From an uncultured Bacteroidia bacterium (lineage in GTDB: Bacteria; Bacteroidota; Bacteroidia; Bacteroidales; Prolixibacteraceae), in contig CAIVCR010000073.1 of NCBI GenBank assembly GCA_903904515.1, forward strand, positions 1 through 64,000: a stretch of 64,000 nucleotides of DNA. The letters are read 5' to 3'. The notes beneath the pieces were generated by a model. It worked only from the letters and a program-made list of their open reading frames with translations. It had not been told where the DNA came from and did no database searches. Made by a program: the position numbers and the translations under genes. Below, piece after piece: positions 1 to 64,000 of the stretch. The stretch's first letter is position 1. Each line of letters opens with the position of its first letter.

Positions 1-2
1 CC

Positions 3-1370
3 AGATTATTCACACTGATTGAAAAAACAGTTCATGAGATTTCGCCAGCCATGCCTCTTGGTTTTATGACGGGTGACCGCTTTTACGAAGGATACGATTT
101 TGATAATTGGGCTAAGATCCTCTCCGGTCCAAATCATGCTCCTGTGCTTTGGCGGCCGGGAGGCGGCTATTATAACGACAATACTAACAGTGAACTAGTC
201 GGAAAATCGCACGACATCGGAAGGCAGGTTTCAGTTTTACCGCCAGAGGTGGTCTCTATTCAATCCGAAATAGAGAATTTTCCCTATCAGCGTCTCAAAA
301 AAGCGGCCAATATTGTTGCACTCGAGGCCTGTTCACATATAGCAGCGGGGTGCACCGGTGCCGCTTTTAATGTACTCTCATTTTATGATGAGCCCCTGGA
401 TGAATACGAATCGTTGATCGTAAGGCTGCATGAAGTTCGTCCATTTATGGACCTTATGGCCAAAACGCTCGGCCGTACTGAACTGACCGGAATCCAGACC
501 TTTTGGAACAAAAACAGTTTTGCAACCGGGAAACCCGAAGAGGGCAACTGGGTCAGCTCGGGAAATCCGCTGGTCAGTCACGACCTCTACAACATTGGTC
601 TTCCGACAAGCTATTCGAATAAAAATGCAGCTGTAACCATACTGGGGAAAGACAATGTTTTGGTTTTATCAAAGGAAGAGATCACAAAACTACTTTCGGG
701 TGGTGTTTATATGGATGCAGAGGCGTTGGAGCAACTGAATACAATGGGATTTGGCAAGCTTACAGGATTTGAAGTTACAGGTTCAGATAATGTCGACCGG
801 ATTGAAAAATTCAGCAGCCACCCACTGAACGGAGAGTTTGCAAACTGCCAGCGCGATAATCGGCAATCGTTTTGGAAATCTACGGCTTATTCTTTAAAAC
901 CAACCGATGCGAAGGCACATACTTTGAGTTCCCTGATCGATTATTCAGGGAAGGATGTCTCAGCCTGTACGTCAGGCATATTTGAAAATAAAATGGGAGG
1001 ACGCATTTGTGTGGCAGGTTATTATCCCTGGACTTTTATGGAGAACAAATCGAAGAGTTCGCAGATGAAATCGGTTTTCCGCTGGCTCTCAAAAGAGACT
1101 TTACCCGGATATATTGCTTCATTTCACAAAATTAACCTGTGGGTTCGCGAGCCCCAAAATGGGAAAATTGCACTGTCTTTTACAAACTCCTCGTTCGATC
1201 CTGCAAAAAATGTGACCCTGATGTTACGCACAGATAATAAGACCATTAAAGTCTACGATATGGCTTGCAAGGAGACGGTGATTCAATCATCGGGGACTGA
1301 CGGGGTCTATCAGAAGTTTGTGATTCCGGAGGTTGGGGCGTGGGAGATCAGGTTGGTTGTTAGCGAATAA
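3..1370 (+). CDS. C-terminal part of a GH42-like carbohydrate-active enzyme (5'-truncated by window edge)
   Basis: The reading frame is open back to base 3 with no stop, so the true start lies outside the window; the first ATG (51) is internal. The visible part runs on from what looks like a TIM-barrel end (RPGGGYY, FLSFYDEP-like strands around residues 40-120) into a stretch beginning KLLSGGVYMDAEALEQL near residue 222, which resembles the beta-galactosidase trimerisation/GATase-like domain of GH42-like proteins, and ends in a small beta-rich domain. The substrate cannot be told, and no catalytic residues can be assigned safely. It ends in TAA and overlaps by 11 bp, tail to tail, with the small gene on the other strand. 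The GH42-like label is from memory of family motifs, not a search. Confidence 0.55.
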   Translation, partial: RLFTLIEKTVHEISPAMPLGFMTGDRFYEGYDFDNWAKILSGPNHAPVLWRPGGGYYNDNTNSELVGKSHDIGRQVSVLPPEVVSIQSEIENFPYQRLKKAANIVALEACSHIAAGCTGAAFNVLSFYDEPLDEYESLIVRLHEVRPFMDLMAKTLGRTELTGIQTFWNKNSFATGKPEEGNWVSSGNPLVSHDLYNIGLPTSYSNKNAAVTILGKDNVLVLSKEEITKLLSGGVYMDAEALEQLNTMGFGKLTGFEVTGSDNVDRIEKFSSHPLNGEFANCQRDNRQSFWKSTAYSLKPTDAKAHTLSSLIDYSGKDVSACTSGIFENKMGGRICVAGYYPWTFMENKSKSSQMKSVFRWLSKETLPGYIASFHKINLWVREPQNGKIALSFTNSSFDPAKNVTLMLRTDNKTIKVYDMACKETVIQSSGTDGVYQKFVIPEVGAWEIRLVVSE

Positions 1371-1599
1371 ATAAAAATATCTCATTATCGATCGCTCGAA
1401 AATCATTGGATACATCTTCAATATCGGCTTTAAATAATGGATCATTTTTTGCTCGTTTCATAAGTTCCCTTTTCTCACTATTCGAATCTATGGAATCATC
1501 AAGAACAATAAGCACACGGCTCTTCTTCCTAAAATATTCAGGAAGATCAACCAATATTTGTTTCTTATGGTTCGTATTATATATCTGCTTTACGATCAT
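1360..1599 (-). CDS. small antitoxin-like protein (79 aa), orphan
   Basis: A 79-residue protein with a short N-terminal beta-like segment (QILVDLPEYF), a lysine/arginine-rich middle and a C-terminal half of the type KRELMKRAKNDPLF..DI..VSNDFRAIDNE. That layout is common in small Bacteroidota antitoxin-like proteins that normally precede a VapC/PIN toxin gene. No toxin gene follows here: the gene ends inside the 3' end of the enzyme gene on the plus strand. It may be an orphan antitoxin, a remnant, or something else. A weak plus-strand ORF covers the same bases but has low-complexity coding and is taken as its shadow. Confidence 0.5.
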   Translation of the reverse strand: MIVKQIYNTNHKKQILVDLPEYFRKKSRVLIVLDDSIDSNSEKRELMKRAKNDPLFKADIEDVSNDFRAIDNEIFLFIR

Positions 1600-2086
1600 T
1601 GTCCCTTTAATTTAAAATGATGAAATTCCGTATAAGTTATTAGAATAATTATCGTCGTATTTATAAATGACCGTTGGTTAGTAATCAACTCTGTCGCCGC
1701 GAAGCGGCTTACTAACTCTTACTCTAATTATCCTTTTTACCAAACTTACGCCGTTACACGGCTTATTAGAGCCTAGGTGCATCGCACCGCAAGTTTGGTA
1801 AAACAGGCGCAAACAAATAAATACAGGTGCAATTCTGGTCAATTTATCAAAAACAGGCGCAATTTAGATATCATCATTCATTTGAACCTATTCTTGAAAC
1901 CATCATTTGGTTTACAAATAAATAGTCCAGGTAATTTAATTCTAATAGATAGATATATCACGCCCTTAATTATCTTTGTAATCCTGGTTAGTTTGAGCCT
2001 GCAATTCACGGAATAGTCAGACTAAGCAATCGGAAACCAATGCATTACAAAATACAGGTCCCTAATCACTGATAAAACTTAATTCT
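1600..2086. other. 487-bp intergenic region with repeats
   Basis: Holds a multi-hairpin dispersed element (listed separately, 1691-1803), then a direct repeat AAACAGGCGCAA at 1801-1812 and 1851-1862 with a diverged copy (ACAGGTGCAA) between them. A TATCTTTG motif at 1971-1978 fits the Bacteroidota -7 box TAnnTTTG about 110 bp before the M13 peptidase gene, but no matching -33 TTG was found. No credible protein is encoded; an ORF starting inside the repeat has no family features. Confidence 0.6.
1691..1803 (+). repeat. multi-hairpin dispersed repeat, copy 1
   Basis: Contains four self-complementary modules: GCCGC-GAA-GCGGC (about 1696-1708), an outer ACCAAACTT...AAGTTTGGT pair (1739-1799), and inside it GCCG-TTACA-CGGC and GGTGC-ATC-GCACC mini-hairpins. 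A second copy lies at 24231-24350 with the core (1726-1803) in the opposite orientation and about 80% identity by eye, while the GCCGC hairpin keeps the same orientation. No ORF or transposase is attached, so it is a non-autonomous structured element. Confidence 0.7.
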
Positions 2087-4123
2087 ATGAAAAACGCATT
2101 CCTCCTTTTGATTTCACTGCTTGTAACGACATTACTGATTTCAACTTCCTGTAACAGGGTAAAACCGAAGGATAGTGTGAAAAAAACCCCACCCCTGGAT
2201 ATTGCAAATATCGATACCAATGTAAAACCATGGGTGAATTTTGACGCTTTTGCAAATGGGAACTGGAAAAAAAGCAATCCGATTCCTTCTACTGAAAATT
2301 CATGGGGATCATTCAATATTCTGGATAAGGAGACACGTGAAGTAAAGATTAAAGGGATCGTTAACGAATTATTGGCTCAGGCGGATCCTAAAAAAGGGAG
2401 TGAAGCTCAGTTGATAACCGGATATTACCGCTCTTATCTTGATACCGCGACCATTGCAAAACTGGGTATTGCTCCGATAGTACCCCTTTCGGAAAAGATA
2501 ATGGCGACTAAGAGCCTTGATGAACTAATTGCAGTTTCGGGAGAACTGGCAAAACTGGGTATTTCGGTACCGTGTGAAGTCGGCGTTGGTGCTGATGACA
2601 GGAACAGCACGATGAATGCGGTTTTCATGGGACAAGGCGGATTATCGCTCAGAGACCGGAATTATTACGAGAATAAGGATTCTTCGATGATCAAAATCAG
2701 GGGTGAATTTGTAAAACATGTGGACAAGATGTTTTCAATGGCCGGTTGGAACGTCAATGAGCCGGGGAAAACAATCCTTGATTTTGAAACAAAAATGGCA
2801 CTTGTCCAGCTTAAGAATTTTGAGATGCGCGACCCTGTTAAAACTTACAATAAGATCCCATTTTCGGAACTGTCGAAACTTGCTCCGGTTATCAATTGGG
2901 GTGCATTCTATCAAAACTTTGGCTTAAAAGCAGATACTGTGATTGTTCAGGATAAGAACTACGTGAAAAATCTCGGTCAGCTGGTTGGTGGAACCTCTTT
3001 GGATGTGATGAAAGTTTACTACCGCTGGCATCTCCTTTCAAACTTCTCCAATTTATTACCAACTCAGTTCAGCAGGGAAACATTCCATTTTTTCAGTACG
3101 GTTATGTATGGAGTCAAAGAACAACGTCCCCGTGAAGAACGCTCCATAATGAGTGTCAATTACCGGCTGGGAATGCCGCTCGGAAAACTCTTTGTGGCGA
3201 AATATTTCCCGGAATCCTCCAAGAAAAAGGTAACCGAAATGATCGAGAATGTACGTGCTGTCTATCGTGAGCGGATTGACAAACTCACCTGGATGAGCAC
3301 TCCGACAAAAGAGAAAGCGAAAGAGAAACTGGCTGCATTTACCTGGAAGATCGGATATCCCGATACCTGGAAGGATTATTCCAGCATTGATATTCAACCC
3401 GATAAACTGATTGAAAACAGTATGAATATCACATTATGGGATCACAACGATATGATTTCAAAAGCCGGAAAACCTGTCGATAAAAAAGAGTGGGGGATGT
3501 CGCCTCAAACCATCAATGCCTACAACAACCCAACCAACAATGAAATAGTTTTTCCTGCTGCAATTCTTCAGCCCCCATTTTTCAATCCCGAGGCTGATGA
3601 TGCTCTCAACTATGGCGGAATCATCGCAGTAATCGGTCATGAGATCACCCATGGATTTGACGATCAGGGAGCTCAGTATGATGGAACAGGGAATCTGCAC
3701 AATTGGTGGAGCCCTGCTGACGCTCAAAATTTTGCCACCCTGGGTAAAAAGATGGAAAACTATTTCAGTTCTATTGAAGTCACCAAAGGGTTTAAGATCA
3801 ACGGAAAACTTACACTGGGAGAAAACATTGCCGATCTGGGAGGGCTCACACTTGGTTATTATGCGCTTAAAAAATCGTTGGACGGGACCAGGAAAACTGA
3901 ACTGATCGACGGCTATTCCCCTGAACAACGGTTCTTCCTGGGATGGGCACAAGTCTGGCGTGAAAATATTACCAACGAAAGTCTCATAAGCCAGGTCCAA
4001 ACCGATCCACATTCACCCGCACTATGGAGAATTAACGGCATGCTGCCGTTGATGCCCGAATTTGCCAGTGCTTTTGGGGGTAAAAGCGGTGCCACCGATT
4101 CACTTCAAATTGCAATCTGGTAA
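2087..4123 (+). CDS. M13 family (neprilysin/PepO-type) zinc metallopeptidase lipoprotein
   Basis: 678 residues, the usual length for bacterial M13 endopeptidases, which cut short peptides. The N-terminus has a lipoprotein signal (hydrophobic core, then LISTSC with Cys 22), so the enzyme should sit on a membrane facing the periplasm or outside. The zinc site is HEITH at residues 518-522, followed by the third ligand in ENIADLGG (Glu 579) and Asp 583, as in neprilysin. The N-terminal NFDAFANGNWKKSNPIP segment is also typical. The C-terminus ends IAIW, the position where many M13 enzymes end in CRVW; the cysteine is absent, as expected without disulfide stabilisation. It converges with the SDR gene, only 19 bp between stops. 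Confidence 0.93.
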   Translation: MKNAFLLLISLLVTTLLISTSCNRVKPKDSVKKTPPLDIANIDTNVKPWVNFDAFANGNWKKSNPIPSTENSWGSFNILDKETREVKIKGIVNELLAQADPKKGSEAQLITGYYRSYLDTATIAKLGIAPIVPLSEKIMATKSLDELIAVSGELAKLGISVPCEVGVGADDRNSTMNAVFMGQGGLSLRDRNYYENKDSSMIKIRGEFVKHVDKMFSMAGWNVNEPGKTILDFETKMALVQLKNFEMRDPVKTYNKIPFSELSKLAPVINWGAFYQNFGLKADTVIVQDKNYVKNLGQLVGGTSLDVMKVYYRWHLLSNFSNLLPTQFSRETFHFFSTVMYGVKEQRPREERSIMSVNYRLGMPLGKLFVAKYFPESSKKKVTEMIENVRAVYRERIDKLTWMSTPTKEKAKEKLAAFTWKIGYPDTWKDYSSIDIQPDKLIENSMNITLWDHNDMISKAGKPVDKKEWGMSPQTINAYNNPTNNEIVFPAAILQPPFFNPEADDALNYGGIIAVIGHEITHGFDDQGAQYDGTGNLHNWWSPADAQNFATLGKKMENYFSSIEVTKGFKINGKLTLGENIADLGGLTLGYYALKKSLDGTRKTELIDGYSPEQRFFLGWAQVWRENITNESLISQVQTDPHSPALWRINGMLPLMPEFASAFGGKSGATDSLQIAIW

Positions 4124-4142
4124 ATCAGCAAATAGTGGTCAA

Positions 4143-4886
4143 TCATTTATAGATCATCTTTCGGGTCATGCCCCCATCCACTGTGATATTGGTGCCGTTA
4201 ATAAAATTATTTCCTTCACCCGTCAGGTAGAGGCAGGCACCCACAATATCTTCAGGTTTGCCAACTCGCCCCGAGAGATGCTGATTATGGTCAGCCTCAT
4301 TGAGCTGGCTGTAATCGCCTGTCTCAATCCACCCCGGGCTGATGCAATTCACCTGAATGTGATCGGGTGAAAATGAAGAAGCCAATGCGTGGGTCAAGGA
4401 GACAATCCCACCTTTGGATGCGGCATAGGCTTCTGAATCGGGCTCAGACATATAAGCCCTGGTGGATGCAATATTGACAATGGAACCGCCACCATGAGAA
4501 CGCATAATTTTAGCCGCCTCTCTGGAGCAGAGAAAAACGCTGCGCAGATTGGTATTGATAATCTCGTCCCACTCCTCAACAGAGATTTCATAGGGAGACT
4601 TCCATTTCGAAATACCTGCATTATTTATTAGGATATCTATAGTACCGTATAGCTCCACGGTTTTACGGATTAAGGATTCTATCTCCTGAGGATGACTGAT
4701 ATCCGTTTGGACAAAGGTTGCTGTTCCACCTGCCAGAGTAATTTTCTTCTCCGTTTCCACTCCAAGGTAAGCAACCTTCTCTGCCAACACCACCCAAGCC
4801 CCTTTTGAGGCATACGTTTCGGCAATAGAACTTCCAAGACCCCTGCCAGAACCAGTAACGATTACCACTTTCCCTTTGTAACTCAT
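4143..4886 (-). CDS. SDR family NAD(P)-dependent oxidoreductase
   Basis: 247 residues, a classical short-chain dehydrogenase. The dinucleotide motif TGSGRGLG is at residues 11-18, NNAG at 88-91, catalytic Ser 141 and YAASK with Tyr 154 and Lys 158, then the PG motif (SPGWIETG) and the C-terminal DGGMT. It is cytoplasmic, with no signal. The substrate (3-oxoacyl-ACP-like, polyol or sugar) cannot be read from the sequence. It stands alone, convergent with the M13 peptidase gene and divergent from the response regulator. Confidence 0.92.
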   Translation of the reverse strand: MSYKGKVVIVTGSGRGLGSSIAETYASKGAWVVLAEKVAYLGVETEKKITLAGGTATFVQTDISHPQEIESLIRKTVELYGTIDILINNAGISKWKSPYEISVEEWDEIINTNLRSVFLCSREAAKIMRSHGGGSIVNIASTRAYMSEPDSEAYAASKGGIVSLTHALASSFSPDHIQVNCISPGWIETGDYSQLNEADHNQHLSGRVGKPEDIVGACLYLTGEGNNFINGTNITVDGGMTRKMIYK

Positions 4887-5379
4887 TTTTCTTTATTTGA
4901 AATTTATTCCACAAAATTTTGCACTAAGTAAAAATAACCAGATCTTTTAACTTTTATCTGAGGTTCCCTATTTTTGTTATAAATTCGATAATCCCAGGTT
5001 AAAACCAGGCAAATAAACAGGTTATTTTAGATATCCCGGATGAGATTCCTATTCTGTCCATATGCATTATTATTTGACCAGGATACATGCACAAATAGTA
5101 CAAATTTCAATAAACGTATACTCGAATCAATTATATTTGCGTCCAACAATTGTTCTCACCCCTATAAAATTGCGGAAGATCAAGGCTGGATAATATACGA
5201 CAGATATTAGAAATAAAATTCATCTTTTTAAACAGATAGGGTCCTGCCTGACATAAAAGTCGGATCATGCGGCAATACCATATCCGGGGAAAAGTCGAAG
5301 TGACCAAAAATCAAACTGAAAAGTACGGCTCCGCTTCGGACAGGGAAGGAAAATTAACAACAATACCAACAGTCAAAAT
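4887..5379. other. 493-bp divergent intergenic region; probable long leader of the response regulator
   Basis: A TATATTTG motif at 5132-5139 matches the Bacteroidota -7 box TAnnTTTG on the plus strand; if used, transcription would begin near 5146 and leave a leader of about 235 nt before the response regulator ATG. The leader contains short self-complementary stretches, for example GGCTCCGCTTCGG near 5328, but I recognise no riboswitch or ncRNA family. No small coding gene is supported. Confidence 0.35.
5132..5139 (+). promoter_or_regulatory. candidate -7 box (TATATTTG) for the response regulator
   Basis: It fits TAnnTTTG, the primary sigma -7 consensus of Bacteroidota. The -33 TTG is not evident, so the site is only tentative. 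Confidence 0.3.
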
Positions 5380-5748
5380 ATGAACGAAAAAACCACGATA
5401 CTCTATGTCGACGACGAACCCTTTAACCTTTTACTTTTCAAGCGGCTTTTTAAGGATAGATATGATGTTATGACTTCTGAATCAGGCCTTGAAGGGATGG
5501 AAGTGCTCCGTTCAGAAAATACGATTAAAGCGGTGATTAGTGACCTGAAAATGCCCTCAATGGACGGGATAGAGTTTGTAACAAAGGCAAAAAAGGAGTT
5601 TCCGAATGTTGCATTTTTTCTTCTCACCGGATTTGATTGTACTCCTGAAATCACAGAGATTCTGGAAAAAAAGATTATATTCAATTATTTCGGTAAACCA
5701 CTTAATATCAATCACATAACATCATCCATCGAAAAAAGTCTGGTATAG
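5380..5748 (+). CDS. receiver-domain-only response regulator (CheY-like)
   Basis: 122 residues make one complete REC domain and nothing else. The acidic pair is Asp 11/Asp 12 (YVDDEP), the phosphoacceptor Asp 55 (ISDLKMP), the switch Thr 83 (LLTG) and the Lys-Pro at 106-107 (FGKP). With no output domain it would act by protein contact or as a phosphotransfer intermediate. No histidine kinase is nearby. The giant activase gene follows on the same strand after 136 bp, but nothing in the sequence links the two functions. Confidence 0.92.
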   Translation: MNEKTTILYVDDEPFNLLLFKRLFKDRYDVMTSESGLEGMEVLRSENTIKAVISDLKMPSMDGIEFVTKAKKEFPNVAFFLLTGFDCTPEITEILEKKIIFNYFGKPLNINHITSSIEKSLV

Positions 5749-5884
5749 ACCAGGCAACCCCGTTGAAAACTTCAAAATATTTGTCATAAAATTAATGTAT
5801 ATTTAATCATTGTTCCTTTCCTATTGCACAACAGATTTAAATTCAGATCGTTGAACCTTCACCAGAACGAGGGAACAAACATCG

Positions 5885-8800
5885 ATGAAAAATCACTATC
5901 TGGGAATTGATATTGGCTCGGTTGCCATTGGAATTGCAGTGATTGATGATGACAACCTGATCGTTCAAAGCTCTTACACTTTTCATAAAGGGCAGATCGC
6001 AGAGAACTTACTCAAGTCTCTGAGGGAAGTTGAGATTGGCACAATCAAAGCCATAGGATACACCACTTCAGGCCCCTCAATAATCAACATCGGACTACCT
6101 GTTGATTCTCGAATTGCCTATATCACTGCGGCCAAATATTTCCATCCTGAAATGGAGGGGTTACTAATTATTGGCGCTGAAAAATTCGGACTGGCCACCT
6201 TCAGCAAAAAAGGGGAATACCAGAATTTCAAATCGAATACATTGTGCGCCGCCGGGACAGGAAATTTTCTCGATCAGCAAGCTGAACGGTTGAATCTTCC
6301 CAATATTCAGGAATTCAGCCGGATTGCCTGGGAAAACACAGGCAACTTTCCCAAAATCGCCTCACGATGTGCCGTTTTTGCCAAAACCGACCTGATCCAT
6401 GCCCAACAGGAGGGGTATTCGATTGGTGAAATCTGCGATGGATTATGCTATGGGCTGGCAAAAAATATCGTTGATACTGTTTTTCATAACAACACATTTT
6501 CATACCTTTTTGCTGCGGGCGGAGTGGCATTAAATAAAGCAGTGATTAACCATATTGGGAAATTATTGGATCAAACAATAACGGTGGGTCGTTACGCCAA
6601 TATTTATGGAGCTATCGGGGCGGCGATCAACAGCAGGGAAACGGGTATATCAATTAAAGGTAATCTGAATCGAATAGAAGATATTGTGATTTCTGAAAAG
6701 GGTGAAAAACAATACTACTACCCTCCGTTGCGACTCGAATTGTCCGATTATCCCAATTTTGAATCTCATCCTAAATATCTTTTTCATTCGGGTTGCATTC
6801 CCATGATGAAAGATGTGGAAGTCGATGCCTATAAAGTTTTGGAACCCGGAACCCAGGCAGATGTCCTTCTGGGAATTGACATCGGATCGACCAGTACCAA
6901 GGCGGTTCTGTTGAATCAAAACAAAGAGGTTCTTGCCGGTTTTTACACCTATACATCCGGACAACCCTTGCAAGCAACCCAGATCATCTTTGAAGCCATC
7001 GATAATTATTCGCAGAAGCAACAAGTCAGACTGAACATTTCAGCGGCAGGGACCACAGGATCGGGGAGAAAATTCACCGGCAAGATTATCGGAGCAGATA
7101 TTATACTTGATGAAATAACTGCCCATGCAAGGGGTGCCTACGAATTAAACCCCGAAACCGATACCATTATCGAGATTGGGGGACAAGACTCCAAATTTAC
7201 CGTGATGCGCAACGGGATGGTCACCTTTTCGGTGATGAACAATGTTTGCGCCGCAGGAACGGGGAGTTTTATCGAGGAACAGGCAAAAAGACTGGGATGT
7301 ACCTTGAATGAATATTCATCCAGAGTAGAAAATGTAAATGCACCGATGGCGAGCGATCGCTGCACGGTATTTATGGAACGCGACCTGAACCATTATCTGA
7401 TGGCCGGTTATTCTGCTGATGAGATCCTGGCGACCGTTTTGCACTCAACAAGGGAGAACTATTTTACAAAAGTAGCCGTGCCGGGCTATATCGGGAACAC
7501 AATCTTTTTCCAGGGAGCTACAGCCAAAAACAGGGCACTTGTTGCCGCCTTTGAACAAAAACTGAAAAAACCAATTATGGTTTCCCGGTACTGTCATTTA
7601 ACCGGCGCACTCGGCGTAGCACTTGAACTGCATGATAAAAATATTAAACTTTCAAAATTCAGAGGGATAGATCTTTACAGGAAATCAATCCCGGTAAAGT
7701 CTGAGGTTTGTGAACTATGTACCAACCATTGCAAACTTAAAGTCGCTGAAATTGAGGATCAGATTGAAGCGTATGGCTTTCTTTGTGGCCGGGATTATGA
7801 GGGTAATAAATATGTGAAAAATAAATCTATCAACTTTCAACTGCTACGAAAAAGGGAAGAACTGTTTAAATTCAGAGCTCAGGCAGAGAAGACCTCACTG
7901 ACAATCGGAATTCCTGCCGGCTTATATCTCTATGATGAGATTCTGTTTTGGCGGAAATTTTTTGATCTCCTTTCCATCCAAACAATTACCAGTGAAGATT
8001 ATACAACAGCAGTCAAGGATGGAAAAAATCTCACCAGTGCAGAGTTTTGTTCTCCGATTGCTGCAATGCATGGTCATGTTGATTATCTGAGTAAAAAGGC
8101 CAATTTTATTTTCCTGCCGGTTTACCTCGAGGAGTCGCGCGAGACAAAAACAAAAAAGCAATATTGTTATTACAGCCAGTTTGTTTCATCCGTTATTTCT
8201 GTTCAGAAAAACTTTAAATCGCGGAATAAACTGCTTACTCCGGTTTTGAATTATTCCCAGGGGGGGCTCTCCATCCGTCTGGAACTTTACCGGATGCTGA
8301 AATCAACCGGATTCAAGGATCCCGGATTTATCAACCTGAGTTTGGCTTATGAAAAAGCAAAAGAACAGGTACGCTATGCTAAAAATGAGTGGAAGGGTCT
8401 TTACGCGGAAGAGACAAAAGATTTGGATGATATCCACATCATGTTATTGGGTCGCCCCTATACAGTTCTTTCCCATTCAATGAACAATTCGATTCCTGAT
8501 ATCATCGAAAGAATGGGGGTAAAAACCTTTTTCATGGATATGTTGCCGAATAATTCAGGTGAAGGATCAAAAGCCGGGGAACTCATTAAAGCGATCCAAT
8601 GGAAATTTGCCTCAAAGATCTTACAGGCAGCTGATGTAGTTGCCCAAACTGATAATTGTTATCCCATACTGATCACCTCCTTTAAATGCGCTCCCGACTC
8701 TTTTGTAATTGAATATTTCAAAGAGATACTCGACAACAGACAAAAGCCTTATCTGATCCTTCAGCTCGACGAGCACGATTCCACTGTAGGTTATGAAACA

Positions 8801-10249
8801 AGGATTGAAGCTGCCATAAGGGCATTCAGGAATCACCGCGAAAGGGGCAACATTAAATCAGAAATGGCACTTTCCGGAAACGCTACTCAGAATATCCAGG
8901 TTGCCACTCCTGTTCACTCAGGTTCAAAACAGCAATGGCAATCGTATGTCCAATCGCTGGTTCACGAAACATCCCGGATTCTTGCCACGCACGGCATTGA
9001 CTTCAAGCTTTTCAGCAACCGGATGCAGCATTTTGAAGTGGCCCAAAACCAATCGCTTCCCCCTGTTTTCAGTGGCACTGGAAACCTAAAGGGGAAAACG
9101 CTGTTGTTGCCCCTATGGGATCCTTATGTTGGACCACTGCTTGAGGCCTTGCTGCAGAACAGCGGAATTGATGCGCGCCTGACCCCAAATTCGGATGTAT
9201 CGATAAGGCGCAGTCTAAGTTTTAATACCGGTCAGTGCCTGCCACTTAATATTATTGTCCAGAATGCTATTGATTACATTGAGGCAAATCAGCTTAGGCC
9301 GGAGGATACAGTTCTCTGGATCATGAAATCGGACCTTTCCTGCAATCTTAGTATGTTCCCCACATATATGAAAAAATTATTGGATAAGTATGGTAAGGGG
9401 ATGGAGCAGGTTTCAGTATATCTGGGTGATATAATCTTTTATGATTTCTCCCTGCCAATTGCCATCAATGCCTATCTCGCCTATATGTTCGGTGGATATA
9501 TCCGAAAAATTGGGTGCCAAATCCGTCCTTATGAGAGCCTGGCCGGCATTACAGATTTAACTATCCGGCGATCCCTGGATAGTTTGGTAAAGGCTTTCCG
9601 ATATGGTCTTCCTAAAGATGTGGCCCTTGAAAAAATCATAGCTGATTTTGCATCGATCCAAACAGAAATGAGAGGAAAGCCCAAGGTGGCCATCTTTGGA
9701 GATGTCTATGTGCGTGACAATGACCTGATGAATCAGGATCTGGTTAAAGTAGTGGAACAGAATGGTGGAGAAGTGATTACTACTCCTTATAGTGAGTTCA
9801 TGAAAATTGTGGTCAATACGGTTACGGAACGGTTTTACAAGACTGACCACTATTCCGATTTTATCAAGCTGAAATTTCTGAAATCGCTGATTCCATTAGT
9901 AGAAGAGCGTTACAAAAAATATTTTTATAAGTATAATGGTGAGGCCAGGCCCATGTCTTCAGATGAAACAGACAACTGGCTGAACCGCTTTGGATTAAAT
10001 ATTCTGCAACGGGGTGAATCTCTTGAGAATATCCTTAAGATTCACGCCCTGATGAGTAACCACCCCGACCTCGACCTGTTTATACAGACCAATCCATCCT
10101 ATTGCTGCCCGTCGCTGGTTACCGAGGCGATGACCTCCAGGATTGAAGAGATTACCGGTGTCCCCGTTGTAACCATCGAATATGACGGGACCAGCGGTAT
10201 GAAAAATGAAGATATTATTCCGTATTTAAAATACAGGAAGAAAAAATAA
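5885..10249 (+). CDS. giant double activase: 2 x BadF/HgdC-type ASKHA ATPase + DUF2229 + HgdB-like domain
   Basis: 1454 residues, a fusion related to (R)-2-hydroxyacyl-CoA dehydratase activases. Domain 1 (about 1-255) begins with the phosphate loop GIDIGS at 7 and domain 2 (about 325-590) with GIDIGSTSTK at 330. Each keeps the two cysteines that in HgdC bind one [4Fe-4S] cluster across a homodimer: CAAGTG Cys 121 with SRC Cys 162, and CAAGTG Cys 455 with SDRC Cys 493. A four-cysteine cluster follows (609, 612, 616, 634), then a DUF2229-like region (about 670-880) and an HgdB/BcrB-like C-terminal half with GQC Cys 1118 and YCCP Cys 1407/1408. ATP-driven low-potential electron transfer is the family role; the partner is unknown. 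No dehydratase genes are adjacent, and no signal peptide is present, so it is cytoplasmic. Confidence 0.88.
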   Translation: MKNHYLGIDIGSVAIGIAVIDDDNLIVQSSYTFHKGQIAENLLKSLREVEIGTIKAIGYTTSGPSIINIGLPVDSRIAYITAAKYFHPEMEGLLIIGAEKFGLATFSKKGEYQNFKSNTLCAAGTGNFLDQQAERLNLPNIQEFSRIAWENTGNFPKIASRCAVFAKTDLIHAQQEGYSIGEICDGLCYGLAKNIVDTVFHNNTFSYLFAAGGVALNKAVINHIGKLLDQTITVGRYANIYGAIGAAINSRETGISIKGNLNRIEDIVISEKGEKQYYYPPLRLELSDYPNFESHPKYLFHSGCIPMMKDVEVDAYKVLEPGTQADVLLGIDIGSTSTKAVLLNQNKEVLAGFYTYTSGQPLQATQIIFEAIDNYSQKQQVRLNISAAGTTGSGRKFTGKIIGADIILDEITAHARGAYELNPETDTIIEIGGQDSKFTVMRNGMVTFSVMNNVCAAGTGSFIEEQAKRLGCTLNEYSSRVENVNAPMASDRCTVFMERDLNHYLMAGYSADEILATVLHSTRENYFTKVAVPGYIGNTIFFQGATAKNRALVAAFEQKLKKPIMVSRYCHLTGALGVALELHDKNIKLSKFRGIDLYRKSIPVKSEVCELCTNHCKLKVAEIEDQIEAYGFLCGRDYEGNKYVKNKSINFQLLRKREELFKFRAQAEKTSLTIGIPAGLYLYDEILFWRKFFDLLSIQTITSEDYTTAVKDGKNLTSAEFCSPIAAMHGHVDYLSKKANFIFLPVYLEESRETKTKKQYCYYSQFVSSVISVQKNFKSRNKLLTPVLNYSQGGLSIRLELYRMLKSTGFKDPGFINLSLAYEKAKEQVRYAKNEWKGLYAEETKDLDDIHIMLLGRPYTVLSHSMNNSIPDIIERMGVKTFFMDMLPNNSGEGSKAGELIKAIQWKFASKILQAADVVAQTDNCYPILITSFKCAPDSFVIEYFKEILDNRQKPYLILQLDEHDSTVGYETRIEAAIRAFRNHRERGNIKSEMALSGNATQNIQVATPVHSGSKQQWQSYVQSLVHETSRILATHGIDFKLFSNRMQHFEVAQNQSLPPVFSGTGNLKGKTLLLPLWDPYVGPLLEALLQNSGIDARLTPNSDVSIRRSLSFNTGQCLPLNIIVQNAIDYIEANQLRPEDTVLWIMKSDLSCNLSMFPTYMKKLLDKYGKGMEQVSVYLGDIIFYDFSLPIAINAYLAYMFGGYIRKIGCQIRPYESLAGITDLTIRRSLDSLVKAFRYGLPKDVALEKIIADFASIQTEMRGKPKVAIFGDVYVRDNDLMNQDLVKVVEQNGGEVITTPYSEFMKIVVNTVTERFYKTDHYSDFIKLKFLKSLIPLVEERYKKYFYKYNGEARPMSSDETDNWLNRFGLNILQRGESLENILKIHALMSNHPDLDLFIQTNPSYCCPSLVTEAMTSRIEEITGVPVVTIEYDGTSGMKNEDIIPYLKYRKKK

Positions 10250-10290
10250 AATTCTATTTCCAGTATAGAATCAAGAATATGTTGAAGTGG

Positions 10291-10388
10291 TTATCCTTCG
10301 TCTGGCGAACGAATAACCCCCGGTGAGCTTGCGAATCCGGGGGGAACCAGATGTGCATACAACATCAGCTCCGCCGGCTGAAGGATAG
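10291..10388. repeat. REP-like palindromic element with nested hairpin
   Basis: The ends TATCCTTCGTCTGGCG and, in reverse complement, TATCCTTCAGCCGGCG form inverted arms. Inside lies a second hairpin with CCCCCGG (10317-10323) pairing CCGGGGG (10337-10343). The arrangement resembles Bacteroidota REP/RAYT-type extragenic palindromes; only one copy is visible in this window. Confidence 0.55.
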
Positions 10389-10451
10389 AATATTATATTA
10401 AATTATTAATGTTGAACCCTTTCAGGGCTCCCTGCTTTCACTTGATTCTTT

Positions 10452-10482
10452 ACCCCCAGTTTCGTTTCACTTCACTGGGGGT
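10452..10482. terminator. strong hairpin, likely bidirectional terminator
   Basis: ACCCCCAGT at 10452-10460 pairs perfectly with ACTGGGGGT at 10474-10482, with a 13-nt loop, between convergent genes. There is no long T-run, so intrinsic termination is only probable; it may be part of the same repeat family. Confidence 0.4.
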
Positions 10483-10669
10483 TATTCAAATTATCCCGAT
10501 AAATCGGAATCAGGATTTATACTAGCATTGTAGATATTTGGCTGCACGCATTTTGCATTTATAATTCAATTACATTTGCAGTTCAATGATAAAATTAATT
10601 TATATAGATATGAATAACAATTAGTTACCAGTTTTTTAACAGACCCTAATTACACTCAAAAGTTTTACA

Positions 10670-11596
10670 TCATTCAAACCTTCTGAAAAACAGCACTAAT
10701 TCATGATTAATTATCGGATTACCACAGCTTAAACCGTGATCATCTGAATCGAGTTCATGAAGTTCACAGGAGCCCCCGCCATTAAGAATATACCGTTGAA
10801 AATCCCTGGAAAAATGCTCCTGAACAACCTGATCACCTACCCCATGCCAGATCTTTACCGGAACAGGGTAAGTCTTTAAGGAATCATTTCCTCTGACGGT
10901 AATATTTTTAACCATTGGATTCCACCTGACAACCTTATCGCTTTCCCAGGTTTTTCCACTTCTGTCATCAAAATCAAAGCTCTTTGCAATTGCCTCTCTT
11001 GTAGTGGGTAACCACGGGTGTTCCCATGCCTGACCGTGCAGATCGAGAACAGCACTGAATAAACCCTGAGCCAGAACCAGGTTTGGATATCTGTAAATGA
11101 AATTTACGGATGAGAGTCCTCCCATCGACAAGCCAACAACAAATATCTTCTTTTCAATATTGTAATGTTTCCGGATGTATAAATATGCAAGAAAAGCCGA
11201 CTTAACAACCAGTGGTCCACCCATATTTTCAACCAATTCACCCCCATTCACATCAAAAATCGCATATCCGTTTGCCAAAAGGGTATCAACCAGTGCATAA
11301 TTATTCAGGAACCATTTGTCTGAAGTAACGCCACCTCCAGCTCCGTGGGCACAATAAATAAGCCGTGTAGGTTTTCCTGATTTTATATAGGATTCAGGAA
11401 GTTTAAGAATCGCATGATCGTAATAAATCTCTTTTGAACCACGATCTGCCGGTTTAGAGGGAGACTCTTCAGAACGATGAATTTTTAAGGGAATCGCAAA
11501 ATGAATATCTGCTGAATTATCCTTATTCCGTGGCTGGGCCGACCCTTCAACCCAAAATGTGATGAGAAATAATAGTACAAGCAAAGATTTCTCCAT
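10670..11596 (-). CDS. exported alpha/beta hydrolase (esterase/prolyl-oligopeptidase-like)
   Basis: 308 residues with a cleavable signal peptide (about 1-20, ending GSAQP). The oxyanion segment AHGAGGG lies near 83-89, the nucleophile elbow GLSMGG puts Ser at 157, Asp 255 is in HGVGDQVV and His 287 in DSDDHGLS, giving a complete triad. It is the last gene of a four-gene set, two bases after the six-hairpin glycosidase stop on the same strand, so it probably removes an ester (acetyl, feruloyl or methyl) from the glycan that set degrades. The exact substrate is not readable. Confidence 0.8.
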   Translation of the reverse strand: MEKSLLVLLFLITFWVEGSAQPRNKDNSADIHFAIPLKIHRSEESPSKPADRGSKEIYYDHAILKLPESYIKSGKPTRLIYCAHGAGGGVTSDKWFLNNYALVDTLLANGYAIFDVNGGELVENMGGPLVVKSAFLAYLYIRKHYNIEKKIFVVGLSMGGLSSVNFIYRYPNLVLAQGLFSAVLDLHGQAWEHPWLPTTREAIAKSFDFDDRSGKTWESDKVVRWNPMVKNITVRGNDSLKTYPVPVKIWHGVGDQVVQEHFSRDFQRYILNGGGSCELHELDSDDHGLSCGNPIINHELVLFFRRFE

Positions 11597-11598
11597 TT

Positions 11599-14316
11599 TC
11601 AGTACTCTACCTTTACATTCGCGTTTCCATTAAAGTCCGGGACTGTAACGGTTTCCGTTGCAGGGTCATAAGTTCCGCCGGTTACTTTAACCCCCTTTTT
11701 CCCTTCAGGGTGAGGAAGACGGATAATGACTTCATGAGGCTTTGAATCTGAGTTGCAGGTAATGGATGCTTCAATTGATCCGCTTTTTAGGTTTGACGTT
11801 ACCTCCAGAGAAATTGATCCGAAATAACTTGCCACATTCTTAAGCTTGATTTGCTTACCATCCTCTAGCCATTTTCGGGGAATTCCAGGTAATAATTTCA
11901 AGGTTTGACCCTCCTCAAGGTATAACATCCACCGGGTTTCCATGAGAAACCATCCCTCTTCATGCGTTTTATGCGGACTCACCTGGAAGAGATGTTCCCA
12001 AAAAGTGTACGTTTCACGATCAGCAAGTGCAGAGAAGGTATTGTAATAGGTTTTCAGGAATGGTTTTACTAATCCAAGTTTGAGCTGAACCCAGTTGTGC
12101 CGGCTATAATAGGGTTGGCTAAATGCGGCATTATGCTGATAATACAGTTCACTGTGATAATCAAGCATCATCGCAGAGATCTGTTCATCAGGAGCCAGAA
12201 CTTCACAAAAAACAAGATACAAAGGGCCTAATAATACATCGGGTGCGGTAACCGTACCGTGCGAAACAAAGGTTTCGGGGATAAGATGCAATGCCCTTGG
12301 GCCAGAAGCTTCAGTCCAAGGCGGGACTGTCGGACACCAGCTCCCGTCACCAAGTGGCACAACCGGCGAGTTGGAGATGCTGTTCATCAGCGAGGTGCGG
12401 ATATCTATCTTCCATTCAGCAGCCTCACCATATAATCGTTTCGATTGTTCCGGATCAATCACCTTCAGCATCTCAGCTACACGGCTTAATCCAAGATAAG
12501 CATAGCCATTCAGCATATACTGGTGAAACGGATCCTCAGGATCTGCGACCTTTCCGGCAATCATTCCATACCCTTTCCCTTTTAGCTCCACCTTTTTATT
12601 ATCTTCCCTCCACTTAATCAAGAAGTTGCAAGCCTTTAATAATTTCGGCTCAATGGCTTTAACCCACTCTTTATCTTTGGTATAGCGGAAGTATTCCCCC
12701 ATGCTCCAGAGGGCTGCACCGGTTTCAACCATATATCCGCCAAAATTCTGGATCATCCCGTCGTCATGCTGCTTGTCGAGAAAAAAGGTTAACGATCTGC
12801 GGGCGATATCGTGTAATCCCATTGAAATATAGAACTGAATGATCGGTGAACTTTCTGTCCCGATGGGTGAATATACACCAATACAAGGTGCCAAAGTGCC
12901 TGAAGGATCATTGCCGTAAGTCACCATATCAAGATGCAGCAATCCTGCCTGGATCATCTCATTAATTCGTGGCTCAGGGACACTGATTTGCGCCGCCTTT
13001 GCCAGCTTTGTTTTCCAGAATTCACGGCACTCATTGAATCTTAAATCGAACGATTGCCGGGAAAGCTCCTGTGCCCGCTCTTTGGAAAGGGGAGTGTGCG
13101 GCAGATAAAATTCGAACACCGCTTTTTCACCGGGTTGTATTAATATGGCAATCTCTTCATCGGCCATAGGTAGTCCGTTTAATTTGGAAATCCCGAAGAC
13201 CTTGCCAGAGGCAAAAGTTGAAAAACCAGTCTCTTTTTCAAATGAATAGGGAGTCTTCATCCACCAACCAGCGCCGGGACGGACGGTTTTAAACCAGGCA
13301 TAACGGGGAACTGCAGATTTATTTGCAGCCTCACTGCGGTAATACAAAACGGTAGATTCCAGCTTGTTTTTTTCAGCCTCAACCATAGGATTTACGAGCT
13401 CTTCCTGCTTTTTAGTAAGCATATGCCCTCCACTGAACTGGTCGGCAACCAGAAAATTTGTCCCAATTCCGGACTGAGCAATCAGCGGGGATTTCTCCGG
13501 CGAAACAAAAACCGTTGAGCGATATTCAATATCCTCATCAATCAATGTTGTGTGAAGAATCGGAAGAACGCCCTCTTCCAAACGGCGCGTTGTGCTTACT
13601 GCAACACCCTGACCCCGTCCCACCATATATCCATATTCAGCTGCCCTGTTTTCAAGCTCAGGAAGCTTTACCGGGGATGATGAATTTCGGGGAGTGATGA
13701 GGTTCATTTCACTTGCCGGATTCGTCCGGTTATCACTTAACTGGAAGATGCGCATATCCCTGCTTAATCCGAGCCATGTTGGGCACGACTGATTACGTGT
13801 TTGGAAAGCGGCCGATTCAAAGCTCTCCTCTGGCTCATCAGCTAATTGTTTCAGTTTGGTCTTTAGGTTACGGCTATTTAGTGCGGTTTCTATCTCTCCA
13901 AATGAGCGGAGATCCTCAGCGGGAATTACAGCTGCGTGATAAATAGGCATATAAATCGGATAGGCGCTATTCACATCCCGAAGAAAAAATGCAAATGGAT
14001 TTTGTTCGGTTCTGATGGTTACACGTGTGGCATCAGATCCCGGGTTATTCTGAACCTTGGCAAGGGTAGCTTCGAGACGGGTATTGCCCTTCGTCTTAAA
14101 TTCAAACGAATTTCCGGTGATTCTCCCTTTACCTGTGACAATTTTTAGTTTTATGAGTTGGCCATTCACAACCTCGATGGTCCCTTTGGGTTGAGTATTT
14201 TGCCAGATTACAGCGATTGTCTGAATATTGGCAACACCCTTAATCTGACTAAAAGAGCTTGATGTGAATACAATACAGACAAGTAAACAGACTAAATAAT
14301 ATTTCCGGTTTTCCAT
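11599..14316 (-). CDS. exported six-hairpin (alpha/alpha)6 glycoside hydrolase-like protein
   Basis: About 905 residues from the ATG at 14316; an upstream in-frame ATG at 14412 would add 32 residues ahead of a clear signal peptide (MENRKYYL..., ending SSSFSQ), so the internal start is chosen. The N-terminal half is beta-sandwich-like; the region from about residue 440 to 800 is helix-rich with repeated aromatic and acidic motifs (GTESSPIIQFYISMG, GAALWSMGEYFRY, YYSRHNWVQLKLG, HEEGWFLMETRWML), the pattern of GH78/GH95/GH15-type barrels. A C-terminal beta domain follows. I cannot assign a GH family. It is third in the four-gene minus-strand set. Confidence 0.65.
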   Translation of the reverse strand: MENRKYYLVCLLVCIVFTSSSFSQIKGVANIQTIAVIWQNTQPKGTIEVVNGQLIKLKIVTGKGRITGNSFEFKTKGNTRLEATLAKVQNNPGSDATRVTIRTEQNPFAFFLRDVNSAYPIYMPIYHAAVIPAEDLRSFGEIETALNSRNLKTKLKQLADEPEESFESAAFQTRNQSCPTWLGLSRDMRIFQLSDNRTNPASEMNLITPRNSSSPVKLPELENRAAEYGYMVGRGQGVAVSTTRRLEEGVLPILHTTLIDEDIEYRSTVFVSPEKSPLIAQSGIGTNFLVADQFSGGHMLTKKQEELVNPMVEAEKNKLESTVLYYRSEAANKSAVPRYAWFKTVRPGAGWWMKTPYSFEKETGFSTFASGKVFGISKLNGLPMADEEIAILIQPGEKAVFEFYLPHTPLSKERAQELSRQSFDLRFNECREFWKTKLAKAAQISVPEPRINEMIQAGLLHLDMVTYGNDPSGTLAPCIGVYSPIGTESSPIIQFYISMGLHDIARRSLTFFLDKQHDDGMIQNFGGYMVETGAALWSMGEYFRYTKDKEWVKAIEPKLLKACNFLIKWREDNKKVELKGKGYGMIAGKVADPEDPFHQYMLNGYAYLGLSRVAEMLKVIDPEQSKRLYGEAAEWKIDIRTSLMNSISNSPVVPLGDGSWCPTVPPWTEASGPRALHLIPETFVSHGTVTAPDVLLGPLYLVFCEVLAPDEQISAMMLDYHSELYYQHNAAFSQPYYSRHNWVQLKLGLVKPFLKTYYNTFSALADRETYTFWEHLFQVSPHKTHEEGWFLMETRWMLYLEEGQTLKLLPGIPRKWLEDGKQIKLKNVASYFGSISLEVTSNLKSGSIEASITCNSDSKPHEVIIRLPHPEGKKGVKVTGGTYDPATETVTVPDFNGNANVKVEY

Positions 14317-14496
14317 ACTATTTGCTAATAAACATTGAGGTTTTGCGTGAAAAAAATCAATTAAAAGAGCGCCACCAAAACACCAAGGCACAAAAAAGGC
14401 ACAAAAAAACAAGAGATCGAAATTATTTTTGGCCTCTGTCGGAAGACGGTCTGGTGTCCTGGAGATTTAGTGGCAAAAGAATCATTGCATCACCCA
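14317..14496. repeat. 180-bp spacer with low-complexity CACAAA/CACCAA repeats
   Basis: Around 14370-14412 the plus strand has degenerate runs of CACCAA and GGCACAAA units (GGCACAAAAA occurs twice). Such 'cacaaaggcacaaa' tracts are dispersed in many Bacteroidota genomes. They separate the beta-helix gene from the six-hairpin gene, and no ORF is supported. Confidence 0.4.
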
Positions 14497-15627
14497 CTAT
14501 TTACCCAGCTCCAGTAAAACTACCCTTGCCGGATCATTGGTTTTAAAATGGGTAAAATCGTAACCGACATTTGAAACCACCGGATTACAGAGGCCAATCA
14601 CGACCTTTGCGGCGAAATAGGATTTACCCGTGAAGGTGATATCCTGAACGAACCTGTACCAGACATTATCCATCAGATGTTCTGTATTATAATTGGCTAT
14701 CATAAGGTTATGACCTGGATTAAACACGATGGGATAGCGGCAGCATTCGATCTCCAGAGTCTGGATCGAGCTGCTGTGATGACTGAATTCGGAGAGCACA
14801 CCAACATTACAACAGACAATCTGCACATCCTGAGCCACAAAATGCTCACTAAACTTAATCCCATAGTCGTACCCACCGATCCGGATCAACCCGATATCGA
14901 TCTGTGCATGATTATCCACCTTGGGGGTAACAAGTGCAGTACTTCCGGTAAGTGTTGGATCAGGGATCGAACCTAACGGGCTTTGTTTGGTTATCAGAAT
15001 GTTATCGAGATAACATTTGGATGCAAAGCGAAGATTAATCCCACCCAGGGCATTTTTTACCTGAATTGTGTCGCCTGGCTGTGTTGTGCTGGTCCTGATT
15101 CCGAGGTTATAAAAATAGGGAGTCGAATAATTCCATTGTGACCACCCTTTTCCGGAACCACGCACCATGCCAACGACAAAAGAGGTGGAGTCATTTGTGA
15201 TGAGGGTGGACAATAATATTGCGCCGTTCATCGATGGGATCGTCTTTATAAGTCCCTGCAATTCAAATTCGGGGGCCGACTCCCCTCTGAAGGTTACTGT
15301 AATCGGGTGCTTTAAGTCGCTGAACGGAACATACAATTGTGAACCGCACTGCTGATGGCCAACTGAATCAATTACAGGTCCGGAGATATTATAAACTCCT
15401 GCCGGGAAATAGACAACTCCACCCCCTTTTTCGGCTGCAGCGTTTATTGCAGATTGAATGAATTGGGTATCATCGGTCCGGTTATCTCCCTTTGCACCAA
15501 ATTTCTTCACATTGAAATAAGCTTCAGCACCATCCTCAGGACGATTCTTTTGCGAGTAAATCATCGCCAGACACAACACAAGGGTGATGGCGAGGAAAAA
15601 GAGAATTCCGTTTTTGAGGTTTATCAT
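14497..15627 (-). CDS. exported right-handed beta-helix protein, pectate-lyase-superfamily (Pectate_lyase_3-like)
   Basis: 376 residues from the ATG at 15627. The longer frame starting at 15759 would add a tract overlapping the upstream gene; the internal start gives a proper signal/anchor (ILFFLAITLVLCLAMIYSQ). The mature start, FNVKKFGAKGDNRTDDTQFIQSAINAAAEKGGG then VYFPAGVYNISGP, is the signature of the pectate-lyase-3/GH28-like beta helix. It is shorter than usual for polygalacturonases and I see no clear catalytic Asp triad, so lyase, hydrolase and binding roles all stay open. The start is one base from the stop of the upstream toroid gene, indicating cotranscription. Confidence 0.7.
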   Translation of the reverse strand: MINLKNGILFFLAITLVLCLAMIYSQKNRPEDGAEAYFNVKKFGAKGDNRTDDTQFIQSAINAAAEKGGGVVYFPAGVYNISGPVIDSVGHQQCGSQLYVPFSDLKHPITVTFRGESAPEFELQGLIKTIPSMNGAILLSTLITNDSTSFVVGMVRGSGKGWSQWNYSTPYFYNLGIRTSTTQPGDTIQVKNALGGINLRFASKCYLDNILITKQSPLGSIPDPTLTGSTALVTPKVDNHAQIDIGLIRIGGYDYGIKFSEHFVAQDVQIVCCNVGVLSEFSHHSSSIQTLEIECCRYPIVFNPGHNLMIANYNTEHLMDNVWYRFVQDITFTGKSYFAAKVVIGLCNPVVSNVGYDFTHFKTNDPARVVLLELGK

Positions 15628-15628
15628 C

Positions 15629-16933
15629 TTATTGTTTGAGGTTTTCGGATGTAAGTTCAGGAAATTTCTCCAGAAAATCAAGCAAAAAAAGATCAACACC
15701 CAGATCGCAGCTATACCAGTAATAGGGGTAATTATCGGCACTAACGAGTATCCGTCCATTTACCTGCTGGAGATAGGTTACAAAGTTCATCGTCTGAACA
15801 GCGCGGTGGCGATAACTTTCTTTTCCGGTCGCCCGGTAAAAATCGGCCATCATACTTGCCCAATGGGCGCTGTGAATCCCCATGGTCACAAAACACCTGA
15901 GCTGCTCCCGGATCCCTTCAGCCGGTTTATAGAGATGGTCCTTGTCGATAAATGTCCTCTCCATATATTGGTTTAGCTTCAATGCACTCTTAAGGTAGGT
16001 AGGATTTTCACTTTTACGAACCAACAGATATTTAACCAGATCGATACAGTCCCAGTTGGTCCGATTCGTGGTATCGGCCCCAACATCCTCATAAAATCCA
16101 TTAAAAAGTTGTGTCTTCACAGGATTATTAAGAATCCAGTTCAACGCCTTATCCCTGTTTTTCCGGAAAATTGATTTCCGGGTAATTTTGTCCATCTCCT
16201 CAAAAAGCATAACACCATAAATGGCGCTGCTTGTATATTCCTCCTTTACTTTTCCACTCTTTGGATCGACCCGAAAGGACCAGTTCCCTTCCGGCTTTTG
16301 TGTTAAGGCAAGATTTTCAGCGATGATGGAAGCTGCCTTAAGGTACTTTTCACGATTTGTAGCCTGAAAAAGTTCAAGATAAGCAAGCGCCATTATCGCA
16401 GCCTTATCTGTCATAATCGCCTGCCCATCAACAAAACCACCCATCTTGCCTGCTGCACAGGTACTGTATGGCATTCCACCGTATGGCCAGGAGACCGGAG
16501 TGCTGTGGTCGATATTCCAGTCAGCCAGGTCGGTTGCCCGATGCAAATAATCGACATTTCCGCCAAAATGGTAAAATCGGAGAAAGGCTTTAATATAAAG
16601 CGAGTGGTGAAATGCCGGATAAGAGACATAACTATTCCTGCGCTGGGTGCCATCGTCATTCAGGAAGAATGAGTAATAATAATATGGGGGATGACTCACC
16701 CCATTCCCGTCTTTCAGTGTATTCGGATCGACTACTACCCATCGGTCACTATGAACCACAAAATCCATCGAACGCTCAATGGTTTCCGTATAACTTTGGA
16801 GTGGCAGCAACTCCCCCTTTTCATTAAATTCAGGCTTGTTAATAAAGCATAGGTCTTGTACCTCCGACTGTTGGGAGAAACCAAAAATTGGGGGAAAGGC
16901 GAAAATCAACGGAATTAAAAACCTGTAAATCAA
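15629..16933 (-). CDS. exported (alpha/alpha)-toroid protein, possible glycosidase or lyase
   Basis: 434 residues with a signal peptide (MIYRFLIPLIFAFPPIFGFSQ). The mature protein has helical-hairpin repeats with aromatic-rich turns (HPPYYYYSF, SYPAFHHSLYIKAFLRFY, NWDCIDLVKYLL, HSAHWASMMADFYRATG, YPYYWYSCDLGVDLFLL), as in glucuronyl hydrolase or six-hairpin enzymes. I do not recognise a family. It heads a four-gene set (toroid, beta helix, six-hairpin enzyme, alpha/beta hydrolase) likely acting together on a plant-type polysaccharide. It lies 32 bp downstream of the permease-peptidase gene, so it may also be read through from there. Confidence 0.6.
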   Translation of the reverse strand: MIYRFLIPLIFAFPPIFGFSQQSEVQDLCFINKPEFNEKGELLPLQSYTETIERSMDFVVHSDRWVVVDPNTLKDGNGVSHPPYYYYSFFLNDDGTQRRNSYVSYPAFHHSLYIKAFLRFYHFGGNVDYLHRATDLADWNIDHSTPVSWPYGGMPYSTCAAGKMGGFVDGQAIMTDKAAIMALAYLELFQATNREKYLKAASIIAENLALTQKPEGNWSFRVDPKSGKVKEEYTSSAIYGVMLFEEMDKITRKSIFRKNRDKALNWILNNPVKTQLFNGFYEDVGADTTNRTNWDCIDLVKYLLVRKSENPTYLKSALKLNQYMERTFIDKDHLYKPAEGIREQLRCFVTMGIHSAHWASMMADFYRATGKESYRHRAVQTMNFVTYLQQVNGRILVSADNYPYYWYSCDLGVDLFLLDFLEKFPELTSENLKQ

Positions 16934-16965
16934 CTGAACTAATTCATTGAATATTTATTCTATTT

Positions 16966-19900
16966 CTACTCCTCCGTCACCTTTTTTAAATTATCATCAG
17001 GTATCCGGTCAACCAGATAATTATAAGGATCAATCCCAGCCTGAAAAGGTTTTTCCTTAACGCGAAAGGCAAACACATTTTCCTTATTGGTCAGCTTCAG
17101 CCTTTTTAGTAGCAATGGATTGCCCAGGCTTTTATTACTCTTTGATTCTGCAAAGACTCCAATATCCACATAATCCGACAGCGCGATATCCTTCTCCTTC
17201 CCCAACGAATCGGACCGGAACTTCTCAGAGGTTGTGTTAAAGGTCACTTCATACTCTTCACCCACTTTTTTATATTTCGCTTCAACTGTCCGATTCGAAA
17301 AGAGCGTTATATTTTCAAATAGATCGTCGATCAGATATTGCAAACTGTCAGGGGTAGCCTTCCGAAAAGCACGCACGGCAGATAGTGAAGTTGTATAAGG
17401 AGGTTGTTTATAGGCAAATGAATCGATCATGGTACGCAACGCGCCATTAACTTTATCTTCGCCGATCATCTCCTTCAGGTAGTACATGATCACACTCGCT
17501 TTTTGATAATGGATATAGGCCTGGGATTCAGATTTCATTAATGGGCGCTCCGCCTCAAACTCAGAGCTTCGCCCGCGCAGATAACCGTCCATTTCATACT
17601 TGAGAAATTTCTTCATCTTATCTTTGCCATACTCCTTCTCCATCACCATCAGGGCCGAATACTGGGCAAATCCCTCACTCATCATTTCACTCCCCTGCAT
17701 ATTTGCGCCGCAAAGCTGATGTGCCCAGTATTGATGCCCCATCTCATGTGCCACAACATAATATACCTGATCGATATCGTCGCTGGTAACCTTCCTCAAA
17801 TCGGTGATAAAGCCGATCCCCTCGCTGTAAGGCATCGTGCCCGGAAAAGCCTGTGCAAAACCGGCATACCTCGGAAACTCAATGATGCGGCATTGCTTAT
17901 GATAGTATTTCCCAAAATTCTGAGTGTAGTATTCCAACGATTTCTCCAGACTCTTTAGCATATTAGGGACATTGTACTCATGCGGTTTGATGTAGTACAC
18001 TTCAAGATCGATGCCATTCCATTTCTTGCGGGCTACTTCGTACCGTGCCGAAATAAAAGAGTAGAAATCAAGCGATTTCTGATCCAGTTTATAGTTAAAA
18101 TACCGCTTCCCATCGGCTTCCCACGATTTAATAAGACTTCCCGGAGCAATGGCAATCTGATCGGGAGCGGTGCTGATGGTTGTATTTACCTCCACCCAGT
18201 CGGCATCATGACTAATGTAGGTATTGGCCCGTGTTGACAGGTCATTTTCATTGAGTTTCGGCATCCGGAACCGTACGGGTAATTTTAATTTTATCCGCTT
18301 ATTCTTGTCTCCGATTTCATAGTTTTTTTCATAACCAAACGAAGGGACTATATTCGAATTGTTAAAGAAGGTACCGTTTTGGGTAAGCTGTGTAAATGAC
18401 ACTTCGTTCTCGAACCCCCGGGTTATCCGCGAAACGTCAAATCTAATCTGAATAGAATCATTGGGCTTTAAGGGAGCAGCTAACGCATAAATCCGGTAGT
18501 CGAGCCTGGTATCATCTAATTTTAAAGTACTTCCCTTGATGATCACATTAACTGAGTCAGGAATTTGCGGCATTGTAAAATGCAATTCAGTGATGGGTTG
18601 ATTGGAAATATTTCTGGCCCAGGCATCGATGGAGGCTTTCATGCTCCGCTCGTAAGGCATTAGATCGATCACGTAATCGTATTTATAAAAACGCGGCTGA
18701 ACCAGATGTTCATATTTCTTGTAAGATTTCTCGTAATCAACCTGCTTGTTTTCCTGCTCTTTCTCCGAATCGTATTTGTTCAGTACCTTTGTGTTGTAAT
18801 AGACAAATCCTGAACAAAGGATAAATGCCAAAATAGTTAGCCAGATTGCCGTTTTATTCTTTGACAGTAGATATTTTGCCTGGAATGACCTTTTCAAAAA
18901 GCCGGCCTCCTCACCCCTAATATAAAAGGCATAAATTAAAAACCCAATCAGAACAGAAAAAATAAACCAGTAGAGATTGAACCAGAATGTTGAAGGGATA
19001 AAGGGGCCGTACCCATTCATATCGGAATAGGTTACATTTGGCGTTAATCCGAATTTCACCATATTGGTATTTATCCGCAACAGGCCCCATATAAATGAAT
19101 TGAGAATCACAAAGGTGACAAAGGCAAAGTAGGCAATGTACCGGTTATTGATGAGGTAATGAAACAGTAGTGCAAGGATTACCAGGAATGTAAATGAGAG
19201 TAAATCCATAATCAGCAGCGACTTAAAGTAGACATCCAGTTCGTAGCGGTGATAACCAAATGCTGTCTGTGCGATTATCCCGATCAGGATGGTGCAACAG
19301 AGAATCAGTGCGATCGAAGCCACCATGGCCACCAGCTTTGAAACAAAGAGCAGCGAGGTTTGGATAGGGGTGGCATCCTGCATCTCATTGAATTTCGAAT
19401 CCCGCTCCTTCCAAACCAGAACACCTGAATAAAACGTGATAATCGCAATCAGGAATAAATAGAATGAACCCTGGATTAAGGAGATCACATTGTAGGTAAC
19501 CGGGTACTGATCGGTACCATATCTGCCTGTAAAGCTGGTCAATGAGGATACAAGGTTGATCATCCCGATCAAAACAATAATAATAAATGTCGGGTTTTTA
19601 ATCACCGCTTTGGTTTCAAAGCGGATCAGATACCATAACCCCGATAGTGAAAATTTACCTGCGTAGTTGGATGAGAAATTTGGTTTAGGAAAATTCAACG
19701 GAGCTGATTCCATCTCCGCTTTCTTCTCCTTTTTCGCCTTTTGATTTTTGGTGCTGAATGAAAATTTAAAATAGCCGACCACCAGGATCAAAAAGCTTAA
19801 TCCTATCCATATCAATCGATTATACAGAAAGGCACCGATCAAAGGTACTGCGTGCAGGTTCTTCTCGTCGACAGTCATGTATTTGGCGACAATATTTTCG

Positions 19901-20541
19901 GGCCGAAATCCAAACGGATCCAGAATATTGGCAAGCCACTCCTTTTCAAGATCGCGCGTAAAGCCGGCAGAGACAACATAAAACACCAGGATCAGCATTG
20001 CCCCGACGAATGAGACTGTATTACTCCTGAAAATAATTGCAAGCACGTATAAAAATACTGCCGCTATAATCGTATTCGGAATACCAAAACTCAATATTCC
20101 CTGCAGGTGGCCGCTCCAGATGATATCGCCGAATCGTTCAGGCTGAGCCCAAGGCATCAGGGGACCAATTAAGGCGCCAATTGAAACACCCAGCAAAGGC
20201 AATATGGCAATCGACGTGGCGCCGATGAATTTGCCAAAGTAGTAATCCCTCTTTTTGATGGGTGAGGAAAACACAAACTGGTACATCCCCTGGGCAAAAT
20301 CGCGGTTGGCTGAGGCATTCATAAAGGCAGTTGTCATCAACAAACAAACCAGCGACATCACCCCATAATAGGTTTGAATTACATAAGGGGCATTTTTATG
20401 TACACTTCCCACACCGCCACCAATTGTAACATTATCGGATGAGACGGCACCCATCACCAGCATTGTGTTGATGAATAAAAAGATCCAGATCATTGGAGAA
20501 CTAAGCCACAACTTCCATTCGTGTCTGATAAATTTCCACAT
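16966..20541 (-). CDS. ABC-2 type permease fused to an M1-family aminopeptidase domain
   Basis: About 1191 residues from the ATG at 20541 (MWKFIRHEW); the alternative start at 20586 would overlap the ATPase gene and adds no conserved sequence. The first 600 residues hold two ABC-2 permease-like membrane blocks (about 12 hydrophobic segments). The remainder is extracytoplasmic and carries the gluzincin site HEMGH at 932-936 with the next ligand Glu 956 in SEGFAQ, one residue later than the textbook HEXXH-X18-E spacing, plus a YSEGIGF-type substrate segment. The paired ATPase gene ends 10 bp upstream. The two likely form an exporter whose permease carries its own peptidase; substrate unknown. 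Confidence 0.85.
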   Translation of the reverse strand: MWKFIRHEWKLWLSSPMIWIFLFINTMLVMGAVSSDNVTIGGGVGSVHKNAPYVIQTYYGVMSLVCLLMTTAFMNASANRDFAQGMYQFVFSSPIKKRDYYFGKFIGATSIAILPLLGVSIGALIGPLMPWAQPERFGDIIWSGHLQGILSFGIPNTIIAAVFLYVLAIIFRSNTVSFVGAMLILVFYVVSAGFTRDLEKEWLANILDPFGFRPENIVAKYMTVDEKNLHAVPLIGAFLYNRLIWIGLSFLILVVGYFKFSFSTKNQKAKKEKKAEMESAPLNFPKPNFSSNYAGKFSLSGLWYLIRFETKAVIKNPTFIIIVLIGMINLVSSLTSFTGRYGTDQYPVTYNVISLIQGSFYLFLIAIITFYSGVLVWKERDSKFNEMQDATPIQTSLLFVSKLVAMVASIALILCCTILIGIIAQTAFGYHRYELDVYFKSLLIMDLLSFTFLVILALLFHYLINNRYIAYFAFVTFVILNSFIWGLLRINTNMVKFGLTPNVTYSDMNGYGPFIPSTFWFNLYWFIFSVLIGFLIYAFYIRGEEAGFLKRSFQAKYLLSKNKTAIWLTILAFILCSGFVYYNTKVLNKYDSEKEQENKQVDYEKSYKKYEHLVQPRFYKYDYVIDLMPYERSMKASIDAWARNISNQPITELHFTMPQIPDSVNVIIKGSTLKLDDTRLDYRIYALAAPLKPNDSIQIRFDVSRITRGFENEVSFTQLTQNGTFFNNSNIVPSFGYEKNYEIGDKNKRIKLKLPVRFRMPKLNENDLSTRANTYISHDADWVEVNTTISTAPDQIAIAPGSLIKSWEADGKRYFNYKLDQKSLDFYSFISARYEVARKKWNGIDLEVYYIKPHEYNVPNMLKSLEKSLEYYTQNFGKYYHKQCRIIEFPRYAGFAQAFPGTMPYSEGIGFITDLRKVTSDDIDQVYYVVAHEMGHQYWAHQLCGANMQGSEMMSEGFAQYSALMVMEKEYGKDKMKKFLKYEMDGYLRGRSSEFEAERPLMKSESQAYIHYQKASVIMYYLKEMIGEDKVNGALRTMIDSFAYKQPPYTTSLSAVRAFRKATPDSLQYLIDDLFENITLFSNRTVEAKYKKVGEEYEVTFNTTSEKFRSDSLGKEKDIALSDYVDIGVFAESKSNKSLGNPLLLKRLKLTNKENVFAFRVKEKPFQAGIDPYNYLVDRIPDDNLKKVTEE

Positions 20542-20551
20542 GAGATTTAAG

Positions 20552-21424
20552 TTAAACCAGTTCGTTAAGGTTGGCAAAAAATACATGTTCCAGATTCTCT
20601 TCGGCTTTTGTGAAACCGTTGTCGAGCTCTTTTTCCGAGAAGGCGTGAATCAATGGTTTTCCACCCACCAGTTTGCTCGAAATAATCTTGTAATCATTTT
20701 GGAATTGCTGCAGCTGAGCCTTTTCAACCCGTCGTTCCCATACCTTCCCTTTAATTTGCAGCAACGCATCATCAGTATTGCCACAAAATAAAACCCGGCC
20801 TTTATCGACTATCGCCATTTGGGTGCATAGTTCCCTGACATCCTGCACAATATGGGTCGAGAGGATAATAATGATATTTTCGCCTATTTCACTCAGGATA
20901 TTATAAAAACGGTTCCGCTCGCCCGGATCAAGTCCGGCCGTAGGCTCATCCACGATAACAAGCCGTGGGTCGCCAATCAGACATTGCGCAATGCCAAAAC
21001 GCTGACGCATTCCGCCGCTGTAACTACTCACCGACTTTTTACGATGATCAAAAAGATTTACCTTATTCAGTAAATAATTCACCATCTCTTTACGCTCGCC
21101 GCTATTGCCAAAACCTTTCAGAAGGGCCAGATGATCCAGCAGATCAATCGCTGAAGTACGTGGATAAACCCCAAATTCCTGGGGTAAATAGCCCAATACT
21201 TGCCGAACAGCGTCTTTATTATTAAGTACATCAGTCTCTCCAAGCATTGCAGAACCACTGTCGGCATCCTGAAGGGTCGCCAGTATGCGCATTAAGGTCG
21301 ATTTCCCGGCCCCATTGGGTCCCAATAATCCGAACATCCCCTTGTTGATGGTAAGTGAAACATCAATCAAAGCGCGTACGCCGTTTCCGTATTGCTTGTT
21401 CAGCCCTTCGATTTTTAATATCAT
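20552..21424 (-). CDS. ABC transporter ATP-binding protein
   Basis: 290 residues. Walker A GPNGAGKST is at 35-43, the Q-loop PQEFG at 81-85, signature SGGMR at 136-140, Walker B LVIVDE at 155-160 and the switch His in LSTHIVQD. It energises the permease-peptidase encoded immediately downstream. The C-terminal 50 residues beyond the core ATPase resemble the tail of ABC-2 type exporters. Confidence 0.95.
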   Translation of the reverse strand: MILKIEGLNKQYGNGVRALIDVSLTINKGMFGLLGPNGAGKSTLMRILATLQDADSGSAMLGETDVLNNKDAVRQVLGYLPQEFGVYPRTSAIDLLDHLALLKGFGNSGERKEMVNYLLNKVNLFDHRKKSVSSYSGGMRQRFGIAQCLIGDPRLVIVDEPTAGLDPGERNRFYNILSEIGENIIIILSTHIVQDVRELCTQMAIVDKGRVLFCGNTDDALLQIKGKVWERRVEKAQLQQFQNDYKIISSKLVGGKPLIHAFSEKELDNGFTKAEENLEHVFFANLNELV

Positions 21425-21561
21425 ATTCTGGCTATTAAAGGTTATAAGACGATTTATAGAAAAAATCTACTACATAATTAAAATTAGAATTCCTGACTTG
21501 AAACATTCTAAGGTTCAGAGCACCGTTTATATTTGTAGTTCAGGGATAAAATGTATTCAAA

Positions 21562-21569
21562 CAAATATA
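21562..21569 (-). promoter_or_regulatory. candidate -7 box for the ABC ATPase/permease operon
   Basis: On the minus strand the bases read TATATTTG, a TAnnTTTG match, 138 bp before the ATPase ATG and after the GH51 stop. No convincing -33 element was found. Confidence 0.3.
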
Positions 21570-21597
21570 CATGAATTAAAGATATTTATATGGCTAA

Positions 21598-24126
21598 TTA
21601 TCTGGAAGCCTTTATCTTCAAAATCGTAAATGAACCTGCCCCAAACTCATAATCGAAATCCTTCGAAAATTTAGTGTAGCGGGAAGACTTTGGTGAAATC
21701 TTCAGTGGCTCTTCGTATGAATTTTCCTCCTTCAAATTAGCAGTAGATAAGGTGACAACTTCCCCCTCAGGTGTCACGATGCCACAGTTGCTTATTTTGA
21801 TTGACGGATGCCAGGGTGTTTCGTCGGCATTTACTACTTTAATTATTACCTCTCCGTTTTTCTGGTCAAAGCCTGAAACAGCAAACTGATGCAACGGGCT
21901 CATCGGTTTATAGTTGATAAACTCTTTCCCATCAATCCATAGTGAAATATTATCGTTGGATCTGACAATCTTTAAATCGTACCATTTATTCGTTTCAACT
22001 GCAAACGGTAACTGTTCAGAGACAATTCCCGCAGTTGTTCCACCCTCGATTTTCTCCATCCCGGTCTGGGTGTTTCCCCAACCTCCGATATTAAAGAGAA
22101 ACCCCTTCTGGTTTTTATCTGACATTCCCAGATAGATCAGGAATCCTTCGTTCCCATTGGTTTTCCGCGCCTTTAATTCAAAGGTATAATTCCCTGAATA
22201 GGTTTTATTCAGCATCAAACCGGTCATGTTTCCGTTTGAATTTTGAGCAACCAGATTATCCGAGAAAGCCCATTCTCCACTTTGTTTTGCCCAATCTGCA
22301 ACAACAGGAATTTCCACCCGATTATCCTGAGTAGTCACCTTAAAATCTTTATATTCTGTTTGGGTTTGCCAGGTTCCCACCCCAAAAGATCCATCCGCAA
22401 GCAGCGGAAACGATTTGGCAGCACGAGGGGTGATACTGGTCGCCAGATTATAGGCAGGCCTATTTTCGGAAACCATTTTTTGGACATAATACGATGTCCT
22501 GCCGACAACCTGCATATTATCGATCCAGATCAGGTTTACAGGCCATGTCCGGTCATTCCGGTTTTCAAAAAGAGGAGCATATGACGCCATCGTTACCAGG
22601 TCACTGTTGCGTTCCATCCCGGTAATAAAAGCTGCCTCGCTTAATGCAGCCAGCATATTTCCTCCACCAACACCCTGATTACATGCGTATTCACCCACAT
22701 AGACAGTGCGTTCTCCGCGGGGTTGCTTATCAAAAATGGTTGCATTCTTAAAGAAGAAGTCAGGGGCAACATACCAATGGGGATCGATCATATCGGTCTT
22801 GGCGACTTTCTTTACCTCATCCCCTAGTCCGTGATTTGAAATCAGTGTCAGCTGGGGATACTTGGATTTAATCGCCTTGTAGAACAGGTCAAAGCGGGCA
22901 TTGTAAACAGGACCGTTGTTCTCATTTCCAATCTCAATAAACTGCAGCGGGAATGGAGCCGGATGCCCTGACGCTGCACGTTTGGCCCCCCAGGTGGTGG
23001 ATGCGTCTCCAAGCGCATATTCGATGGCATCGAGTACATCATTGATATAAAACTGAACATCACCTTCCTTGCAAGCATCACCAACCCGGGCCTGGCATCC
23101 AAGGCCGACGTTACATACGAACATGGCCTTTGCCCCGATATCTTCGCAAAACTGGAGATGTTCAAAGTATCCGTAACCATAGGTACTCCGGTATCCCCAG
23201 GTGCTGAATTCCCCGCTTCGTTTCATCGGGTCACCAAGGGTCTTCTTCCACTCAAAACGGTTGCCCAGAGTGATTCCCTCAACGACACATCCACCGGGCC
23301 AGCGGACAAATCCGGGATGAAGTCCGACTAACATTTCGGCCACATCAGGTCTCATCCCATTTGCGCGGTTTTTGAATGTCTTTTCCGGGAAAAGAGAGAC
23401 ATACTCGACATAAACAGTTCCGCTACCCTTGAAGCAAAGGGCCAGTTTCGCTTTGGCATCAGTCTGATCAGGACCGATTGCTATTTTATATTCCTGCCAC
23501 CCTGCACCACTTTTAAGCGTCACCGGAAGTTTCGCAAGTGAATTGCCTGAAGAGGAGATCAGACAAGCTTTAAGTGTCCCTTTATAATTTGTAGTACGCA
23601 GATAAAATCGCAAATTATACCGTTGACCCTGCTTTACCCCCACACCCCAGAATCCACTATTTAATAGCATTACATGGTCTGCCGATTGAGGTATGGTAAT
23701 CTGCAGGGAATTAGGAGCCGCAACATCCAGCGGATTATTTTTGGTAAGTTTCATCTGAGCCTTTGCTTTACCGTCAGACACGAGTGACCATCCGGGGATT
23801 GGATCTTCACTCCATCGAAAACCTTCTTTACTCAACGCTCCTGTCAGATGATTTTTCATCGGAGCAGGATAAAGTTTATCCCCCTTTACGGAATATCCCG
23901 CCGGATACTCTTTTTCTTCAAAACCACGGTTCTGCAGGAGCTCACCGTACAAGCCACCCTCACCTGCATGATTAATCTCTTCAAAGAAAACACCGTACAT
24001 ACTTGGAGAGACATCAGCCCCTTTTTGAGAGAAGTCTATACTAATCTGCCCTTCAGTCTGAGGTTTGGGAGTACACGAGAGGAGAAAAAACAGTGAAAAT
24101 AGTGCAGGAATCAGTATTTTTTTCAT
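21598..24126 (-). CDS. alpha-L-arabinofuranosidase, GH51-type lipoprotein with C-terminal lectin-like domain
   Basis: 842 residues with a lipoprotein signal (LFFLLSC, Cys 18). The start of the mature region, MYGVFFEEINHAGEGGLYGELLQNRGFE at 43-70, is diagnostic of GH51. A carbohydrate-binding insert lies at about 100-250. The acid/base is Glu 402 (IGNENNG) and the nucleophile Glu 479 (VGEYACN). A DUF1080/LamG-like beta domain follows at about 600-760. It releases terminal arabinofuranose from arabinan, arabinoxylan or arabinogalactan at the cell surface or periplasm. It lies upstream of the ABC genes on the same strand but 173 bp apart. Confidence 0.92.
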   Translation of the reverse strand: MKKILIPALFSLFFLLSCTPKPQTEGQISIDFSQKGADVSPSMYGVFFEEINHAGEGGLYGELLQNRGFEEKEYPAGYSVKGDKLYPAPMKNHLTGALSKEGFRWSEDPIPGWSLVSDGKAKAQMKLTKNNPLDVAAPNSLQITIPQSADHVMLLNSGFWGVGVKQGQRYNLRFYLRTTNYKGTLKACLISSSGNSLAKLPVTLKSGAGWQEYKIAIGPDQTDAKAKLALCFKGSGTVYVEYVSLFPEKTFKNRANGMRPDVAEMLVGLHPGFVRWPGGCVVEGITLGNRFEWKKTLGDPMKRSGEFSTWGYRSTYGYGYFEHLQFCEDIGAKAMFVCNVGLGCQARVGDACKEGDVQFYINDVLDAIEYALGDASTTWGAKRAASGHPAPFPLQFIEIGNENNGPVYNARFDLFYKAIKSKYPQLTLISNHGLGDEVKKVAKTDMIDPHWYVAPDFFFKNATIFDKQPRGERTVYVGEYACNQGVGGGNMLAALSEAAFITGMERNSDLVTMASYAPLFENRNDRTWPVNLIWIDNMQVVGRTSYYVQKMVSENRPAYNLATSITPRAAKSFPLLADGSFGVGTWQTQTEYKDFKVTTQDNRVEIPVVADWAKQSGEWAFSDNLVAQNSNGNMTGLMLNKTYSGNYTFELKARKTNGNEGFLIYLGMSDKNQKGFLFNIGGWGNTQTGMEKIEGGTTAGIVSEQLPFAVETNKWYDLKIVRSNDNISLWIDGKEFINYKPMSPLHQFAVSGFDQKNGEVIIKVVNADETPWHPSIKISNCGIVTPEGEVVTLSTANLKEENSYEEPLKISPKSSRYTKFSKDFDYEFGAGSFTILKIKASR

Positions 24127-24166
24127 GCTGGCTTAGATTTGATATAAAGTTCGTAATGGGCTTATA

Positions 24167-24174
24167 CAAATTTA
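24167..24174 (-). promoter_or_regulatory. candidate -7 box for the GH51 gene
   Basis: TAAATTTG on the minus strand fits TAnnTTTG and lies 40 bp before the ATG. A -33 TTG is not visible. Confidence 0.35.
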
Positions 24175-24230
24175 CACTTCTAAAGTAACTAATTTAAGAA
24201 CACAATAATATCTCATGTTCACTAAATGAT

Positions 24231-24350
24231 CTGTCGCCGCTATGCGGCTGGAATTTTTGTAATACCGGAATTTTACCAAACTATCGGTGCGATGCACCTA
24301 AACCTCTGAAGAGCCGTGTAACGGCGTAAGTTTGGGAAAAAGGATAATCA
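24231..24350 (-). repeat. multi-hairpin dispersed repeat, copy 2
   Basis: The core at 24271-24350, read on the minus strand, matches copy 1 (1726-1803): the same GCCG-TTACA-CGGC and GGTGC-ATC-GCACC mini-hairpins inside the CCAAACTT.../AAGTTTGG-type outer pair. The GCCGC-TAT-GCGGC hairpin sits at about 24236-24248. It lies just past the nuoN stop and may also end nuo transcription. Confidence 0.7.
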
Positions 24351-24366
24351 GATAAGAATTAGATCC

Positions 24367-25740
24367 TTAGATCGGAACCGTCCATACAAATAAACCCAGC
24401 AGAAGAACTGCAACACCACAGACGATGATTAAAGCGGCGTTGAGTTTGGTAATTTCAATTGGATTTGGATCGTTACTCTCCGAAAATGCTTCCCGAAGGA
24501 CATAAAAATAGTAATAGATTCCAATAATTGCCATTATGATGGCAAAAATGGAGATAGCCAGGTATCCGCGACTGATCGATAAAATAAAAACGCGGTATTT
24601 TGCAAGGAAGCCGGCTGTTGGGGGAAGACCTGCGAGCGACATGAGCAGGATCGTCATAAAAACAGCCATCCACGGTTTCTGTTTGTATAATCCGCGAAAG
24701 ATAGAAAGTTCCTCCAGGCCATTTGAAGCTCGTTTCATATGAATAAAGATGATGAAAAGGGGAACAGTAGCCAGCGAATACACAAAGGTATAATAGAGGA
24801 GAACCGAGGCAGATGAATCGTGCTGTGAAAGCATTGCAAGCATCATAAAGCCGGTATGAACGATTGCGGAATAAGCCAGCAAACGTTTAAAATTTGTCTG
24901 ATTTAATGCGGCAAGGTTTCCTACCAGCAACGAGAGCATGGTCATCACCCATAGGGTTTTCTCCAGAGGTCCGGGCAATGGCAATAATCCCATACCCAGC
25001 AAACGGTAAAAAGCGGCAAAGCCGGCTGTTTTAACAACGGTTGCCATAAAAGCAGTAACCAGCGTGGGGGAACCTTCGTAAACATCGGGACTCCAGAAGT
25101 GAAAAGGGGCTACTGCTACTTTAAAGGCTACTCCAATGAGAATAAAAAGCAAACCTACCATAAGCATAGGTGGAAGGTGGCCATTGAACTGCGCAATATA
25201 GTTCTTGATTTCAGGGAGATAAAAGGTCGCAGAGGCTCCGTAAACCAAGGCAATTCCAAAGAGAAAAAATGCTGTCGCAAACGAGCCAAGCAAAAAATAT
25301 TTAAACGAAGCTTCATTTGAGCGGAATGAGCTTTTCTTCCCACCGGCAAGGATATATAAGGGAATTGATAAGATCTCTATCCCAAGAAAAAGCATGATCA
25401 GGTTTGAAAAGGAGGTCATCAGAAAAGCGCCTGTAAGCGCGAAAATCATCAGTGCATATTGCTCTGCAACATGATGTTCCATCCGTTTGTAATAATTGAT
25501 ACCAAACAGGAAAATCAGGATGGTAATGATTAGCATGGATACATTGAAGGCGATCGAAAAGTTATCGATGATCATCATATCATGAAAATACTTCGATCCA
25601 AGTCCCCAATCTTTAATCGAAAGAACCATACTGATCACCAGACCGGTGATAGCAACGGGCGCTAAAATTGTTTTGTTCTCTGCAAAACCCAGATACAGAA
25701 CGATGATTCCAAAAACTGTTAATAAAATTATTGCGCTCAT
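24367..25740 (-). CDS. nuoN: NADH-quinone oxidoreductase subunit N
   Basis: 457 residues, a polytopic antiporter-like (Mrp/NuoLMN) subunit with about 14 hydrophobic segments. The conserved membrane lysine and proline motifs of the proton channel are visible (FKVAVAPFHFWSPDVYEGSP, FKRLLAYSAIVHTG). It is the last gene of the 14-gene complex I operon, 37 bp after nuoM, and is followed by a structured repeat. Confidence 0.95.
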   Translation of the reverse strand: MSAIILLTVFGIIVLYLGFAENKTILAPVAITGLVISMVLSIKDWGLGSKYFHDMMIIDNFSIAFNVSMLIITILIFLFGINYYKRMEHHVAEQYALMIFALTGAFLMTSFSNLIMLFLGIEILSIPLYILAGGKKSSFRSNEASFKYFLLGSFATAFFLFGIALVYGASATFYLPEIKNYIAQFNGHLPPMLMVGLLFILIGVAFKVAVAPFHFWSPDVYEGSPTLVTAFMATVVKTAGFAAFYRLLGMGLLPLPGPLEKTLWVMTMLSLLVGNLAALNQTNFKRLLAYSAIVHTGFMMLAMLSQHDSSASVLLYYTFVYSLATVPLFIIFIHMKRASNGLEELSIFRGLYKQKPWMAVFMTILLMSLAGLPPTAGFLAKYRVFILSISRGYLAISIFAIIMAIIGIYYYFYVLREAFSESNDPNPIEITKLNAALIIVCGVAVLLLGLFVWTVPI

Positions 25741-25777
25741 TGGCTAACTAAATTCAAGTTGTTTCTAATAGATTTGA

Positions 25778-27256
25778 TTAACGCAAAAATAAGGTAACAA
25801 CCTCATTCGCAGGTATCAAAAGTTTCTGCATGGAATTTACCGATTCTTCAAGTAAATTCAGGATTGGCTGAGGATATACCCCCAGTATAAATATGATGGC
25901 AATCAATGGAATAAGAATCAGGTAATCAATAACCTGAACATCTTTTATCTTTGACAACGCCGGATTTTCATCACCAAGCATGATCCGTTGATAGGCATAA
26001 AGCATATATATTGCCCCAAGAATCATCGTTAAACCGCCAAAAACGGCAATCCAGATCGATTGTTTTGCAAGTCCGGTTATGATGAGAAACTCCCCGACAA
26101 AACCGGAGGTAAGCGGCAGGGCTATTGAACCGAGCACAACCATCAGCAAAAGGATGGCCATGTTGGGTGCAGCCAGTTTGAGCCCCCCCATCTGAGGTAA
26201 TTCAAGCGTACCGGTTCTTTCCTGGATAAGATGCACCAGGTAAAAGAGTGCTACAATAGTCACACCATGACTGATAACCTGGAAGAGCAGTCCCTGCAGG
26301 GAATAATAATTAAGGGCAAACATTGCTGCAGCCATCAGTGAGATATGGGCCATCGATGAAAATGCGATCAACCGTTTAATATTTGTCTGGCGGAAGGCGA
26401 TTACTGAGGCGTAAACAACACCTATCAGGCACATGGTGATGACAGTATTTTGCCAAAAAAGTACCCCTTGAGGAACAATTGGAAACAAAAAACGTAATGC
26501 CCCATAAATACCCATTTTGGTCATAACTCCGGCCAATATCATTACCCCCTGTTTTGACGCCATGGTATACGTGGAAGGTTGCCAGGTATGAAAAGGGAAA
26601 ATGGGCAACTTAATTGCAAATGCGATAAAGAGAATCCAGAACAGCCAGGTCTGTGTATCGGCAGGAAGATGAAGCTGATTAAAAGCCGAAAAATCAGTAG
26701 TGTGCAAACTTCCGGTCCAGGTATACAAATAGATTATTCCAAACAGGAGAAACAGACTCCCCGTTAAGGTGTAAATAAAGAATTTTAACGTGACAGCTCT
26801 GCGGTTTTCGCCACCCCAGAGTAGCAGAATAAAATAGACCGGAATCAGGGTAAGCTCCCAGAAAATGTAAAATAAAAAAGCATTCTGGGCGAGGAAAACT
26901 CCGATCAGCGACGACTGGGTAAACAGAATCAGGAAGTTCAGAACGGGGATCTTGATATGGGCCCGGGTAAAGCCCGAAAGGATGATGAAAGGGAAAAGCA
27001 GGTTCGTTAACAGTAACATGATCAAACTAATCCCGTCATAACCTAACGTGAATTGTGTTCCCATAAAATGGGTGGAGTCGATGGTATATGTTGTGGATGG
27101 AACAGTACTGATCAACCCCAGGGTAAGAATTAAATTTACTAAAGCCGATCCCAGGGCAATAAACCGTACGGTTGCCGGATTCCTCAGTAAGAGAAGGAAT
27201 AACCCAGTGATAACAGGTAATAAAAGAATAATTATCAATATCATAGGATCAGACAA
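25778..27256 (-). CDS. nuoM: NADH-quinone oxidoreductase subunit M
   Basis: 492 residues, a proton-pumping antiporter-like membrane subunit. Family motifs include the channel glutamate segment FYIFWELTLIPVYFI, the lysine-bearing FAIKLPIFPFHTWQPSTY and NIKRLIAFSSMAHISL. It overlaps the end of nuoL by 8 bp, indicating coupled translation. Confidence 0.96.
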   Translation of the reverse strand: MSDPMILIIILLLPVITGLFLLLLRNPATVRFIALGSALVNLILTLGLISTVPSTTYTIDSTHFMGTQFTLGYDGISLIMLLLTNLLFPFIILSGFTRAHIKIPVLNFLILFTQSSLIGVFLAQNAFLFYIFWELTLIPVYFILLLWGGENRRAVTLKFFIYTLTGSLFLLFGIIYLYTWTGSLHTTDFSAFNQLHLPADTQTWLFWILFIAFAIKLPIFPFHTWQPSTYTMASKQGVMILAGVMTKMGIYGALRFLFPIVPQGVLFWQNTVITMCLIGVVYASVIAFRQTNIKRLIAFSSMAHISLMAAAMFALNYYSLQGLLFQVISHGVTIVALFYLVHLIQERTGTLELPQMGGLKLAAPNMAILLLMVVLGSIALPLTSGFVGEFLIITGLAKQSIWIAVFGGLTMILGAIYMLYAYQRIMLGDENPALSKIKDVQVIDYLILIPLIAIIFILGVYPQPILNLLEESVNSMQKLLIPANEVVTLFLR

Positions 27257-29150
27257 TTAAGATAAAAATAATGAATAAAAGAATTCCTGCCACCATAGCA
27301 AAGAAGTAAAAACTCATGATGCCCTGCTGTAGTTTGCGTACCTGGTCTCCAAGCTTCGAAGTGAGTATTCCAATTTCGTCAATAATTGGATCAAGCACTT
27401 TGATTTCAATCTGTTTGAAGAAAAAATCGGAAAGAAAGCCGAATGGTTTCTCAAAAAGGGTCGCATAGATTTGGTCAATATAGAACTTATTGGAAATCGC
27501 TTTGGCAAACACCGATTGTGACTCTTTATCACCGGCGGGTATTACCGATTTTTTCACATAGGTGCGGTAAGCCATAAAAATAATGAATCCAAGAAGGGCG
27601 AGTGAGGCTGCAATTAAACCTATTTCCGTGGAAGCACCCATCTCTTCAGTCACTTTAGAGGTGATGGCTTTGTGCAAAAAGTCGCTAAATCCTGATTCAC
27701 CTCCAAAAAGAGATGGAATATTCAGGAATCCGCCAAATACGGCCAAAATACTCAGGATGATTAGCGGAATAGTCATTACACGCGGCGATTCATGCGGATG
27801 TGCCGTATCAAGCCGCTGGTTTCCAAAGAAAACCAGATATAATAATCGGAACATATAAAAGCAGGTGATCAAGGCACCACCCAGTGCTAAAATATAGAGT
27901 ATCGGACTGCTTTCAAAGGCATGATTAAGTATCAGATCTTTACTGAAGAAGCCGGAGAATGGCGGGATTCCGCTGATCGCCAGGGTACCTGCTAAAAAAG
28001 TCAGGTAGGTAATTGGCATTTTCTTTCGAAGACCACCCATCTTCCGGATATCCTGCTCTCCCCCCATGGCGTGGATAATGCTTCCCGCACCGAGGAAAAG
28101 TAATGCTTTGAAAAACGCATGGGTTGTAAGATGAAATACAGCACTTGAATATGCTCCCAACCCAAGAGCCAAAAACATATATCCCAATTGAGAGACCGTA
28201 GAATAGGCAAGGACTTTTTTAATATCATTCTGTCTTAATCCGATTATCGCGGCAAAAATTGCGGTAGCCAGCCCAAGACCGATCATTATATTGAGTGTTA
28301 TGGGGGCCAGATTATAGAGTATGCTCGAACGGGCAATCATATATATTCCAGCCGTCACCATCGTTGCAGCATGGATCAAAGCCGAGACGGGAGTAGGACC
28401 GGCCATCGCATCGGGTAACCAGGTGTAAAGGGGGATCTGGGCACTCTTCCCAACGGCTCCGACAAGGAGTAAAATTGTAATCAGGGTGATTAACGGGGCG
28501 CCAGCTTGTAAAGTAGCTGCCTGTGTAAAGACCTCCGTAAAGCTCACCGACTTAAAGGTGAAGAAGAGAAGGATAATTCCAAGGATAAAACCCAAATCAC
28601 CGATCCTGTTCATCACAAAGGCTTTACGCGCCGCATAATTAAATTCAGGATTTTTAAACCAGAAGCCAATCAGCAGGTATGAACAGAACCCAACGCCTTC
28701 CCAACCAATAAACAGAATCAGGTAGTTTGCCCCCATCACTAAGAGCAACATGCTGAAAGTAAACAGATTCATCTGGGCAAAAAATGAATTTACCCGTTCA
28801 TCATCGTGCATGTAGCCGATTGAATAGATATGAATCAGCGCCCCGACACCAGTAACAATCAACATCATGGTGATCGATAAATGGTCAATCAGAAACGCAA
28901 ATGGAATCTTCATATCACCGGCTGAAATCCAGTTAAAAAGGGTAATTGTCGCTGATTCCTGTCCTGAAGAACGTAGGGTGAAAAATAAAAACAGCGAAGT
29001 AAGAAACGAGAGTGCCACCATCGTACTGGCAAGGATACCAGCCTGATTATGCTTCAACCGGTTTTTGCCCAGTCCGGTTATCAGGAAACCCAACAAGGGA
29101 AAGGCAGGAACGAGCCAGGCAAGTGTAATATAAGGAATTGATGCTACCAT
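27249..29150 (-). CDS. nuoL: NADH-quinone oxidoreductase subunit L
   Basis: 633 residues, the distal proton-pumping subunit with the long C-terminal lateral helix. Motifs: LFIGWEGVGFCSYLLIGFW, AQIPLYTWLPDAMAGPTPVSALIHAATMV and DIKKVLAYSTVSQLG. The residues after about 490 form the amphipathic lateral helix and final anchor. It overlaps nuoK by 7 bp. Confidence 0.97.
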   Translation of the reverse strand: MVASIPYITLAWLVPAFPLLGFLITGLGKNRLKHNQAGILASTMVALSFLTSLFLFFTLRSSGQESATITLFNWISAGDMKIPFAFLIDHLSITMMLIVTGVGALIHIYSIGYMHDDERVNSFFAQMNLFTFSMLLLVMGANYLILFIGWEGVGFCSYLLIGFWFKNPEFNYAARKAFVMNRIGDLGFILGIILLFFTFKSVSFTEVFTQAATLQAGAPLITLITILLLVGAVGKSAQIPLYTWLPDAMAGPTPVSALIHAATMVTAGIYMIARSSILYNLAPITLNIMIGLGLATAIFAAIIGLRQNDIKKVLAYSTVSQLGYMFLALGLGAYSSAVFHLTTHAFFKALLFLGAGSIIHAMGGEQDIRKMGGLRKKMPITYLTFLAGTLAISGIPPFSGFFSKDLILNHAFESSPILYILALGGALITCFYMFRLLYLVFFGNQRLDTAHPHESPRVMTIPLIILSILAVFGGFLNIPSLFGGESGFSDFLHKAITSKVTEEMGASTEIGLIAASLALLGFIIFMAYRTYVKKSVIPAGDKESQSVFAKAISNKFYIDQIYATLFEKPFGFLSDFFFKQIEIKVLDPIIDEIGILTSKLGDQVRKLQQGIMSFYFFAMVAGILLFIIFILIV

Positions 29151-29473
29151 TTCAACCGGTTCAAAAGGTTAATATCTACAGAATCCACATTACGCTTCAT
29201 CATCACTACAATTGATAAGCCGATGGCAATTTCAGCAGCAGCTACAATCATGATAAAAAATACAAAGACCTGTCCGGCAGGATCGGAGTGATAAGCCGAA
29301 AAGGCGGTAAGCAGCAGGTTGACCGAATTAAACATTAATTCGAGGCACATCAGGATGGCTATTGTGTTTCTCCGGAATAAAACGCCCATCATGCCGATGC
29401 TGAAAAGGGCAACGCTCAACCCGATGTAATTCTCCAACGGGATAAGCTGTATGGCGGATGAGATCTCTTTCAT
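29144..29473 (-). CDS. nuoK: NADH-quinone oxidoreductase subunit K
   Basis: 109 residues with three membrane helices. The conserved glutamates lie in MCLELMFNSVNL and AAAEIAIGLSIVV. Its start codon directly abuts the 7-bp repeat array that bounds the inserted S23-type element, so any translational coupling to nuoJ is broken here. Confidence 0.96.
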   Translation of the reverse strand: MKEISSAIQLIPLENYIGLSVALFSIGMMGVLFRRNTIAILMCLELMFNSVNLLLTAFSAYHSDPAGQVFVFFIMIVAAAEIAIGLSIVVMMKRNVDSVDINLLNRLKW

Positions 29474-29908
29474 AGTTATAAGTTATAAGTTATGAATTAT
29501 AAGTGTTGTTTTTGGAAGTGATTATTGCGCTTCGTAACATCTTTAATAATTCAATTGCGTCGTTATTAATATTTTCAAATTCTTGTTCATTTAAATAATT
29601 TGCTTCTTTTAGCAACTCGATCCAATACATTGATTCGTCACACTCTTTCTGCGAAATACTCATTTTATGTATAAAATCCTTTTTGCTCTCCGCATTTTGC
29701 GCTTCACGAACCATTGCGCCAATTGAGGTTCCACTTCTCAAAAGTTGCTTACTAATTATATACTCCTTTTTTTCATCTACCAAAAACTGGTACAGTTTAA
29801 TTATGCGAACAGCAAACTTGAAGCTTTTATCTTTCAATATACTCTTCCGTTCACTCATAACTCATAACTCAAAACTAATAACTCATAATTTATAACTCCT
29901 AACTCCTA
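29474..29908 (-). mobile_element. IVS-like element: S23-type ORF between inverted heptad repeat arrays
   Basis: The left boundary (29474-29508) is five 7-bp units on AGTTATA; the right (29853-29908) is eight units on ACTCATA. The two are inverted and partly complementary, so an RNA could fold into a long imperfect stem with the ORF in its loop, the architecture of intervening sequences in 23S rRNA. Here the element sits exactly between nuoJ and nuoK. The ORF's start codon (29856-29858) and stop codon (29490-29492), and the nuoJ stop (29906-29908), lie inside the arrays. No transposase is present; mobility is inferred from architecture only. Confidence 0.6.
29490..29858 (-). CDS. four-helix-bundle protein (23S rRNA intervening-sequence/S23 family)
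   Basis: 122 residues, the usual length for this family. The recognisable core runs from DKSFKFAVRIIKLY through LLRSGTSIGAMVREAQNAESKKDFIHKM and ISQKECDESMYWIELL to IELLKMLRSAI. The family was first seen as ORFs inside excised 23S rRNA spacers; its function is unsettled, with nucleic-acid binding suspected. Here it lies on the same strand as nuo between nuoJ and nuoK. The last five residues are encoded by the left repeat array, which suggests the ORF and arrays moved or evolved as one unit. Confidence 0.88.
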   Translation of the reverse strand: MSERKSILKDKSFKFAVRIIKLYQFLVDEKKEYIISKQLLRSGTSIGAMVREAQNAESKKDFIHKMSISQKECDESMYWIELLKEANYLNEQEFENINNDAIELLKMLRSAIITSKNNTYNS

Positions 29909-30397
29909 AACGTCTTTCTTCCCAAACATAAGTGCCCCTACCATGGCAGAGATAAATAAGATGGATGATATTTCAAAAGGGAGCAAAAACTCGTTGAACA
30001 AAACTTTCCCGATTCCCGAAACCAGTCCGAAATCACTGGCAAAAGGATATTTCGCATGGATCTCGAATGTCTGGCGTGTTGCGGCCAACAGTACGAGGAA
30101 AAATATACCCCCGGTAATTACCGCAGAGACACGCGTAACTGTTGATTTACGCAGGATGATGGCTTTATTCAGATTCAGGAGCATAATCACAAAAAGGAAT
30201 AATACCATGATCGCACCGGTATACACAATAACATGAACTACAGCCAGGAATTGCGCATTCAGGAGAATATAGTGACCTGCCATCGCCAGAAAGCACACAA
30301 TCAGGTAAATAACATTGTTAATCGGATTCTTTGAGAATACAACCATCAATGCACAGATGATCATTATAGCAGAGAGGAAGTAAAATAGAAAGACCAT
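29906..30397 (-). CDS. nuoJ: NADH-quinone oxidoreductase subunit J
   Basis: 163 residues with five hydrophobic segments. The motif VVHVIVYTGAIMVLFLFVIMLLN is the pi-bulge helix region typical of NuoJ. It is followed downstream not by nuoK but by the inserted S23-type element, whose repeat provides its TAG stop. Confidence 0.95.
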   Translation of the reverse strand: MVFLFYFLSAIMIICALMVVFSKNPINNVIYLIVCFLAMAGHYILLNAQFLAVVHVIVYTGAIMVLFLFVIMLLNLNKAIILRKSTVTRVSAVITGGIFFLVLLAATRQTFEIHAKYPFASDFGLVSGIGKVLFNEFLLPFEISSILFISAMVGALMFGKKDV

Positions 30398-30422
30398 TTT
30401 ATTGTTGTTTTAAAAGTCAAAT

Positions 30423-30998
30423 TTATTTGTTGTGCGCATACCGTTTAACCAGTTTGAATTGATGCACAGCTTCTGTTTGCCGGGCTGAAATGTCAATCCT
30501 CAAATTCAGATCCAGTGGCTCAACCAGAATATCTTTTCCATAAACAAATGGTTTGCGTTCATATTGCGATGCCACGATACGGTCGGTGAGAAATATCGCC
30601 TCTTTGGGACAGGCATCTTCACAGTCACCACAAAAAATGCAGCGCAGCATATTAATTTCGTATACCGCTGCATATTTCTCTTCGCGGTAAAGATTTTCTT
30701 CTCCGGGTTTACGTTCAGCAGCCCGCATCGTGATTGCCTCGGCAGGACAGGCTACGGCGCACAATCCGCAGGCTGTGCATCGCTCACGCCCCTGGTCATC
30801 ACGTTTTAACACGTGTTGTCCGCGATAGACCTTACTGAATTCCCGCTTTTGTTCCGGGTAATTAATGGTCGCCTTCTTTCCGAAGAAATGACGTATAGTG
30901 ATAGACATCCCTTTGAAAATGGCAGGAAGATAGATCCACTCCATGAAGGTCATCTTCTTATCCGAAACCATTTTCGATCTGTTTGTTAATGTTTGCAT
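30423..30998 (-). CDS. nuoI: NADH-quinone oxidoreductase subunit I (2 x [4Fe-4S])
   Basis: 191 residues. Two ferredoxin motifs carry clusters N6a and N6b: Cys 74, 77, 80, 84 and Cys 120, 123, 126, 130 (with the usual cross-assignment of the fourth ligands). It relays electrons from the peripheral arm towards NuoB. The start could be any of three early Met codons; the first is used. Confidence 0.96.
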   Translation of the reverse strand: MQTLTNRSKMVSDKKMTFMEWIYLPAIFKGMSITIRHFFGKKATINYPEQKREFSKVYRGQHVLKRDDQGRERCTACGLCAVACPAEAITMRAAERKPGEENLYREEKYAAVYEINMLRCIFCGDCEDACPKEAIFLTDRIVASQYERKPFVYGKDILVEPLDLNLRIDISARQTEAVHQFKLVKRYAHNK

Positions 30999-31008
30999 GG
31001 CTTTCGGA

Positions 31009-32040
31009 TTACTTTAATTCGGTAAAGAAATAATAAATTCCTGTTGCAACGATGTTAAACATCGCCAATGGTATTAACCCTTTCCATCCCATGTTCATAA
31101 GCTGATCGTACCGAAACCGGGGCAGCGTCCAGCGAATCCACATAAAAAGGAAGATCAGTCCAAAAATCTTAATAAAGAAAAAGGCTGTTCCAAGTAAGGT
31201 TACGATATTGGGAGAGAGGCCGATCGAACCAATAAAAGGCATATTATAACCGCCAAAATAGAGCGTTGCAATAACGGCCGATGAGATAAACATATTGATG
31301 TATTCGGCAAAAAGATAAAAACCAAGCTTCATCGAGCTGTATTCGGTGTGGTATCCACCGATCAGTTCTGTTTCACATTCAGGGAGGTCAAAAGGTGCCC
31401 GGTTTGTTTCTGCGAATGCACAGGTTAAGAAGATCAGAAATCCCAGCGGCTGGTAGAAGATATTCCAGTGCAATCCATGTTGTTGAGAAACAATGTCATG
31501 CAGACTTAATGAGCCGGTGGTGAGAACAAGGGCAATAATCGACATTCCCATTGCCAATTCATAGCTGATCATTTGCGATGCTGCCCGGATAGCTCCCAGA
31601 AGTGCATATTTATTGTTCGAAGCCCACCCTCCGATCATAATGCCATAGACACCGATAGAGACCATGGCAAAAACATAGAGAATGCCAATGTTCAGATCAG
31701 CAACCTGGAGTGAAAATTCCCGACCTCCAATAGTCAGAGTTCCTCCCCACGGAATAACGACTCCTGTAAGTAATGCAGTGGTCATGGCAAGTGAAGGGCC
31801 AATAATAAAGAGGCTTCTGTTTGCAGTAAGGGGAATGATCTCCTCTTTCATAAACATCTTCAGTCCATCGGCCAACGGCTGTAAAAGCCCGAACGGACCG
31901 GCACGGTTCGGACCCCGGCGGTCCTGCATAAACGCAGCTACTTTTCGCTCACCATACGTCGAATACATGGCCACAACCAATGTGACCGCGAAAATGATGA
32001 TCAAAAAAACAGTTTTAAAAATTAGTTCTGTCAAATCCAT
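31009..32040 (-). CDS. nuoH: NADH-quinone oxidoreductase subunit H
   Basis: 343 residues, about eight membrane helices. The quinone-site segments are clear: ERKVAAFMQDRRGPNRAGPFG near the N-terminus and FAETNRAPFDLPECETELIGGYHTEY in the middle. It forms the quinone chamber with NuoB and NuoD. The gene starts 58 bp after nuoG and ends 10 bp before nuoI. Confidence 0.97.
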   Translation of the reverse strand: MDLTELIFKTVFLIIIFAVTLVVAMYSTYGERKVAAFMQDRRGPNRAGPFGLLQPLADGLKMFMKEEIIPLTANRSLFIIGPSLAMTTALLTGVVIPWGGTLTIGGREFSLQVADLNIGILYVFAMVSIGVYGIMIGGWASNNKYALLGAIRAASQMISYELAMGMSIIALVLTTGSLSLHDIVSQQHGLHWNIFYQPLGFLIFLTCAFAETNRAPFDLPECETELIGGYHTEYSSMKLGFYLFAEYINMFISSAVIATLYFGGYNMPFIGSIGLSPNIVTLLGTAFFFIKIFGLIFLFMWIRWTLPRFRYDQLMNMGWKGLIPLAMFNIVATGIYYFFTELK

Positions 32041-32098
32041 ATCAAATGGTTACGTTGCACCTGAATACCCTCAGGCTAAGATATTGAATATATGCATT

Positions 32099-33049
32099 TT
32101 ATTTTGAAACCCGAACCGACTTACCGGGACTTGTTTCATAATGATTCTGGGAAATTACCGAATGGCGTTCAATTGTTCTGGGCCCTTCGACAACCCAATC
32201 TTTTAACTCTTTCCTATCAAACCGGCAATCGTTGCAGATAAACTCTTCAACTTCACCGTATTTATCTTTTCTGCCGGTTACGCGAAGGATCTCCTCCCCT
32301 TTCATCCACAGTGCCACTTTACCGCTGCATTTTGAGCACTCGCGGTGCGCATCGAAAGGTTTAGTGAACCATACGCGGCTCTTAAACCGGAAGGTATTGT
32401 CGGTTAATGCGCCCACCGGGCAGACATCGATCATATTTCCGGAGAAGTCATTATCGACAGCATTAAGTATATGGGTGCTGATTTCTGAATGATCGCCACG
32501 CCCCAATACGCCATGCACCCTTTTATCGGTGATCTGATCGCCAACCATTACACACCGGTAACAGAGAATGCAGCGATTCATATTGAGTTTGATCTTATCG
32601 CCAATGTCGATTGGCTTAAATGTTCTCCGCTCCTCAACGGTACGTGTTTCCTGAATACCGTGGACATACGAGAGGTCCTGAAGGTGGCATTCCCCTGCCT
32701 GATCACAGACGGGACAGTCGAGCGGATGATTCACCAGCAGGAATTCGGTGATTGCCCGACGGCTCTCCATCGCTTCAGGAGATGTGGTATTTTGTACGAC
32801 CATTCCATCCTGAACCATAGTGCGGCAGGATGCAACCAGCTTAGGCATCGGACGGGGATCTTTGGCAGAGCCCTGAGAAACTTTCACGAGGCAGGTTCGG
32901 CACTTGCCTCCGCTCCCTTCGAGCTTTGAATAGTAGCACATAGCCGGAGGGACCACATGGCCACCAATCTTACGGGCAGCATTCATGATGGTTGTTCCGG
33001 CTTCTACCTCCACCTCAATATTATCGATGGTTACCTTTAAAAGGGGCAT
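32099..33049 (-). CDS. nuoG: NADH-quinone oxidoreductase subunit G, short form
   Basis: 316 residues instead of the 700-900 of enterobacterial NuoG. Clusters kept: N1b (Cys 38, 50, 53, 75), N3 (His 108, Cys 112, 115, 121) and N4 (Cys 160, 163, 166, 210). The molybdopterin-oxidoreductase half is absent, leaving only an N-terminal stub with two CxxC pairs (238/241 and 272/275). Short NuoG is usual in Bacteroidota, so this is not a truncation in this strain. It overlaps nuoF by 13 bp. Confidence 0.93.
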   Translation of the reverse strand: MPLLKVTIDNIEVEVEAGTTIMNAARKIGGHVVPPAMCYYSKLEGSGGKCRTCLVKVSQGSAKDPRPMPKLVASCRTMVQDGMVVQNTTSPEAMESRRAITEFLLVNHPLDCPVCDQAGECHLQDLSYVHGIQETRTVEERRTFKPIDIGDKIKLNMNRCILCYRCVMVGDQITDKRVHGVLGRGDHSEISTHILNAVDNDFSGNMIDVCPVGALTDNTFRFKSRVWFTKPFDAHRECSKCSGKVALWMKGEEILRVTGRKDKYGEVEEFICNDCRFDRKELKDWVVEGPRTIERHSVISQNHYETSPGKSVRVSK

Positions 33050-34338
33050 TTTTGTAGTTTTACGTGTTCTTCAAATTCTTCACGGAAATGACGGATTGCA
33101 CTGGCCACCGGCCATGCAGCAGCATCGCCAAGCGGGCAGATCGTATTCCCTTCCACATGTTTTGCAATATCAACAAGCAGGTCGATATCTTTCATCGTCC
33201 CCTGCCCGCCTTCAATTCGCATTAATATCTTTTCCATCCAGCTGGTCCCTTCGCGGCATGGACTGCACTGACCGCATGACTCATGACGATAGAACCTGGC
33301 AAAGGTAAGGAGGTTTTTTACAATGCAGGCCGTGTGATCCATAACGATAAAGCCTCCTGAACCCAGCATGGTACCGGTTTGAAATCCCCCTTCGGACAAT
33401 GATTCATAACTCATGAGGCGGGGTTCGCCGGCCGCAGTTTTCAGGATCAGATTTGCCGGAAGAATCGGCACAGATGAACCACCTGCAACCACTGCTTTCA
33501 GCTTGTTCCCGTTTCGGATTCCACCGCAATATTCGTCGCTGTAAATAAACTCTTCCACCGGAAGACCCAGTTCAATCTCATAGATGCCTGGCTTGTTGAT
33601 ATGACCACAGGCGGAAATAAGTTTTGTCCCTTTGCTGTTTCCAATTCCAATGGCCGAATAAGCTTCTCCGCCGTTATTTACGATCCAGGGAAGTGTGGCG
33701 ATTGTTTCCACATTATTCACAACTGTCGGAGAACCGTACAGACCCACGATAGCGGGAAACGGTGGTTTGATTCGCGGATTACCGCGCTTTCCTTCAAGCG
33801 ATTCGAGCAGAGCAGTCTCTTCACCGCAAATGTAGGCACCCGCTCCGGGATGACAATAAAGATCAAGCGAATAACCCGATCCCAGGATATTTTCCCCAAG
33901 GAAACCATTTTTATACGCCTCTGCAATTGCCTTTTCAATAATTCGCAATACATAAAAAAGCTCTCCGCGTATATATATGTATGCAGTATTGGCTCCCAGG
34001 GCATATGATCCCAGGATCATCCCTTCGATAAGCTGATGTGGATTGAGCTGACCAATATGCCGGTCTTTGAATGTTCCCGGTTCACTCTCATCGTAATTAC
34101 AAACCAGGTATTTTGCTTTTTGACTCTGTTTATCAATGAAACTCCATTTCATCCCGGTAGGGAAACCTGCACCACCACGACCTTTTAATCCCGATTTTTT
34201 CACCTCATCGGTGACCTCATCTGGCGAAAGGGTTTTCAAGGCCTTTTCAACCGCTGTATATCCACCCAGTTTCCTGTAAACCTGAATTTCAGCAAGACCA
34301 GGGACGTCAATATTTTTTAGTAATATCTGTGTTGCCAT
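33037..34338 (-). CDS. nuoF: NADH-quinone oxidoreductase subunit F (NADH/FMN-binding)
   Basis: 433 residues. The nucleotide/FMN site GRGGAGFPTGMKW is at 53-65 and YICGEETALLESLEG at about 169-183; cluster N3 ligands are Cys 355, 358, 361 and 401. It oxidises NADH in the cytoplasmic arm. It follows nuoE by 2 bp. Confidence 0.97.
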   Translation of the reverse strand: MATQILLKNIDVPGLAEIQVYRKLGGYTAVEKALKTLSPDEVTDEVKKSGLKGRGGAGFPTGMKWSFIDKQSQKAKYLVCNYDESEPGTFKDRHIGQLNPHQLIEGMILGSYALGANTAYIYIRGELFYVLRIIEKAIAEAYKNGFLGENILGSGYSLDLYCHPGAGAYICGEETALLESLEGKRGNPRIKPPFPAIVGLYGSPTVVNNVETIATLPWIVNNGGEAYSAIGIGNSKGTKLISACGHINKPGIYEIELGLPVEEFIYSDEYCGGIRNGNKLKAVVAGGSSVPILPANLILKTAAGEPRLMSYESLSEGGFQTGTMLGSGGFIVMDHTACIVKNLLTFARFYRHESCGQCSPCREGTSWMEKILMRIEGGQGTMKDIDLLVDIAKHVEGNTICPLGDAAAWPVASAIRHFREEFEEHVKLQKCPF

Positions 34339-34340
34339 CG

Positions 34341-34874
34341 TTACAGGTAAGGGTTTGTATGCGAAATTTTATTTTCGCGTTTCCATTGTTCAAGCAGATT
34401 ATCTGCCTTCTCGGGTGTGAGGTTTTCGTGATATTCGGTTCCGACCTGAATTACCGGTGCATTCCCGCAGGCAGCGAGACATTCGACCGTTTTAAGGGTG
34501 AACTTGCCATCAGCCGTTGTTTCGCCAGGTTTAATCCCTAGTCGCGTTTCAAAATGGGCAATGATTTTTTCTGCCCCGTTTAACCAGCAGGGTCCCGTAT
34601 GACAAACTTCAATCACACAGTTTCCAACAGGCTTAAGATTAAACATGCTGTAAAATGAGGCAACCTCATAGACTTCAATCGGTAAAATATCGAGTAAAGT
34701 GGCGACATAATCCATCATCTCAGGACTAAGCCAGCCGCTATTTTCTGATTGGGCAATATGCAATACGGGTAACAGGGCAGATTTTTGCCTCCCCTGCGGA
34801 TACCGTTTAATAATCTGATTTACCAGATCAAGTGTTTCACGATTAAATTCAGGTATGTTATTCTTTTCCTGCAT
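34341..34874 (-). CDS. nuoE: NADH-quinone oxidoreductase subunit E ([2Fe-2S])
   Basis: 177 residues, thioredoxin-like fold. Cluster N1a ligands are Cys 91, Cys 96, Cys 132 and Cys 136 (CHTGPC and CLAAC). It pairs with NuoF in the NADH dehydrogenase module. Confidence 0.96.
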   Translation of the reverse strand: MQEKNNIPEFNRETLDLVNQIIKRYPQGRQKSALLPVLHIAQSENSGWLSPEMMDYVATLLDILPIEVYEVASFYSMFNLKPVGNCVIEVCHTGPCWLNGAEKIIAHFETRLGIKPGETTADGKFTLKTVECLAACGNAPVIQVGTEYHENLTPEKADNLLEQWKRENKISHTNPYL

Positions 34875-34903
34875 TATTTTCTGTTTTCATTTTTTTATTG
34901 TGG

Positions 34904-34923
34904 AGACGTTGCATGCAACGTCT
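34904..34923. repeat. 20-bp perfect palindrome between nuoE and nuoD
   Basis: AGACGTTGCA followed by its exact reverse complement, extendable to about 15 bp per arm with G-U pairs. It resembles a palindrome dispersed in many bacterial genomes (GAGACGTTGCATGCAACGTC type). It lies in the 60-bp nuoD-nuoE spacer and could act as an mRNA hairpin. Confidence 0.7.
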
Positions 34924-34934
34924 TTACAAATTGA

Positions 34935-36170
34935 TTATGCATCCAATTCACCTGCAATTACATTCATCGAACTCATGGTAAGAATTGCATCGGATAACAT
35001 ATTTCCCTGGACCATTTCGGGATATGCCTGATAATAAATAAAACAAGGACGGCGGAAATGGAGTCTCGAGGCGGTTCGTCCGCCATCACTTACCAGATAA
35101 TACCCTAATTCGCCGTTGGCAGCCTCTATGGCGTGGTAAACCTCTCCGACAGGAATATCGGTTTCGCCCATCACGATTTTAAAGTGCCAGATCAGCGCCT
35201 CCATATTGTTGTATACTTTTTCTTTAGGTGGGAGTACAAATCGCGGATCACTCGCGTAATAGGTCTCCTTGTCCTCCATTATGTCAAGCTTATCCAATGC
35301 TTGTTGAATAATGCTCATGCTTTGCTTCATCTCTTCCTGACGGACCATAAAGCGGTCGTAAGTATCGCCGCTTTGTCCAACCGGAACAATAAAGTCAAAC
35401 TCTTCATACGAACAATAGGGGTTCATCACCCTAACGTCGTAATCCAGCCCGCAGGCGCGCAGGTTAGGACCTGTAAATCCATAGGCCAGGGCGCGGTCAA
35501 GCGGGAAAGGTCCCACATTTACGGTACGGTCCATAAAGATCCTGTTCCTCGCGAGCAGGGTCTCAAATTCTTTTAATTTTGCTGGAAATGTTTTTAGAAA
35601 ATAGCGGATTTTCTCCCATGCCTTAGCGCTGAAATTGCGTTCAAAACCGCCGATCCGTCCCATGTTGGTTGTGAGTCGTGATCCGCAGATCTCTTCATAA
35701 ATTTCATAAATGAATTCCCGGTCCTGGAAGATGTAGGTGAATCCGGTGAGAGCTCCGCTGTCAACACCAATCACACTGTTACAAATAATATGATCGGCAA
35801 TACGCGCAAGCTCCATTATCACGATACGAAGGTAATCAACACGCTTGGGTGTTTCAATTCCCAGTAATTTCTCTACAGTCATGTGCCATCCCATATTATT
35901 CAGGGGAGAGGAACAATAATTTAACCGGTCGGTGAGCGGGGTAACCTGGTAAAAAGGGCGCCGTTCAGCTATTTTTTCAAATGCGCGATGTATGTAACCA
36001 ATTGTTTGCTCAGTACTTACAATAAATTCACCATCCATAAGCATAACATTTTGAAAAACGCCATGCGTAGCCGGATGGGTAGGGCCAACGTTGAGCGTAT
36101 TATACTCCTTTGGCTCTTCCGTTTTGACTATGTCTTTATCCCAATAATCGGTATTTACTCCTTTTGCCAT
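34935..36170 (-). CDS. nuoD: NADH-quinone oxidoreductase subunit D (49-kDa homologue)
   Basis: 411 residues. The N-terminal LNVGPTHPATHG loop with the quinone-site histidine, and the segments RVDYLRIVIMELARIADH and GYYLVSDGGRTASRLHFRRPCF, mark this subunit. It is a stand-alone NuoD, not a NuoCD fusion. The 138-bp spacer before it, after nuoC, carries heptad repeats. Confidence 0.97.
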   Translation of the reverse strand: MAKGVNTDYWDKDIVKTEEPKEYNTLNVGPTHPATHGVFQNVMLMDGEFIVSTEQTIGYIHRAFEKIAERRPFYQVTPLTDRLNYCSSPLNNMGWHMTVEKLLGIETPKRVDYLRIVIMELARIADHIICNSVIGVDSGALTGFTYIFQDREFIYEIYEEICGSRLTTNMGRIGGFERNFSAKAWEKIRYFLKTFPAKLKEFETLLARNRIFMDRTVNVGPFPLDRALAYGFTGPNLRACGLDYDVRVMNPYCSYEEFDFIVPVGQSGDTYDRFMVRQEEMKQSMSIIQQALDKLDIMEDKETYYASDPRFVLPPKEKVYNNMEALIWHFKIVMGETDIPVGEVYHAIEAANGELGYYLVSDGGRTASRLHFRRPCFIYYQAYPEMVQGNMLSDAILTMSSMNVIAGELDA

Positions 36171-36308
36171 TTATGGTTTGAATTTCTTCTATAAACATTT
36201 GACCTCGCTGAGGTCAGAAAAATTAGTATTCGTAATGACCATGTCATTCAATTACATGACCTTTCCAAACTCATAACTCATCACTTATATTTCATAACTA
36301 ATTTCAGA
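36171..36308. repeat. nuoC-nuoD spacer with hairpin and heptad array
   Basis: From 36268 to 36302 the plus strand has five 7-bp units (AACTCAT, AACTCAT, CACTTAT, ATTTCAT, AACTAAT), the same family as the right arm of the nuoJ-nuoK element. Nearer nuoD are TGACCT-CGCTG-AGGTCA and GTCAT...ATGAC hairpins. No ORF is present. Confidence 0.6.
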
Positions 36309-36818
36309 TCACCGCCCAAACATGCTGTTATCCTTATCCTCGCGTGTCTGATCTTCAAGAGGAAACTCCTTCCGCAACGGGAAATCGGTCATTTCGTCGA
36401 CATTTAAAATTCGTTTAAGGTTCGGATGCCCTTCGAACAGTATACCAAAAAAATCGTATGTTTCGCGCTCCTGCCAATTAGCAGAAGGCCATATCGTAGT
36501 TATTGTGGGAATCCGCGGATCCGAAATAGCAGTCGTTGTTTTGATTCTGATTCTATGATTATTGACAAAACTATGAAGATGATACACAACGCCAAGTAAC
36601 TCCTTTTCGGGATAATGCATCCCACACAGGGTAGTCAGAAAGTTATACTGCAACTCTTTCTCATCACGAAGATAAAGCATCACCTGCTGAATAACCTCCT
36701 TGTTAATGGTGATGCAAAGCATATCACCCATAATTTCATGAAGATCAATGGATCCGTTAAAATTATCGCTCAATTTTGTAACAACTAACTGGTCTCTTTC
36801 TGGTTTGATCTGGAACAC
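36309..36818 (-). CDS. nuoC: NADH-quinone oxidoreductase subunit C (30-kDa homologue)
   Basis: 169 residues. The family motif WPSANWQERETYDFFGILFEGHPNLKRIL near the C-terminus, then FPLRKEFPLED, is diagnostic. It stands alone rather than fused to NuoD. Confidence 0.95.
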   Translation of the reverse strand: MFQIKPERDQLVVTKLSDNFNGSIDLHEIMGDMLCITINKEVIQQVMLYLRDEKELQYNFLTTLCGMHYPEKELLGVVYHLHSFVNNHRIRIKTTTAISDPRIPTITTIWPSANWQERETYDFFGILFEGHPNLKRILNVDEMTDFPLRKEFPLEDQTREDKDNSMFGR

Positions 36819-36884
36819 AAAAATATTTTTTAAAGTACTTAAATTATTTAAATCCGCAGTTTAACGACTGGAAGAATAAGACTT

Positions 36885-37454
36885 TTATTCGATATTATAT
36901 TCATCCATCAAGTCCTGATACTCCTTGGAGTTCCTTCTTCTTAACGATTCGTTTCCAACCAGTTCCTGTATTTTAATGATCCCGTCAATAATCTGTTCCG
37001 GACGAGGAGGGCACCCTGGCACATAGACATCAACCGGGATTATCCGGTCAATTCCCTGCAAGACACTGTACGTATCAAAAATACCTCCGCTTGAAGCGCA
37101 GGCACCAACTGCAATTACCCATTTAGGTTCTGCCATTTGAATATAGACCTCACGCAGTACAGGACCCATTTTTTTTGCCACAGTTCCCATCACCATCAGC
37201 AGGTCGCTCTGGCGGGGTGAAAAGCTTAATCTCTCAGATCCAAAGCGGGCAAGATCATAATGAGATCCCATCGTGGCCATGAATTCAATTCCACAGCAGG
37301 ATGTGGCAAAGGGTAATGGCCATAGTGAATTTTTCCGGGCCAGACCAACGGCTTTTTCCATCGAGGTTGCAAAGAACCCCTGTCCGGAGATCCCCTCAGG
37401 AGTCTCGGCCAATGTGGGAGCCATGATTATTTTATCTTTATCGAACATGAACAA
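36885..37454 (-). CDS. nuoB: NADH-quinone oxidoreductase subunit B (cluster N2)
   Basis: 189 residues. The N2 ligands are Cys 53 and Cys 54 (TSCCGIEF), Cys 119 (GACASSGG) and Cys 148 (PGCPPRPE). It hands electrons to quinone at the NuoB/D/H interface. Confidence 0.97.
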   Translation of the reverse strand: MFMFDKDKIIMAPTLAETPEGISGQGFFATSMEKAVGLARKNSLWPLPFATSCCGIEFMATMGSHYDLARFGSERLSFSPRQSDLLMVMGTVAKKMGPVLREVYIQMAEPKWVIAVGACASSGGIFDTYSVLQGIDRIIPVDVYVPGCPPRPEQIIDGIIKIQELVGNESLRRRNSKEYQDLMDEYNIE

Positions 37455-37470
37455 AAAATTTCAGCGAGCA

Positions 37471-37833
37471 TTAACGCTTATCCCATTTTAAAGCGCCCTT
37501 GAGAATAATATAAATAAAACCGATAAGAACAAGGATCATAAATAAAAACATATCCAGAAAGCCATCTTTTCCTAAGGATTTGAAATTCACCGCCCAGGGA
37601 TACATAAAGATAACTTCGACATCAAAAAGCACAAAGAGAATTGCGATCAGAAAGTATTTAACTGAAAACGGACTTCTGGCATTACCCAATCCTTCAATTC
37701 CACATTCAAAATTCTCAAGTTTGGCACGTGAATACCTCTTGGGCCCGAGAAAATGGGTAGCTACCATGGTGGTAATCACAAAACCTAGTACAATCAATGT
37801 CTGAATTAATACGGGGATATAATCTTGTGGCAT
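37471..37833 (-). CDS. nuoA: NADH-quinone oxidoreductase subunit A
   Basis: 120 residues, three membrane helices. The loop KLENFECGIEGLGNARSPFSVKYFLIAILFVLFDVEVIFMYPWA is diagnostic. It is the first gene of the operon; no clear -7/-33 promoter was identified in the 154 bp upstream. Confidence 0.96.
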   Translation of the reverse strand: MPQDYIPVLIQTLIVLGFVITTMVATHFLGPKRYSRAKLENFECGIEGLGNARSPFSVKYFLIAILFVLFDVEVIFMYPWAVNFKSLGKDGFLDMFLFMILVLIGFIYIILKGALKWDKR

Positions 37834-37987
37834 CTTAGCTTTAACTGCGTTTCTAATTATTAATCTACTTACATTCCATTAAACAAGGAATATTTCATTT
37901 TGTTCGTAAAATTATAAAAAAAGCAGCAGCGCCAAACAGAATCGGGTAAAACTATCTTCACCATAGCGAAGAATACACAAATTCGGT

Positions 37988-39076
37988 TTATAGCCCGGAA
38001 TGACCTGTAGAAAGAACATTCTTCTCCGAAATTCGCAAAATAAAGGAAGGGATACTGGCAAAAATAAATCCTAAGGTCAGCAGCACAATAAATAAAATAC
38101 CATTCCCCAGCAAATCAATTAAATGATAAGCTAAAAAAATAAATAATCCATTGGCAGAAATAATTATCAGAGAGGCTTTAAAATGATTATTTGTTAACCG
38201 AAGCACCTGGTGATGAATATGATTCATGTCAGGAGAAAAGGGTGATTTCCTGAGTCCTATCCGAATTACTGAGACTCTGATTGTATCAACCACCGGCAAA
38301 ATCATAATTGCAAGTGATAGTGCCGGCAATCCATGCACGGGGAAATTGGAAACGGGAAAGAATTCATTAAAATGAATAGTTAAAACCGCAACTATTATCC
38401 CGATTATCAAAGACCCGGTATCACCTAAAAATATTTTATTGGTCACTCCAAAAACATTGTAAAGAAAAAATGCGCTTAAACTTCCGGCTAAACTAAAACA
38501 GGTTAACGCGTAGATCGTGTCACCGTTATCTAAAAACCAAACCCCGTAAACCATTGAAATAAGTATTCCGGTCCCAGCTGCTAAGCCATCAATTCCATCA
38601 ATAAGGTTGAATGCATTAATAATCCCAATAATGGCAACAACTGACAGGATAATCCCAGGGAGGTATCCAATCTGATGTATCCCAATTATGCCATGAAAAT
38701 CTGTAAGTCTATAATTTCCAACTACAACCAGGTAAATTGCCATGGGAAGCTCCAGGAGCAATTTCCGTCGTGCTGTAGAACCCAAAATATCATCATTGAG
38801 TCCAATAATAAACATAATTATTACTGCAGCCAACAAATATTTTAGTTCATCGATTGAATAACTGCCAGAGGCAAAAATCAAACTAATCATAAATCCGGCA
38901 AGAATTGCGATCCCTCCTAAAGTTGGAATAACGGTCTTAGCTGCAGTCCGCTGGTTTGGGACAGCAAACAAATTCTTAACCTGTGCCGCCTTAATTATAA
39001 ATGGTATACTAAAATATACATTTACAAAACTTATTGTCAGGCTCAAAAAAATATTTACCGCAATCGGGATATCCAT
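37988..39076 (-). CDS. undecaprenyl-phosphate sugar-1-phosphate transferase (WecA/TagO/MraY family)
   Basis: 362 residues with about 11 membrane helices. The family's catalytic motifs are present: Asp 95/Asp 96 (GLNDDILG), NAFNLIDGIDGLA at 154-166, FLGDTGSL with Asp 219, and the loop His motif HIHHQ at 286-290. It attaches a first sugar-1-phosphate (such as GlcNAc-1-P) to the lipid carrier for O-antigen, capsule or teichoic-acid-like glycans. HIHH and the lack of MraY-specific signatures favour the WecA/TagO side over MraY. It is monocistronic here. Confidence 0.9.
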   Translation of the reverse strand: MDIPIAVNIFLSLTISFVNVYFSIPFIIKAAQVKNLFAVPNQRTAAKTVIPTLGGIAILAGFMISLIFASGSYSIDELKYLLAAVIIMFIIGLNDDILGSTARRKLLLELPMAIYLVVVGNYRLTDFHGIIGIHQIGYLPGIILSVVAIIGIINAFNLIDGIDGLAAGTGILISMVYGVWFLDNGDTIYALTCFSLAGSLSAFFLYNVFGVTNKIFLGDTGSLIIGIIVAVLTIHFNEFFPVSNFPVHGLPALSLAIMILPVVDTIRVSVIRIGLRKSPFSPDMNHIHHQVLRLTNNHFKASLIIISANGLFIFLAYHLIDLLGNGILFIVLLTLGFIFASIPSFILRISEKNVLSTGHSGL

Positions 39077-39237
39077 ACTTTATTAAAATTAATAAGTTAA
39101 CGCCCTGTGAACTAAAAATGTTTTAAAAAAAATCATTGTCGGGTGGAATAGCCTGAGGATAAAAGATATTGGGTGAAATTTGGATCAAAATAAATTGATC
39201 GGAGAATCAACCTCGACACACCTAAATTAAAATTGAT

Positions 39238-39245
39238 TATATTTG
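39238..39245 (+). promoter_or_regulatory. candidate -7 box (TATATTTG) for the sigma/anti-sigma genes
   Basis: Matches TAnnTTTG and lies 48 bp before the ATG at 39293. This supports using that ATG rather than the TTG at 39233, which would fall within the promoter. Confidence 0.4.
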
Positions 39246-39292
39246 CGCTAATCGAAACTGACTTAAACGACCAAATCAGATCTCTCTCTAAA

Positions 39293-39883
39293 ATGAATGG
39301 TGACCCAGAGTTATTACAGGAGATACGGCAGGGCAATGAGGAGTCATTTGCCAAAGCATTCGACCGTTTCTACCCCTCTCTTTGCTATTACGCTGACAAA
39401 TTCATCCACGATCTGGACGAATCGCGGTCGCTTGTGCAACAGGTATTTGTCGATCTTTGGATAAAGCGAAATAAACTGGTTATTCAGCAGTCTTTAAAAA
39501 GTTACCTTTTTAAATCTGTTCAGAACAGTGCACTTGACTACCTCAAACATAAGCTGGTTGAAACCAAATACCTCAAAGAGAACCAACCCGAGATAGCCAC
39601 TTTTGACCGTGACTTAATCGAAGAAGCAGAGCTCAATGCACGAATCAATGCCGCCATAGAGGAGCTGCCGGAAAAATGTCGCGAGATCTTTCTCCTGTGC
39701 CGGTTCGAGGAACTTCGTTATACCGAAATTGCACTGCGGCTCGGGATATCTGTTAAAACAGTGGAGATGCAAATGGGCATTGCGATAAAAAAATTAAAAC
39801 ATAAACTATCAACCGGTCAGCATATTCAGGTGTTACTGTATCTTTTTTCAAAAAATAATACCCGGGCTTTACAGGGAAAGTAA
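39293..39883 (+). CDS. ECF-type RNA polymerase sigma-70 factor (FecI-like)
   Basis: 196 residues from the ATG at 39293. Region 2 (FDRFYPSLCYYADKFI...QQVFVDLWIKR) and region 4 (IEELPEKCREIFLLCRFEELRYTEIALRLGISVKTVEMQMGIAIKKLK) are clear. It is followed after 46 bp by the FecR-type anti-sigma gene and then by susC/susD, the usual trans-envelope signalling layout in which the SusC STN domain senses substrate and frees the sigma factor to transcribe the locus. Confidence 0.93.
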   Translation: MNGDPELLQEIRQGNEESFAKAFDRFYPSLCYYADKFIHDLDESRSLVQQVFVDLWIKRNKLVIQQSLKSYLFKSVQNSALDYLKHKLVETKYLKENQPEIATFDRDLIEEAELNARINAAIEELPEKCREIFLLCRFEELRYTEIALRLGISVKTVEMQMGIAIKKLKHKLSTGQHIQVLLYLFSKNNTRALQGK

Positions 39884-39929
39884 AGAGTTTGTCGTCTTAG
39901 GTGCATGACAACCTATAAGGATAAGCCAA

Positions 39930-40928
39930 ATGGATCCGCAAATTAATGATATTGACCTGCAAATAGCCGCTTTTCTCTCCGGAAACAGTACACCTTCCGA
40001 GATAGAGGCACTTCACCATTGGCAGAACCTTTCGGCTGAAAACAAAAAAGCGTTTGAGGAGGCACTGAAAGTTTGGGAAAACTGCCCTGAACCACTTGCA
40101 ATTGCAAAAATTGAGCACGATATACTGGCCGTTAAGGGGGCTATAATTACTGAAGCTGCCTCACAGCAGAAGCGTGACCGGATTTTTATTCACTTCCTGC
40201 GTATTGCAGCTATTCTTATTGGACCTGTGATGCTCGCAGTGGGTTGGTATATCGGTAACAACCACGTCTCAACAAAACCATTAACCTGGAATTCAGTCAC
40301 TGCACCCCGCAAACACATTGCCATCTGCACCATGTCGGATGGCACTGAAATTTGGCTCAATGCAGGATCAACCTTAAGCTATCCCACAGACGACCTTTCG
40401 GATAAACGGGAAGTTAAACTTAGCGGAGAGGGATACTTTAAGGTTTCAAAAAATGCAGCAAAACCATTCTTAGTAATAACTCCCAATGCAACTGTGAAGG
40501 TTTTGGGGACCTCATTTAATGTGAAGGCCTATCCTGAAGAGCAGCTCCTTACAACTACCCTTGAAGAGGGATCTGTCGAGCTTACCGCACCAAAAACCGG
40601 AAACACCTCCTTCAAATTACAACCGGGAGAACAGGCCGTTTATAATCTTGTCGAAGGCAAAATTTCAATTAATAAGGTCGATGCAACCCGTTACAGTGCC
40701 TGGAGAAGTGAAAAATTCCTGTTCAAAGATGCCGATTTAAAAACCATTATCACCGAACTGGAACGACTATATGATATAAAAATTCATATCAAGAACCCTG
40801 CTTTGGAGAAACTTCGGTTCCGCGGGATGTTCAGTTATGATCAGGATCTGCTCGATGCTTTCGAAACACTCAAGAGAAGTGTTAAACTTAACTATACGAT
40901 AAAAGACCGCGAAGTGTGGCTGGAATAA
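39930..40928 (+). CDS. FecR-type anti-sigma factor
   Basis: 332 residues. A cytoplasmic N-terminal part (1-86) binds the sigma factor; one membrane helix follows at about 87-109; then a periplasmic FecR domain (about 125-225) and a DUF4974-like C-terminal domain (about 255-330) that contacts the SusC signalling domain. Motif GTSFNVKAYPEE and the RFRGMFSYDQDLLDAFETL tail are typical. Confidence 0.93.
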   Translation: MDPQINDIDLQIAAFLSGNSTPSEIEALHHWQNLSAENKKAFEEALKVWENCPEPLAIAKIEHDILAVKGAIITEAASQQKRDRIFIHFLRIAAILIGPVMLAVGWYIGNNHVSTKPLTWNSVTAPRKHIAICTMSDGTEIWLNAGSTLSYPTDDLSDKREVKLSGEGYFKVSKNAAKPFLVITPNATVKVLGTSFNVKAYPEEQLLTTTLEEGSVELTAPKTGNTSFKLQPGEQAVYNLVEGKISINKVDATRYSAWRSEKFLFKDADLKTIITELERLYDIKIHIKNPALEKLRFRGMFSYDQDLLDAFETLKRSVKLNYTIKDREVWLE

Positions 40929-40980
40929 AGGCTTTCGTAAAATTTATATAATTATTTTACTGTTTGTCAGAGAATTAATT

Positions 40981-41026
40981 TGTAACACCTGTGTAACTAA
41001 TGTGTAACATTCTAACTGTATTTTTG
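40981..41026 (+). promoter_or_regulatory. putative susC promoter: three TGTAAC repeats at 11-bp period and TATTTTTG
   Basis: TGTAAC occurs at 40981, 40992 and 41003, exactly 11 bp apart, i.e. on one face of the helix. A TATTTTTG (TAnnTTTG match) follows at 41019-41026, about 200 bp before the susC ATG. The array is a candidate ECF sigma or activator site; which one is inference. Confidence 0.45.
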
Positions 41027-41223
41027 CCATTTACTAAATTGTTAAATTATAAATATAAACCTTAACAAACTTAAAATACCACAGAGGCCTATGAGAAGAT
41101 GAATCAGGATGCGAAGTTCGGAAAAAAACAACGGAAATAGTCTCACCTATTCCCGTTGCAGAAAAACGCCCTAGGGGGCGAAAAACGATAAATCATTTTA
41201 TTTAATTAAAAACATTCAAAAGT
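41027..41223 (+). other. susC leader with two hairpins
   Basis: In the presumed 5' leader, AACGGAAATAG (41130-41140) pairs with CTATTCCCGTT (41147-41157) with one mismatch, and CGCCC-TAGG-GGGCG forms a second stem (41167-41180). They could modulate susC expression; no known leader family was recognised. Confidence 0.4.
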
Positions 41224-44200
41224 ATGAAAAAAAAACCCAATCTGAACAGGGGGCGAGAGCTCCTGTTTAAAAAAATGTCTCGAATTATGAAACTATTTCT
41301 AGCTATTTTGGTGATCACAATCACACAGGCGACGGCAAGTGTTTATTCACAGACTGCCCGTTTGAACCTGAAAATGGAGAATGCGACCATTGCCGAGGTT
41401 TTTGATGCCGTTGAAAAGCAATCTGAATTCTTCTTTTTTTATAACAAAGGGCAGATCAACGATGAGAAGAAAGTCTCTGTTGATCTGGAGAACAGCAAAA
41501 TTGATGAGGTTCTCGCAACTGTATTCGGGAAAGACGCTGTGAGTTACGAAATAATCGGAAAGAATATTATCGTTAAATCCTCAGACCTGACCAATACAGA
41601 GCCTGCACAACAAAATGCACAAAAGATTAGCGGTAAAGTTACCGATCAGGCAGGCTCAGCCCTTCCCGGGGTGACCGTTGTAGTTAAAGGGACGACTGTT
41701 GGGATAACCACCGATGCAGAGGGAAAATATAATTTAACAGTTCCTTCTGAGGCTAAAGTTCTGGTTTTTTCCTTTATCGGCATGAAAAGCCAGGAGGTTA
41801 CTATCCAGGGCAAAACCACGCTGAATGTTACGCTTAATCAGGAAACTATTGGCCTTGAAGAGGTTGTAGCTATTGGTTACGGAACAACAAAGAAGCAGGA
41901 CTTATCAGCTGCCGTTGCAGTTGTTCAGAACATCGACAGGCTCAAAGAGACGCCTCAGTTGAGTGTTGCCAGTATGATTCAGGGGCACGTACCCGGTGTT
42001 ACAGTTGTAAACCAGGGAGGCCAGCCGGGTGCTGGTCCTGCAGTTACGATTCGCGGAACAGGTTCCAAGACCGAGAGTGTATTGTATGTAGTAAATGGTG
42101 TACCGGATGCTCCGTTCAATCCTGAGGATGTTGAATCAATCACGATTCTTAAGGATGCTGCATCTGCAGCTATTTATGGAGCTCATGCCGGATCAGCAGG
42201 TGTTATCCTGATTACCACCCGTCAGTCAAAAGAGGGTAAACCTTCCATTGAATACAACGGTTTCTATGGTGTAAGGTCTGCCTGGAAATTACCACAATCG
42301 CTCACAGCCACCGATGAAGCCAAGGTATCTAACCTGGCTTATACCAATGCCGGACAGACTCCGCTCTCAGGCTGGGATATTACCAAAAATCCGAATGATC
42401 AGGTTACCCGCACAAACTGGATCAGTACCGTATTCAGAACTGCAGCGGTTCAACGTCATACAGTTACCGTAAACGGTGGTACCGATAAGTTGAGCACCAT
42501 GTTTCAGGCCAAGTATGAAAAGGAAGATGGGACATTGGTAAATACTTACAGTCAGAATATTACGTTACGGTTCAATTCCAGTTACCAAATCAATAAGTAC
42601 CTTAAATTCAAGGAAGACCTTTTCTGGGTTAATAATGACAACCGCGGTACAGATACGCAAAGCGGTTATACAGGAACGATTCTTTCAGCCATATATATGC
42701 CCCGGTCTGCCACCCCTTACTACGCCAACGGCACATTCGGAGGAGTAGGACCAGTTGATTCTCAATATCTTGGAATACATGGCGACGTGGTAAACCCACT
42801 TGCTTCACTGCTCAGAAACCAGAGTTTTGTTCGTAACAGCAATCTGCTGTCATCATCCGAATTACACCTTACGGATATCGTTAAGGGTTTGGAAATCACT
42901 TCCAGGTTCTCTTATAAAGGATTTAATTCATTCTACAAGAATTTCAATTACCTGCGCCCTGAACCCGGGAAACCAAATAATCAAAACAGCCTCGACTACA
43001 ATACTGGTCGGGATTATCATTGGGTTTGGGAGAATACGATCAATTACAACCGCGTATTTAACAAACACAATCTTGGACTGATGGCTTCAACAACTTCGAA
43101 GGAAGACGCAAGCAGAAGTTTCGGACTTACTGCACGTGATTTTGTGAATGAAGCTGCCTGGGCTCAATTTCTGGTAAATGCACAGACTTTTTCTTCAGAT
43201 CGTCCCTGGGATGGTGAGTATAAAGACAGGAATCTTTCGTATGTTGGTCGTGCTTCCTACAGTTATGCCGACAGATATTTTGCCACTGCCAGTTATCGTC
43301 GGGATATAGCCGGACGACTTGCAGTAGGTAACCGTGCCAAAGATTATCCCGGATTAACAGGGGCCTGGAAAGTAACTTCCGAGCCATGGTTTAATGTTCC
43401 CCTGATCAATCTTTTAAAAGTCCGTGCAAGCTGGGGTAAGATCGGAAATCTTGGCTCCATCGGAATGTATTATGGATATCCTGCCTTATCCGGGGACTAC
43501 ACCTATCAGATAGGCTCTGGAGCACCGTATTCGCCTGCAGCCTACGTTGCGAGTGCTTATAATGCTAAACTTTCCTGGGAAACCACACAGCAGACAGACT
43601 TCGGAGTTGACGTGTTAATGCTCAAAAAGAAATTGAATATTACCGCTGACTATTTTATGAAGAAAACATTTGACCTGATCAAACAGCAGGATACCAAATG
43701 GACAGCAACTTACGGTGTGGGAGCTCCACTGATTAATGAAGGTGAAATTTCGAATAAGGGATTTGAATTTGCCGCAGACTGGACAGATAAAGCCGGCCAG
43801 TTTAATTACAATGTTGGTTTAAACTTTGCCACATTGAAAAATGAAGTGACCTATATTGATGCAAATCCTACATCCTATTGGGCACATGGCGATTCATGGA
43901 GAGGAATCCTGGCTCCATTCCGGTCAACTGTTGGTCAACCTTACTATTCCTACTGGCTGAACCAAACTGCAGGGATATTTAAATCTGCCGCCGAAGTTGC
44001 CGCATATACCAAAGATGGAAAACTTATCCAGCCCAATGCCAAGGCAGGAGATCTTAAATTTGTGGATAAAAATGGTGACGGCAAAATAGATGATTCCGAC
44101 CGTGTTTATATGGGTAATGCCTTCCCTAAATTTACCTATGGATTTACTGCCAATATCAACTGGAAAAACTGGGATTTAAGTCTTTTCTTCCAGGGGGTTA

Positions 44201-44598
44201 GCGGAGTTAAACTGTTCAATGCATTTAAAGAATCAACCCTTAATGCTTCCGAACAGGGTTACAACCGTTGGGACAAAATTCTAACTGCATGGTCCCCTTC
44301 CAACACCGGATCTTCAATTCCACAAATCAGTGCCAGCGATGCCAACAAAAACTTTGGAACTCCGTCGGACTGGTATCTCGAAAACGGTGATTACCTCCGT
44401 TTAAAGAACTTATTGATCGGATACACGTTCAAAAAGACCCCATGGAACGGTTCGCTCAGGTTGTATTTCAGTGGACAGAACCTGCTGACATTCACTAAAT
44501 ATTCCGGTATGGACCCCGAAGTAGGTGGTTATGGACTTGATGGAGGTCAATATCCGGTTTCAAGAGTATACTCCTTCGGTGCTAAACTTAATTTCTAA
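41224..44598 (+). CDS. susC-like: SusC/RagA family TonB-linked outer-membrane transporter with STN domain
   Basis: 1124 residues. Signal segment about 21-42; a secretin/TonB short N-terminal (STN) signalling domain at 47-117; a carboxypeptidase-regulatory-like domain at 135-205 (ISGKVTDQAGSALPGVTVVVKGT); EEVVAIGYGT at 212-221; the plug (PGVTVVNQGGQPG...VYVVNGVP...ILKDAASAAIYGAHA) to about 335; then the beta barrel ending in Phe. It imports oligosaccharides using TonB energy together with the SusD encoded next. The STN domain makes it the sensor for the FecI/FecR pair upstream. Confidence 0.97.
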   Translation: MKKKPNLNRGRELLFKKMSRIMKLFLAILVITITQATASVYSQTARLNLKMENATIAEVFDAVEKQSEFFFFYNKGQINDEKKVSVDLENSKIDEVLATVFGKDAVSYEIIGKNIIVKSSDLTNTEPAQQNAQKISGKVTDQAGSALPGVTVVVKGTTVGITTDAEGKYNLTVPSEAKVLVFSFIGMKSQEVTIQGKTTLNVTLNQETIGLEEVVAIGYGTTKKQDLSAAVAVVQNIDRLKETPQLSVASMIQGHVPGVTVVNQGGQPGAGPAVTIRGTGSKTESVLYVVNGVPDAPFNPEDVESITILKDAASAAIYGAHAGSAGVILITTRQSKEGKPSIEYNGFYGVRSAWKLPQSLTATDEAKVSNLAYTNAGQTPLSGWDITKNPNDQVTRTNWISTVFRTAAVQRHTVTVNGGTDKLSTMFQAKYEKEDGTLVNTYSQNITLRFNSSYQINKYLKFKEDLFWVNNDNRGTDTQSGYTGTILSAIYMPRSATPYYANGTFGGVGPVDSQYLGIHGDVVNPLASLLRNQSFVRNSNLLSSSELHLTDIVKGLEITSRFSYKGFNSFYKNFNYLRPEPGKPNNQNSLDYNTGRDYHWVWENTINYNRVFNKHNLGLMASTTSKEDASRSFGLTARDFVNEAAWAQFLVNAQTFSSDRPWDGEYKDRNLSYVGRASYSYADRYFATASYRRDIAGRLAVGNRAKDYPGLTGAWKVTSEPWFNVPLINLLKVRASWGKIGNLGSIGMYYGYPALSGDYTYQIGSGAPYSPAAYVASAYNAKLSWETTQQTDFGVDVLMLKKKLNITADYFMKKTFDLIKQQDTKWTATYGVGAPLINEGEISNKGFEFAADWTDKAGQFNYNVGLNFATLKNEVTYIDANPTSYWAHGDSWRGILAPFRSTVGQPYYSYWLNQTAGIFKSAAEVAAYTKDGKLIQPNAKAGDLKFVDKNGDGKIDDSDRVYMGNAFPKFTYGFTANINWKNWDLSLFFQGVSGVKLFNAFKESTLNASEQGYNRWDKILTAWSPSNTGSSIPQISASDANKNFGTPSDWYLENGDYLRLKNLLIGYTFKKTPWNGSLRLYFSGQNLLTFTKYSGMDPEVGGYGLDGGQYPVSRVYSFGAKLNF

Positions 44599-44616
44599 TT
44601 CTAAAAAATCAGAAAA

Positions 44617-46203
44617 ATGAAAAATATATATCTCATCCTATTAACTCTCCTTCTTTCTACCTCGTGTTCGAAAGATTGGGTCGACACCAAACCCAACGGG
44701 CTACCAACAACTGCCTATTTCTGGCAAAGTGAAGACGATGTCAACAAAGCCGTTGCAGCAATGTATGTTTCTTTGCGTTATGAATCAACCTGGGGTCGTA
44801 ACCTTTTCTGGGTGCAGGCTTCCAGTGATGACCTGATCATTGGTCGCTCAAAAGCTGATGCCGAGAATATCAAGAATTTTATCTGTACCGGCCGTGAAGG
44901 ATACACTGTAGGCGCTTTCAATGATGTTTACAGCACGATGGATAAGGCCAACCAGGTTCTGGCAAACATCGACAATGCAAAAAATGTAAGCGATGCGGTA
45001 AAAAACCGGGCTAAAGGGGAAGCTTATTTTATCCGCGGGATAACCCACTTCTGGATGGCTTACCTGTATGGTACGAACAAACAAGGAGTTCCCTATGATG
45101 GTCCGGAAAATGCAGAATACCAAAAACGAATTCCTCCTCAGCTTCCTTCGGTAGCAGACAATTATGCCCAGGTTATTTCTGATTTTACAAAAGCGGCTGA
45201 TCTTCTCCCTTTATTTCAAACTTATGGCACTGCAGATCAGGGCCGTGCACACAAGGCTGCAGCATGGGGTTATATGGTAAAGACTTACGCTTACTGGGCA
45301 GCCTGGGACAACACCAAATGGGCATTGATTCCCGATTTATGCGACAAAATAAAAAATGAAGGGGGTCGTGCCTTGACGAAAGTTTCTGGCGATCCAAAGG
45401 CTAGTTTCAGGGCTGCATTCACTATTGCCCAAAACTGGGGATCAGAATATATGTGGTCTGTAACATCAGGGACACAGGGAGGAAGCGAATTCCCCGGTGT
45501 TGTCCTTGAAAATAAGGGATGGGGTAAATACAACGGCTGGGGATATTTCCAACCCACCGAAGAGTTGTATGAAGAGTATGAGGCGAACGATCCCCGTCGT
45601 GAAGTTACGATTCTCAAATTTGGAGACACTTTCACCTATTTTGGTGAAACCAAGAAATACAACTCCACCAACAGCCTTTCCGGTTTCCAAATGAATAAGT
45701 ACATGGAGCCTTACAGTTATGGGACAGGCGGGAATTCAGGAACCAACGCATTTATCAACCAAAACGGAGATTACCCGACAACGTGTCTGAATCTTCCTTT
45801 AATGCGCTATGCTGAAGTACTGCTCTTTAAAGCGGAAGCCTTGCTGAACCTCAACAGACCTTCAGATGCGGCAACTCCGTTAAACGAAATCAGGGCACGT
45901 GTAGGACTCGCTCCAGTAACCGCACCAACACTTGCTGATCTGAAACACGAACGTCGCTGCGAACTTGCCTGCGAATGGACCGATCGTTTTCATGATCTTA
46001 AACGTTGGGGAGACGTCGATAAGATTCAAATGGCTTTACATGGCAGAAGCCATGCAGACAAAACAAATCCAGATTCTCCATACACAATCGTTCAGGTGTG
46101 GAAAGCCAGGACCTATGATCCTGCAAAAGCTATTGTCTGGCCTTATAACCCGGATGAAATTTCGCGTTCAAACGGCGCTTACAAACAAAATGCAGGCTGG
46201 TAA
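44617..46203 (+). CDS. susD-like: RagB/SusD family surface glycan-binding lipoprotein
   Basis: 528 residues with a lipoprotein signal (LLLSTSC, Cys 17). TPR-rich SusD fold with typical motifs: GEAYFIRGITHFWMAYLYG, the C-terminal LPLMRYAEVLLFKAEALLNLN, PLNEIRARVGL and ERRCELACEWTDRFHDLKRWG. It caps the SusC barrel and binds the glycan. The gene starts 18 bp after susC and is followed by a terminator. Confidence 0.97.
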   Translation: MKNIYLILLTLLLSTSCSKDWVDTKPNGLPTTAYFWQSEDDVNKAVAAMYVSLRYESTWGRNLFWVQASSDDLIIGRSKADAENIKNFICTGREGYTVGAFNDVYSTMDKANQVLANIDNAKNVSDAVKNRAKGEAYFIRGITHFWMAYLYGTNKQGVPYDGPENAEYQKRIPPQLPSVADNYAQVISDFTKAADLLPLFQTYGTADQGRAHKAAAWGYMVKTYAYWAAWDNTKWALIPDLCDKIKNEGGRALTKVSGDPKASFRAAFTIAQNWGSEYMWSVTSGTQGGSEFPGVVLENKGWGKYNGWGYFQPTEELYEEYEANDPRREVTILKFGDTFTYFGETKKYNSTNSLSGFQMNKYMEPYSYGTGGNSGTNAFINQNGDYPTTCLNLPLMRYAEVLLFKAEALLNLNRPSDAATPLNEIRARVGLAPVTAPTLADLKHERRCELACEWTDRFHDLKRWGDVDKIQMALHGRSHADKTNPDSPYTIVQVWKARTYDPAKAIVWPYNPDEISRSNGAYKQNAGW

Positions 46204-46272
46204 ACAAAACGCTGTATAAGTGATAATTACCCCTGTTTTACAGAGAATTACCACTCCAAAATGCATTAAATT

Positions 46273-46304
46273 AACAAGGGCCGGTTTTCCGGCTCTTGTT
46301 TTTT
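46273..46304 (+). terminator. rho-independent terminator after susD
   Basis: AACAAGGGCCGG-TTTT-CCGGCTCTTGTT, a 12-bp stem with one G-U pair, followed by TTTT. It would separate high-level susC/susD transcription from the enzyme genes. Confidence 0.85.
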
Positions 46305-46361
46305 CTACCCATTCATAAGAATATGGTTATTAAAGCAAAAAAAGGGTTGATCATTTCAGGT

Positions 46362-46380
46362 AAACCAATTTAAATGGTTT
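46362..46380 (+). promoter_or_regulatory. possible operator: AAACCA-N7-TGGTTT inverted repeat
   Basis: A 19-bp near-palindrome with an AT-only centre in the spacer between the terminator and the first enzyme gene. It could be a regulator site for the downstream genes; the regulator is not identified. Confidence 0.25.
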
Positions 46381-46502
46381 TATCTTTATCCCATTGTTTG
46401 AGCAGCAGGAATTGAACAGTGCATCTGAATATTACATCGTACCTAAACTGCTGATTGGAATTAATTACCGGTAATAGTTCTCACCTTAAACCAAAAAAAA
46501 AG

Positions 46503-47576
46503 ATGAAGAGAGGACATTTTATTCAAGTTTCAACCCTCTTTGCAGCAACTTCAATATTCCTACCCTTAAGTACGGTAAAGGCTAATATAACTTCATCGTC
46601 AGAGGGAATGGGGAGGGATCTGTCGTCTTTTTGGGATATCTTCTCAAATGATTACCGAACAAATTGTAAACTTTGGATTCACAATAGGTTGAAAAACCCG
46701 GTTATCCCGGCTGGAAAGGAACTCTGGAAAAAGTACTGGACTGCTAACCCTGCCGTGATTAACTTCAACGGAAAATTGCTGGTTTACTACCGGGGTAACG
46801 GGGTTACAACGACTAACGCTGACAGGCATGACCGGATAGCGGTCGGTGAAATTCAGAAAATAACCCCTGATGATTTTGTTTTAAAGGATCTGAATAACAG
46901 GAATTTCATCGTCGATGTTGGAGCAAAAGGGAGCTTTGACGACAGTGATGTATTGGATCCGGGTGTCGTGGCCTTTAAAAACAGGGTTTTTCTCTACTAT
47001 TCCGGTGTTGGCACAGGACCAAACTCCGTAGGTCTGGCAATCAGCGATGATGGAGTCCATTTCGAAAAGCACGGAAGTGTGATTGTTGGTCGTTCACCAA
47101 GCGTAGTAGTTTCAGAGGATAAAATTTTTATGATCTTCCAGAATGATGATGGGAAAGGGTTTCGGGGATTCTATCTGGCAGAGTCGACAGATGGGATCAA
47201 TTTTAAGAAATGTTCAGATGCTCCGGTTCTGGGTGGCCACGAAAACGGATGGGACAAGTTTGTAACGACCGCCCGTATTTACAAAGAGAACGACACTTTT
47301 TTACTCCTCTATGGCGGAAGCCCCGATTTGAATGACCAACCTGACTTTTTCGGATTAGCCAGATCAAAGGATTTGCACACCTGGGAAAAACATCCCGGTA
47401 ATCCGATTTTCGGTCTGGGCGCCAAAGGTGAAGAGGATGGAGGAGCAATCTGGTTTCCTGCACTGATTGACATAGGGAGCCATTATGTGATTATTTATGA
47501 AGGGAGCCGGGGAAGATACTCATGGGACTTATCATCACAGATTTGCATGTCTTCAATTCAAAAGAAATTGAAATAA
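46503..47576 (+). CDS. exported five-bladed beta-propeller glycosidase-like protein (GH43/GH117/GH130-like)
   Basis: 357 residues from the ATG at 46503; the longer frame starting at 46455 only adds a non-conserved tail before the signal peptide (MKRGHFIQVSTLFAATSIFLPLSTVKA). Repeating blade motifs are visible: NPAVINFNGKLLVYYRGNG, DPGVVAFKNRVFLYYSGVG, SPSVVVSEDKIFMIFQND, ARIYKENDTFLLLYGG, FPALIDIGSHYVIIYEGS. This is the GH43/GH130-like fold; the mannan-locus context makes a mannoside-active enzyme plausible, but the catalytic residues cannot be assigned. Confidence 0.65.
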   Translation: MKRGHFIQVSTLFAATSIFLPLSTVKANITSSSEGMGRDLSSFWDIFSNDYRTNCKLWIHNRLKNPVIPAGKELWKKYWTANPAVINFNGKLLVYYRGNGVTTTNADRHDRIAVGEIQKITPDDFVLKDLNNRNFIVDVGAKGSFDDSDVLDPGVVAFKNRVFLYYSGVGTGPNSVGLAISDDGVHFEKHGSVIVGRSPSVVVSEDKIFMIFQNDDGKGFRGFYLAESTDGINFKKCSDAPVLGGHENGWDKFVTTARIYKENDTFLLLYGGSPDLNDQPDFFGLARSKDLHTWEKHPGNPIFGLGAKGEEDGGAIWFPALIDIGSHYVIIYEGSRGRYSWDLSSQICMSSIQKKLK

Positions 47577-47612
47577 AGGAAATAAATTGTTTATCAATAA
47601 AATAAATTCCTT

Positions 47613-49052
47613 ATGGAACGTCGTGATTTTATACAGAAAACGGTAATAAGTGGGGCGGGATTGATCGGAGCTTCTCAAATATCTCCGGTTAGCGCCATTA
47701 ATTCTTTAGCTCCCAAGAAATTTCCCCCGTTACTGGGAAAACGGTTTGTCACCCTATGCATCATGATCCGCACAACCCCATGGGAAGTCTCTCGTGATGT
47801 TAAACTTATTGAAGAGGATGAATCTCCGTATCATACCTTAAAAGTAGTCCGCGATCTTCGTGAAGCTTTTGCCAAAAATAATCCCGACGGACGTCTCACC
47901 TGGGGCTTCACCCTGAATGCACTCGAAGACAAGCGTCCAAATTATCGTGATATCCGCAATTATGTTGTCGAATGTCAACAAATATATGGGGATGAAGTTT
48001 CCTATTTCCCGGGATATTTTCCTGCACTCTACCTCCCCCGTGAGCGGGTAAACCGTGAGATGAGTGAGGCGATACAACTAATATCAGCGCTTGTTGGCGG
48101 AGGTTACCGTCCGCAATCGATCATCGGAGGATTCCTTTCTGCCGAAAACATGCGTTATCTCTCCGAAAAAGAGAATATCCATGTCGCACATGGGGTGATC
48201 TGGAGCCAGCATGCTGTAGATGGCGGCGGAGCGGACGGATCGCCATCGTATCCCTACTACCCTTCCAAAGAGCATTTATGCAAACCGGCACAAGGGAAAA
48301 ATGATTTTATCGATTGTGTAAATCTCGATGGCTGGAGCGTCGACTTTCAGTGTGCCCGGGTAAGCGGCGGCATCGGAGGAACCACCGTGTTCAACAGTGC
48401 ATCAAGCCGTCGTGGGGTGGGCCCTATCGAAACCTATTGCGACTGGGGAATGGAGATCGGACATTTATCGGTGATGCACACACAGTCGATCCATTTCGAC
48501 AAGGGGGTTGAGTTAAATGGGTTCGGATGGATACCCAATATCTGGGAGGCCGCGTTGGTAAAACGCCCGGAACGAAAAGACTGGGGGGAAACATTTATCC
48601 TCGAAGCGATGGCCAAATGGGTTGGAGAAACCAAAAAACGGTGGCCGGATGTCCAGTTTGTGACATTTGGAGAATATGGTGAGATCTGGAGACAACAATA
48701 TCCCGATAACAATCAATGGAATTACCGGTTCGAGGAGCGTGGGCTGGGAATTGGAAACTCGTGGGGTGATGAAGATATTCGCTGGTATATGAATAAAAAT
48801 TTCAGGCTGGCGACTGTTCGCAACTGGCAACAAAATACCCCTGAGATGGTGTACGATTTCACCCGATACGACCTTCCTGCCAAAGAGCCTGTTGATCCAA
48901 GCCCTGAAAAACCGAATAAAGACTGGAGCCTGATGAACCGGATCAATCAAAAAGGGTTACGTCCCCAGGATAAGCCACTACTACTGAAAGATCTGAATAA
49001 AGAAGACCATGATCTTATCGCAAAATATTACCCCTCCCTGTTTAAAATGTAA
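47613..49052 (+). CDS. Tat-exported DUF3863/DUF3864-like protein
   Basis: 479 residues with a Tat-like signal (MERRDFIQ..., hydrophobic to about 30). The body has alpha/beta motifs resembling a polysaccharide-deacetylase or glycosidase barrel (YFPGYFPALYLPRERVNREM, IIGGFLSAENMRYL, HGVIWSQHAVDGGGADGSP, YCDWGMEIGHLSVMHTQSIHF, VQFVTFGEYGEIWR). From memory this resembles the DUF3863/DUF3864 family of Bacteroidota; activity unknown. It lies between the propeller enzyme and the GH92 mannosidase, so a role on the same glycan is likely. Confidence 0.6.
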   Translation: MERRDFIQKTVISGAGLIGASQISPVSAINSLAPKKFPPLLGKRFVTLCIMIRTTPWEVSRDVKLIEEDESPYHTLKVVRDLREAFAKNNPDGRLTWGFTLNALEDKRPNYRDIRNYVVECQQIYGDEVSYFPGYFPALYLPRERVNREMSEAIQLISALVGGGYRPQSIIGGFLSAENMRYLSEKENIHVAHGVIWSQHAVDGGGADGSPSYPYYPSKEHLCKPAQGKNDFIDCVNLDGWSVDFQCARVSGGIGGTTVFNSASSRRGVGPIETYCDWGMEIGHLSVMHTQSIHFDKGVELNGFGWIPNIWEAALVKRPERKDWGETFILEAMAKWVGETKKRWPDVQFVTFGEYGEIWRQQYPDNNQWNYRFEERGLGIGNSWGDEDIRWYMNKNFRLATVRNWQQNTPEMVYDFTRYDLPAKEPVDPSPEKPNKDWSLMNRINQKGLRPQDKPLLLKDLNKEDHDLIAKYYPSLFKM

Positions 49053-49081
49053 AACGCATACAGCCCCTACCTACCTTTGCC

Positions 49082-52000
49082 ATGATCCGAACCAATAAAA
49101 AAAACATCCTTTTATTTCTCTGCTTAACAGTCATTTATACACATCTGACTGGGCAGGAAGCATCCGTTATTCAATTCGTGAATCCCCTGATTGGAACCTC
49201 CAACACGCAAACACCCTCTCTTTGGGGAAGCGAGGGGGGAACTTATCCCGGTGCAGTATCACCTTTCGGCTTTCTGCAGTTGACACCTGAGACACGAAAT
49301 GGTGATTCAAAAGGGTATAATTATAAAGACAATTCCATCCTGTATTTTAGCTGCATCAATCATCCTACCGGCTATCCCGACGGTTCTTCAGGAAGGATCC
49401 GGGTAATGCCCCTGGATGATGGTCGCTCAGTTCTAAACGGGAAATATGAGCGCAGCTTCACTCACCTCGACGAAGAAGCGACTGCTGGCTATTACAGCGT
49501 TTTGTTCAGGGATAATGGGACAAAAGTAGAAGTCTCCGCGGCTGAGCGATCGGGGATGTTTCGGTTTACATTTCCTCCGAATAGTAAACCACGGATCTTC
49601 CTGGGCGATCTGGGAAGTATCCAAACCATCTCAAAAAGGGTACTCAGCGGGACGACAGGTCATGCTATCCTCTCTTTCAGCATGGATTATACCCATAAAG
49701 AGGAGGTTGCAGGGGGGTGTATCGTCACCTTTCCCACGGTCGAGCAGGGGAAAGAGGTGCTAATTCTCAAAATCGGTGTTTCGCCGGTTGATTTTGAAAG
49801 TACGCTCAACAACCTCCGTTTTGAGGCTGATGATTGGGATTTTAATCAGTTTAAAGCGCAAAATCAGCGCAAATGGAATAAGGCACTTTCAGTTATAACA
49901 ATTGAAGATTCTTCAATTATTAATAAAACGGTCTTTTATACCGCACTTTACCATTCTATGCTCATGCCCTGGATCATTTCCGATTTTCTGGGTAACTACA
50001 GAGGTGCAGACAATTTAATTCATAAGACAAAAGGGAAAAACCAATACGGAGGTTTTTCTGCATGGGATACTTTTCGCTCCCTGCACCCCTTGTTGTGCCT
50101 GATCGCCCCTGACCGGCAAAAGGATATGGTCCTTTCGATGCTTGCCCATTTTGAACAAAGTGGCTCTTTGCCTCTTGGGCCGATGACCGGAAACCATGTC
50201 ATCCCCATTATCGTAGATTCTTACCTAAAGGGAATTAACGGCTTTGATAAAGCACTCGCTTTCAAAGCGATGAAAAGCTGCCTGGTCGTAGCCTCCGGTT
50301 CATTGGATTTTTCAGCCTACCGGCAACTGGGATATGTACCTTCATCTTGTTCCGAATCGGTCACAAAAACCGTAGAATTTGCATATGATGACTGGGCATT
50401 GGCTCAGTTTGCAGGAAAAGTTATGAATGATCAGGATGAGTTTAACAAATTACTAAACAGGAGCTTAAATTACCGGAACCTTTTCAGTCCGGCAGCCCTC
50501 GCACTATTACCCCGTCTGGAAAAAAACTTCAACCTGGACCCGGGAAATTCGGGGTATAAGGAGGGAGACCAATGGAGCTACTCGTTGTTTGTTCCGCAAA
50601 ATCCCCGCGACCTCATCAACCTTACCGGCGGAGATCAGGAATTTGCAGCCCGCACAGACACGGCATTGACCAATCAATTTATCCTTTTTGACAACGAACC
50701 GGTTCTGCATGTCCCGTATCTTTTCAATTATGCAAACCGACCTGATCTTTCGCAGAAATGGGTGCGAAACATTATGAAAACCCATTATACAAACTCTCCG
50801 TTCGGATTGCCCGGAAATGATGATCATGGGGCTATGTCAAGCTGGTATGTATTCAGCGCAATGGGATTTTATCCCGTTTGTCCCGGAAGGCCGGTTTATG
50901 ACCTTGGTTCACCACTATTTAAAAAAATAACAATCAATCTTCAAAACGGGAAAAAATGGATTGTGAATTCGAAAAATAATGGACCCGGTCAGCCGTTTGT
51001 CCGAAGTACACTACTTAATGGAAAGCCACTTAACACGGGCTGGATTTCTCATTCATCAATCGTCCAGGGTGGTGATCTGACTTTTGAAATGGATAAAATA
51101 CCAATGTGTGTTCCTCTTGCTCCTGATTTTGCACCATCTTCAGAAACAGCGGCTACTCCCGATTTTAAGATTACCGGGTTTTATCGTTTTCAAAAAGAAG
51201 TTGCTCCCGACCAGCTGTTCTACATCCCTTTCATGGTTCAAAACAAAGGGGGCAAAGGGACAATGATTATCCGGCTTTTTGCCGATGGAAAAGAGATTAA
51301 CAAAAAAAACCTTTTGATCTCCGAAAACTCAACCGCCTTTGATTCGATTGGTTGCCGACTTTATGCGGTTGGAACGCGGATGATCCGGATTGATCAGCTT
51401 TCCGAGCATCCGGTTGATGTTATTCAGCAGAAGGCTAAAACATCGCCCTCCGTTCAAATACTGGAACTTACCAGCAGAAGAATTTACAAGGCAAAAGCCC
51501 CGCTGGAGTACAGTTTCACCATGCAGAATAGTGGAGGTCTAAAACTCAGGACAACTCTCCCGGTTTGGGCAGACGAGGTGATCTGCGAAGAGGAGGTCGT
51601 AACACTTGAGCCGGGTGAGATCAGACAAGTTATGCTAACGGTCACCTTTAAAAAGGAGGGAATACACCGATTGCAGGTTGGTTCGAAATCGCATCAAATC
51701 AAAATATACAGTGAAAATAGCGATTCAAAGGTAATGGATTTGACTACGGGCAACAAAGTAATCAAAGATACGCTGACAGATCAATCCGGACTACTCAACA
51801 GGGCACTTATCCATCGTAATGATGGCGATCGGCTTAATATATCCCGGGGAATCGAGACCGATTCGGTAAATTTTGCGGAGATATTTAAATCGGAAAGCCT
51901 CGATAAACTGGATCAGAAAATAACAGTTATGGCCTGGGTAAAACCAACCAAAGGGAACCATTCGTTGTCGGATATTATCACCAAAGGGGATTTTATTGCA

Positions 52001-52351
52001 CTTCAGGCTTCAGGGAATAAAACGCTATCCTGGTTCGCCGGTGGCTGGGGAAGAGGAAGCTGCAGTGCTAACCTTCCTGCTAACTGGCTCAATAACTGGC
52101 ACCATATCGCGGGAGTTGCCGACGGGAAAATACTGAAAATATACATTGACGGGGTCGAATCGGGAGGCGTGACTATAGACCAATCAGCCAATCTCACCTG
52201 CTCAGCGAAATGGATGATCGGCCGCAATGAAGAATTTCCCGATCAGCGGTTTTTTAATGGATTTGTCAATCATTTTAAGATCTTTGTTGAACCATTAACC
52301 GAAACGGAAATTAAATCGGAGATGCTGCGAGGCAAACCGATGTCAGAATGA
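49082..52351 (+). CDS. GH92 alpha-mannosidase with CARDB-like and LamG extensions
   Basis: 1089 residues with a signal peptide (about 1-24). The GH92 region spans about 28-665: NPLIGTSN, GTYPGAVSPFGFLQLTPETR, FSAWDTFRS, the acid Glu 539 in NEPVLHVPYLFNY and the base/calcium motif GNDDHGAMSSWYVFSAMGFYP with Asp 580/581. GH92 enzymes are calcium-dependent exo-alpha-mannosidases acting with inversion. Two CARDB/Ig-like repeats (about 680-880) and a LamG domain (about 900-1085) follow, which is longer than the usual ~750 residues. Linkage (1,2, 1,3, 1,4, 1,6 or Man-1-P) cannot be read. Confidence 0.92.
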   Translation: MIRTNKKNILLFLCLTVIYTHLTGQEASVIQFVNPLIGTSNTQTPSLWGSEGGTYPGAVSPFGFLQLTPETRNGDSKGYNYKDNSILYFSCINHPTGYPDGSSGRIRVMPLDDGRSVLNGKYERSFTHLDEEATAGYYSVLFRDNGTKVEVSAAERSGMFRFTFPPNSKPRIFLGDLGSIQTISKRVLSGTTGHAILSFSMDYTHKEEVAGGCIVTFPTVEQGKEVLILKIGVSPVDFESTLNNLRFEADDWDFNQFKAQNQRKWNKALSVITIEDSSIINKTVFYTALYHSMLMPWIISDFLGNYRGADNLIHKTKGKNQYGGFSAWDTFRSLHPLLCLIAPDRQKDMVLSMLAHFEQSGSLPLGPMTGNHVIPIIVDSYLKGINGFDKALAFKAMKSCLVVASGSLDFSAYRQLGYVPSSCSESVTKTVEFAYDDWALAQFAGKVMNDQDEFNKLLNRSLNYRNLFSPAALALLPRLEKNFNLDPGNSGYKEGDQWSYSLFVPQNPRDLINLTGGDQEFAARTDTALTNQFILFDNEPVLHVPYLFNYANRPDLSQKWVRNIMKTHYTNSPFGLPGNDDHGAMSSWYVFSAMGFYPVCPGRPVYDLGSPLFKKITINLQNGKKWIVNSKNNGPGQPFVRSTLLNGKPLNTGWISHSSIVQGGDLTFEMDKIPMCVPLAPDFAPSSETAATPDFKITGFYRFQKEVAPDQLFYIPFMVQNKGGKGTMIIRLFADGKEINKKNLLISENSTAFDSIGCRLYAVGTRMIRIDQLSEHPVDVIQQKAKTSPSVQILELTSRRIYKAKAPLEYSFTMQNSGGLKLRTTLPVWADEVICEEEVVTLEPGEIRQVMLTVTFKKEGIHRLQVGSKSHQIKIYSENSDSKVMDLTTGNKVIKDTLTDQSGLLNRALIHRNDGDRLNISRGIETDSVNFAEIFKSESLDKLDQKITVMAWVKPTKGNHSLSDIITKGDFIALQASGNKTLSWFAGGWGRGSCSANLPANWLNNWHHIAGVADGKILKIYIDGVESGGVTIDQSANLTCSAKWMIGRNEEFPDQRFFNGFVNHFKIFVEPLTETEIKSEMLRGKPMSE

Positions 52352-52439
52352 CAACATTGAAGTAAATAAATTTGCAATCCTGAATGGGTTGAATAAATAA
52401 TAAGAACAATATAATGTCGTAATTAATAGTTTCCTCTAT

Positions 52440-52552
52440 TGACCTCCCCCAACCCAGACCTCCCCCAACCCCTCCAGAGGAGGGGAGAAGGAGGGGAGTA
52501 AGGCACTGATTGCTGGCTAAAAGTCTCCCCTTTGGGGAGATTTAGAGGGGTC
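52440..52552. repeat. GC-rich palindromic intergenic repeat (ctcccc/ggggag type)
   Basis: In the 301-bp GH92-phosphodiesterase spacer: GACCTCCCCCAACCC occurs twice (52441 and 52458), then CCCCTCC-AG-AGGAGGGG and TCTCCCC-TT-TGGGGAGA hairpins. The ends (TGACCTCC... and ...AGGGGTCA) are inverted. This type of element is common between Bacteroidota genes. Outside it the spacer is AT-rich and shows no gene. Confidence 0.7.
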
Positions 52553-52652
52553 AAAAAGGAGAAAAGGTGAATTTTAAGTATTACATTATATCTTATCAAT
52601 TACTTAAATCTCAAACTCATAATATATAGTACTAATTTTAACTCTCTTTTAA

Positions 52653-53435
52653 ATGACAAAAATACTCACAGCTCTCCTGTTCAGTCTCTGCGCCATACTT
52701 TCAGCTCAGGCCCAATACACGATCCTGAATACCCACTCACACAACGATTATGAGCAGAAGGTCCCGTTTTTCACCGCTTACAACGCTCACTTTGGATCGA
52801 TCGAAGCCGATATCTGGGCGGTTAATGGTGTGTTGTATGTGGCTCATGACAGTGCTGACATCAAACCATCCAGAACCCTGGAATCTCTTTATTTGCAGCC
52901 TATTGTAAAGTTCTTCAGGCAAAATGGAGGCAAAGCATGGAAAGACTACCCTTCCACCTTTCAATTGTTAATTGATTTGAAAACAGGAGTTGAGCCAACT
53001 TTGTCGTTGCTTGTAAAGGAACTTGGAAAATATCCCGACGTATTCGGTTTGAACGGTAATAAAATTGGTATTCCGGTTGTTATCACCGGCAACAGACCTA
53101 ACCCTTCCGATTTCAGCAAATATCCCCTGAATATCTCCTTTGACGGCCATCTTGACCTCAAATATGACAAAGCGCAATTGAAAAGATTAGCCCTTTTCAG
53201 TGAAGATCTGGAAGTTTTTACCATGTGGAAAGGGGAAACCGCCATTCCTCAAAAGGAGGAGATGAGACTAAAACAGATTGTTGATTCGGTTCATGGGCTG
53301 AACAAAAAAATCAGATTCTGGGATGCCCCTGATGCACCCAATGCATGGAAGACGATGATGAATCTTAAAGTAGATTTTATCAATACTGATCATATTCAGG
53401 AACTGGCAACGTATTTAAAAACACATAAAAACTAA
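52653..53435 (+). CDS. exported PI-PLC/glycerophosphodiesterase-like phosphodiesterase
   Basis: 260 residues with a signal peptide (about 1-20, ending SAQAQ). The active-site-like segments NTHSHNDYEQ, SIEADIWAVNGVLYVAHDS, LLIDLKTG and FWDAPD follow the PLC-like phosphodiesterase TIM barrel (two His, Glu/Asp metal ligands). It should hydrolyse a phosphodiester such as a glycerophospho- or inositol-phosphate link. In a mannan locus this suggests attack on phosphorylated or anchor-linked mannan; the substrate is inference. Confidence 0.8.
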   Translation: MTKILTALLFSLCAILSAQAQYTILNTHSHNDYEQKVPFFTAYNAHFGSIEADIWAVNGVLYVAHDSADIKPSRTLESLYLQPIVKFFRQNGGKAWKDYPSTFQLLIDLKTGVEPTLSLLVKELGKYPDVFGLNGNKIGIPVVITGNRPNPSDFSKYPLNISFDGHLDLKYDKAQLKRLALFSEDLEVFTMWKGETAIPQKEEMRLKQIVDSVHGLNKKIRFWDAPDAPNAWKTMMNLKVDFINTDHIQELATYLKTHKN

Positions 53436-53441
53436 TTGACT

Positions 53442-55076
53442 ATGACTTCGAGACGTGATTTTTTTCTGAAAGGTGCCTTGATAGCCGGAGCAACCGCATT
53501 CCCGGGGGTAAAAGTTCTGGCTGATGATCCGGTTCAGACGATCGCCACAACAACGGGAAAGCTCCCGTATAAAAATACATACATCAAAAATGTGTTTGTC
53601 ACGGAAAACGATTTCCGCAATGCAAGACCCAATATTATCCCTTCACCCGGCTTTGCAAAAGCGAAGGAGATATTGCCCGTTCCCTTTTGGAAAGGAAACG
53701 ATACGGCGATTGATATGTACTGGAAAACCTGGGAGATTGCCTTCCGTAATATCAAGGATCCGGCACCGGCATCCGGATTTATCACCTCGTATATCGACAC
53801 CGCCTATAACGGTAACATTTTCATGTGGGATTCCAACTTTATCACCCTGTTTGCACGATACGGTTCCAGGGCTTACCCCTTCCAGAAGACGCTCGATAAT
53901 TTCTATGCCAAGCAACATCCCGACGGGTTTATCTGCCGCGAAATATGGGGAAATACAGGAGAAGATTGTTTTAACCGCTACGATCCGACAAGTACCGGTC
54001 CAAATGTGATCCCCTGGAGTGAAATGGTTTATTTTGAACACTTTGGTGAATTCGAACGGATCAATAAAATCTTTCCTGTGCTGGTTGCCTACTACCAGTG
54101 GCTTAAGCTGAACCGCACCTGGCAGGATGGCTCCTACTGGTCGAGTGGCTGGGGCACTGGAATGGATAACCTCCCCCGCGTACCGAAGAACTACAACCCG
54201 ATATTTTCACATGGCCACATGACCTGGCTGGATACCTGTCTGCAACAGCTCTTTGTCGCAAAATTGCTCGTGGAATTCGGATTTTATGTGGAGCGGTGGC
54301 AGGAGATTGAAGAGATTGAAGATGAAACGAAATCACTGAAAAAGCTCATCAAGGAGAAACTCTGGAATCCTAAAACCTCATTTTTCTATGATAAATATGC
54401 CGACGGAAGCCAGGGGACGCTGATGAGTATTGCCGCCTATTGGGCCTTGTGGTGCGATATCCTGACCAAGGATGAATTAAAGGCCTTTGTCGCTCACCTT
54501 TTTGATCCTGCAACTTTTTACCGCAAACATCCCACCCCATCAATGCCTGCCAATCACGAAAAGTATCAGGCAGATGGCCGGTATTGGGAAGGTGGAGTCT
54601 GGGCTCCCACAAACTATATGATTATCAAAGGTCTTCAACGAAACGGACTACATAAGGAGGCGTTTGACCTTGCGCAAAAGCACCATGGAATAGTAGGTGA
54701 AGTATTTAAAAAAACAAACACATTCTTTGAATACTATGCACCTGAGATGGCAGAACCCGGACTGCTTGCCCGTCCGGACTTTATTGGGTGGACCGGCCTG
54801 GTCCCGGTTTCTATCCTCTTCGAATCCATCTTTGGAATTAATCCGAACTTCCTCAAAAAAACGATCGATTGGCACGTAAACCTCACCGAGGAGCATGGTA
54901 TCGACCGCTATCCCATCGGACCCGAAGGGATGCTTTCGCTCAAATGTGCAGCCCGAAGTTCCGTAAAACAAAGACCTTCAATTGAGATCACCTCAAATCT
55001 TGACCTTAAACTTTTACTTAGCTGGGATGGTGGATCTGAAACTGTTCAGATTAAGCAGGGATTCAATAAAATTTAA
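53442..55076 (+). CDS. Tat-exported MGH1/GH63-like (alpha/alpha)6 glycosidase
   Basis: 544 residues from the second ATG (53442), which gives the twin-arginine signal TSRRDFFLKG; six bases upstream is another ATG. The barrel has FMWDSNFITLFARYG, KQHPDGFICREI, YWSSGWGTGMDNLPR, DGRYWEGGVWAPTNYMIIKGL and FIGWTGLVPVSILFE, a pattern shared with GH63/GH37 and mannosylglycerate-hydrolase-like domains. It should remove an alpha-glucose or alpha-mannose cap. It begins six bases after the phosphodiesterase stop. The stop codon lies in a 7-bp repeat array. Confidence 0.8.
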   Translation: MTSRRDFFLKGALIAGATAFPGVKVLADDPVQTIATTTGKLPYKNTYIKNVFVTENDFRNARPNIIPSPGFAKAKEILPVPFWKGNDTAIDMYWKTWEIAFRNIKDPAPASGFITSYIDTAYNGNIFMWDSNFITLFARYGSRAYPFQKTLDNFYAKQHPDGFICREIWGNTGEDCFNRYDPTSTGPNVIPWSEMVYFEHFGEFERINKIFPVLVAYYQWLKLNRTWQDGSYWSSGWGTGMDNLPRVPKNYNPIFSHGHMTWLDTCLQQLFVAKLLVEFGFYVERWQEIEEIEDETKSLKKLIKEKLWNPKTSFFYDKYADGSQGTLMSIAAYWALWCDILTKDELKAFVAHLFDPATFYRKHPTPSMPANHEKYQADGRYWEGGVWAPTNYMIIKGLQRNGLHKEAFDLAQKHHGIVGEVFKKTNTFFEYYAPEMAEPGLLARPDFIGWTGLVPVSILFESIFGINPNFLKKTIDWHVNLTEEHGIDRYPIGPEGMLSLKCAARSSVKQRPSIEITSNLDLKLLLSWDGGSETVQIKQGFNKI

Positions 55077-55182
55077 AATGCAAAGTGAAAAGTACAAAGT
55101 GCAAAATGCAAAATGGTAATTTTAAAAATAATTTAAATTTGAAGTATGCCAACTGCCAGTTGCAAGAAGCCAGCAGCCAGCA
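55074..55182. repeat. two heptad-periodic repeat arrays before the GH125 gene
   Basis: Array 1 at 55074-55115 has six 7-bp units on CAAAATG/CAAAGTG and includes the TAA of the MGH1-like gene; array 2 at 55148-55182 has five units on GCCAGCA/GCCAACT. The sequences differ but the 7-bp period is strict. No gene is present in the spacer. Confidence 0.65.
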
Positions 55183-55221
55183 GCATTTATAATTTTATAA
55201 AAAGTATTAATTTTTCCCATT

Positions 55222-56646
55222 ATGAAACGCAGAACATTTATCAATAATTCAATCCTGACCGCAGGTGCCTTAACCGCTGCTCCCCAACTGCTTTCCGCCT
55301 CAAATCCACCCAAAAGCACCATGAGGCCTGAGGTTTCAAAACGGTTGTTTAAAAGTGAAGCTGTCGAAGCCGAGATCAGCAAAATTAAAAAGGATATCGC
55401 GGATCCCGAAATTGCCTGGTTATTCGAGAATTGCTACCCCAATACACTGGATACCACCGTTCATTTTTCTGAAAACCAGGGAGAGCCCGATTCATTTATT
55501 ATCACCGGTGATATCAATGCCATGTGGCTGCGCGATTCTACCGCCCAGGTGTGGCCCTATTTGCACCTGGTAAATCAGGATCCTCAGCTGAAGAAGCTCT
55601 TTCAGGGGGTGATCAATCGCCAGGCAAAATGTATATTGATAGATCCGTATGCCAACGCATTTAATTTCGGGCCGACCGGAAGTGAATGGAAAACCGATTT
55701 AACCGAGATGAAACCTGAACTTCATGAACGGAAATGGGAGATCGATTCGCTCTGTTATCCGGTGCGGTTAAGTTACCACTACTGGAAAAAAACGGGTGAT
55801 ATTACTCCTTTCAATCCAAACTGGCTCAAAGCTGCAAAAACAATTGTAAAAACATTTGAAGAGCAGCAACGCAAAACAGGAAACGGTCCCTACCATTTTA
55901 TGCGACTTACCGATAAACAAACTGATACCGTTTGCGGTGCCGGATATGGTAATCCGGTAAAGTCCAACGGATTAATCTGCTCTACATTCCGTCCATCTGA
56001 TGATGCCACTACCTTTTTGTACCTGATCCCTTCGAATTATTTTGCACTGGTCTCCTTACGCCAGATGGCAGAACTGGTGACTTCCGTGTATAAAGACACC
56101 ACCTTTGCCACCCAATGTAAAACGTTGGCTGATACAGTTGAAAAAGCATTGCATAATTATGCAGTCAACAATCACCTGAATTACGGGAAAATACTTGCCT
56201 TTGAAATAGATGGTTTTGGGAACAGCCTCTATATGGATGATGCCAATGTTCCAAGTTTACTCGGTATGCCCTATCTGGGAACCATTAAACCCAATGATGA
56301 ACTCTATGTGAATACGCGAAAATTTATACTCAGTAAAGACAACCCCTGGTTCTTTGAAGGGAAGGTTGCGTCAGGGATTGGCGGTCCTCACGTTGGTGCT
56401 GATATGATCTGGCCCATGAGCATAATTATGAGAGCGATGACATCCAGCAACGACCAGGAGATTGTTCAATGTCTCCGTTGGCTAAAAAATACACATGCAG
56501 GTACAGGATTTATGCACGAAACTTTTCATAAAGACGATGCCTTACATTTCACCCGCTCGTGGTTTGCCTGGGCAAACACCCTTTTTGGTGAACTTATCTC
56601 AAAAATCCACCTGGAAAGAAAACATATCCTCAATCAAATATTCTAA
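55222..56646 (+). CDS. GH125 exo-alpha-1,6-mannosidase
   Basis: 474 residues with a Tat-like signal (MKRRTFINN...). The family signatures are clear: [39 protein letters not shown] (about 94-114), [32 protein letters not shown] with the probable acid Asp 175, [17 protein letters not shown]-like segment and [13 protein letters not shown] with the probable base Glu 433. GH125 trims alpha-1,6-mannose from mannan backbones or N-glycans, complementing the GH92 enzyme. Confidence 0.94.
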
Positions 56647-56800
56647 ACAATTAATATTCAGAAATTAGCACAGATTTTCAATTGGATGCGAATAACCGCA
56701 AAGGAATAATTGTTTTAATACTTTGCGCCAAAGAATCTCTTTGTCTAATTTTCCGGCATCAATTTCACAAGGTACACTCATATTTATAAAAAATCAAAAT

Positions 56801-58285
56801 TTGAAGACCAATAACAGGCGTAGAATTATAATTCTAATAATCATGGCAATAGGCTTAAACGCATTTCAACCTCTTGAAGCACAAATCCAACAGAAATTTA
56901 AATTCAGGGGTGATCATACCTTCAGGATAGCCCAATTCACTGATATTCATTGGAATAATAACTCGCCTAAATGTGTTCAGACTACCAGGATCATTCAGCA
57001 TGTTTTAGCTACAGAAAAACCCGATCTGGCAATTCTTACCGGAGATATCGTGACCGATTTACCCGAAAAGGAGGGGTGGCTGGCAGTCACCAAAATATTT
57101 ATTGATGCCAAAATGCCCTTTGCAGTGACTCTGGGAAATCATGACAGTGAACGGGAAATCAAACGGGACTATATTTTTGAGTTGCTCAAGACACTCCCCT
57201 ACTTTGTTGGGGAAAAAGGGACAGGAATGTTTGGTTGCGGAAATTACACGATCCCTATCAAAGGATCTGACGGGAAAGATGTTGCAGCTGTTCTTTATTG
57301 CATGGATTCGAATGATTATCCTCACGACAAAAGGATTGGATCGTATGATTGGATTAAGTTCGATCAGATTGACTGGTACCGCAAAACCAGTGATCAGTTT
57401 ACAGCCTTAAATGGGAAAATGGTTGTTCCGTCACTGATGTTTTTTCATATTCCATTAATCGAGTTTAACAAAGTTGTCGGAAAGCCAACCACCGTTGGAA
57501 TAAAAAACGAGGCAGTGGCTGCTTCCGATATTAACTCGGGGATGTTCGCTTCGCTTGTTGAAAAAAGGGATGTCATGGGCGTGTTTGCAGGACACGACCA
57601 CGACAATAATTACATTGGTGTAGAGCATGATATTGCTCTTGCCTACGGTCAGGCAACAGGATACGATGCCTATGGAAAATTCGAACGCGGTTCACGGATC
57701 ATCGAGCTCCACGAAGGTGAATTCACCTTTGATACCTGGATTCGAACAAAATCAGGAAAATCTGATCCATTTGAATACCCAACCGGGCCAAAGTCCACAG
57801 AAGTGAATCAGACCTATATGCCGGCAACTAAGGTAAATGGGCTTAAACCTGGGGTTAAGTTCAATTATTTCGAGGGAAGCTTTACTTCGACAGCGGATCT
57901 GGCAAAGGCAACGATACTAAAAACAGGGACCCTTAAAAACATCACCCTTGAACCGGCATCCGCACGCGATTCATTTGCCTTCGAATTCAAAGCCTGGATT
58001 AAGATTCCTAAAAAAGGGGTTTACGGTTTCTATACCTATTCCGATGATGGCTCAAAATTATTTATTGATGGGAAAGAGGTGGTAAACAATGACGGACCTC
58101 ACGACACTAAACGGGCAGATGGAGCAATTGCTTTGGATGAAGGATTCCACGAGTTCAGGCTGCTCTATTTTGAAGGCGATTCAAGCAATGAACTTGAAGT
58201 GGGGTTTTCAAGTCCCTCGATCCGCGAATGCAAAATTCCCGAATGGTTTCTCTTTACCAAAGAGGCTGTATCAAAAGTAAAATAA
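56801..58285 (+). CDS. exported metallophosphoesterase with C-terminal PA14 domain
   Basis: About 494 residues if started at the TTG at 56801, which precedes a good signal peptide (KTNNRRRIIILIIMAIGL...EAQ); a TTG at 56723 or the ATG at 56843 are alternatives. The binuclear metal motifs are all present: DIH (Asp 48, His 50), GD (Asp 82), GNHD (113-115), FHIP and GHDHDN. A PA14-like domain at about 340-490 (YFEGSF...YSDDGSKLFIDGKEVVNNDGPHDTKRADG) probably binds carbohydrate. It is likely a sugar-phosphate or phosphodiester hydrolase working with the mannosidases. Confidence 0.87.
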   Translation: MKTNNRRRIIILIIMAIGLNAFQPLEAQIQQKFKFRGDHTFRIAQFTDIHWNNNSPKCVQTTRIIQHVLATEKPDLAILTGDIVTDLPEKEGWLAVTKIFIDAKMPFAVTLGNHDSEREIKRDYIFELLKTLPYFVGEKGTGMFGCGNYTIPIKGSDGKDVAAVLYCMDSNDYPHDKRIGSYDWIKFDQIDWYRKTSDQFTALNGKMVVPSLMFFHIPLIEFNKVVGKPTTVGIKNEAVAASDINSGMFASLVEKRDVMGVFAGHDHDNNYIGVEHDIALAYGQATGYDAYGKFERGSRIIELHEGEFTFDTWIRTKSGKSDPFEYPTGPKSTEVNQTYMPATKVNGLKPGVKFNYFEGSFTSTADLAKATILKTGTLKNITLEPASARDSFAFEFKAWIKIPKKGVYGFYTYSDDGSKLFIDGKEVVNNDGPHDTKRADGAIALDEGFHEFRLLYFEGDSSNELEVGFSSPSIRECKIPEWFLFTKEAVSKVK

Positions 58286-58559
58286 GTTAACCACTATGGT
58301 CACAAAGTCCGCCAGTTGGCGGATCATAAAGATCACAAGATTCACAAATACAATATATTACATTTGTGTACTTTGTTTTCACCTTGTGTACTTTGTGTTT
58401 AAAATGACTAATGATACAGCCTCGAAAGGTTTGTACAAATTATATTTAATATTCGGCTAATTAGAACATGATCCTAAGGGAAAATAAAATTGTCATTTCA
58501 CAATCCGGGAAAGAATGTTTTCTTTTGTATCAAATTCCTTCAACCCAAATTATTATCAA
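58286..58559. repeat. 274-bp spacer with palindrome and CACAAAG-type inverted tract
   Basis: CCGCCA-GT-TGGCGG is a perfect palindrome at 58309-58322. To its right TTGTGTACTTTGT occurs at 58364-58376 and 58384-58396; these are roughly complementary to the CACAAAGT/CACAAGA tract to the left, giving an extended imperfect hairpin. No ORF. Confidence 0.5.
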
Positions 58560-60689
58560 ATGAAAAGGCTGACCATTCTCTTTTTAGCACTTATTAGTTT
58601 AAATCTTTTCGCGGCATCACCTCAAAAGTCCCATAAGAAAAAAGGGAAAAGTGTGACTCATGCCAGGGTACCACTCAAGACATTTGCCTACGACGGGAAA
58701 TTTTGTTCCGGAACAGGGGACATCAATTTTCTAAGGCTGATTGATGAATCCTTCGCTTTCTTCCACCCAAACCCTATTGTTCCGAATCTGACAATGATCT
58801 ATAATCCCGATTGGGACACCTTTACCGAAGGAGCAGGCTGGGGTGCCTGGTGGATCCAGAACAGTTACGGATTTTCGTATGCTGCGACACCTTTTCTTCA
58901 GGAGCCGTGGTCCGGAATACTGCAGAAATCATGGGATCTCTTTTGGGACAACCAGGGAGACGGGAAACGCAAAGGGGGATGGGGCAACGGTAAGCCGGAT
59001 CAGCTCTCTGAATTGATTGCCCCTGATGGCAGTCTGGGAGATGCCGCTGCTCCTGGCCAGATTATCTTTAAACAGGGCGACGGTGATGTCAGGAATCATG
59101 ATTGGTTTTACGAAGCCACTGCAGCCGGAATAGTGATGCAATCTGAAATATTATTAGTTAATCGTGACCCCAAAGCGCTTGATCACTACCTGCCAAAAAT
59201 GGAAAAAGCGTGCGATTTCATCGAAAAAGTGCGCGACCCAAAGAATAATTTATTCCTTGTAGGGCCTGCATGTAATCTTCTTGCCCCAAGCTATGGAGGT
59301 GTACGACAACCAGATGGATCATTCGGCAAGGGTTATCTTACCGGGGTGTCAATTACTTATCTCGCAGCACTGGATCGAATGGTTGAACTCTACAAGCTAA
59401 CCGGCGATAAAGTAAAACTTGCCGCGTATGAAAACCGTCAAAAGATAACCCGCGAGTCGTTATCCCGACTGATGACCCCGGCAGGCTATTTTGTCAAATC
59501 GGTGGAACCCGGAGGAGTTAAACACGGCGTTTTAGGACAGCAACAATTTGGTTACCTTGAAGGGGTTGCCAATGCCGATGCCGTAGCTTTGCGTGTGGTT
59601 GACAACAAGACCTCCGAGACGATCTACAACCAGATCAAAGCCTTTCCTGCCATCCGTCCGTTTGACTTCCTGATGACCAATGCACCTGGTCTTGACGACA
59701 CCTATATTAGCTGGGGAAACGCAGCAGGTAAAGGAATTGAAGGGTTTTATACATTCGGTGACTGGGTCAACGGAGGTATCTGGGGTACCGTCGAAGGACG
59801 GGCAATCCTGATGTATTACCGGCTCGGTAAATTTGAAGACATCCGCCGTTCAGCCACGAGGGCCATGCGATGGGCCAAGGACTTCAGGATGGATGCCCCC
59901 TGGTCGCAACGAGGGGCGAATACGCACAATCCATGGTCAGATTCAGGTCAATTTCGCGTTGGCGGGGTCGCTGTAATGGTTGATAATTTTGCAATTCCCG
60001 CAGCCACGATCCGTGGACTTTTTGACTGTGATTACCGCTCCGATCGCCTTATCCTCAGACCACGAATTCCGGGATCGATAACCAGGTACAATCAGAAAGA
60101 GCCGATCCGGTTTGGAGAGAAGCAGATTTTTCTGTCGTGTATTAATGGTGGTCCGAAAGTTAAACTGGTAAAGATAAACGAGAAGGAGTTAACTATTGAC
60201 TCGCCTGATGAGGTAGTTCTATTCTATGATCAGCTGCCGGCAAAGTCAACGATTGAGATCACCACTGAAGGGGGATGGCCCGAAGAGGCATCTGTGGCTA
60301 TTTATCCGGTAAAACCTTCACTGGTCCCCAAAAAAGCAACTACCCCTGAGGCTATTGTTGAACTTCCCGAATCATTAAGAAAACCATTTGCCATTCTATC
60401 AGCTATGATGAAAAAGCTTGGGAACGAATCGGGTGCTGAGCCTGAACGGGCATATCTGGCCATTGCTATCAAGTCTTTTGAAGATTATAAGGTACGTGCC
60501 GGGATGGACCCGGGACCAGGTTATTATCGCCCGATAACTGCGGAACGCAAAGAGGGGATCAACCAATTTTATGAACGGACTGCAATGGCCATGTACAATG
60601 GCTTTGTCAAAAAGATGGCAGGCTATGCTGAGAAAGGGGATAACCGGCAAAAGCGGATGGCTGCATTATTTGCGGAAGCTCAGAAATGA
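58560..60689 (+). CDS. exported uncharacterised six-hairpin glycosidase-like protein
   Basis: 709 residues from the ATG at 58560, chosen because the signal peptide (MKRLTILFLALISLNLFAAS) starts there; the frame extends 15 residues upstream. The body has barrel-type motifs (EGAGWGAWWIQNSYGFSY, AATAAGIVMQSEILLVNR-like hairpins, GVSITYLAALDRMVELY, FGYLEGVANADAVALRVV, YTFGDWVNGGIWGTVEGRAILMYYRLGKF) and a C-terminal beta domain. The last 100 residues are helical. I do not recognise a GH family. Confidence 0.6.
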   Translation: MKRLTILFLALISLNLFAASPQKSHKKKGKSVTHARVPLKTFAYDGKFCSGTGDINFLRLIDESFAFFHPNPIVPNLTMIYNPDWDTFTEGAGWGAWWIQNSYGFSYAATPFLQEPWSGILQKSWDLFWDNQGDGKRKGGWGNGKPDQLSELIAPDGSLGDAAAPGQIIFKQGDGDVRNHDWFYEATAAGIVMQSEILLVNRDPKALDHYLPKMEKACDFIEKVRDPKNNLFLVGPACNLLAPSYGGVRQPDGSFGKGYLTGVSITYLAALDRMVELYKLTGDKVKLAAYENRQKITRESLSRLMTPAGYFVKSVEPGGVKHGVLGQQQFGYLEGVANADAVALRVVDNKTSETIYNQIKAFPAIRPFDFLMTNAPGLDDTYISWGNAAGKGIEGFYTFGDWVNGGIWGTVEGRAILMYYRLGKFEDIRRSATRAMRWAKDFRMDAPWSQRGANTHNPWSDSGQFRVGGVAVMVDNFAIPAATIRGLFDCDYRSDRLILRPRIPGSITRYNQKEPIRFGEKQIFLSCINGGPKVKLVKINEKELTIDSPDEVVLFYDQLPAKSTIEITTEGGWPEEASVAIYPVKPSLVPKKATTPEAIVELPESLRKPFAILSAMMKKLGNESGAEPERAYLAIAIKSFEDYKVRAGMDPGPGYYRPITAERKEGINQFYERTAMAMYNGFVKKMAGYAEKGDNRQKRMAALFAEAQK

Positions 60690-60830
60690 AAAAGACTAAA
60701 CTCTTTAAATCATCTGAAAAAACTTTAGCCGTTCAAATCATCATTTAGTCACAATACTTATCTATTTGCTATTAACCAAAACAAAAGCTAAATTTGATAA
60801 AATCATGTGCCAACCTTAAATTATTTGCCG

Positions 60831-62873
60831 ATGAAAACTACACATCTGATTTATTTTATGATTTTAGCCGCAGTAGTGGCATGCCAGGCACCCAAGCCTA
60901 AACTGGAACAGCCGCCACTTATTGACCGGGAATTACTGTTTGACAATCCCGAAATCGCCGGTGGACAACTCTCACCTGACGGAAAGTTTATCTCATTCAT
61001 TAAACCTTACAAAGGAACTTTGAATATCTGGGTAAAAAAACTCGACGAGGATTTTAAGGCTGCAAAGCCGGTTACCGCCGATACAATCAGGCCAATCAGA
61101 ATGTATTTCTGGTCTCGCGATGGTAAATATATCCTCTATTCACAGGATAAAGGTGGGGATGAGAATTTCAATATCTATGCCGTAAATCCACAGGAGTCAC
61201 CGTCCCCCGGAGCCGATATTCCGGTAAACCGTGATCTTACAAACCTTAAAGGGGTTAGAGTGTATATTTATGCTGTCCCGTATAACGACCCGGATGCCCT
61301 TTACATTGGATTAAATGACAGGGACAAGGCATGGCACGATCTTTATAAAATGAAATTATCCACCGGTGAAAGGACCCTGATCAGGCAGAACTCTGCAACT
61401 GATCGGATTACTGGCTGGGTTTTCGATTGGAATGATCAGTTGCGCCTTGCTAACCGTTCCAATGCTGATGGAAGCAACGACATTTTGCGGGTAGATCCCA
61501 AAGAGCTGGTTAAGATTTATACCACTTCAGTCTTTGAAGAGGCAAATCCGATCTCTTTTACTAAGGAAAACAAGCTGGTTTATATGAGTACCAATAAAGG
61601 TGACAGTATCGATCTTTCGAGATTGATTCTTTATGATCCGGAATCGATGAAAGAGGAAATTGTTGAAAGTGACCCCCTGAAAAGGGTGGATCTTGGAAAT
61701 GTGTTTATTTCGGAAAAGAGCAAGGAGATGATCTTTAGCTCCTATCAGGATGATCGGGAGAGGATTTACTGGAAAGACAAAAGCTTTGAATCTGATTACA
61801 ATTTAATAAAAAAAGAATTACCTAATTCAGATATCCATTTCTCTTCATCAACGACCGATGAAAATTACTGGCTGCTCAGCGCTTCAGCAGATATCGATCC
61901 GGGATCGACCTATTTATGGGACCGGATTAAACAGAAGCTGACCTTCCAGTACCGTCCACGCCCGAATATCCCGGTAAAAGACCTTGCAGAAATGAAGACA
62001 ATCCGGTATAAATCGTCCGACGGACTTGAGATCCCGGCCTACCTTACCCTGCCCAGAGGAATTGAACCGAAAAATCTCCCTGTAATTGTATTTCCGCATG
62101 GTGGCCCCTGGGCACGCGATGAATGGGGATACAGCTCTATGACACAATTTCTTTCCAATCGTGGCTATGCTGTTCTCTCTCCAAATTTCAGATCATCAAC
62201 CGGTTATGGAAAGAAATTTCTCAATGCGGGAAATAACCAATGGGGTGACAAAATGCAGGATGACCTGACCTGGGGGGTAAAATACCTTATAGGTGAAGGA
62301 ATTGCCGATCCTAAAAAAATCGGTATTATGGGTGGGTCCTATGGCGGTTATGCAACACTGGCCGGAGTGGCCTTTACTCCTGATCTATATACCTGTGGAG
62401 TATCGATCGTTGGCCCATCAAACCTGATCACACTACTCAACTCGATTCCCCCTTATTGGGAAGCGGGACGCAAGATCTTTCACGTCCGTATGGGAGACCC
62501 TACCAACCCTGAAGGGAAAGCCCAATTGGAGAGACAGTCACCGCTTAATTCTGCCAGCAAAATCAAGGCTGCGCTTATGGTTGTTCAAGGGGCCAATGAC
62601 CCTCGTGTGAACAAGGCAGAATCAGATCAAATCGTGATAGCCTTGCGCGACAGGGGATTCCCGGTTGAATATATCGTGGCACCTGACGAAGGACATGGCT
62701 TTGCGCGCCCCGTTAATAATATGGCGATGTTTGCAGCGGCGGAAAAATTCCTGGCCAAACATCTTGGAGGACGCTTTCAGGAGAGTATGAAACCTGATGA
62801 GGCAAAACGGTTAAGCGAAATCACGGTGGATGTTAAATCAGTTAAATTAGCCCCTGCTGTTCCTAAGAAATAG
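60831..62873 (+). CDS. S9 family peptidase (prolyl-oligopeptidase type) lipoprotein
   Basis: 680 residues from the ATG at 60831, which starts a lipoprotein signal (MKTTHLIYFMILAAVVAC, Cys 18); a GTG 24 bp upstream is ignored. A beta-propeller (about 40-400) precedes the hydrolase domain with Ser 503 (GGSYGGY), Asp 590 (GANDPRV) and His 622 (EGHGF). It cleaves peptides at the cell surface or in the periplasm. In this locus it could digest the protein part of a mannoprotein. It closes the enzyme row before the terminator. Confidence 0.93.
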   Translation: MKTTHLIYFMILAAVVACQAPKPKLEQPPLIDRELLFDNPEIAGGQLSPDGKFISFIKPYKGTLNIWVKKLDEDFKAAKPVTADTIRPIRMYFWSRDGKYILYSQDKGGDENFNIYAVNPQESPSPGADIPVNRDLTNLKGVRVYIYAVPYNDPDALYIGLNDRDKAWHDLYKMKLSTGERTLIRQNSATDRITGWVFDWNDQLRLANRSNADGSNDILRVDPKELVKIYTTSVFEEANPISFTKENKLVYMSTNKGDSIDLSRLILYDPESMKEEIVESDPLKRVDLGNVFISEKSKEMIFSSYQDDRERIYWKDKSFESDYNLIKKELPNSDIHFSSSTTDENYWLLSASADIDPGSTYLWDRIKQKLTFQYRPRPNIPVKDLAEMKTIRYKSSDGLEIPAYLTLPRGIEPKNLPVIVFPHGGPWARDEWGYSSMTQFLSNRGYAVLSPNFRSSTGYGKKFLNAGNNQWGDKMQDDLTWGVKYLIGEGIADPKKIGIMGGSYGGYATLAGVAFTPDLYTCGVSIVGPSNLITLLNSIPPYWEAGRKIFHVRMGDPTNPEGKAQLERQSPLNSASKIKAALMVVQGANDPRVNKAESDQIVIALRDRGFPVEYIVAPDEGHGFARPVNNMAMFAAAEKFLAKHLGGRFQESMKPDEAKRLSEITVDVKSVKLAPAVPKK

Positions 62874-62900
62874 GTGATTTTTCACCCTCTTTTACCGGTA

Positions 62901-62950
62901 CTGCCGGCAAGGTAATCTTGATTTTAAGATTGCTTTGCCGGCAGTTTTTT
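62901..62950 (+). terminator. rho-independent terminator after the S9 peptidase
   Basis: A perfect 10-bp stem CTGCCGGCAA (62901-62910) / TTGCCGGCAG (62935-62944), with an inner AATCTT/AAGATT pair, followed by six T. It marks the end of the mannan locus. Confidence 0.93.
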
Positions 62951-63607
62951 GTTATGCATTTTGCTTCTCAATTTGATAAAAAACTTTTGAAAATCAATAT
63001 AGAATCCATTTTAAAATATTGCGAAACAAAATCTTAAAATTTCCTTACTAAAATATTGCTCTGAATCTATGGTTTTCGAGAGATTAGAGTATTATGTTTG
63101 CTTAATACAAATACTTTACTCTTCGTCAAATAAGTTACCTCTATTTTCACTTTAGGTCGACTGCATAACATATTATGTTCGTAATACACAATAAATATTT
63201 TTATTTTTATATAATTGAATTTTAATTAATTACAAAATTCATTATTCCTATACTAAAAGCAATTTTACGTAGGTAACAATTCCAGGCACGATTTATGTAG
63301 AAATTCGTTTTACGAGTTAAAAATACAGATAAACTTGTAAAATAACTATTCATTCAAACCTGAAACCCTGATTTAAACTGATCCTTAGGCTAGTGAAAAT
63401 AAGTTATCCCGGTATCTCGATTAAACCTGAATTTTGGAGATATCAATTAAGAATCTAAGTATCAATTACCAATTCAACTTGGTTAATTACGGGATCCATA
63501 ACCTCCTGGAGAATATCCAAGCTTTATATAAATGAAATGAAGAAATCTTAAGCTAGATCGCTTTTAAATGGTGCAGGGAAATAATCTGCACACAATATAA
63601 TGTAACA
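62951..63607. other. AT-rich intergenic region
   Basis: About 650 bp, strongly AT-rich, without a convincing ORF, hairpin or repeat. It probably contains the promoter of the partial gene at the right edge, but no TAnnTTTG motif with a -33 partner was found. Confidence 0.5.
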
Positions 63608-64000
63608 ATGAAAACTGAAATACTTTTCAGACCAGACCGAATCAGATATACCCTTTCCAGAATTATCATACTGCTAATAGTCTTTCTTTCATCAATTACT
63701 AAAAGTTCTGCCCAAACGAATACGGTTATACCATCAGGTTCGTTTATCATAAATATGGGTGTTACTCCTCAGACGGTTGCCAACGGGTTAAAGCCATATG
63801 GGTTGGTCTATGATCTGCTTTCTAATTATCACGTTCCGGTAAATTGGGTAATCAATAGCTCTAAATCAAAAGATGGGACAGATTTTACATATAATGGGAC
63901 GGCATTTTCCGGAGGTCCGTTTATCATTACGGCAAATTTTCGGACTACTGCTGTAAATGCGCGAATAACTTACTGGCAGGGACTGGGTGTTATTGGAGTT
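63608..64000 (+). CDS. start of a large exported protein (3'-truncated by window edge)
   Basis: The ATG at 63608 opens a frame that runs without a stop to the window end (131 codons). It begins with a basic N-region and a hydrophobic core ([21 protein letters not shown]), a signal peptide. The mature start ([44 protein letters not shown] in part) is beta-rich and resembles the first residues of large Bacteroidota surface proteins secreted by the type IX system or carrying a gliding-type C-terminal domain. That is from memory; the C-terminal sorting domain is not in the window. Confidence 0.75.

Follow-up and report, generated by a model that had tools for sequence, protein, structure and literature searches.

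A four-helix-bundle ORF between inverted heptad arrays in the nuoJ-nuoK spacer of a Prolixibacteraceae genome, one case of a widespread class of IVP loci with matched inverted arms

We find that the nuoJ-nuoK spacer of an uncultured Bacteroidia bacterium (family Prolixibacteraceae) holds an ORF of the rRNA intervening sequence protein (IVP) family between two inverted arrays of short tandem repeats, and that this locus is one case of a widespread class. The DNA analyzed (the window) is a stretch of 64,000 nucleotides from contig C73 of an 83%-complete assembly (G000; 3.57 Mb, 130 contigs). The reading that we favor, and put just on the probable side of even, is that array, IVP ORF, and inverted array form a cassette, a heritable unit that would move between intercistronic spacers, be kept almost only in the sense orientation downstream of a host gene, be expressed by read-through, and encode an IVP that recognizes its own repeat. 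Comparison of sequences shows the following parts of this reading: the architecture; arms that match within a locus and are specific to it; a 5' arm rich in G; an ORF in sense orientation; the presence, decay, or absence of the cassette at nuoJ-nuoK; purifying selection on the ORF; a repeat unit and period that go with the protein lineage even where the sites are unrelated; and a spread over several phyla.

The initial annotation had placed an S23-type four-helix-bundle ORF inside the complex I operon, and profile and structure searches bear this out (Table 1). The ORF is a member of the IVP/S23 family, with matches to PF05635 (E 5.5e-28, 97.7 bits against a cut-off of 33.8 in a Pfam profile search) and TIGR02436 (E 8e-31, 106.5 bits against a cut-off of 24) that exceed both curated cut-offs. 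PF05635 is its only Pfam domain, and neither a nuclease domain nor a tyrosine transposase was found in it. The AF2 model has four helices (mean pLDDT 94), and its predicted structure is of the four-helix-bundle type of 2rld (Foldseek E 4e-10; query TM 0.85-0.89), and 2gsc (query TM 0.69-0.78), entries of five chains each.

Table 1. Coordinates of the features at the nuoJ-nuoK locus and of a solo array in the window
Feature	Position	Strand	Basis or remark
IVP/S23 four-helix-bundle ORF, 122 aa, ATG start	29490-29858	-	PF05635, TIGR02436
nuoJ (upstream host gene)	29906-30397	-	PF00499, 2.1e-36
nuoK (downstream host gene)	29144-29473	-	PF00420, 2.5e-28
G-rich heptad array forming the 5' arm (sense strand, -), GAGTTAT/AGTTATA type, about 8 copies	29853-29909	-	TRF
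Heptad array with C but no G forming the 3' arm (sense strand, -), AACTTAT type, about 4 copies	29474-29504	-	TRF
Solo array of the window cassette's unit, no IVP ORF, G-rich on the sense strand	36268-36299	-	same nuo run

The flanking inverted 7-bp arrays likewise stood up to examination: TRF reports AGTTATA x4.4 in the 3' arm and ACTCATA x8.1 in the 5' arm, and the two are mutually inverted over 35 nt at 83%. As had also been claimed, three codons fall within the arrays, the IVP start (29856-29858) and the nuoJ stop (29906-29908) in the 5' arm and the IVP stop (29490-29492) in the 3' arm, which adjoins the nuoK ATG (29471-29473); this is a trait of the window copy, and elsewhere in the genus tens of bp often separate the end of the 5' arm from the profile match downstream of it. 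The pattern AACTCATAACTCAT (at most 3 mismatches) matches the window 21 times, compared to 6.9 expected, a count reached in 0 of 100 shuffles; the two arrays account for 10 of the 21.

By eye, all six IVP ORFs of the window genome are bordered by inverted short tandem arrays, with six different units. The genus has 67 IVP matches in 16 of 18 genomes, and we called arms matched at a similarity of at least 17, the 95th percentile of swapped flanks being 16. Arms reached this threshold in 46 of the 66 genus loci with both flanks present, and the mean similarity of a locus's own arms was 21.6, compared to 11.3 for swapped arms (maximum of 1000 permutations, 13.1). In a phylum sample, PF05635 occurred in 116 of 148 genomes (up to 16 matches listed), with matched arms in 19 of the 30 loci returned and in 11 of 20 extra loci picked from the list, one per genome, while close relatives in named genomes had matched arms at 54 of 63 loci. 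Own and swapped arms in the other sets averaged 19.0 and 13.8 (61 loci), 17.9 and 10.8 (30 loci), and 18.6 and 10.6 (20 loci), where swapped arms are also high in the set of 63 relatives (95th percentile 26) because relatives share units. Counting against the cassette reading are the loci below the threshold (20/66 in the genus, 9/63, 11/30, and 9/20); at L072 the repeats are direct instead of inverted, arms are weak at L070, L076, and L078, and IVP-type proteins of 190 aa and a DGR-like locus (L124) have none. At this last locus (G015:C614), the IVP-family match is followed by an Asn-codon-rich repeat and looks like a DGR avd with a template repeat. We also noted a TGTCTAGTCCTGAAATAGGTTTAC-like stretch, perhaps an insertion-sequence end, beside several cassettes of a period-8 subfamily (flanks of L001, L006, L075, and L118) and once without an ORF (L142, around 8960).

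Since orthologous sites, as well as two loci that repeat genus copies (L155 and L213, left out of the grouping), inflate the raw counts of orientation and polarity, we put together those of 177 loci that have flanking gene families in common, which gave 65 groups of at most 50 loci, and counted one locus from each; arms were present in 40 of these 65 independent site groups. In 124 loci of the four sets, the arm that is G-rich on the sense strand preceded the IVP start, compared to 3 with the opposite polarity and 3 ties. This bias was seen in the genus (41:2 and 3 ties; 46 of 66 loci scored), the named relatives (54:0; 54 of 63), the phylum sample (18:1; 19 of 30), and the extra loci (11:0; 11 of 20), and it persisted at one locus per site group (37:0 with 3 ties among the 40 groups with arms), although a later scan found one IVP array pair of reverse polarity (G093:295071). 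Where both neighbors pointed the same way, as at the window cassette, the IVP ORF was almost always sense to them: the counts of sense to antisense were 45:0, 23:1, and 53:1 in three sets, excluding the 20 extra phylum loci, which have no neighbor data, and 35 to 1 per site group.

Both unit and period go with the protein. Arm-unit similarity rose with protein identity (Mantel r 0.47, 0/500) across 5706 pairs sharing no flanking gene, a correlation that can arise by simple co-inheritance and shared base composition. Two clearly periodic flanks were present in 94 of 174 loci, and the period was equal on both sides in 85 of these (51 expected). We found no signal of period conservation inside protein clusters (single linkage, 45%), and it was after this cluster-based form had failed that we chose a test on nearest relatives, in which the nearest relative (at least 35% identity) at an independent site had an equal period (7 or 8) in 51 of 57 cases compared to 33.9 expected (0/2000; 59 sites).

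The suggestion that the element is inserted between nuoJ and nuoK is supported by the junction in other genomes of the genus. We compared the 13 of 18 genus genomes, the window's included, in which NuoJ is at least 82% identical; two others lack a NuoJ match (G002 and G010), and three have only a diverged NuoJ of at most 52% identity (G012, G015, and G017), with no cassette found at nuoJ-nuoK in G012 and G017. The cassette is intact in three of the 13 (G000, G005, and G007), internally deleted or decayed in two (G011 and G013), and absent from eight, so that we regard it as an insertion. Of the cassette-free junctions, five have a short spacer (G001, G003, G004, G006, and G016); the other three hold a different palindrome, of GTAGAGACG type (G008, G009, and G014; loci L038, L039, and L049), and two of these three genomes carry the NuoJ closest to that of the window (97-98%). 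By look, the palindromes resemble the CGTC/GTAG repeats described in the part of PMC3733652 consulted. In another genus of the family (G024, L053), a long GATATAA array lies right behind nuoJ, with no IVP in the stretch examined.

The three intact nuoJ-nuoK IVPs are 74-78% identical, and a tree did not show them to form one clade. Among them, dN is 0.13-0.16 and dS is saturated or near-saturated (YN00 gives 0.15/1.39 for G005-G007), a combination of low dN with high dS that indicates purifying selection on the ORF. IVPs of 71% identity occur in Chitinophagaceae with no flanking gene in common, compared to 74-78% at the same site within the genus, which is consistent with, and does not prove, horizontal movement.

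Arrays also occur away from IVPs. AACTCAT arrays are most frequent in G000, and a solo array in the nuo run (Table 1) lies 9 bp past the stop of ORF 36309-36818 (nuoC by eye). Elsewhere in the window, a 7-bp array of AAAGTGC type (55075-55112) lies right behind a + strand gene with no IVP ORF, and a GACCTCCCCCAACCC-type repeat (52441-52503) is also found between inverted AACTCAT arrays on contig C29 (L013, around 1400). Scanning 464 kb of the window genome, we counted 66 arrays with a period of 6-10. Strong inverted pairs, at a distance of up to 900 bp, numbered four, and two of these surround the two IVPs present. With the first 1.2 Mb of G093 added (1.664 Mb in all), a sample that is not neutral because hits had already pointed to the contigs of the window genome and G093 was chosen for its many IVPs, there were six inverted pairs, three enclosing an IVP, and four IVP ORFs. 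In the G093 part, which was taken by coordinate, one of the two array pairs encloses an IVP, and one of the two IVP ORFs is bracketed at the threshold; the other is frameshifted, with flanks that look inverted by eye but score below the threshold. Of the pairs without an IVP, one surrounds a gene that by eye resembles a GNAT acetyltransferase, another surrounds a small ORF, and the third has no gene inside; the best tblastn matches to IVP in two array pairs without an IVP (E 0.010 and 0.019) were not counted as remnants.

Solo arrays were common, and those within 150 bp behind stop codons leaned G-rich on the sense strand (22 compared to 12). By hand count at most 20 bp behind a stop, the ratio was 14 to 3, and two of these three are 3' arms that belong to the IVPs themselves; no G lean was found before start codons (10 compared to 8). 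Some genomes in which the listed IVPs have units other than AATTACG (G015, for example) nevertheless contain AATTACG arrays. Thus, arrays can exist with no resident cognate IVP, and control of solo arrays by a resident IVP is ruled out as a strict rule. A very long degenerate heptad array lies at a contig end of the window genome (L033, G000:C59, first 396 bases); such arrays may break assemblies.

The class extends beyond Bacteroidota. With a canonical IVP (L067) as tblastn query, we obtained matches in 31 plasmid records, at least 24 of them cyanobacterial by name. Ten of the 31 loci were examined: arms reached 17 in eight, the other two had short arms by eye, the upstream arm was G-rich by eye in all ten, and all nine with annotated neighbors were co-directional. 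Copies on an Azospirillum plasmid (score 26) and in Ignavibacteria (20 and 26) also had arms. The same query gave no match among 50,697 phage records; a table of phage elements in a paper on Flavobacterium columnare, seen as an extract, places a four helix bundle protein between genes for guanylate kinase and an adenylyltransferase (PMC5524665). The cyanobacterial plasmid cassettes are located among cas, cmr, and transfer genes, with an IVP between cas6 and cas4 on plasmids of Anabaena sp. 90 and Pseudanabaena galeata and between cas10/cmr2 and cmr3 on a Picosynechococcus plasmid (L269, L275, and L277 are the cassettes in CRISPR operons). No cassette was found in the four other cas6-cas4 loci examined, with gaps of 23, 36, 5, and 245 bp; the 245-bp gap, in Dolichospermum, holds another palindrome, and the Cas4 there shares 98.5% identity with the Anabaena sp. 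90 protein across 90% of its length.

The arrays, the rRNA intervening sequences (IVSs), and the IVP family are each already known; what is added here is the link between array and IVP, which we did not find in the open-licence literature, as far as its available text goes. In the portion of PMC4990558 consulted, the IVSs of 23S rRNA (Leptospira, Coxiella) carry an S23p ORF, are excised by RNase III, and encode a protein of no known function despite solved structures, that of Xanthomonas being a homopentameric toroid. They share with the cassette the protein family, a small ORF between complementary arms, a sporadic distribution, and horizontal acquisition. In contrast, they lie in rRNA helices 9, 25, or 45, whereas the cassette lies in a protein-operon spacer, and cassette arms are site-specific tandem arrays of 7-8 bp; moreover, a 23S IVS is excised by RNase III without ligation, whereas excision of the cassette is a prediction. 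Thus, the earlier description of an IVS-like element holds for the S23-type ORF and the complementary arms, but not for location: the site is the nuoJ-nuoK spacer rather than an rRNA helix, and the element falls outside the strict definition of a 23S IVS.

Heptamers are a common repeat class, as the sections of PMC4679880 and PMC4692102 at hand describe. The TAACTGA arrays of Beggiatoaceae are mostly intergenic (PMC4679880); the GGGNATC heptamers of Xanthomonas and Nostoc are intergenic, lie between aligned genes, include inverted pairs, and are G-rich on the sense strand within 50 bp of stops and upstream of ORFs on the antisense strand (PMC4692102). The cassette arrays resemble both in being 7-bp tandem arrays that are mostly intergenic. 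Set against the heptameric intergenic class of Rehm 2015, they are tandem 7-mers, intergenic, and G-rich on the sense strand after stops, but the unit of the window cassette lacks GGG and would thus form no quadruplex of the GGGNATC kind. We rejected a G-quadruplex as the general function of the arrays because neither this unit nor others, such as AATTACG, contain three consecutive G. As for a gene partner, the terms "four helix", "S23", and "23S" are absent from the main text of PMC4692102, and "four helix" and "23S" from that of PMC4679880.

Two further systems invite comparison. Avd of diversity-generating retroelements, part of a reverse-transcriptase particle (8ub7), is a four-helix bundle whose resemblance to PF05635 appears in the part of PMC10053308 seen; 4dwl matches the window IVP at TM 0.75, but at a Foldseek E of only 0.14, and by eye we found neither a reverse transcriptase nor template or variable repeats among the ORFs of 22000-38000, which read as nuo and unrelated genes. 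REPtrons (RAYT genes with GTAG palindromes), as the consulted part of PMC3733652 presents them, are similarly bracketed by short repeats that also occur alone, but the cassette has no tyrosine transposase, and its arrays are tandem heptads, not palindromes.

We considered the proposal of the initial annotation that the cassette might be an intervening sequence of mRNA: the arms would form double-stranded RNA once nuo is transcribed, cleavage by RNase III would release the IVP RNA, and nuoJ mRNA would be uncoupled from nuoK mRNA, which could set the ratio of upstream to downstream subunits. In structure prediction, the arms did pair: the sense-strand RNA gave a better fold than every one of 100 shuffles (z -2.94), and among the 31 bases that make up the 3' arm, 29 pair with the 5' arm. 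An RNase III gene in the genome, the sense orientation of the IVP, and the RNase III-cut, complementary borders of rRNA IVSs with S23p ORFs (PMC4990558, in part) also fit this explanation. However, the opposite strand folds almost as well (also better than 100 of 100 shuffles; z -2.60), and thus the folding is not strand-specific. Moreover, a stem under selection as RNA should accumulate G-U rather than A-C mismatches between its arms, and we found 189 G-U compared to 232 A-C in 117 loci (27 loci leaning to G-U, 50 to A-C). A-C was in nominal excess (P 0.04; P 0.007 in the set of 63 relatives), and with one locus per site group the two were level (95 G-U, 86 A-C). Thus, selection on an RNA stem is not seen, though the arms are matched; we rejected it as a candidate and consider the mRNA explanation improbable.

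To a mobile element acting at the DNA level we assign a similarly low probability. Its arrays would be terminal inverted repeats recognized by the IVP or by a host transposase or reverse transcriptase, and the sense bias would reflect selection after insertion; matched inverted ends, empty sites at nuoJ-nuoK, similar cassettes at unrelated sites, inverted array pairs without an IVP, and the Avd-like fold all speak for it. Yet the ORF has PF05635 alone and no nuclease domain, no target-site duplication has been demonstrated, and the ends vary in length and sequence between sites. The remaining explanation, that an ordinary gene simply sits in repeat-rich spacers where heptad arrays grow by slippage, draws on the frequency of solo arrays after stop codons and on the heptamers being a known common class (PMC4679880 and PMC4692102, in part). 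It leaves unexplained both the locus-specific matched inverted arms and the inheritance of the period, and in the 1.664-Mb sample three of four IVP ORFs are bracketed and only three other inverted pairs occur. This explanation is already disfavored, and we consider it very unlikely.

Because unit and period go with the protein, the fold is like the S23p toroid, and there is kinship with Avd, we propose, within the favored cassette reading, that the arrays are likely cognate sites of the IVP. Read-through transcription from the upstream host gene would express the IVP, and the toroidal, Avd-like protein would recognize its own repeat, either as RNA in its leader or as DNA ends; probably its binding site lies in its own leader, and the two arrays would be the ends of the element. 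Such recognition would autoregulate IVP translation and draw the two cassette ends close to each other, so that the cassette could be copied or lost. If the arms pair in RNA and RNase III cuts them, this may be a side effect that renders the insertion harmless.

More tentatively, and we think this rather unlikely as a whole, the orphan intergenic heptad arrays seen in Bacteroidota and Cyanobacteria, and perhaps those of Xanthomonas, could have their missing partner in IVP, with each lineage of the protein recognizing its own unit and spacing. Cassettes and solo arrays would then make up a RAYT/REP-like system with no transposase, possibly copied through RNA by the Avd-like protein and a reverse transcriptase in trans, and rRNA IVSs would be the special case that landed in rRNA.

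Joining the IVP family to the orphan heptad arrays gives each a testable partner, and if IVP binds its own repeat, the function of IVS proteins becomes a matter for a binding experiment. The cassette may also explain why a 23S rRNA IVP is named among CRISPR-linked proteins in a figure legend of PMC10910872 (the part consulted), since on three cyanobacterial plasmids it is an apparent passenger between cas or cmr genes, and it is a warning against guilt by association in operons. The cassette class may thus connect the rRNA intervening sequence protein with the short intergenic tandem repeats, both of them orphans of long standing.
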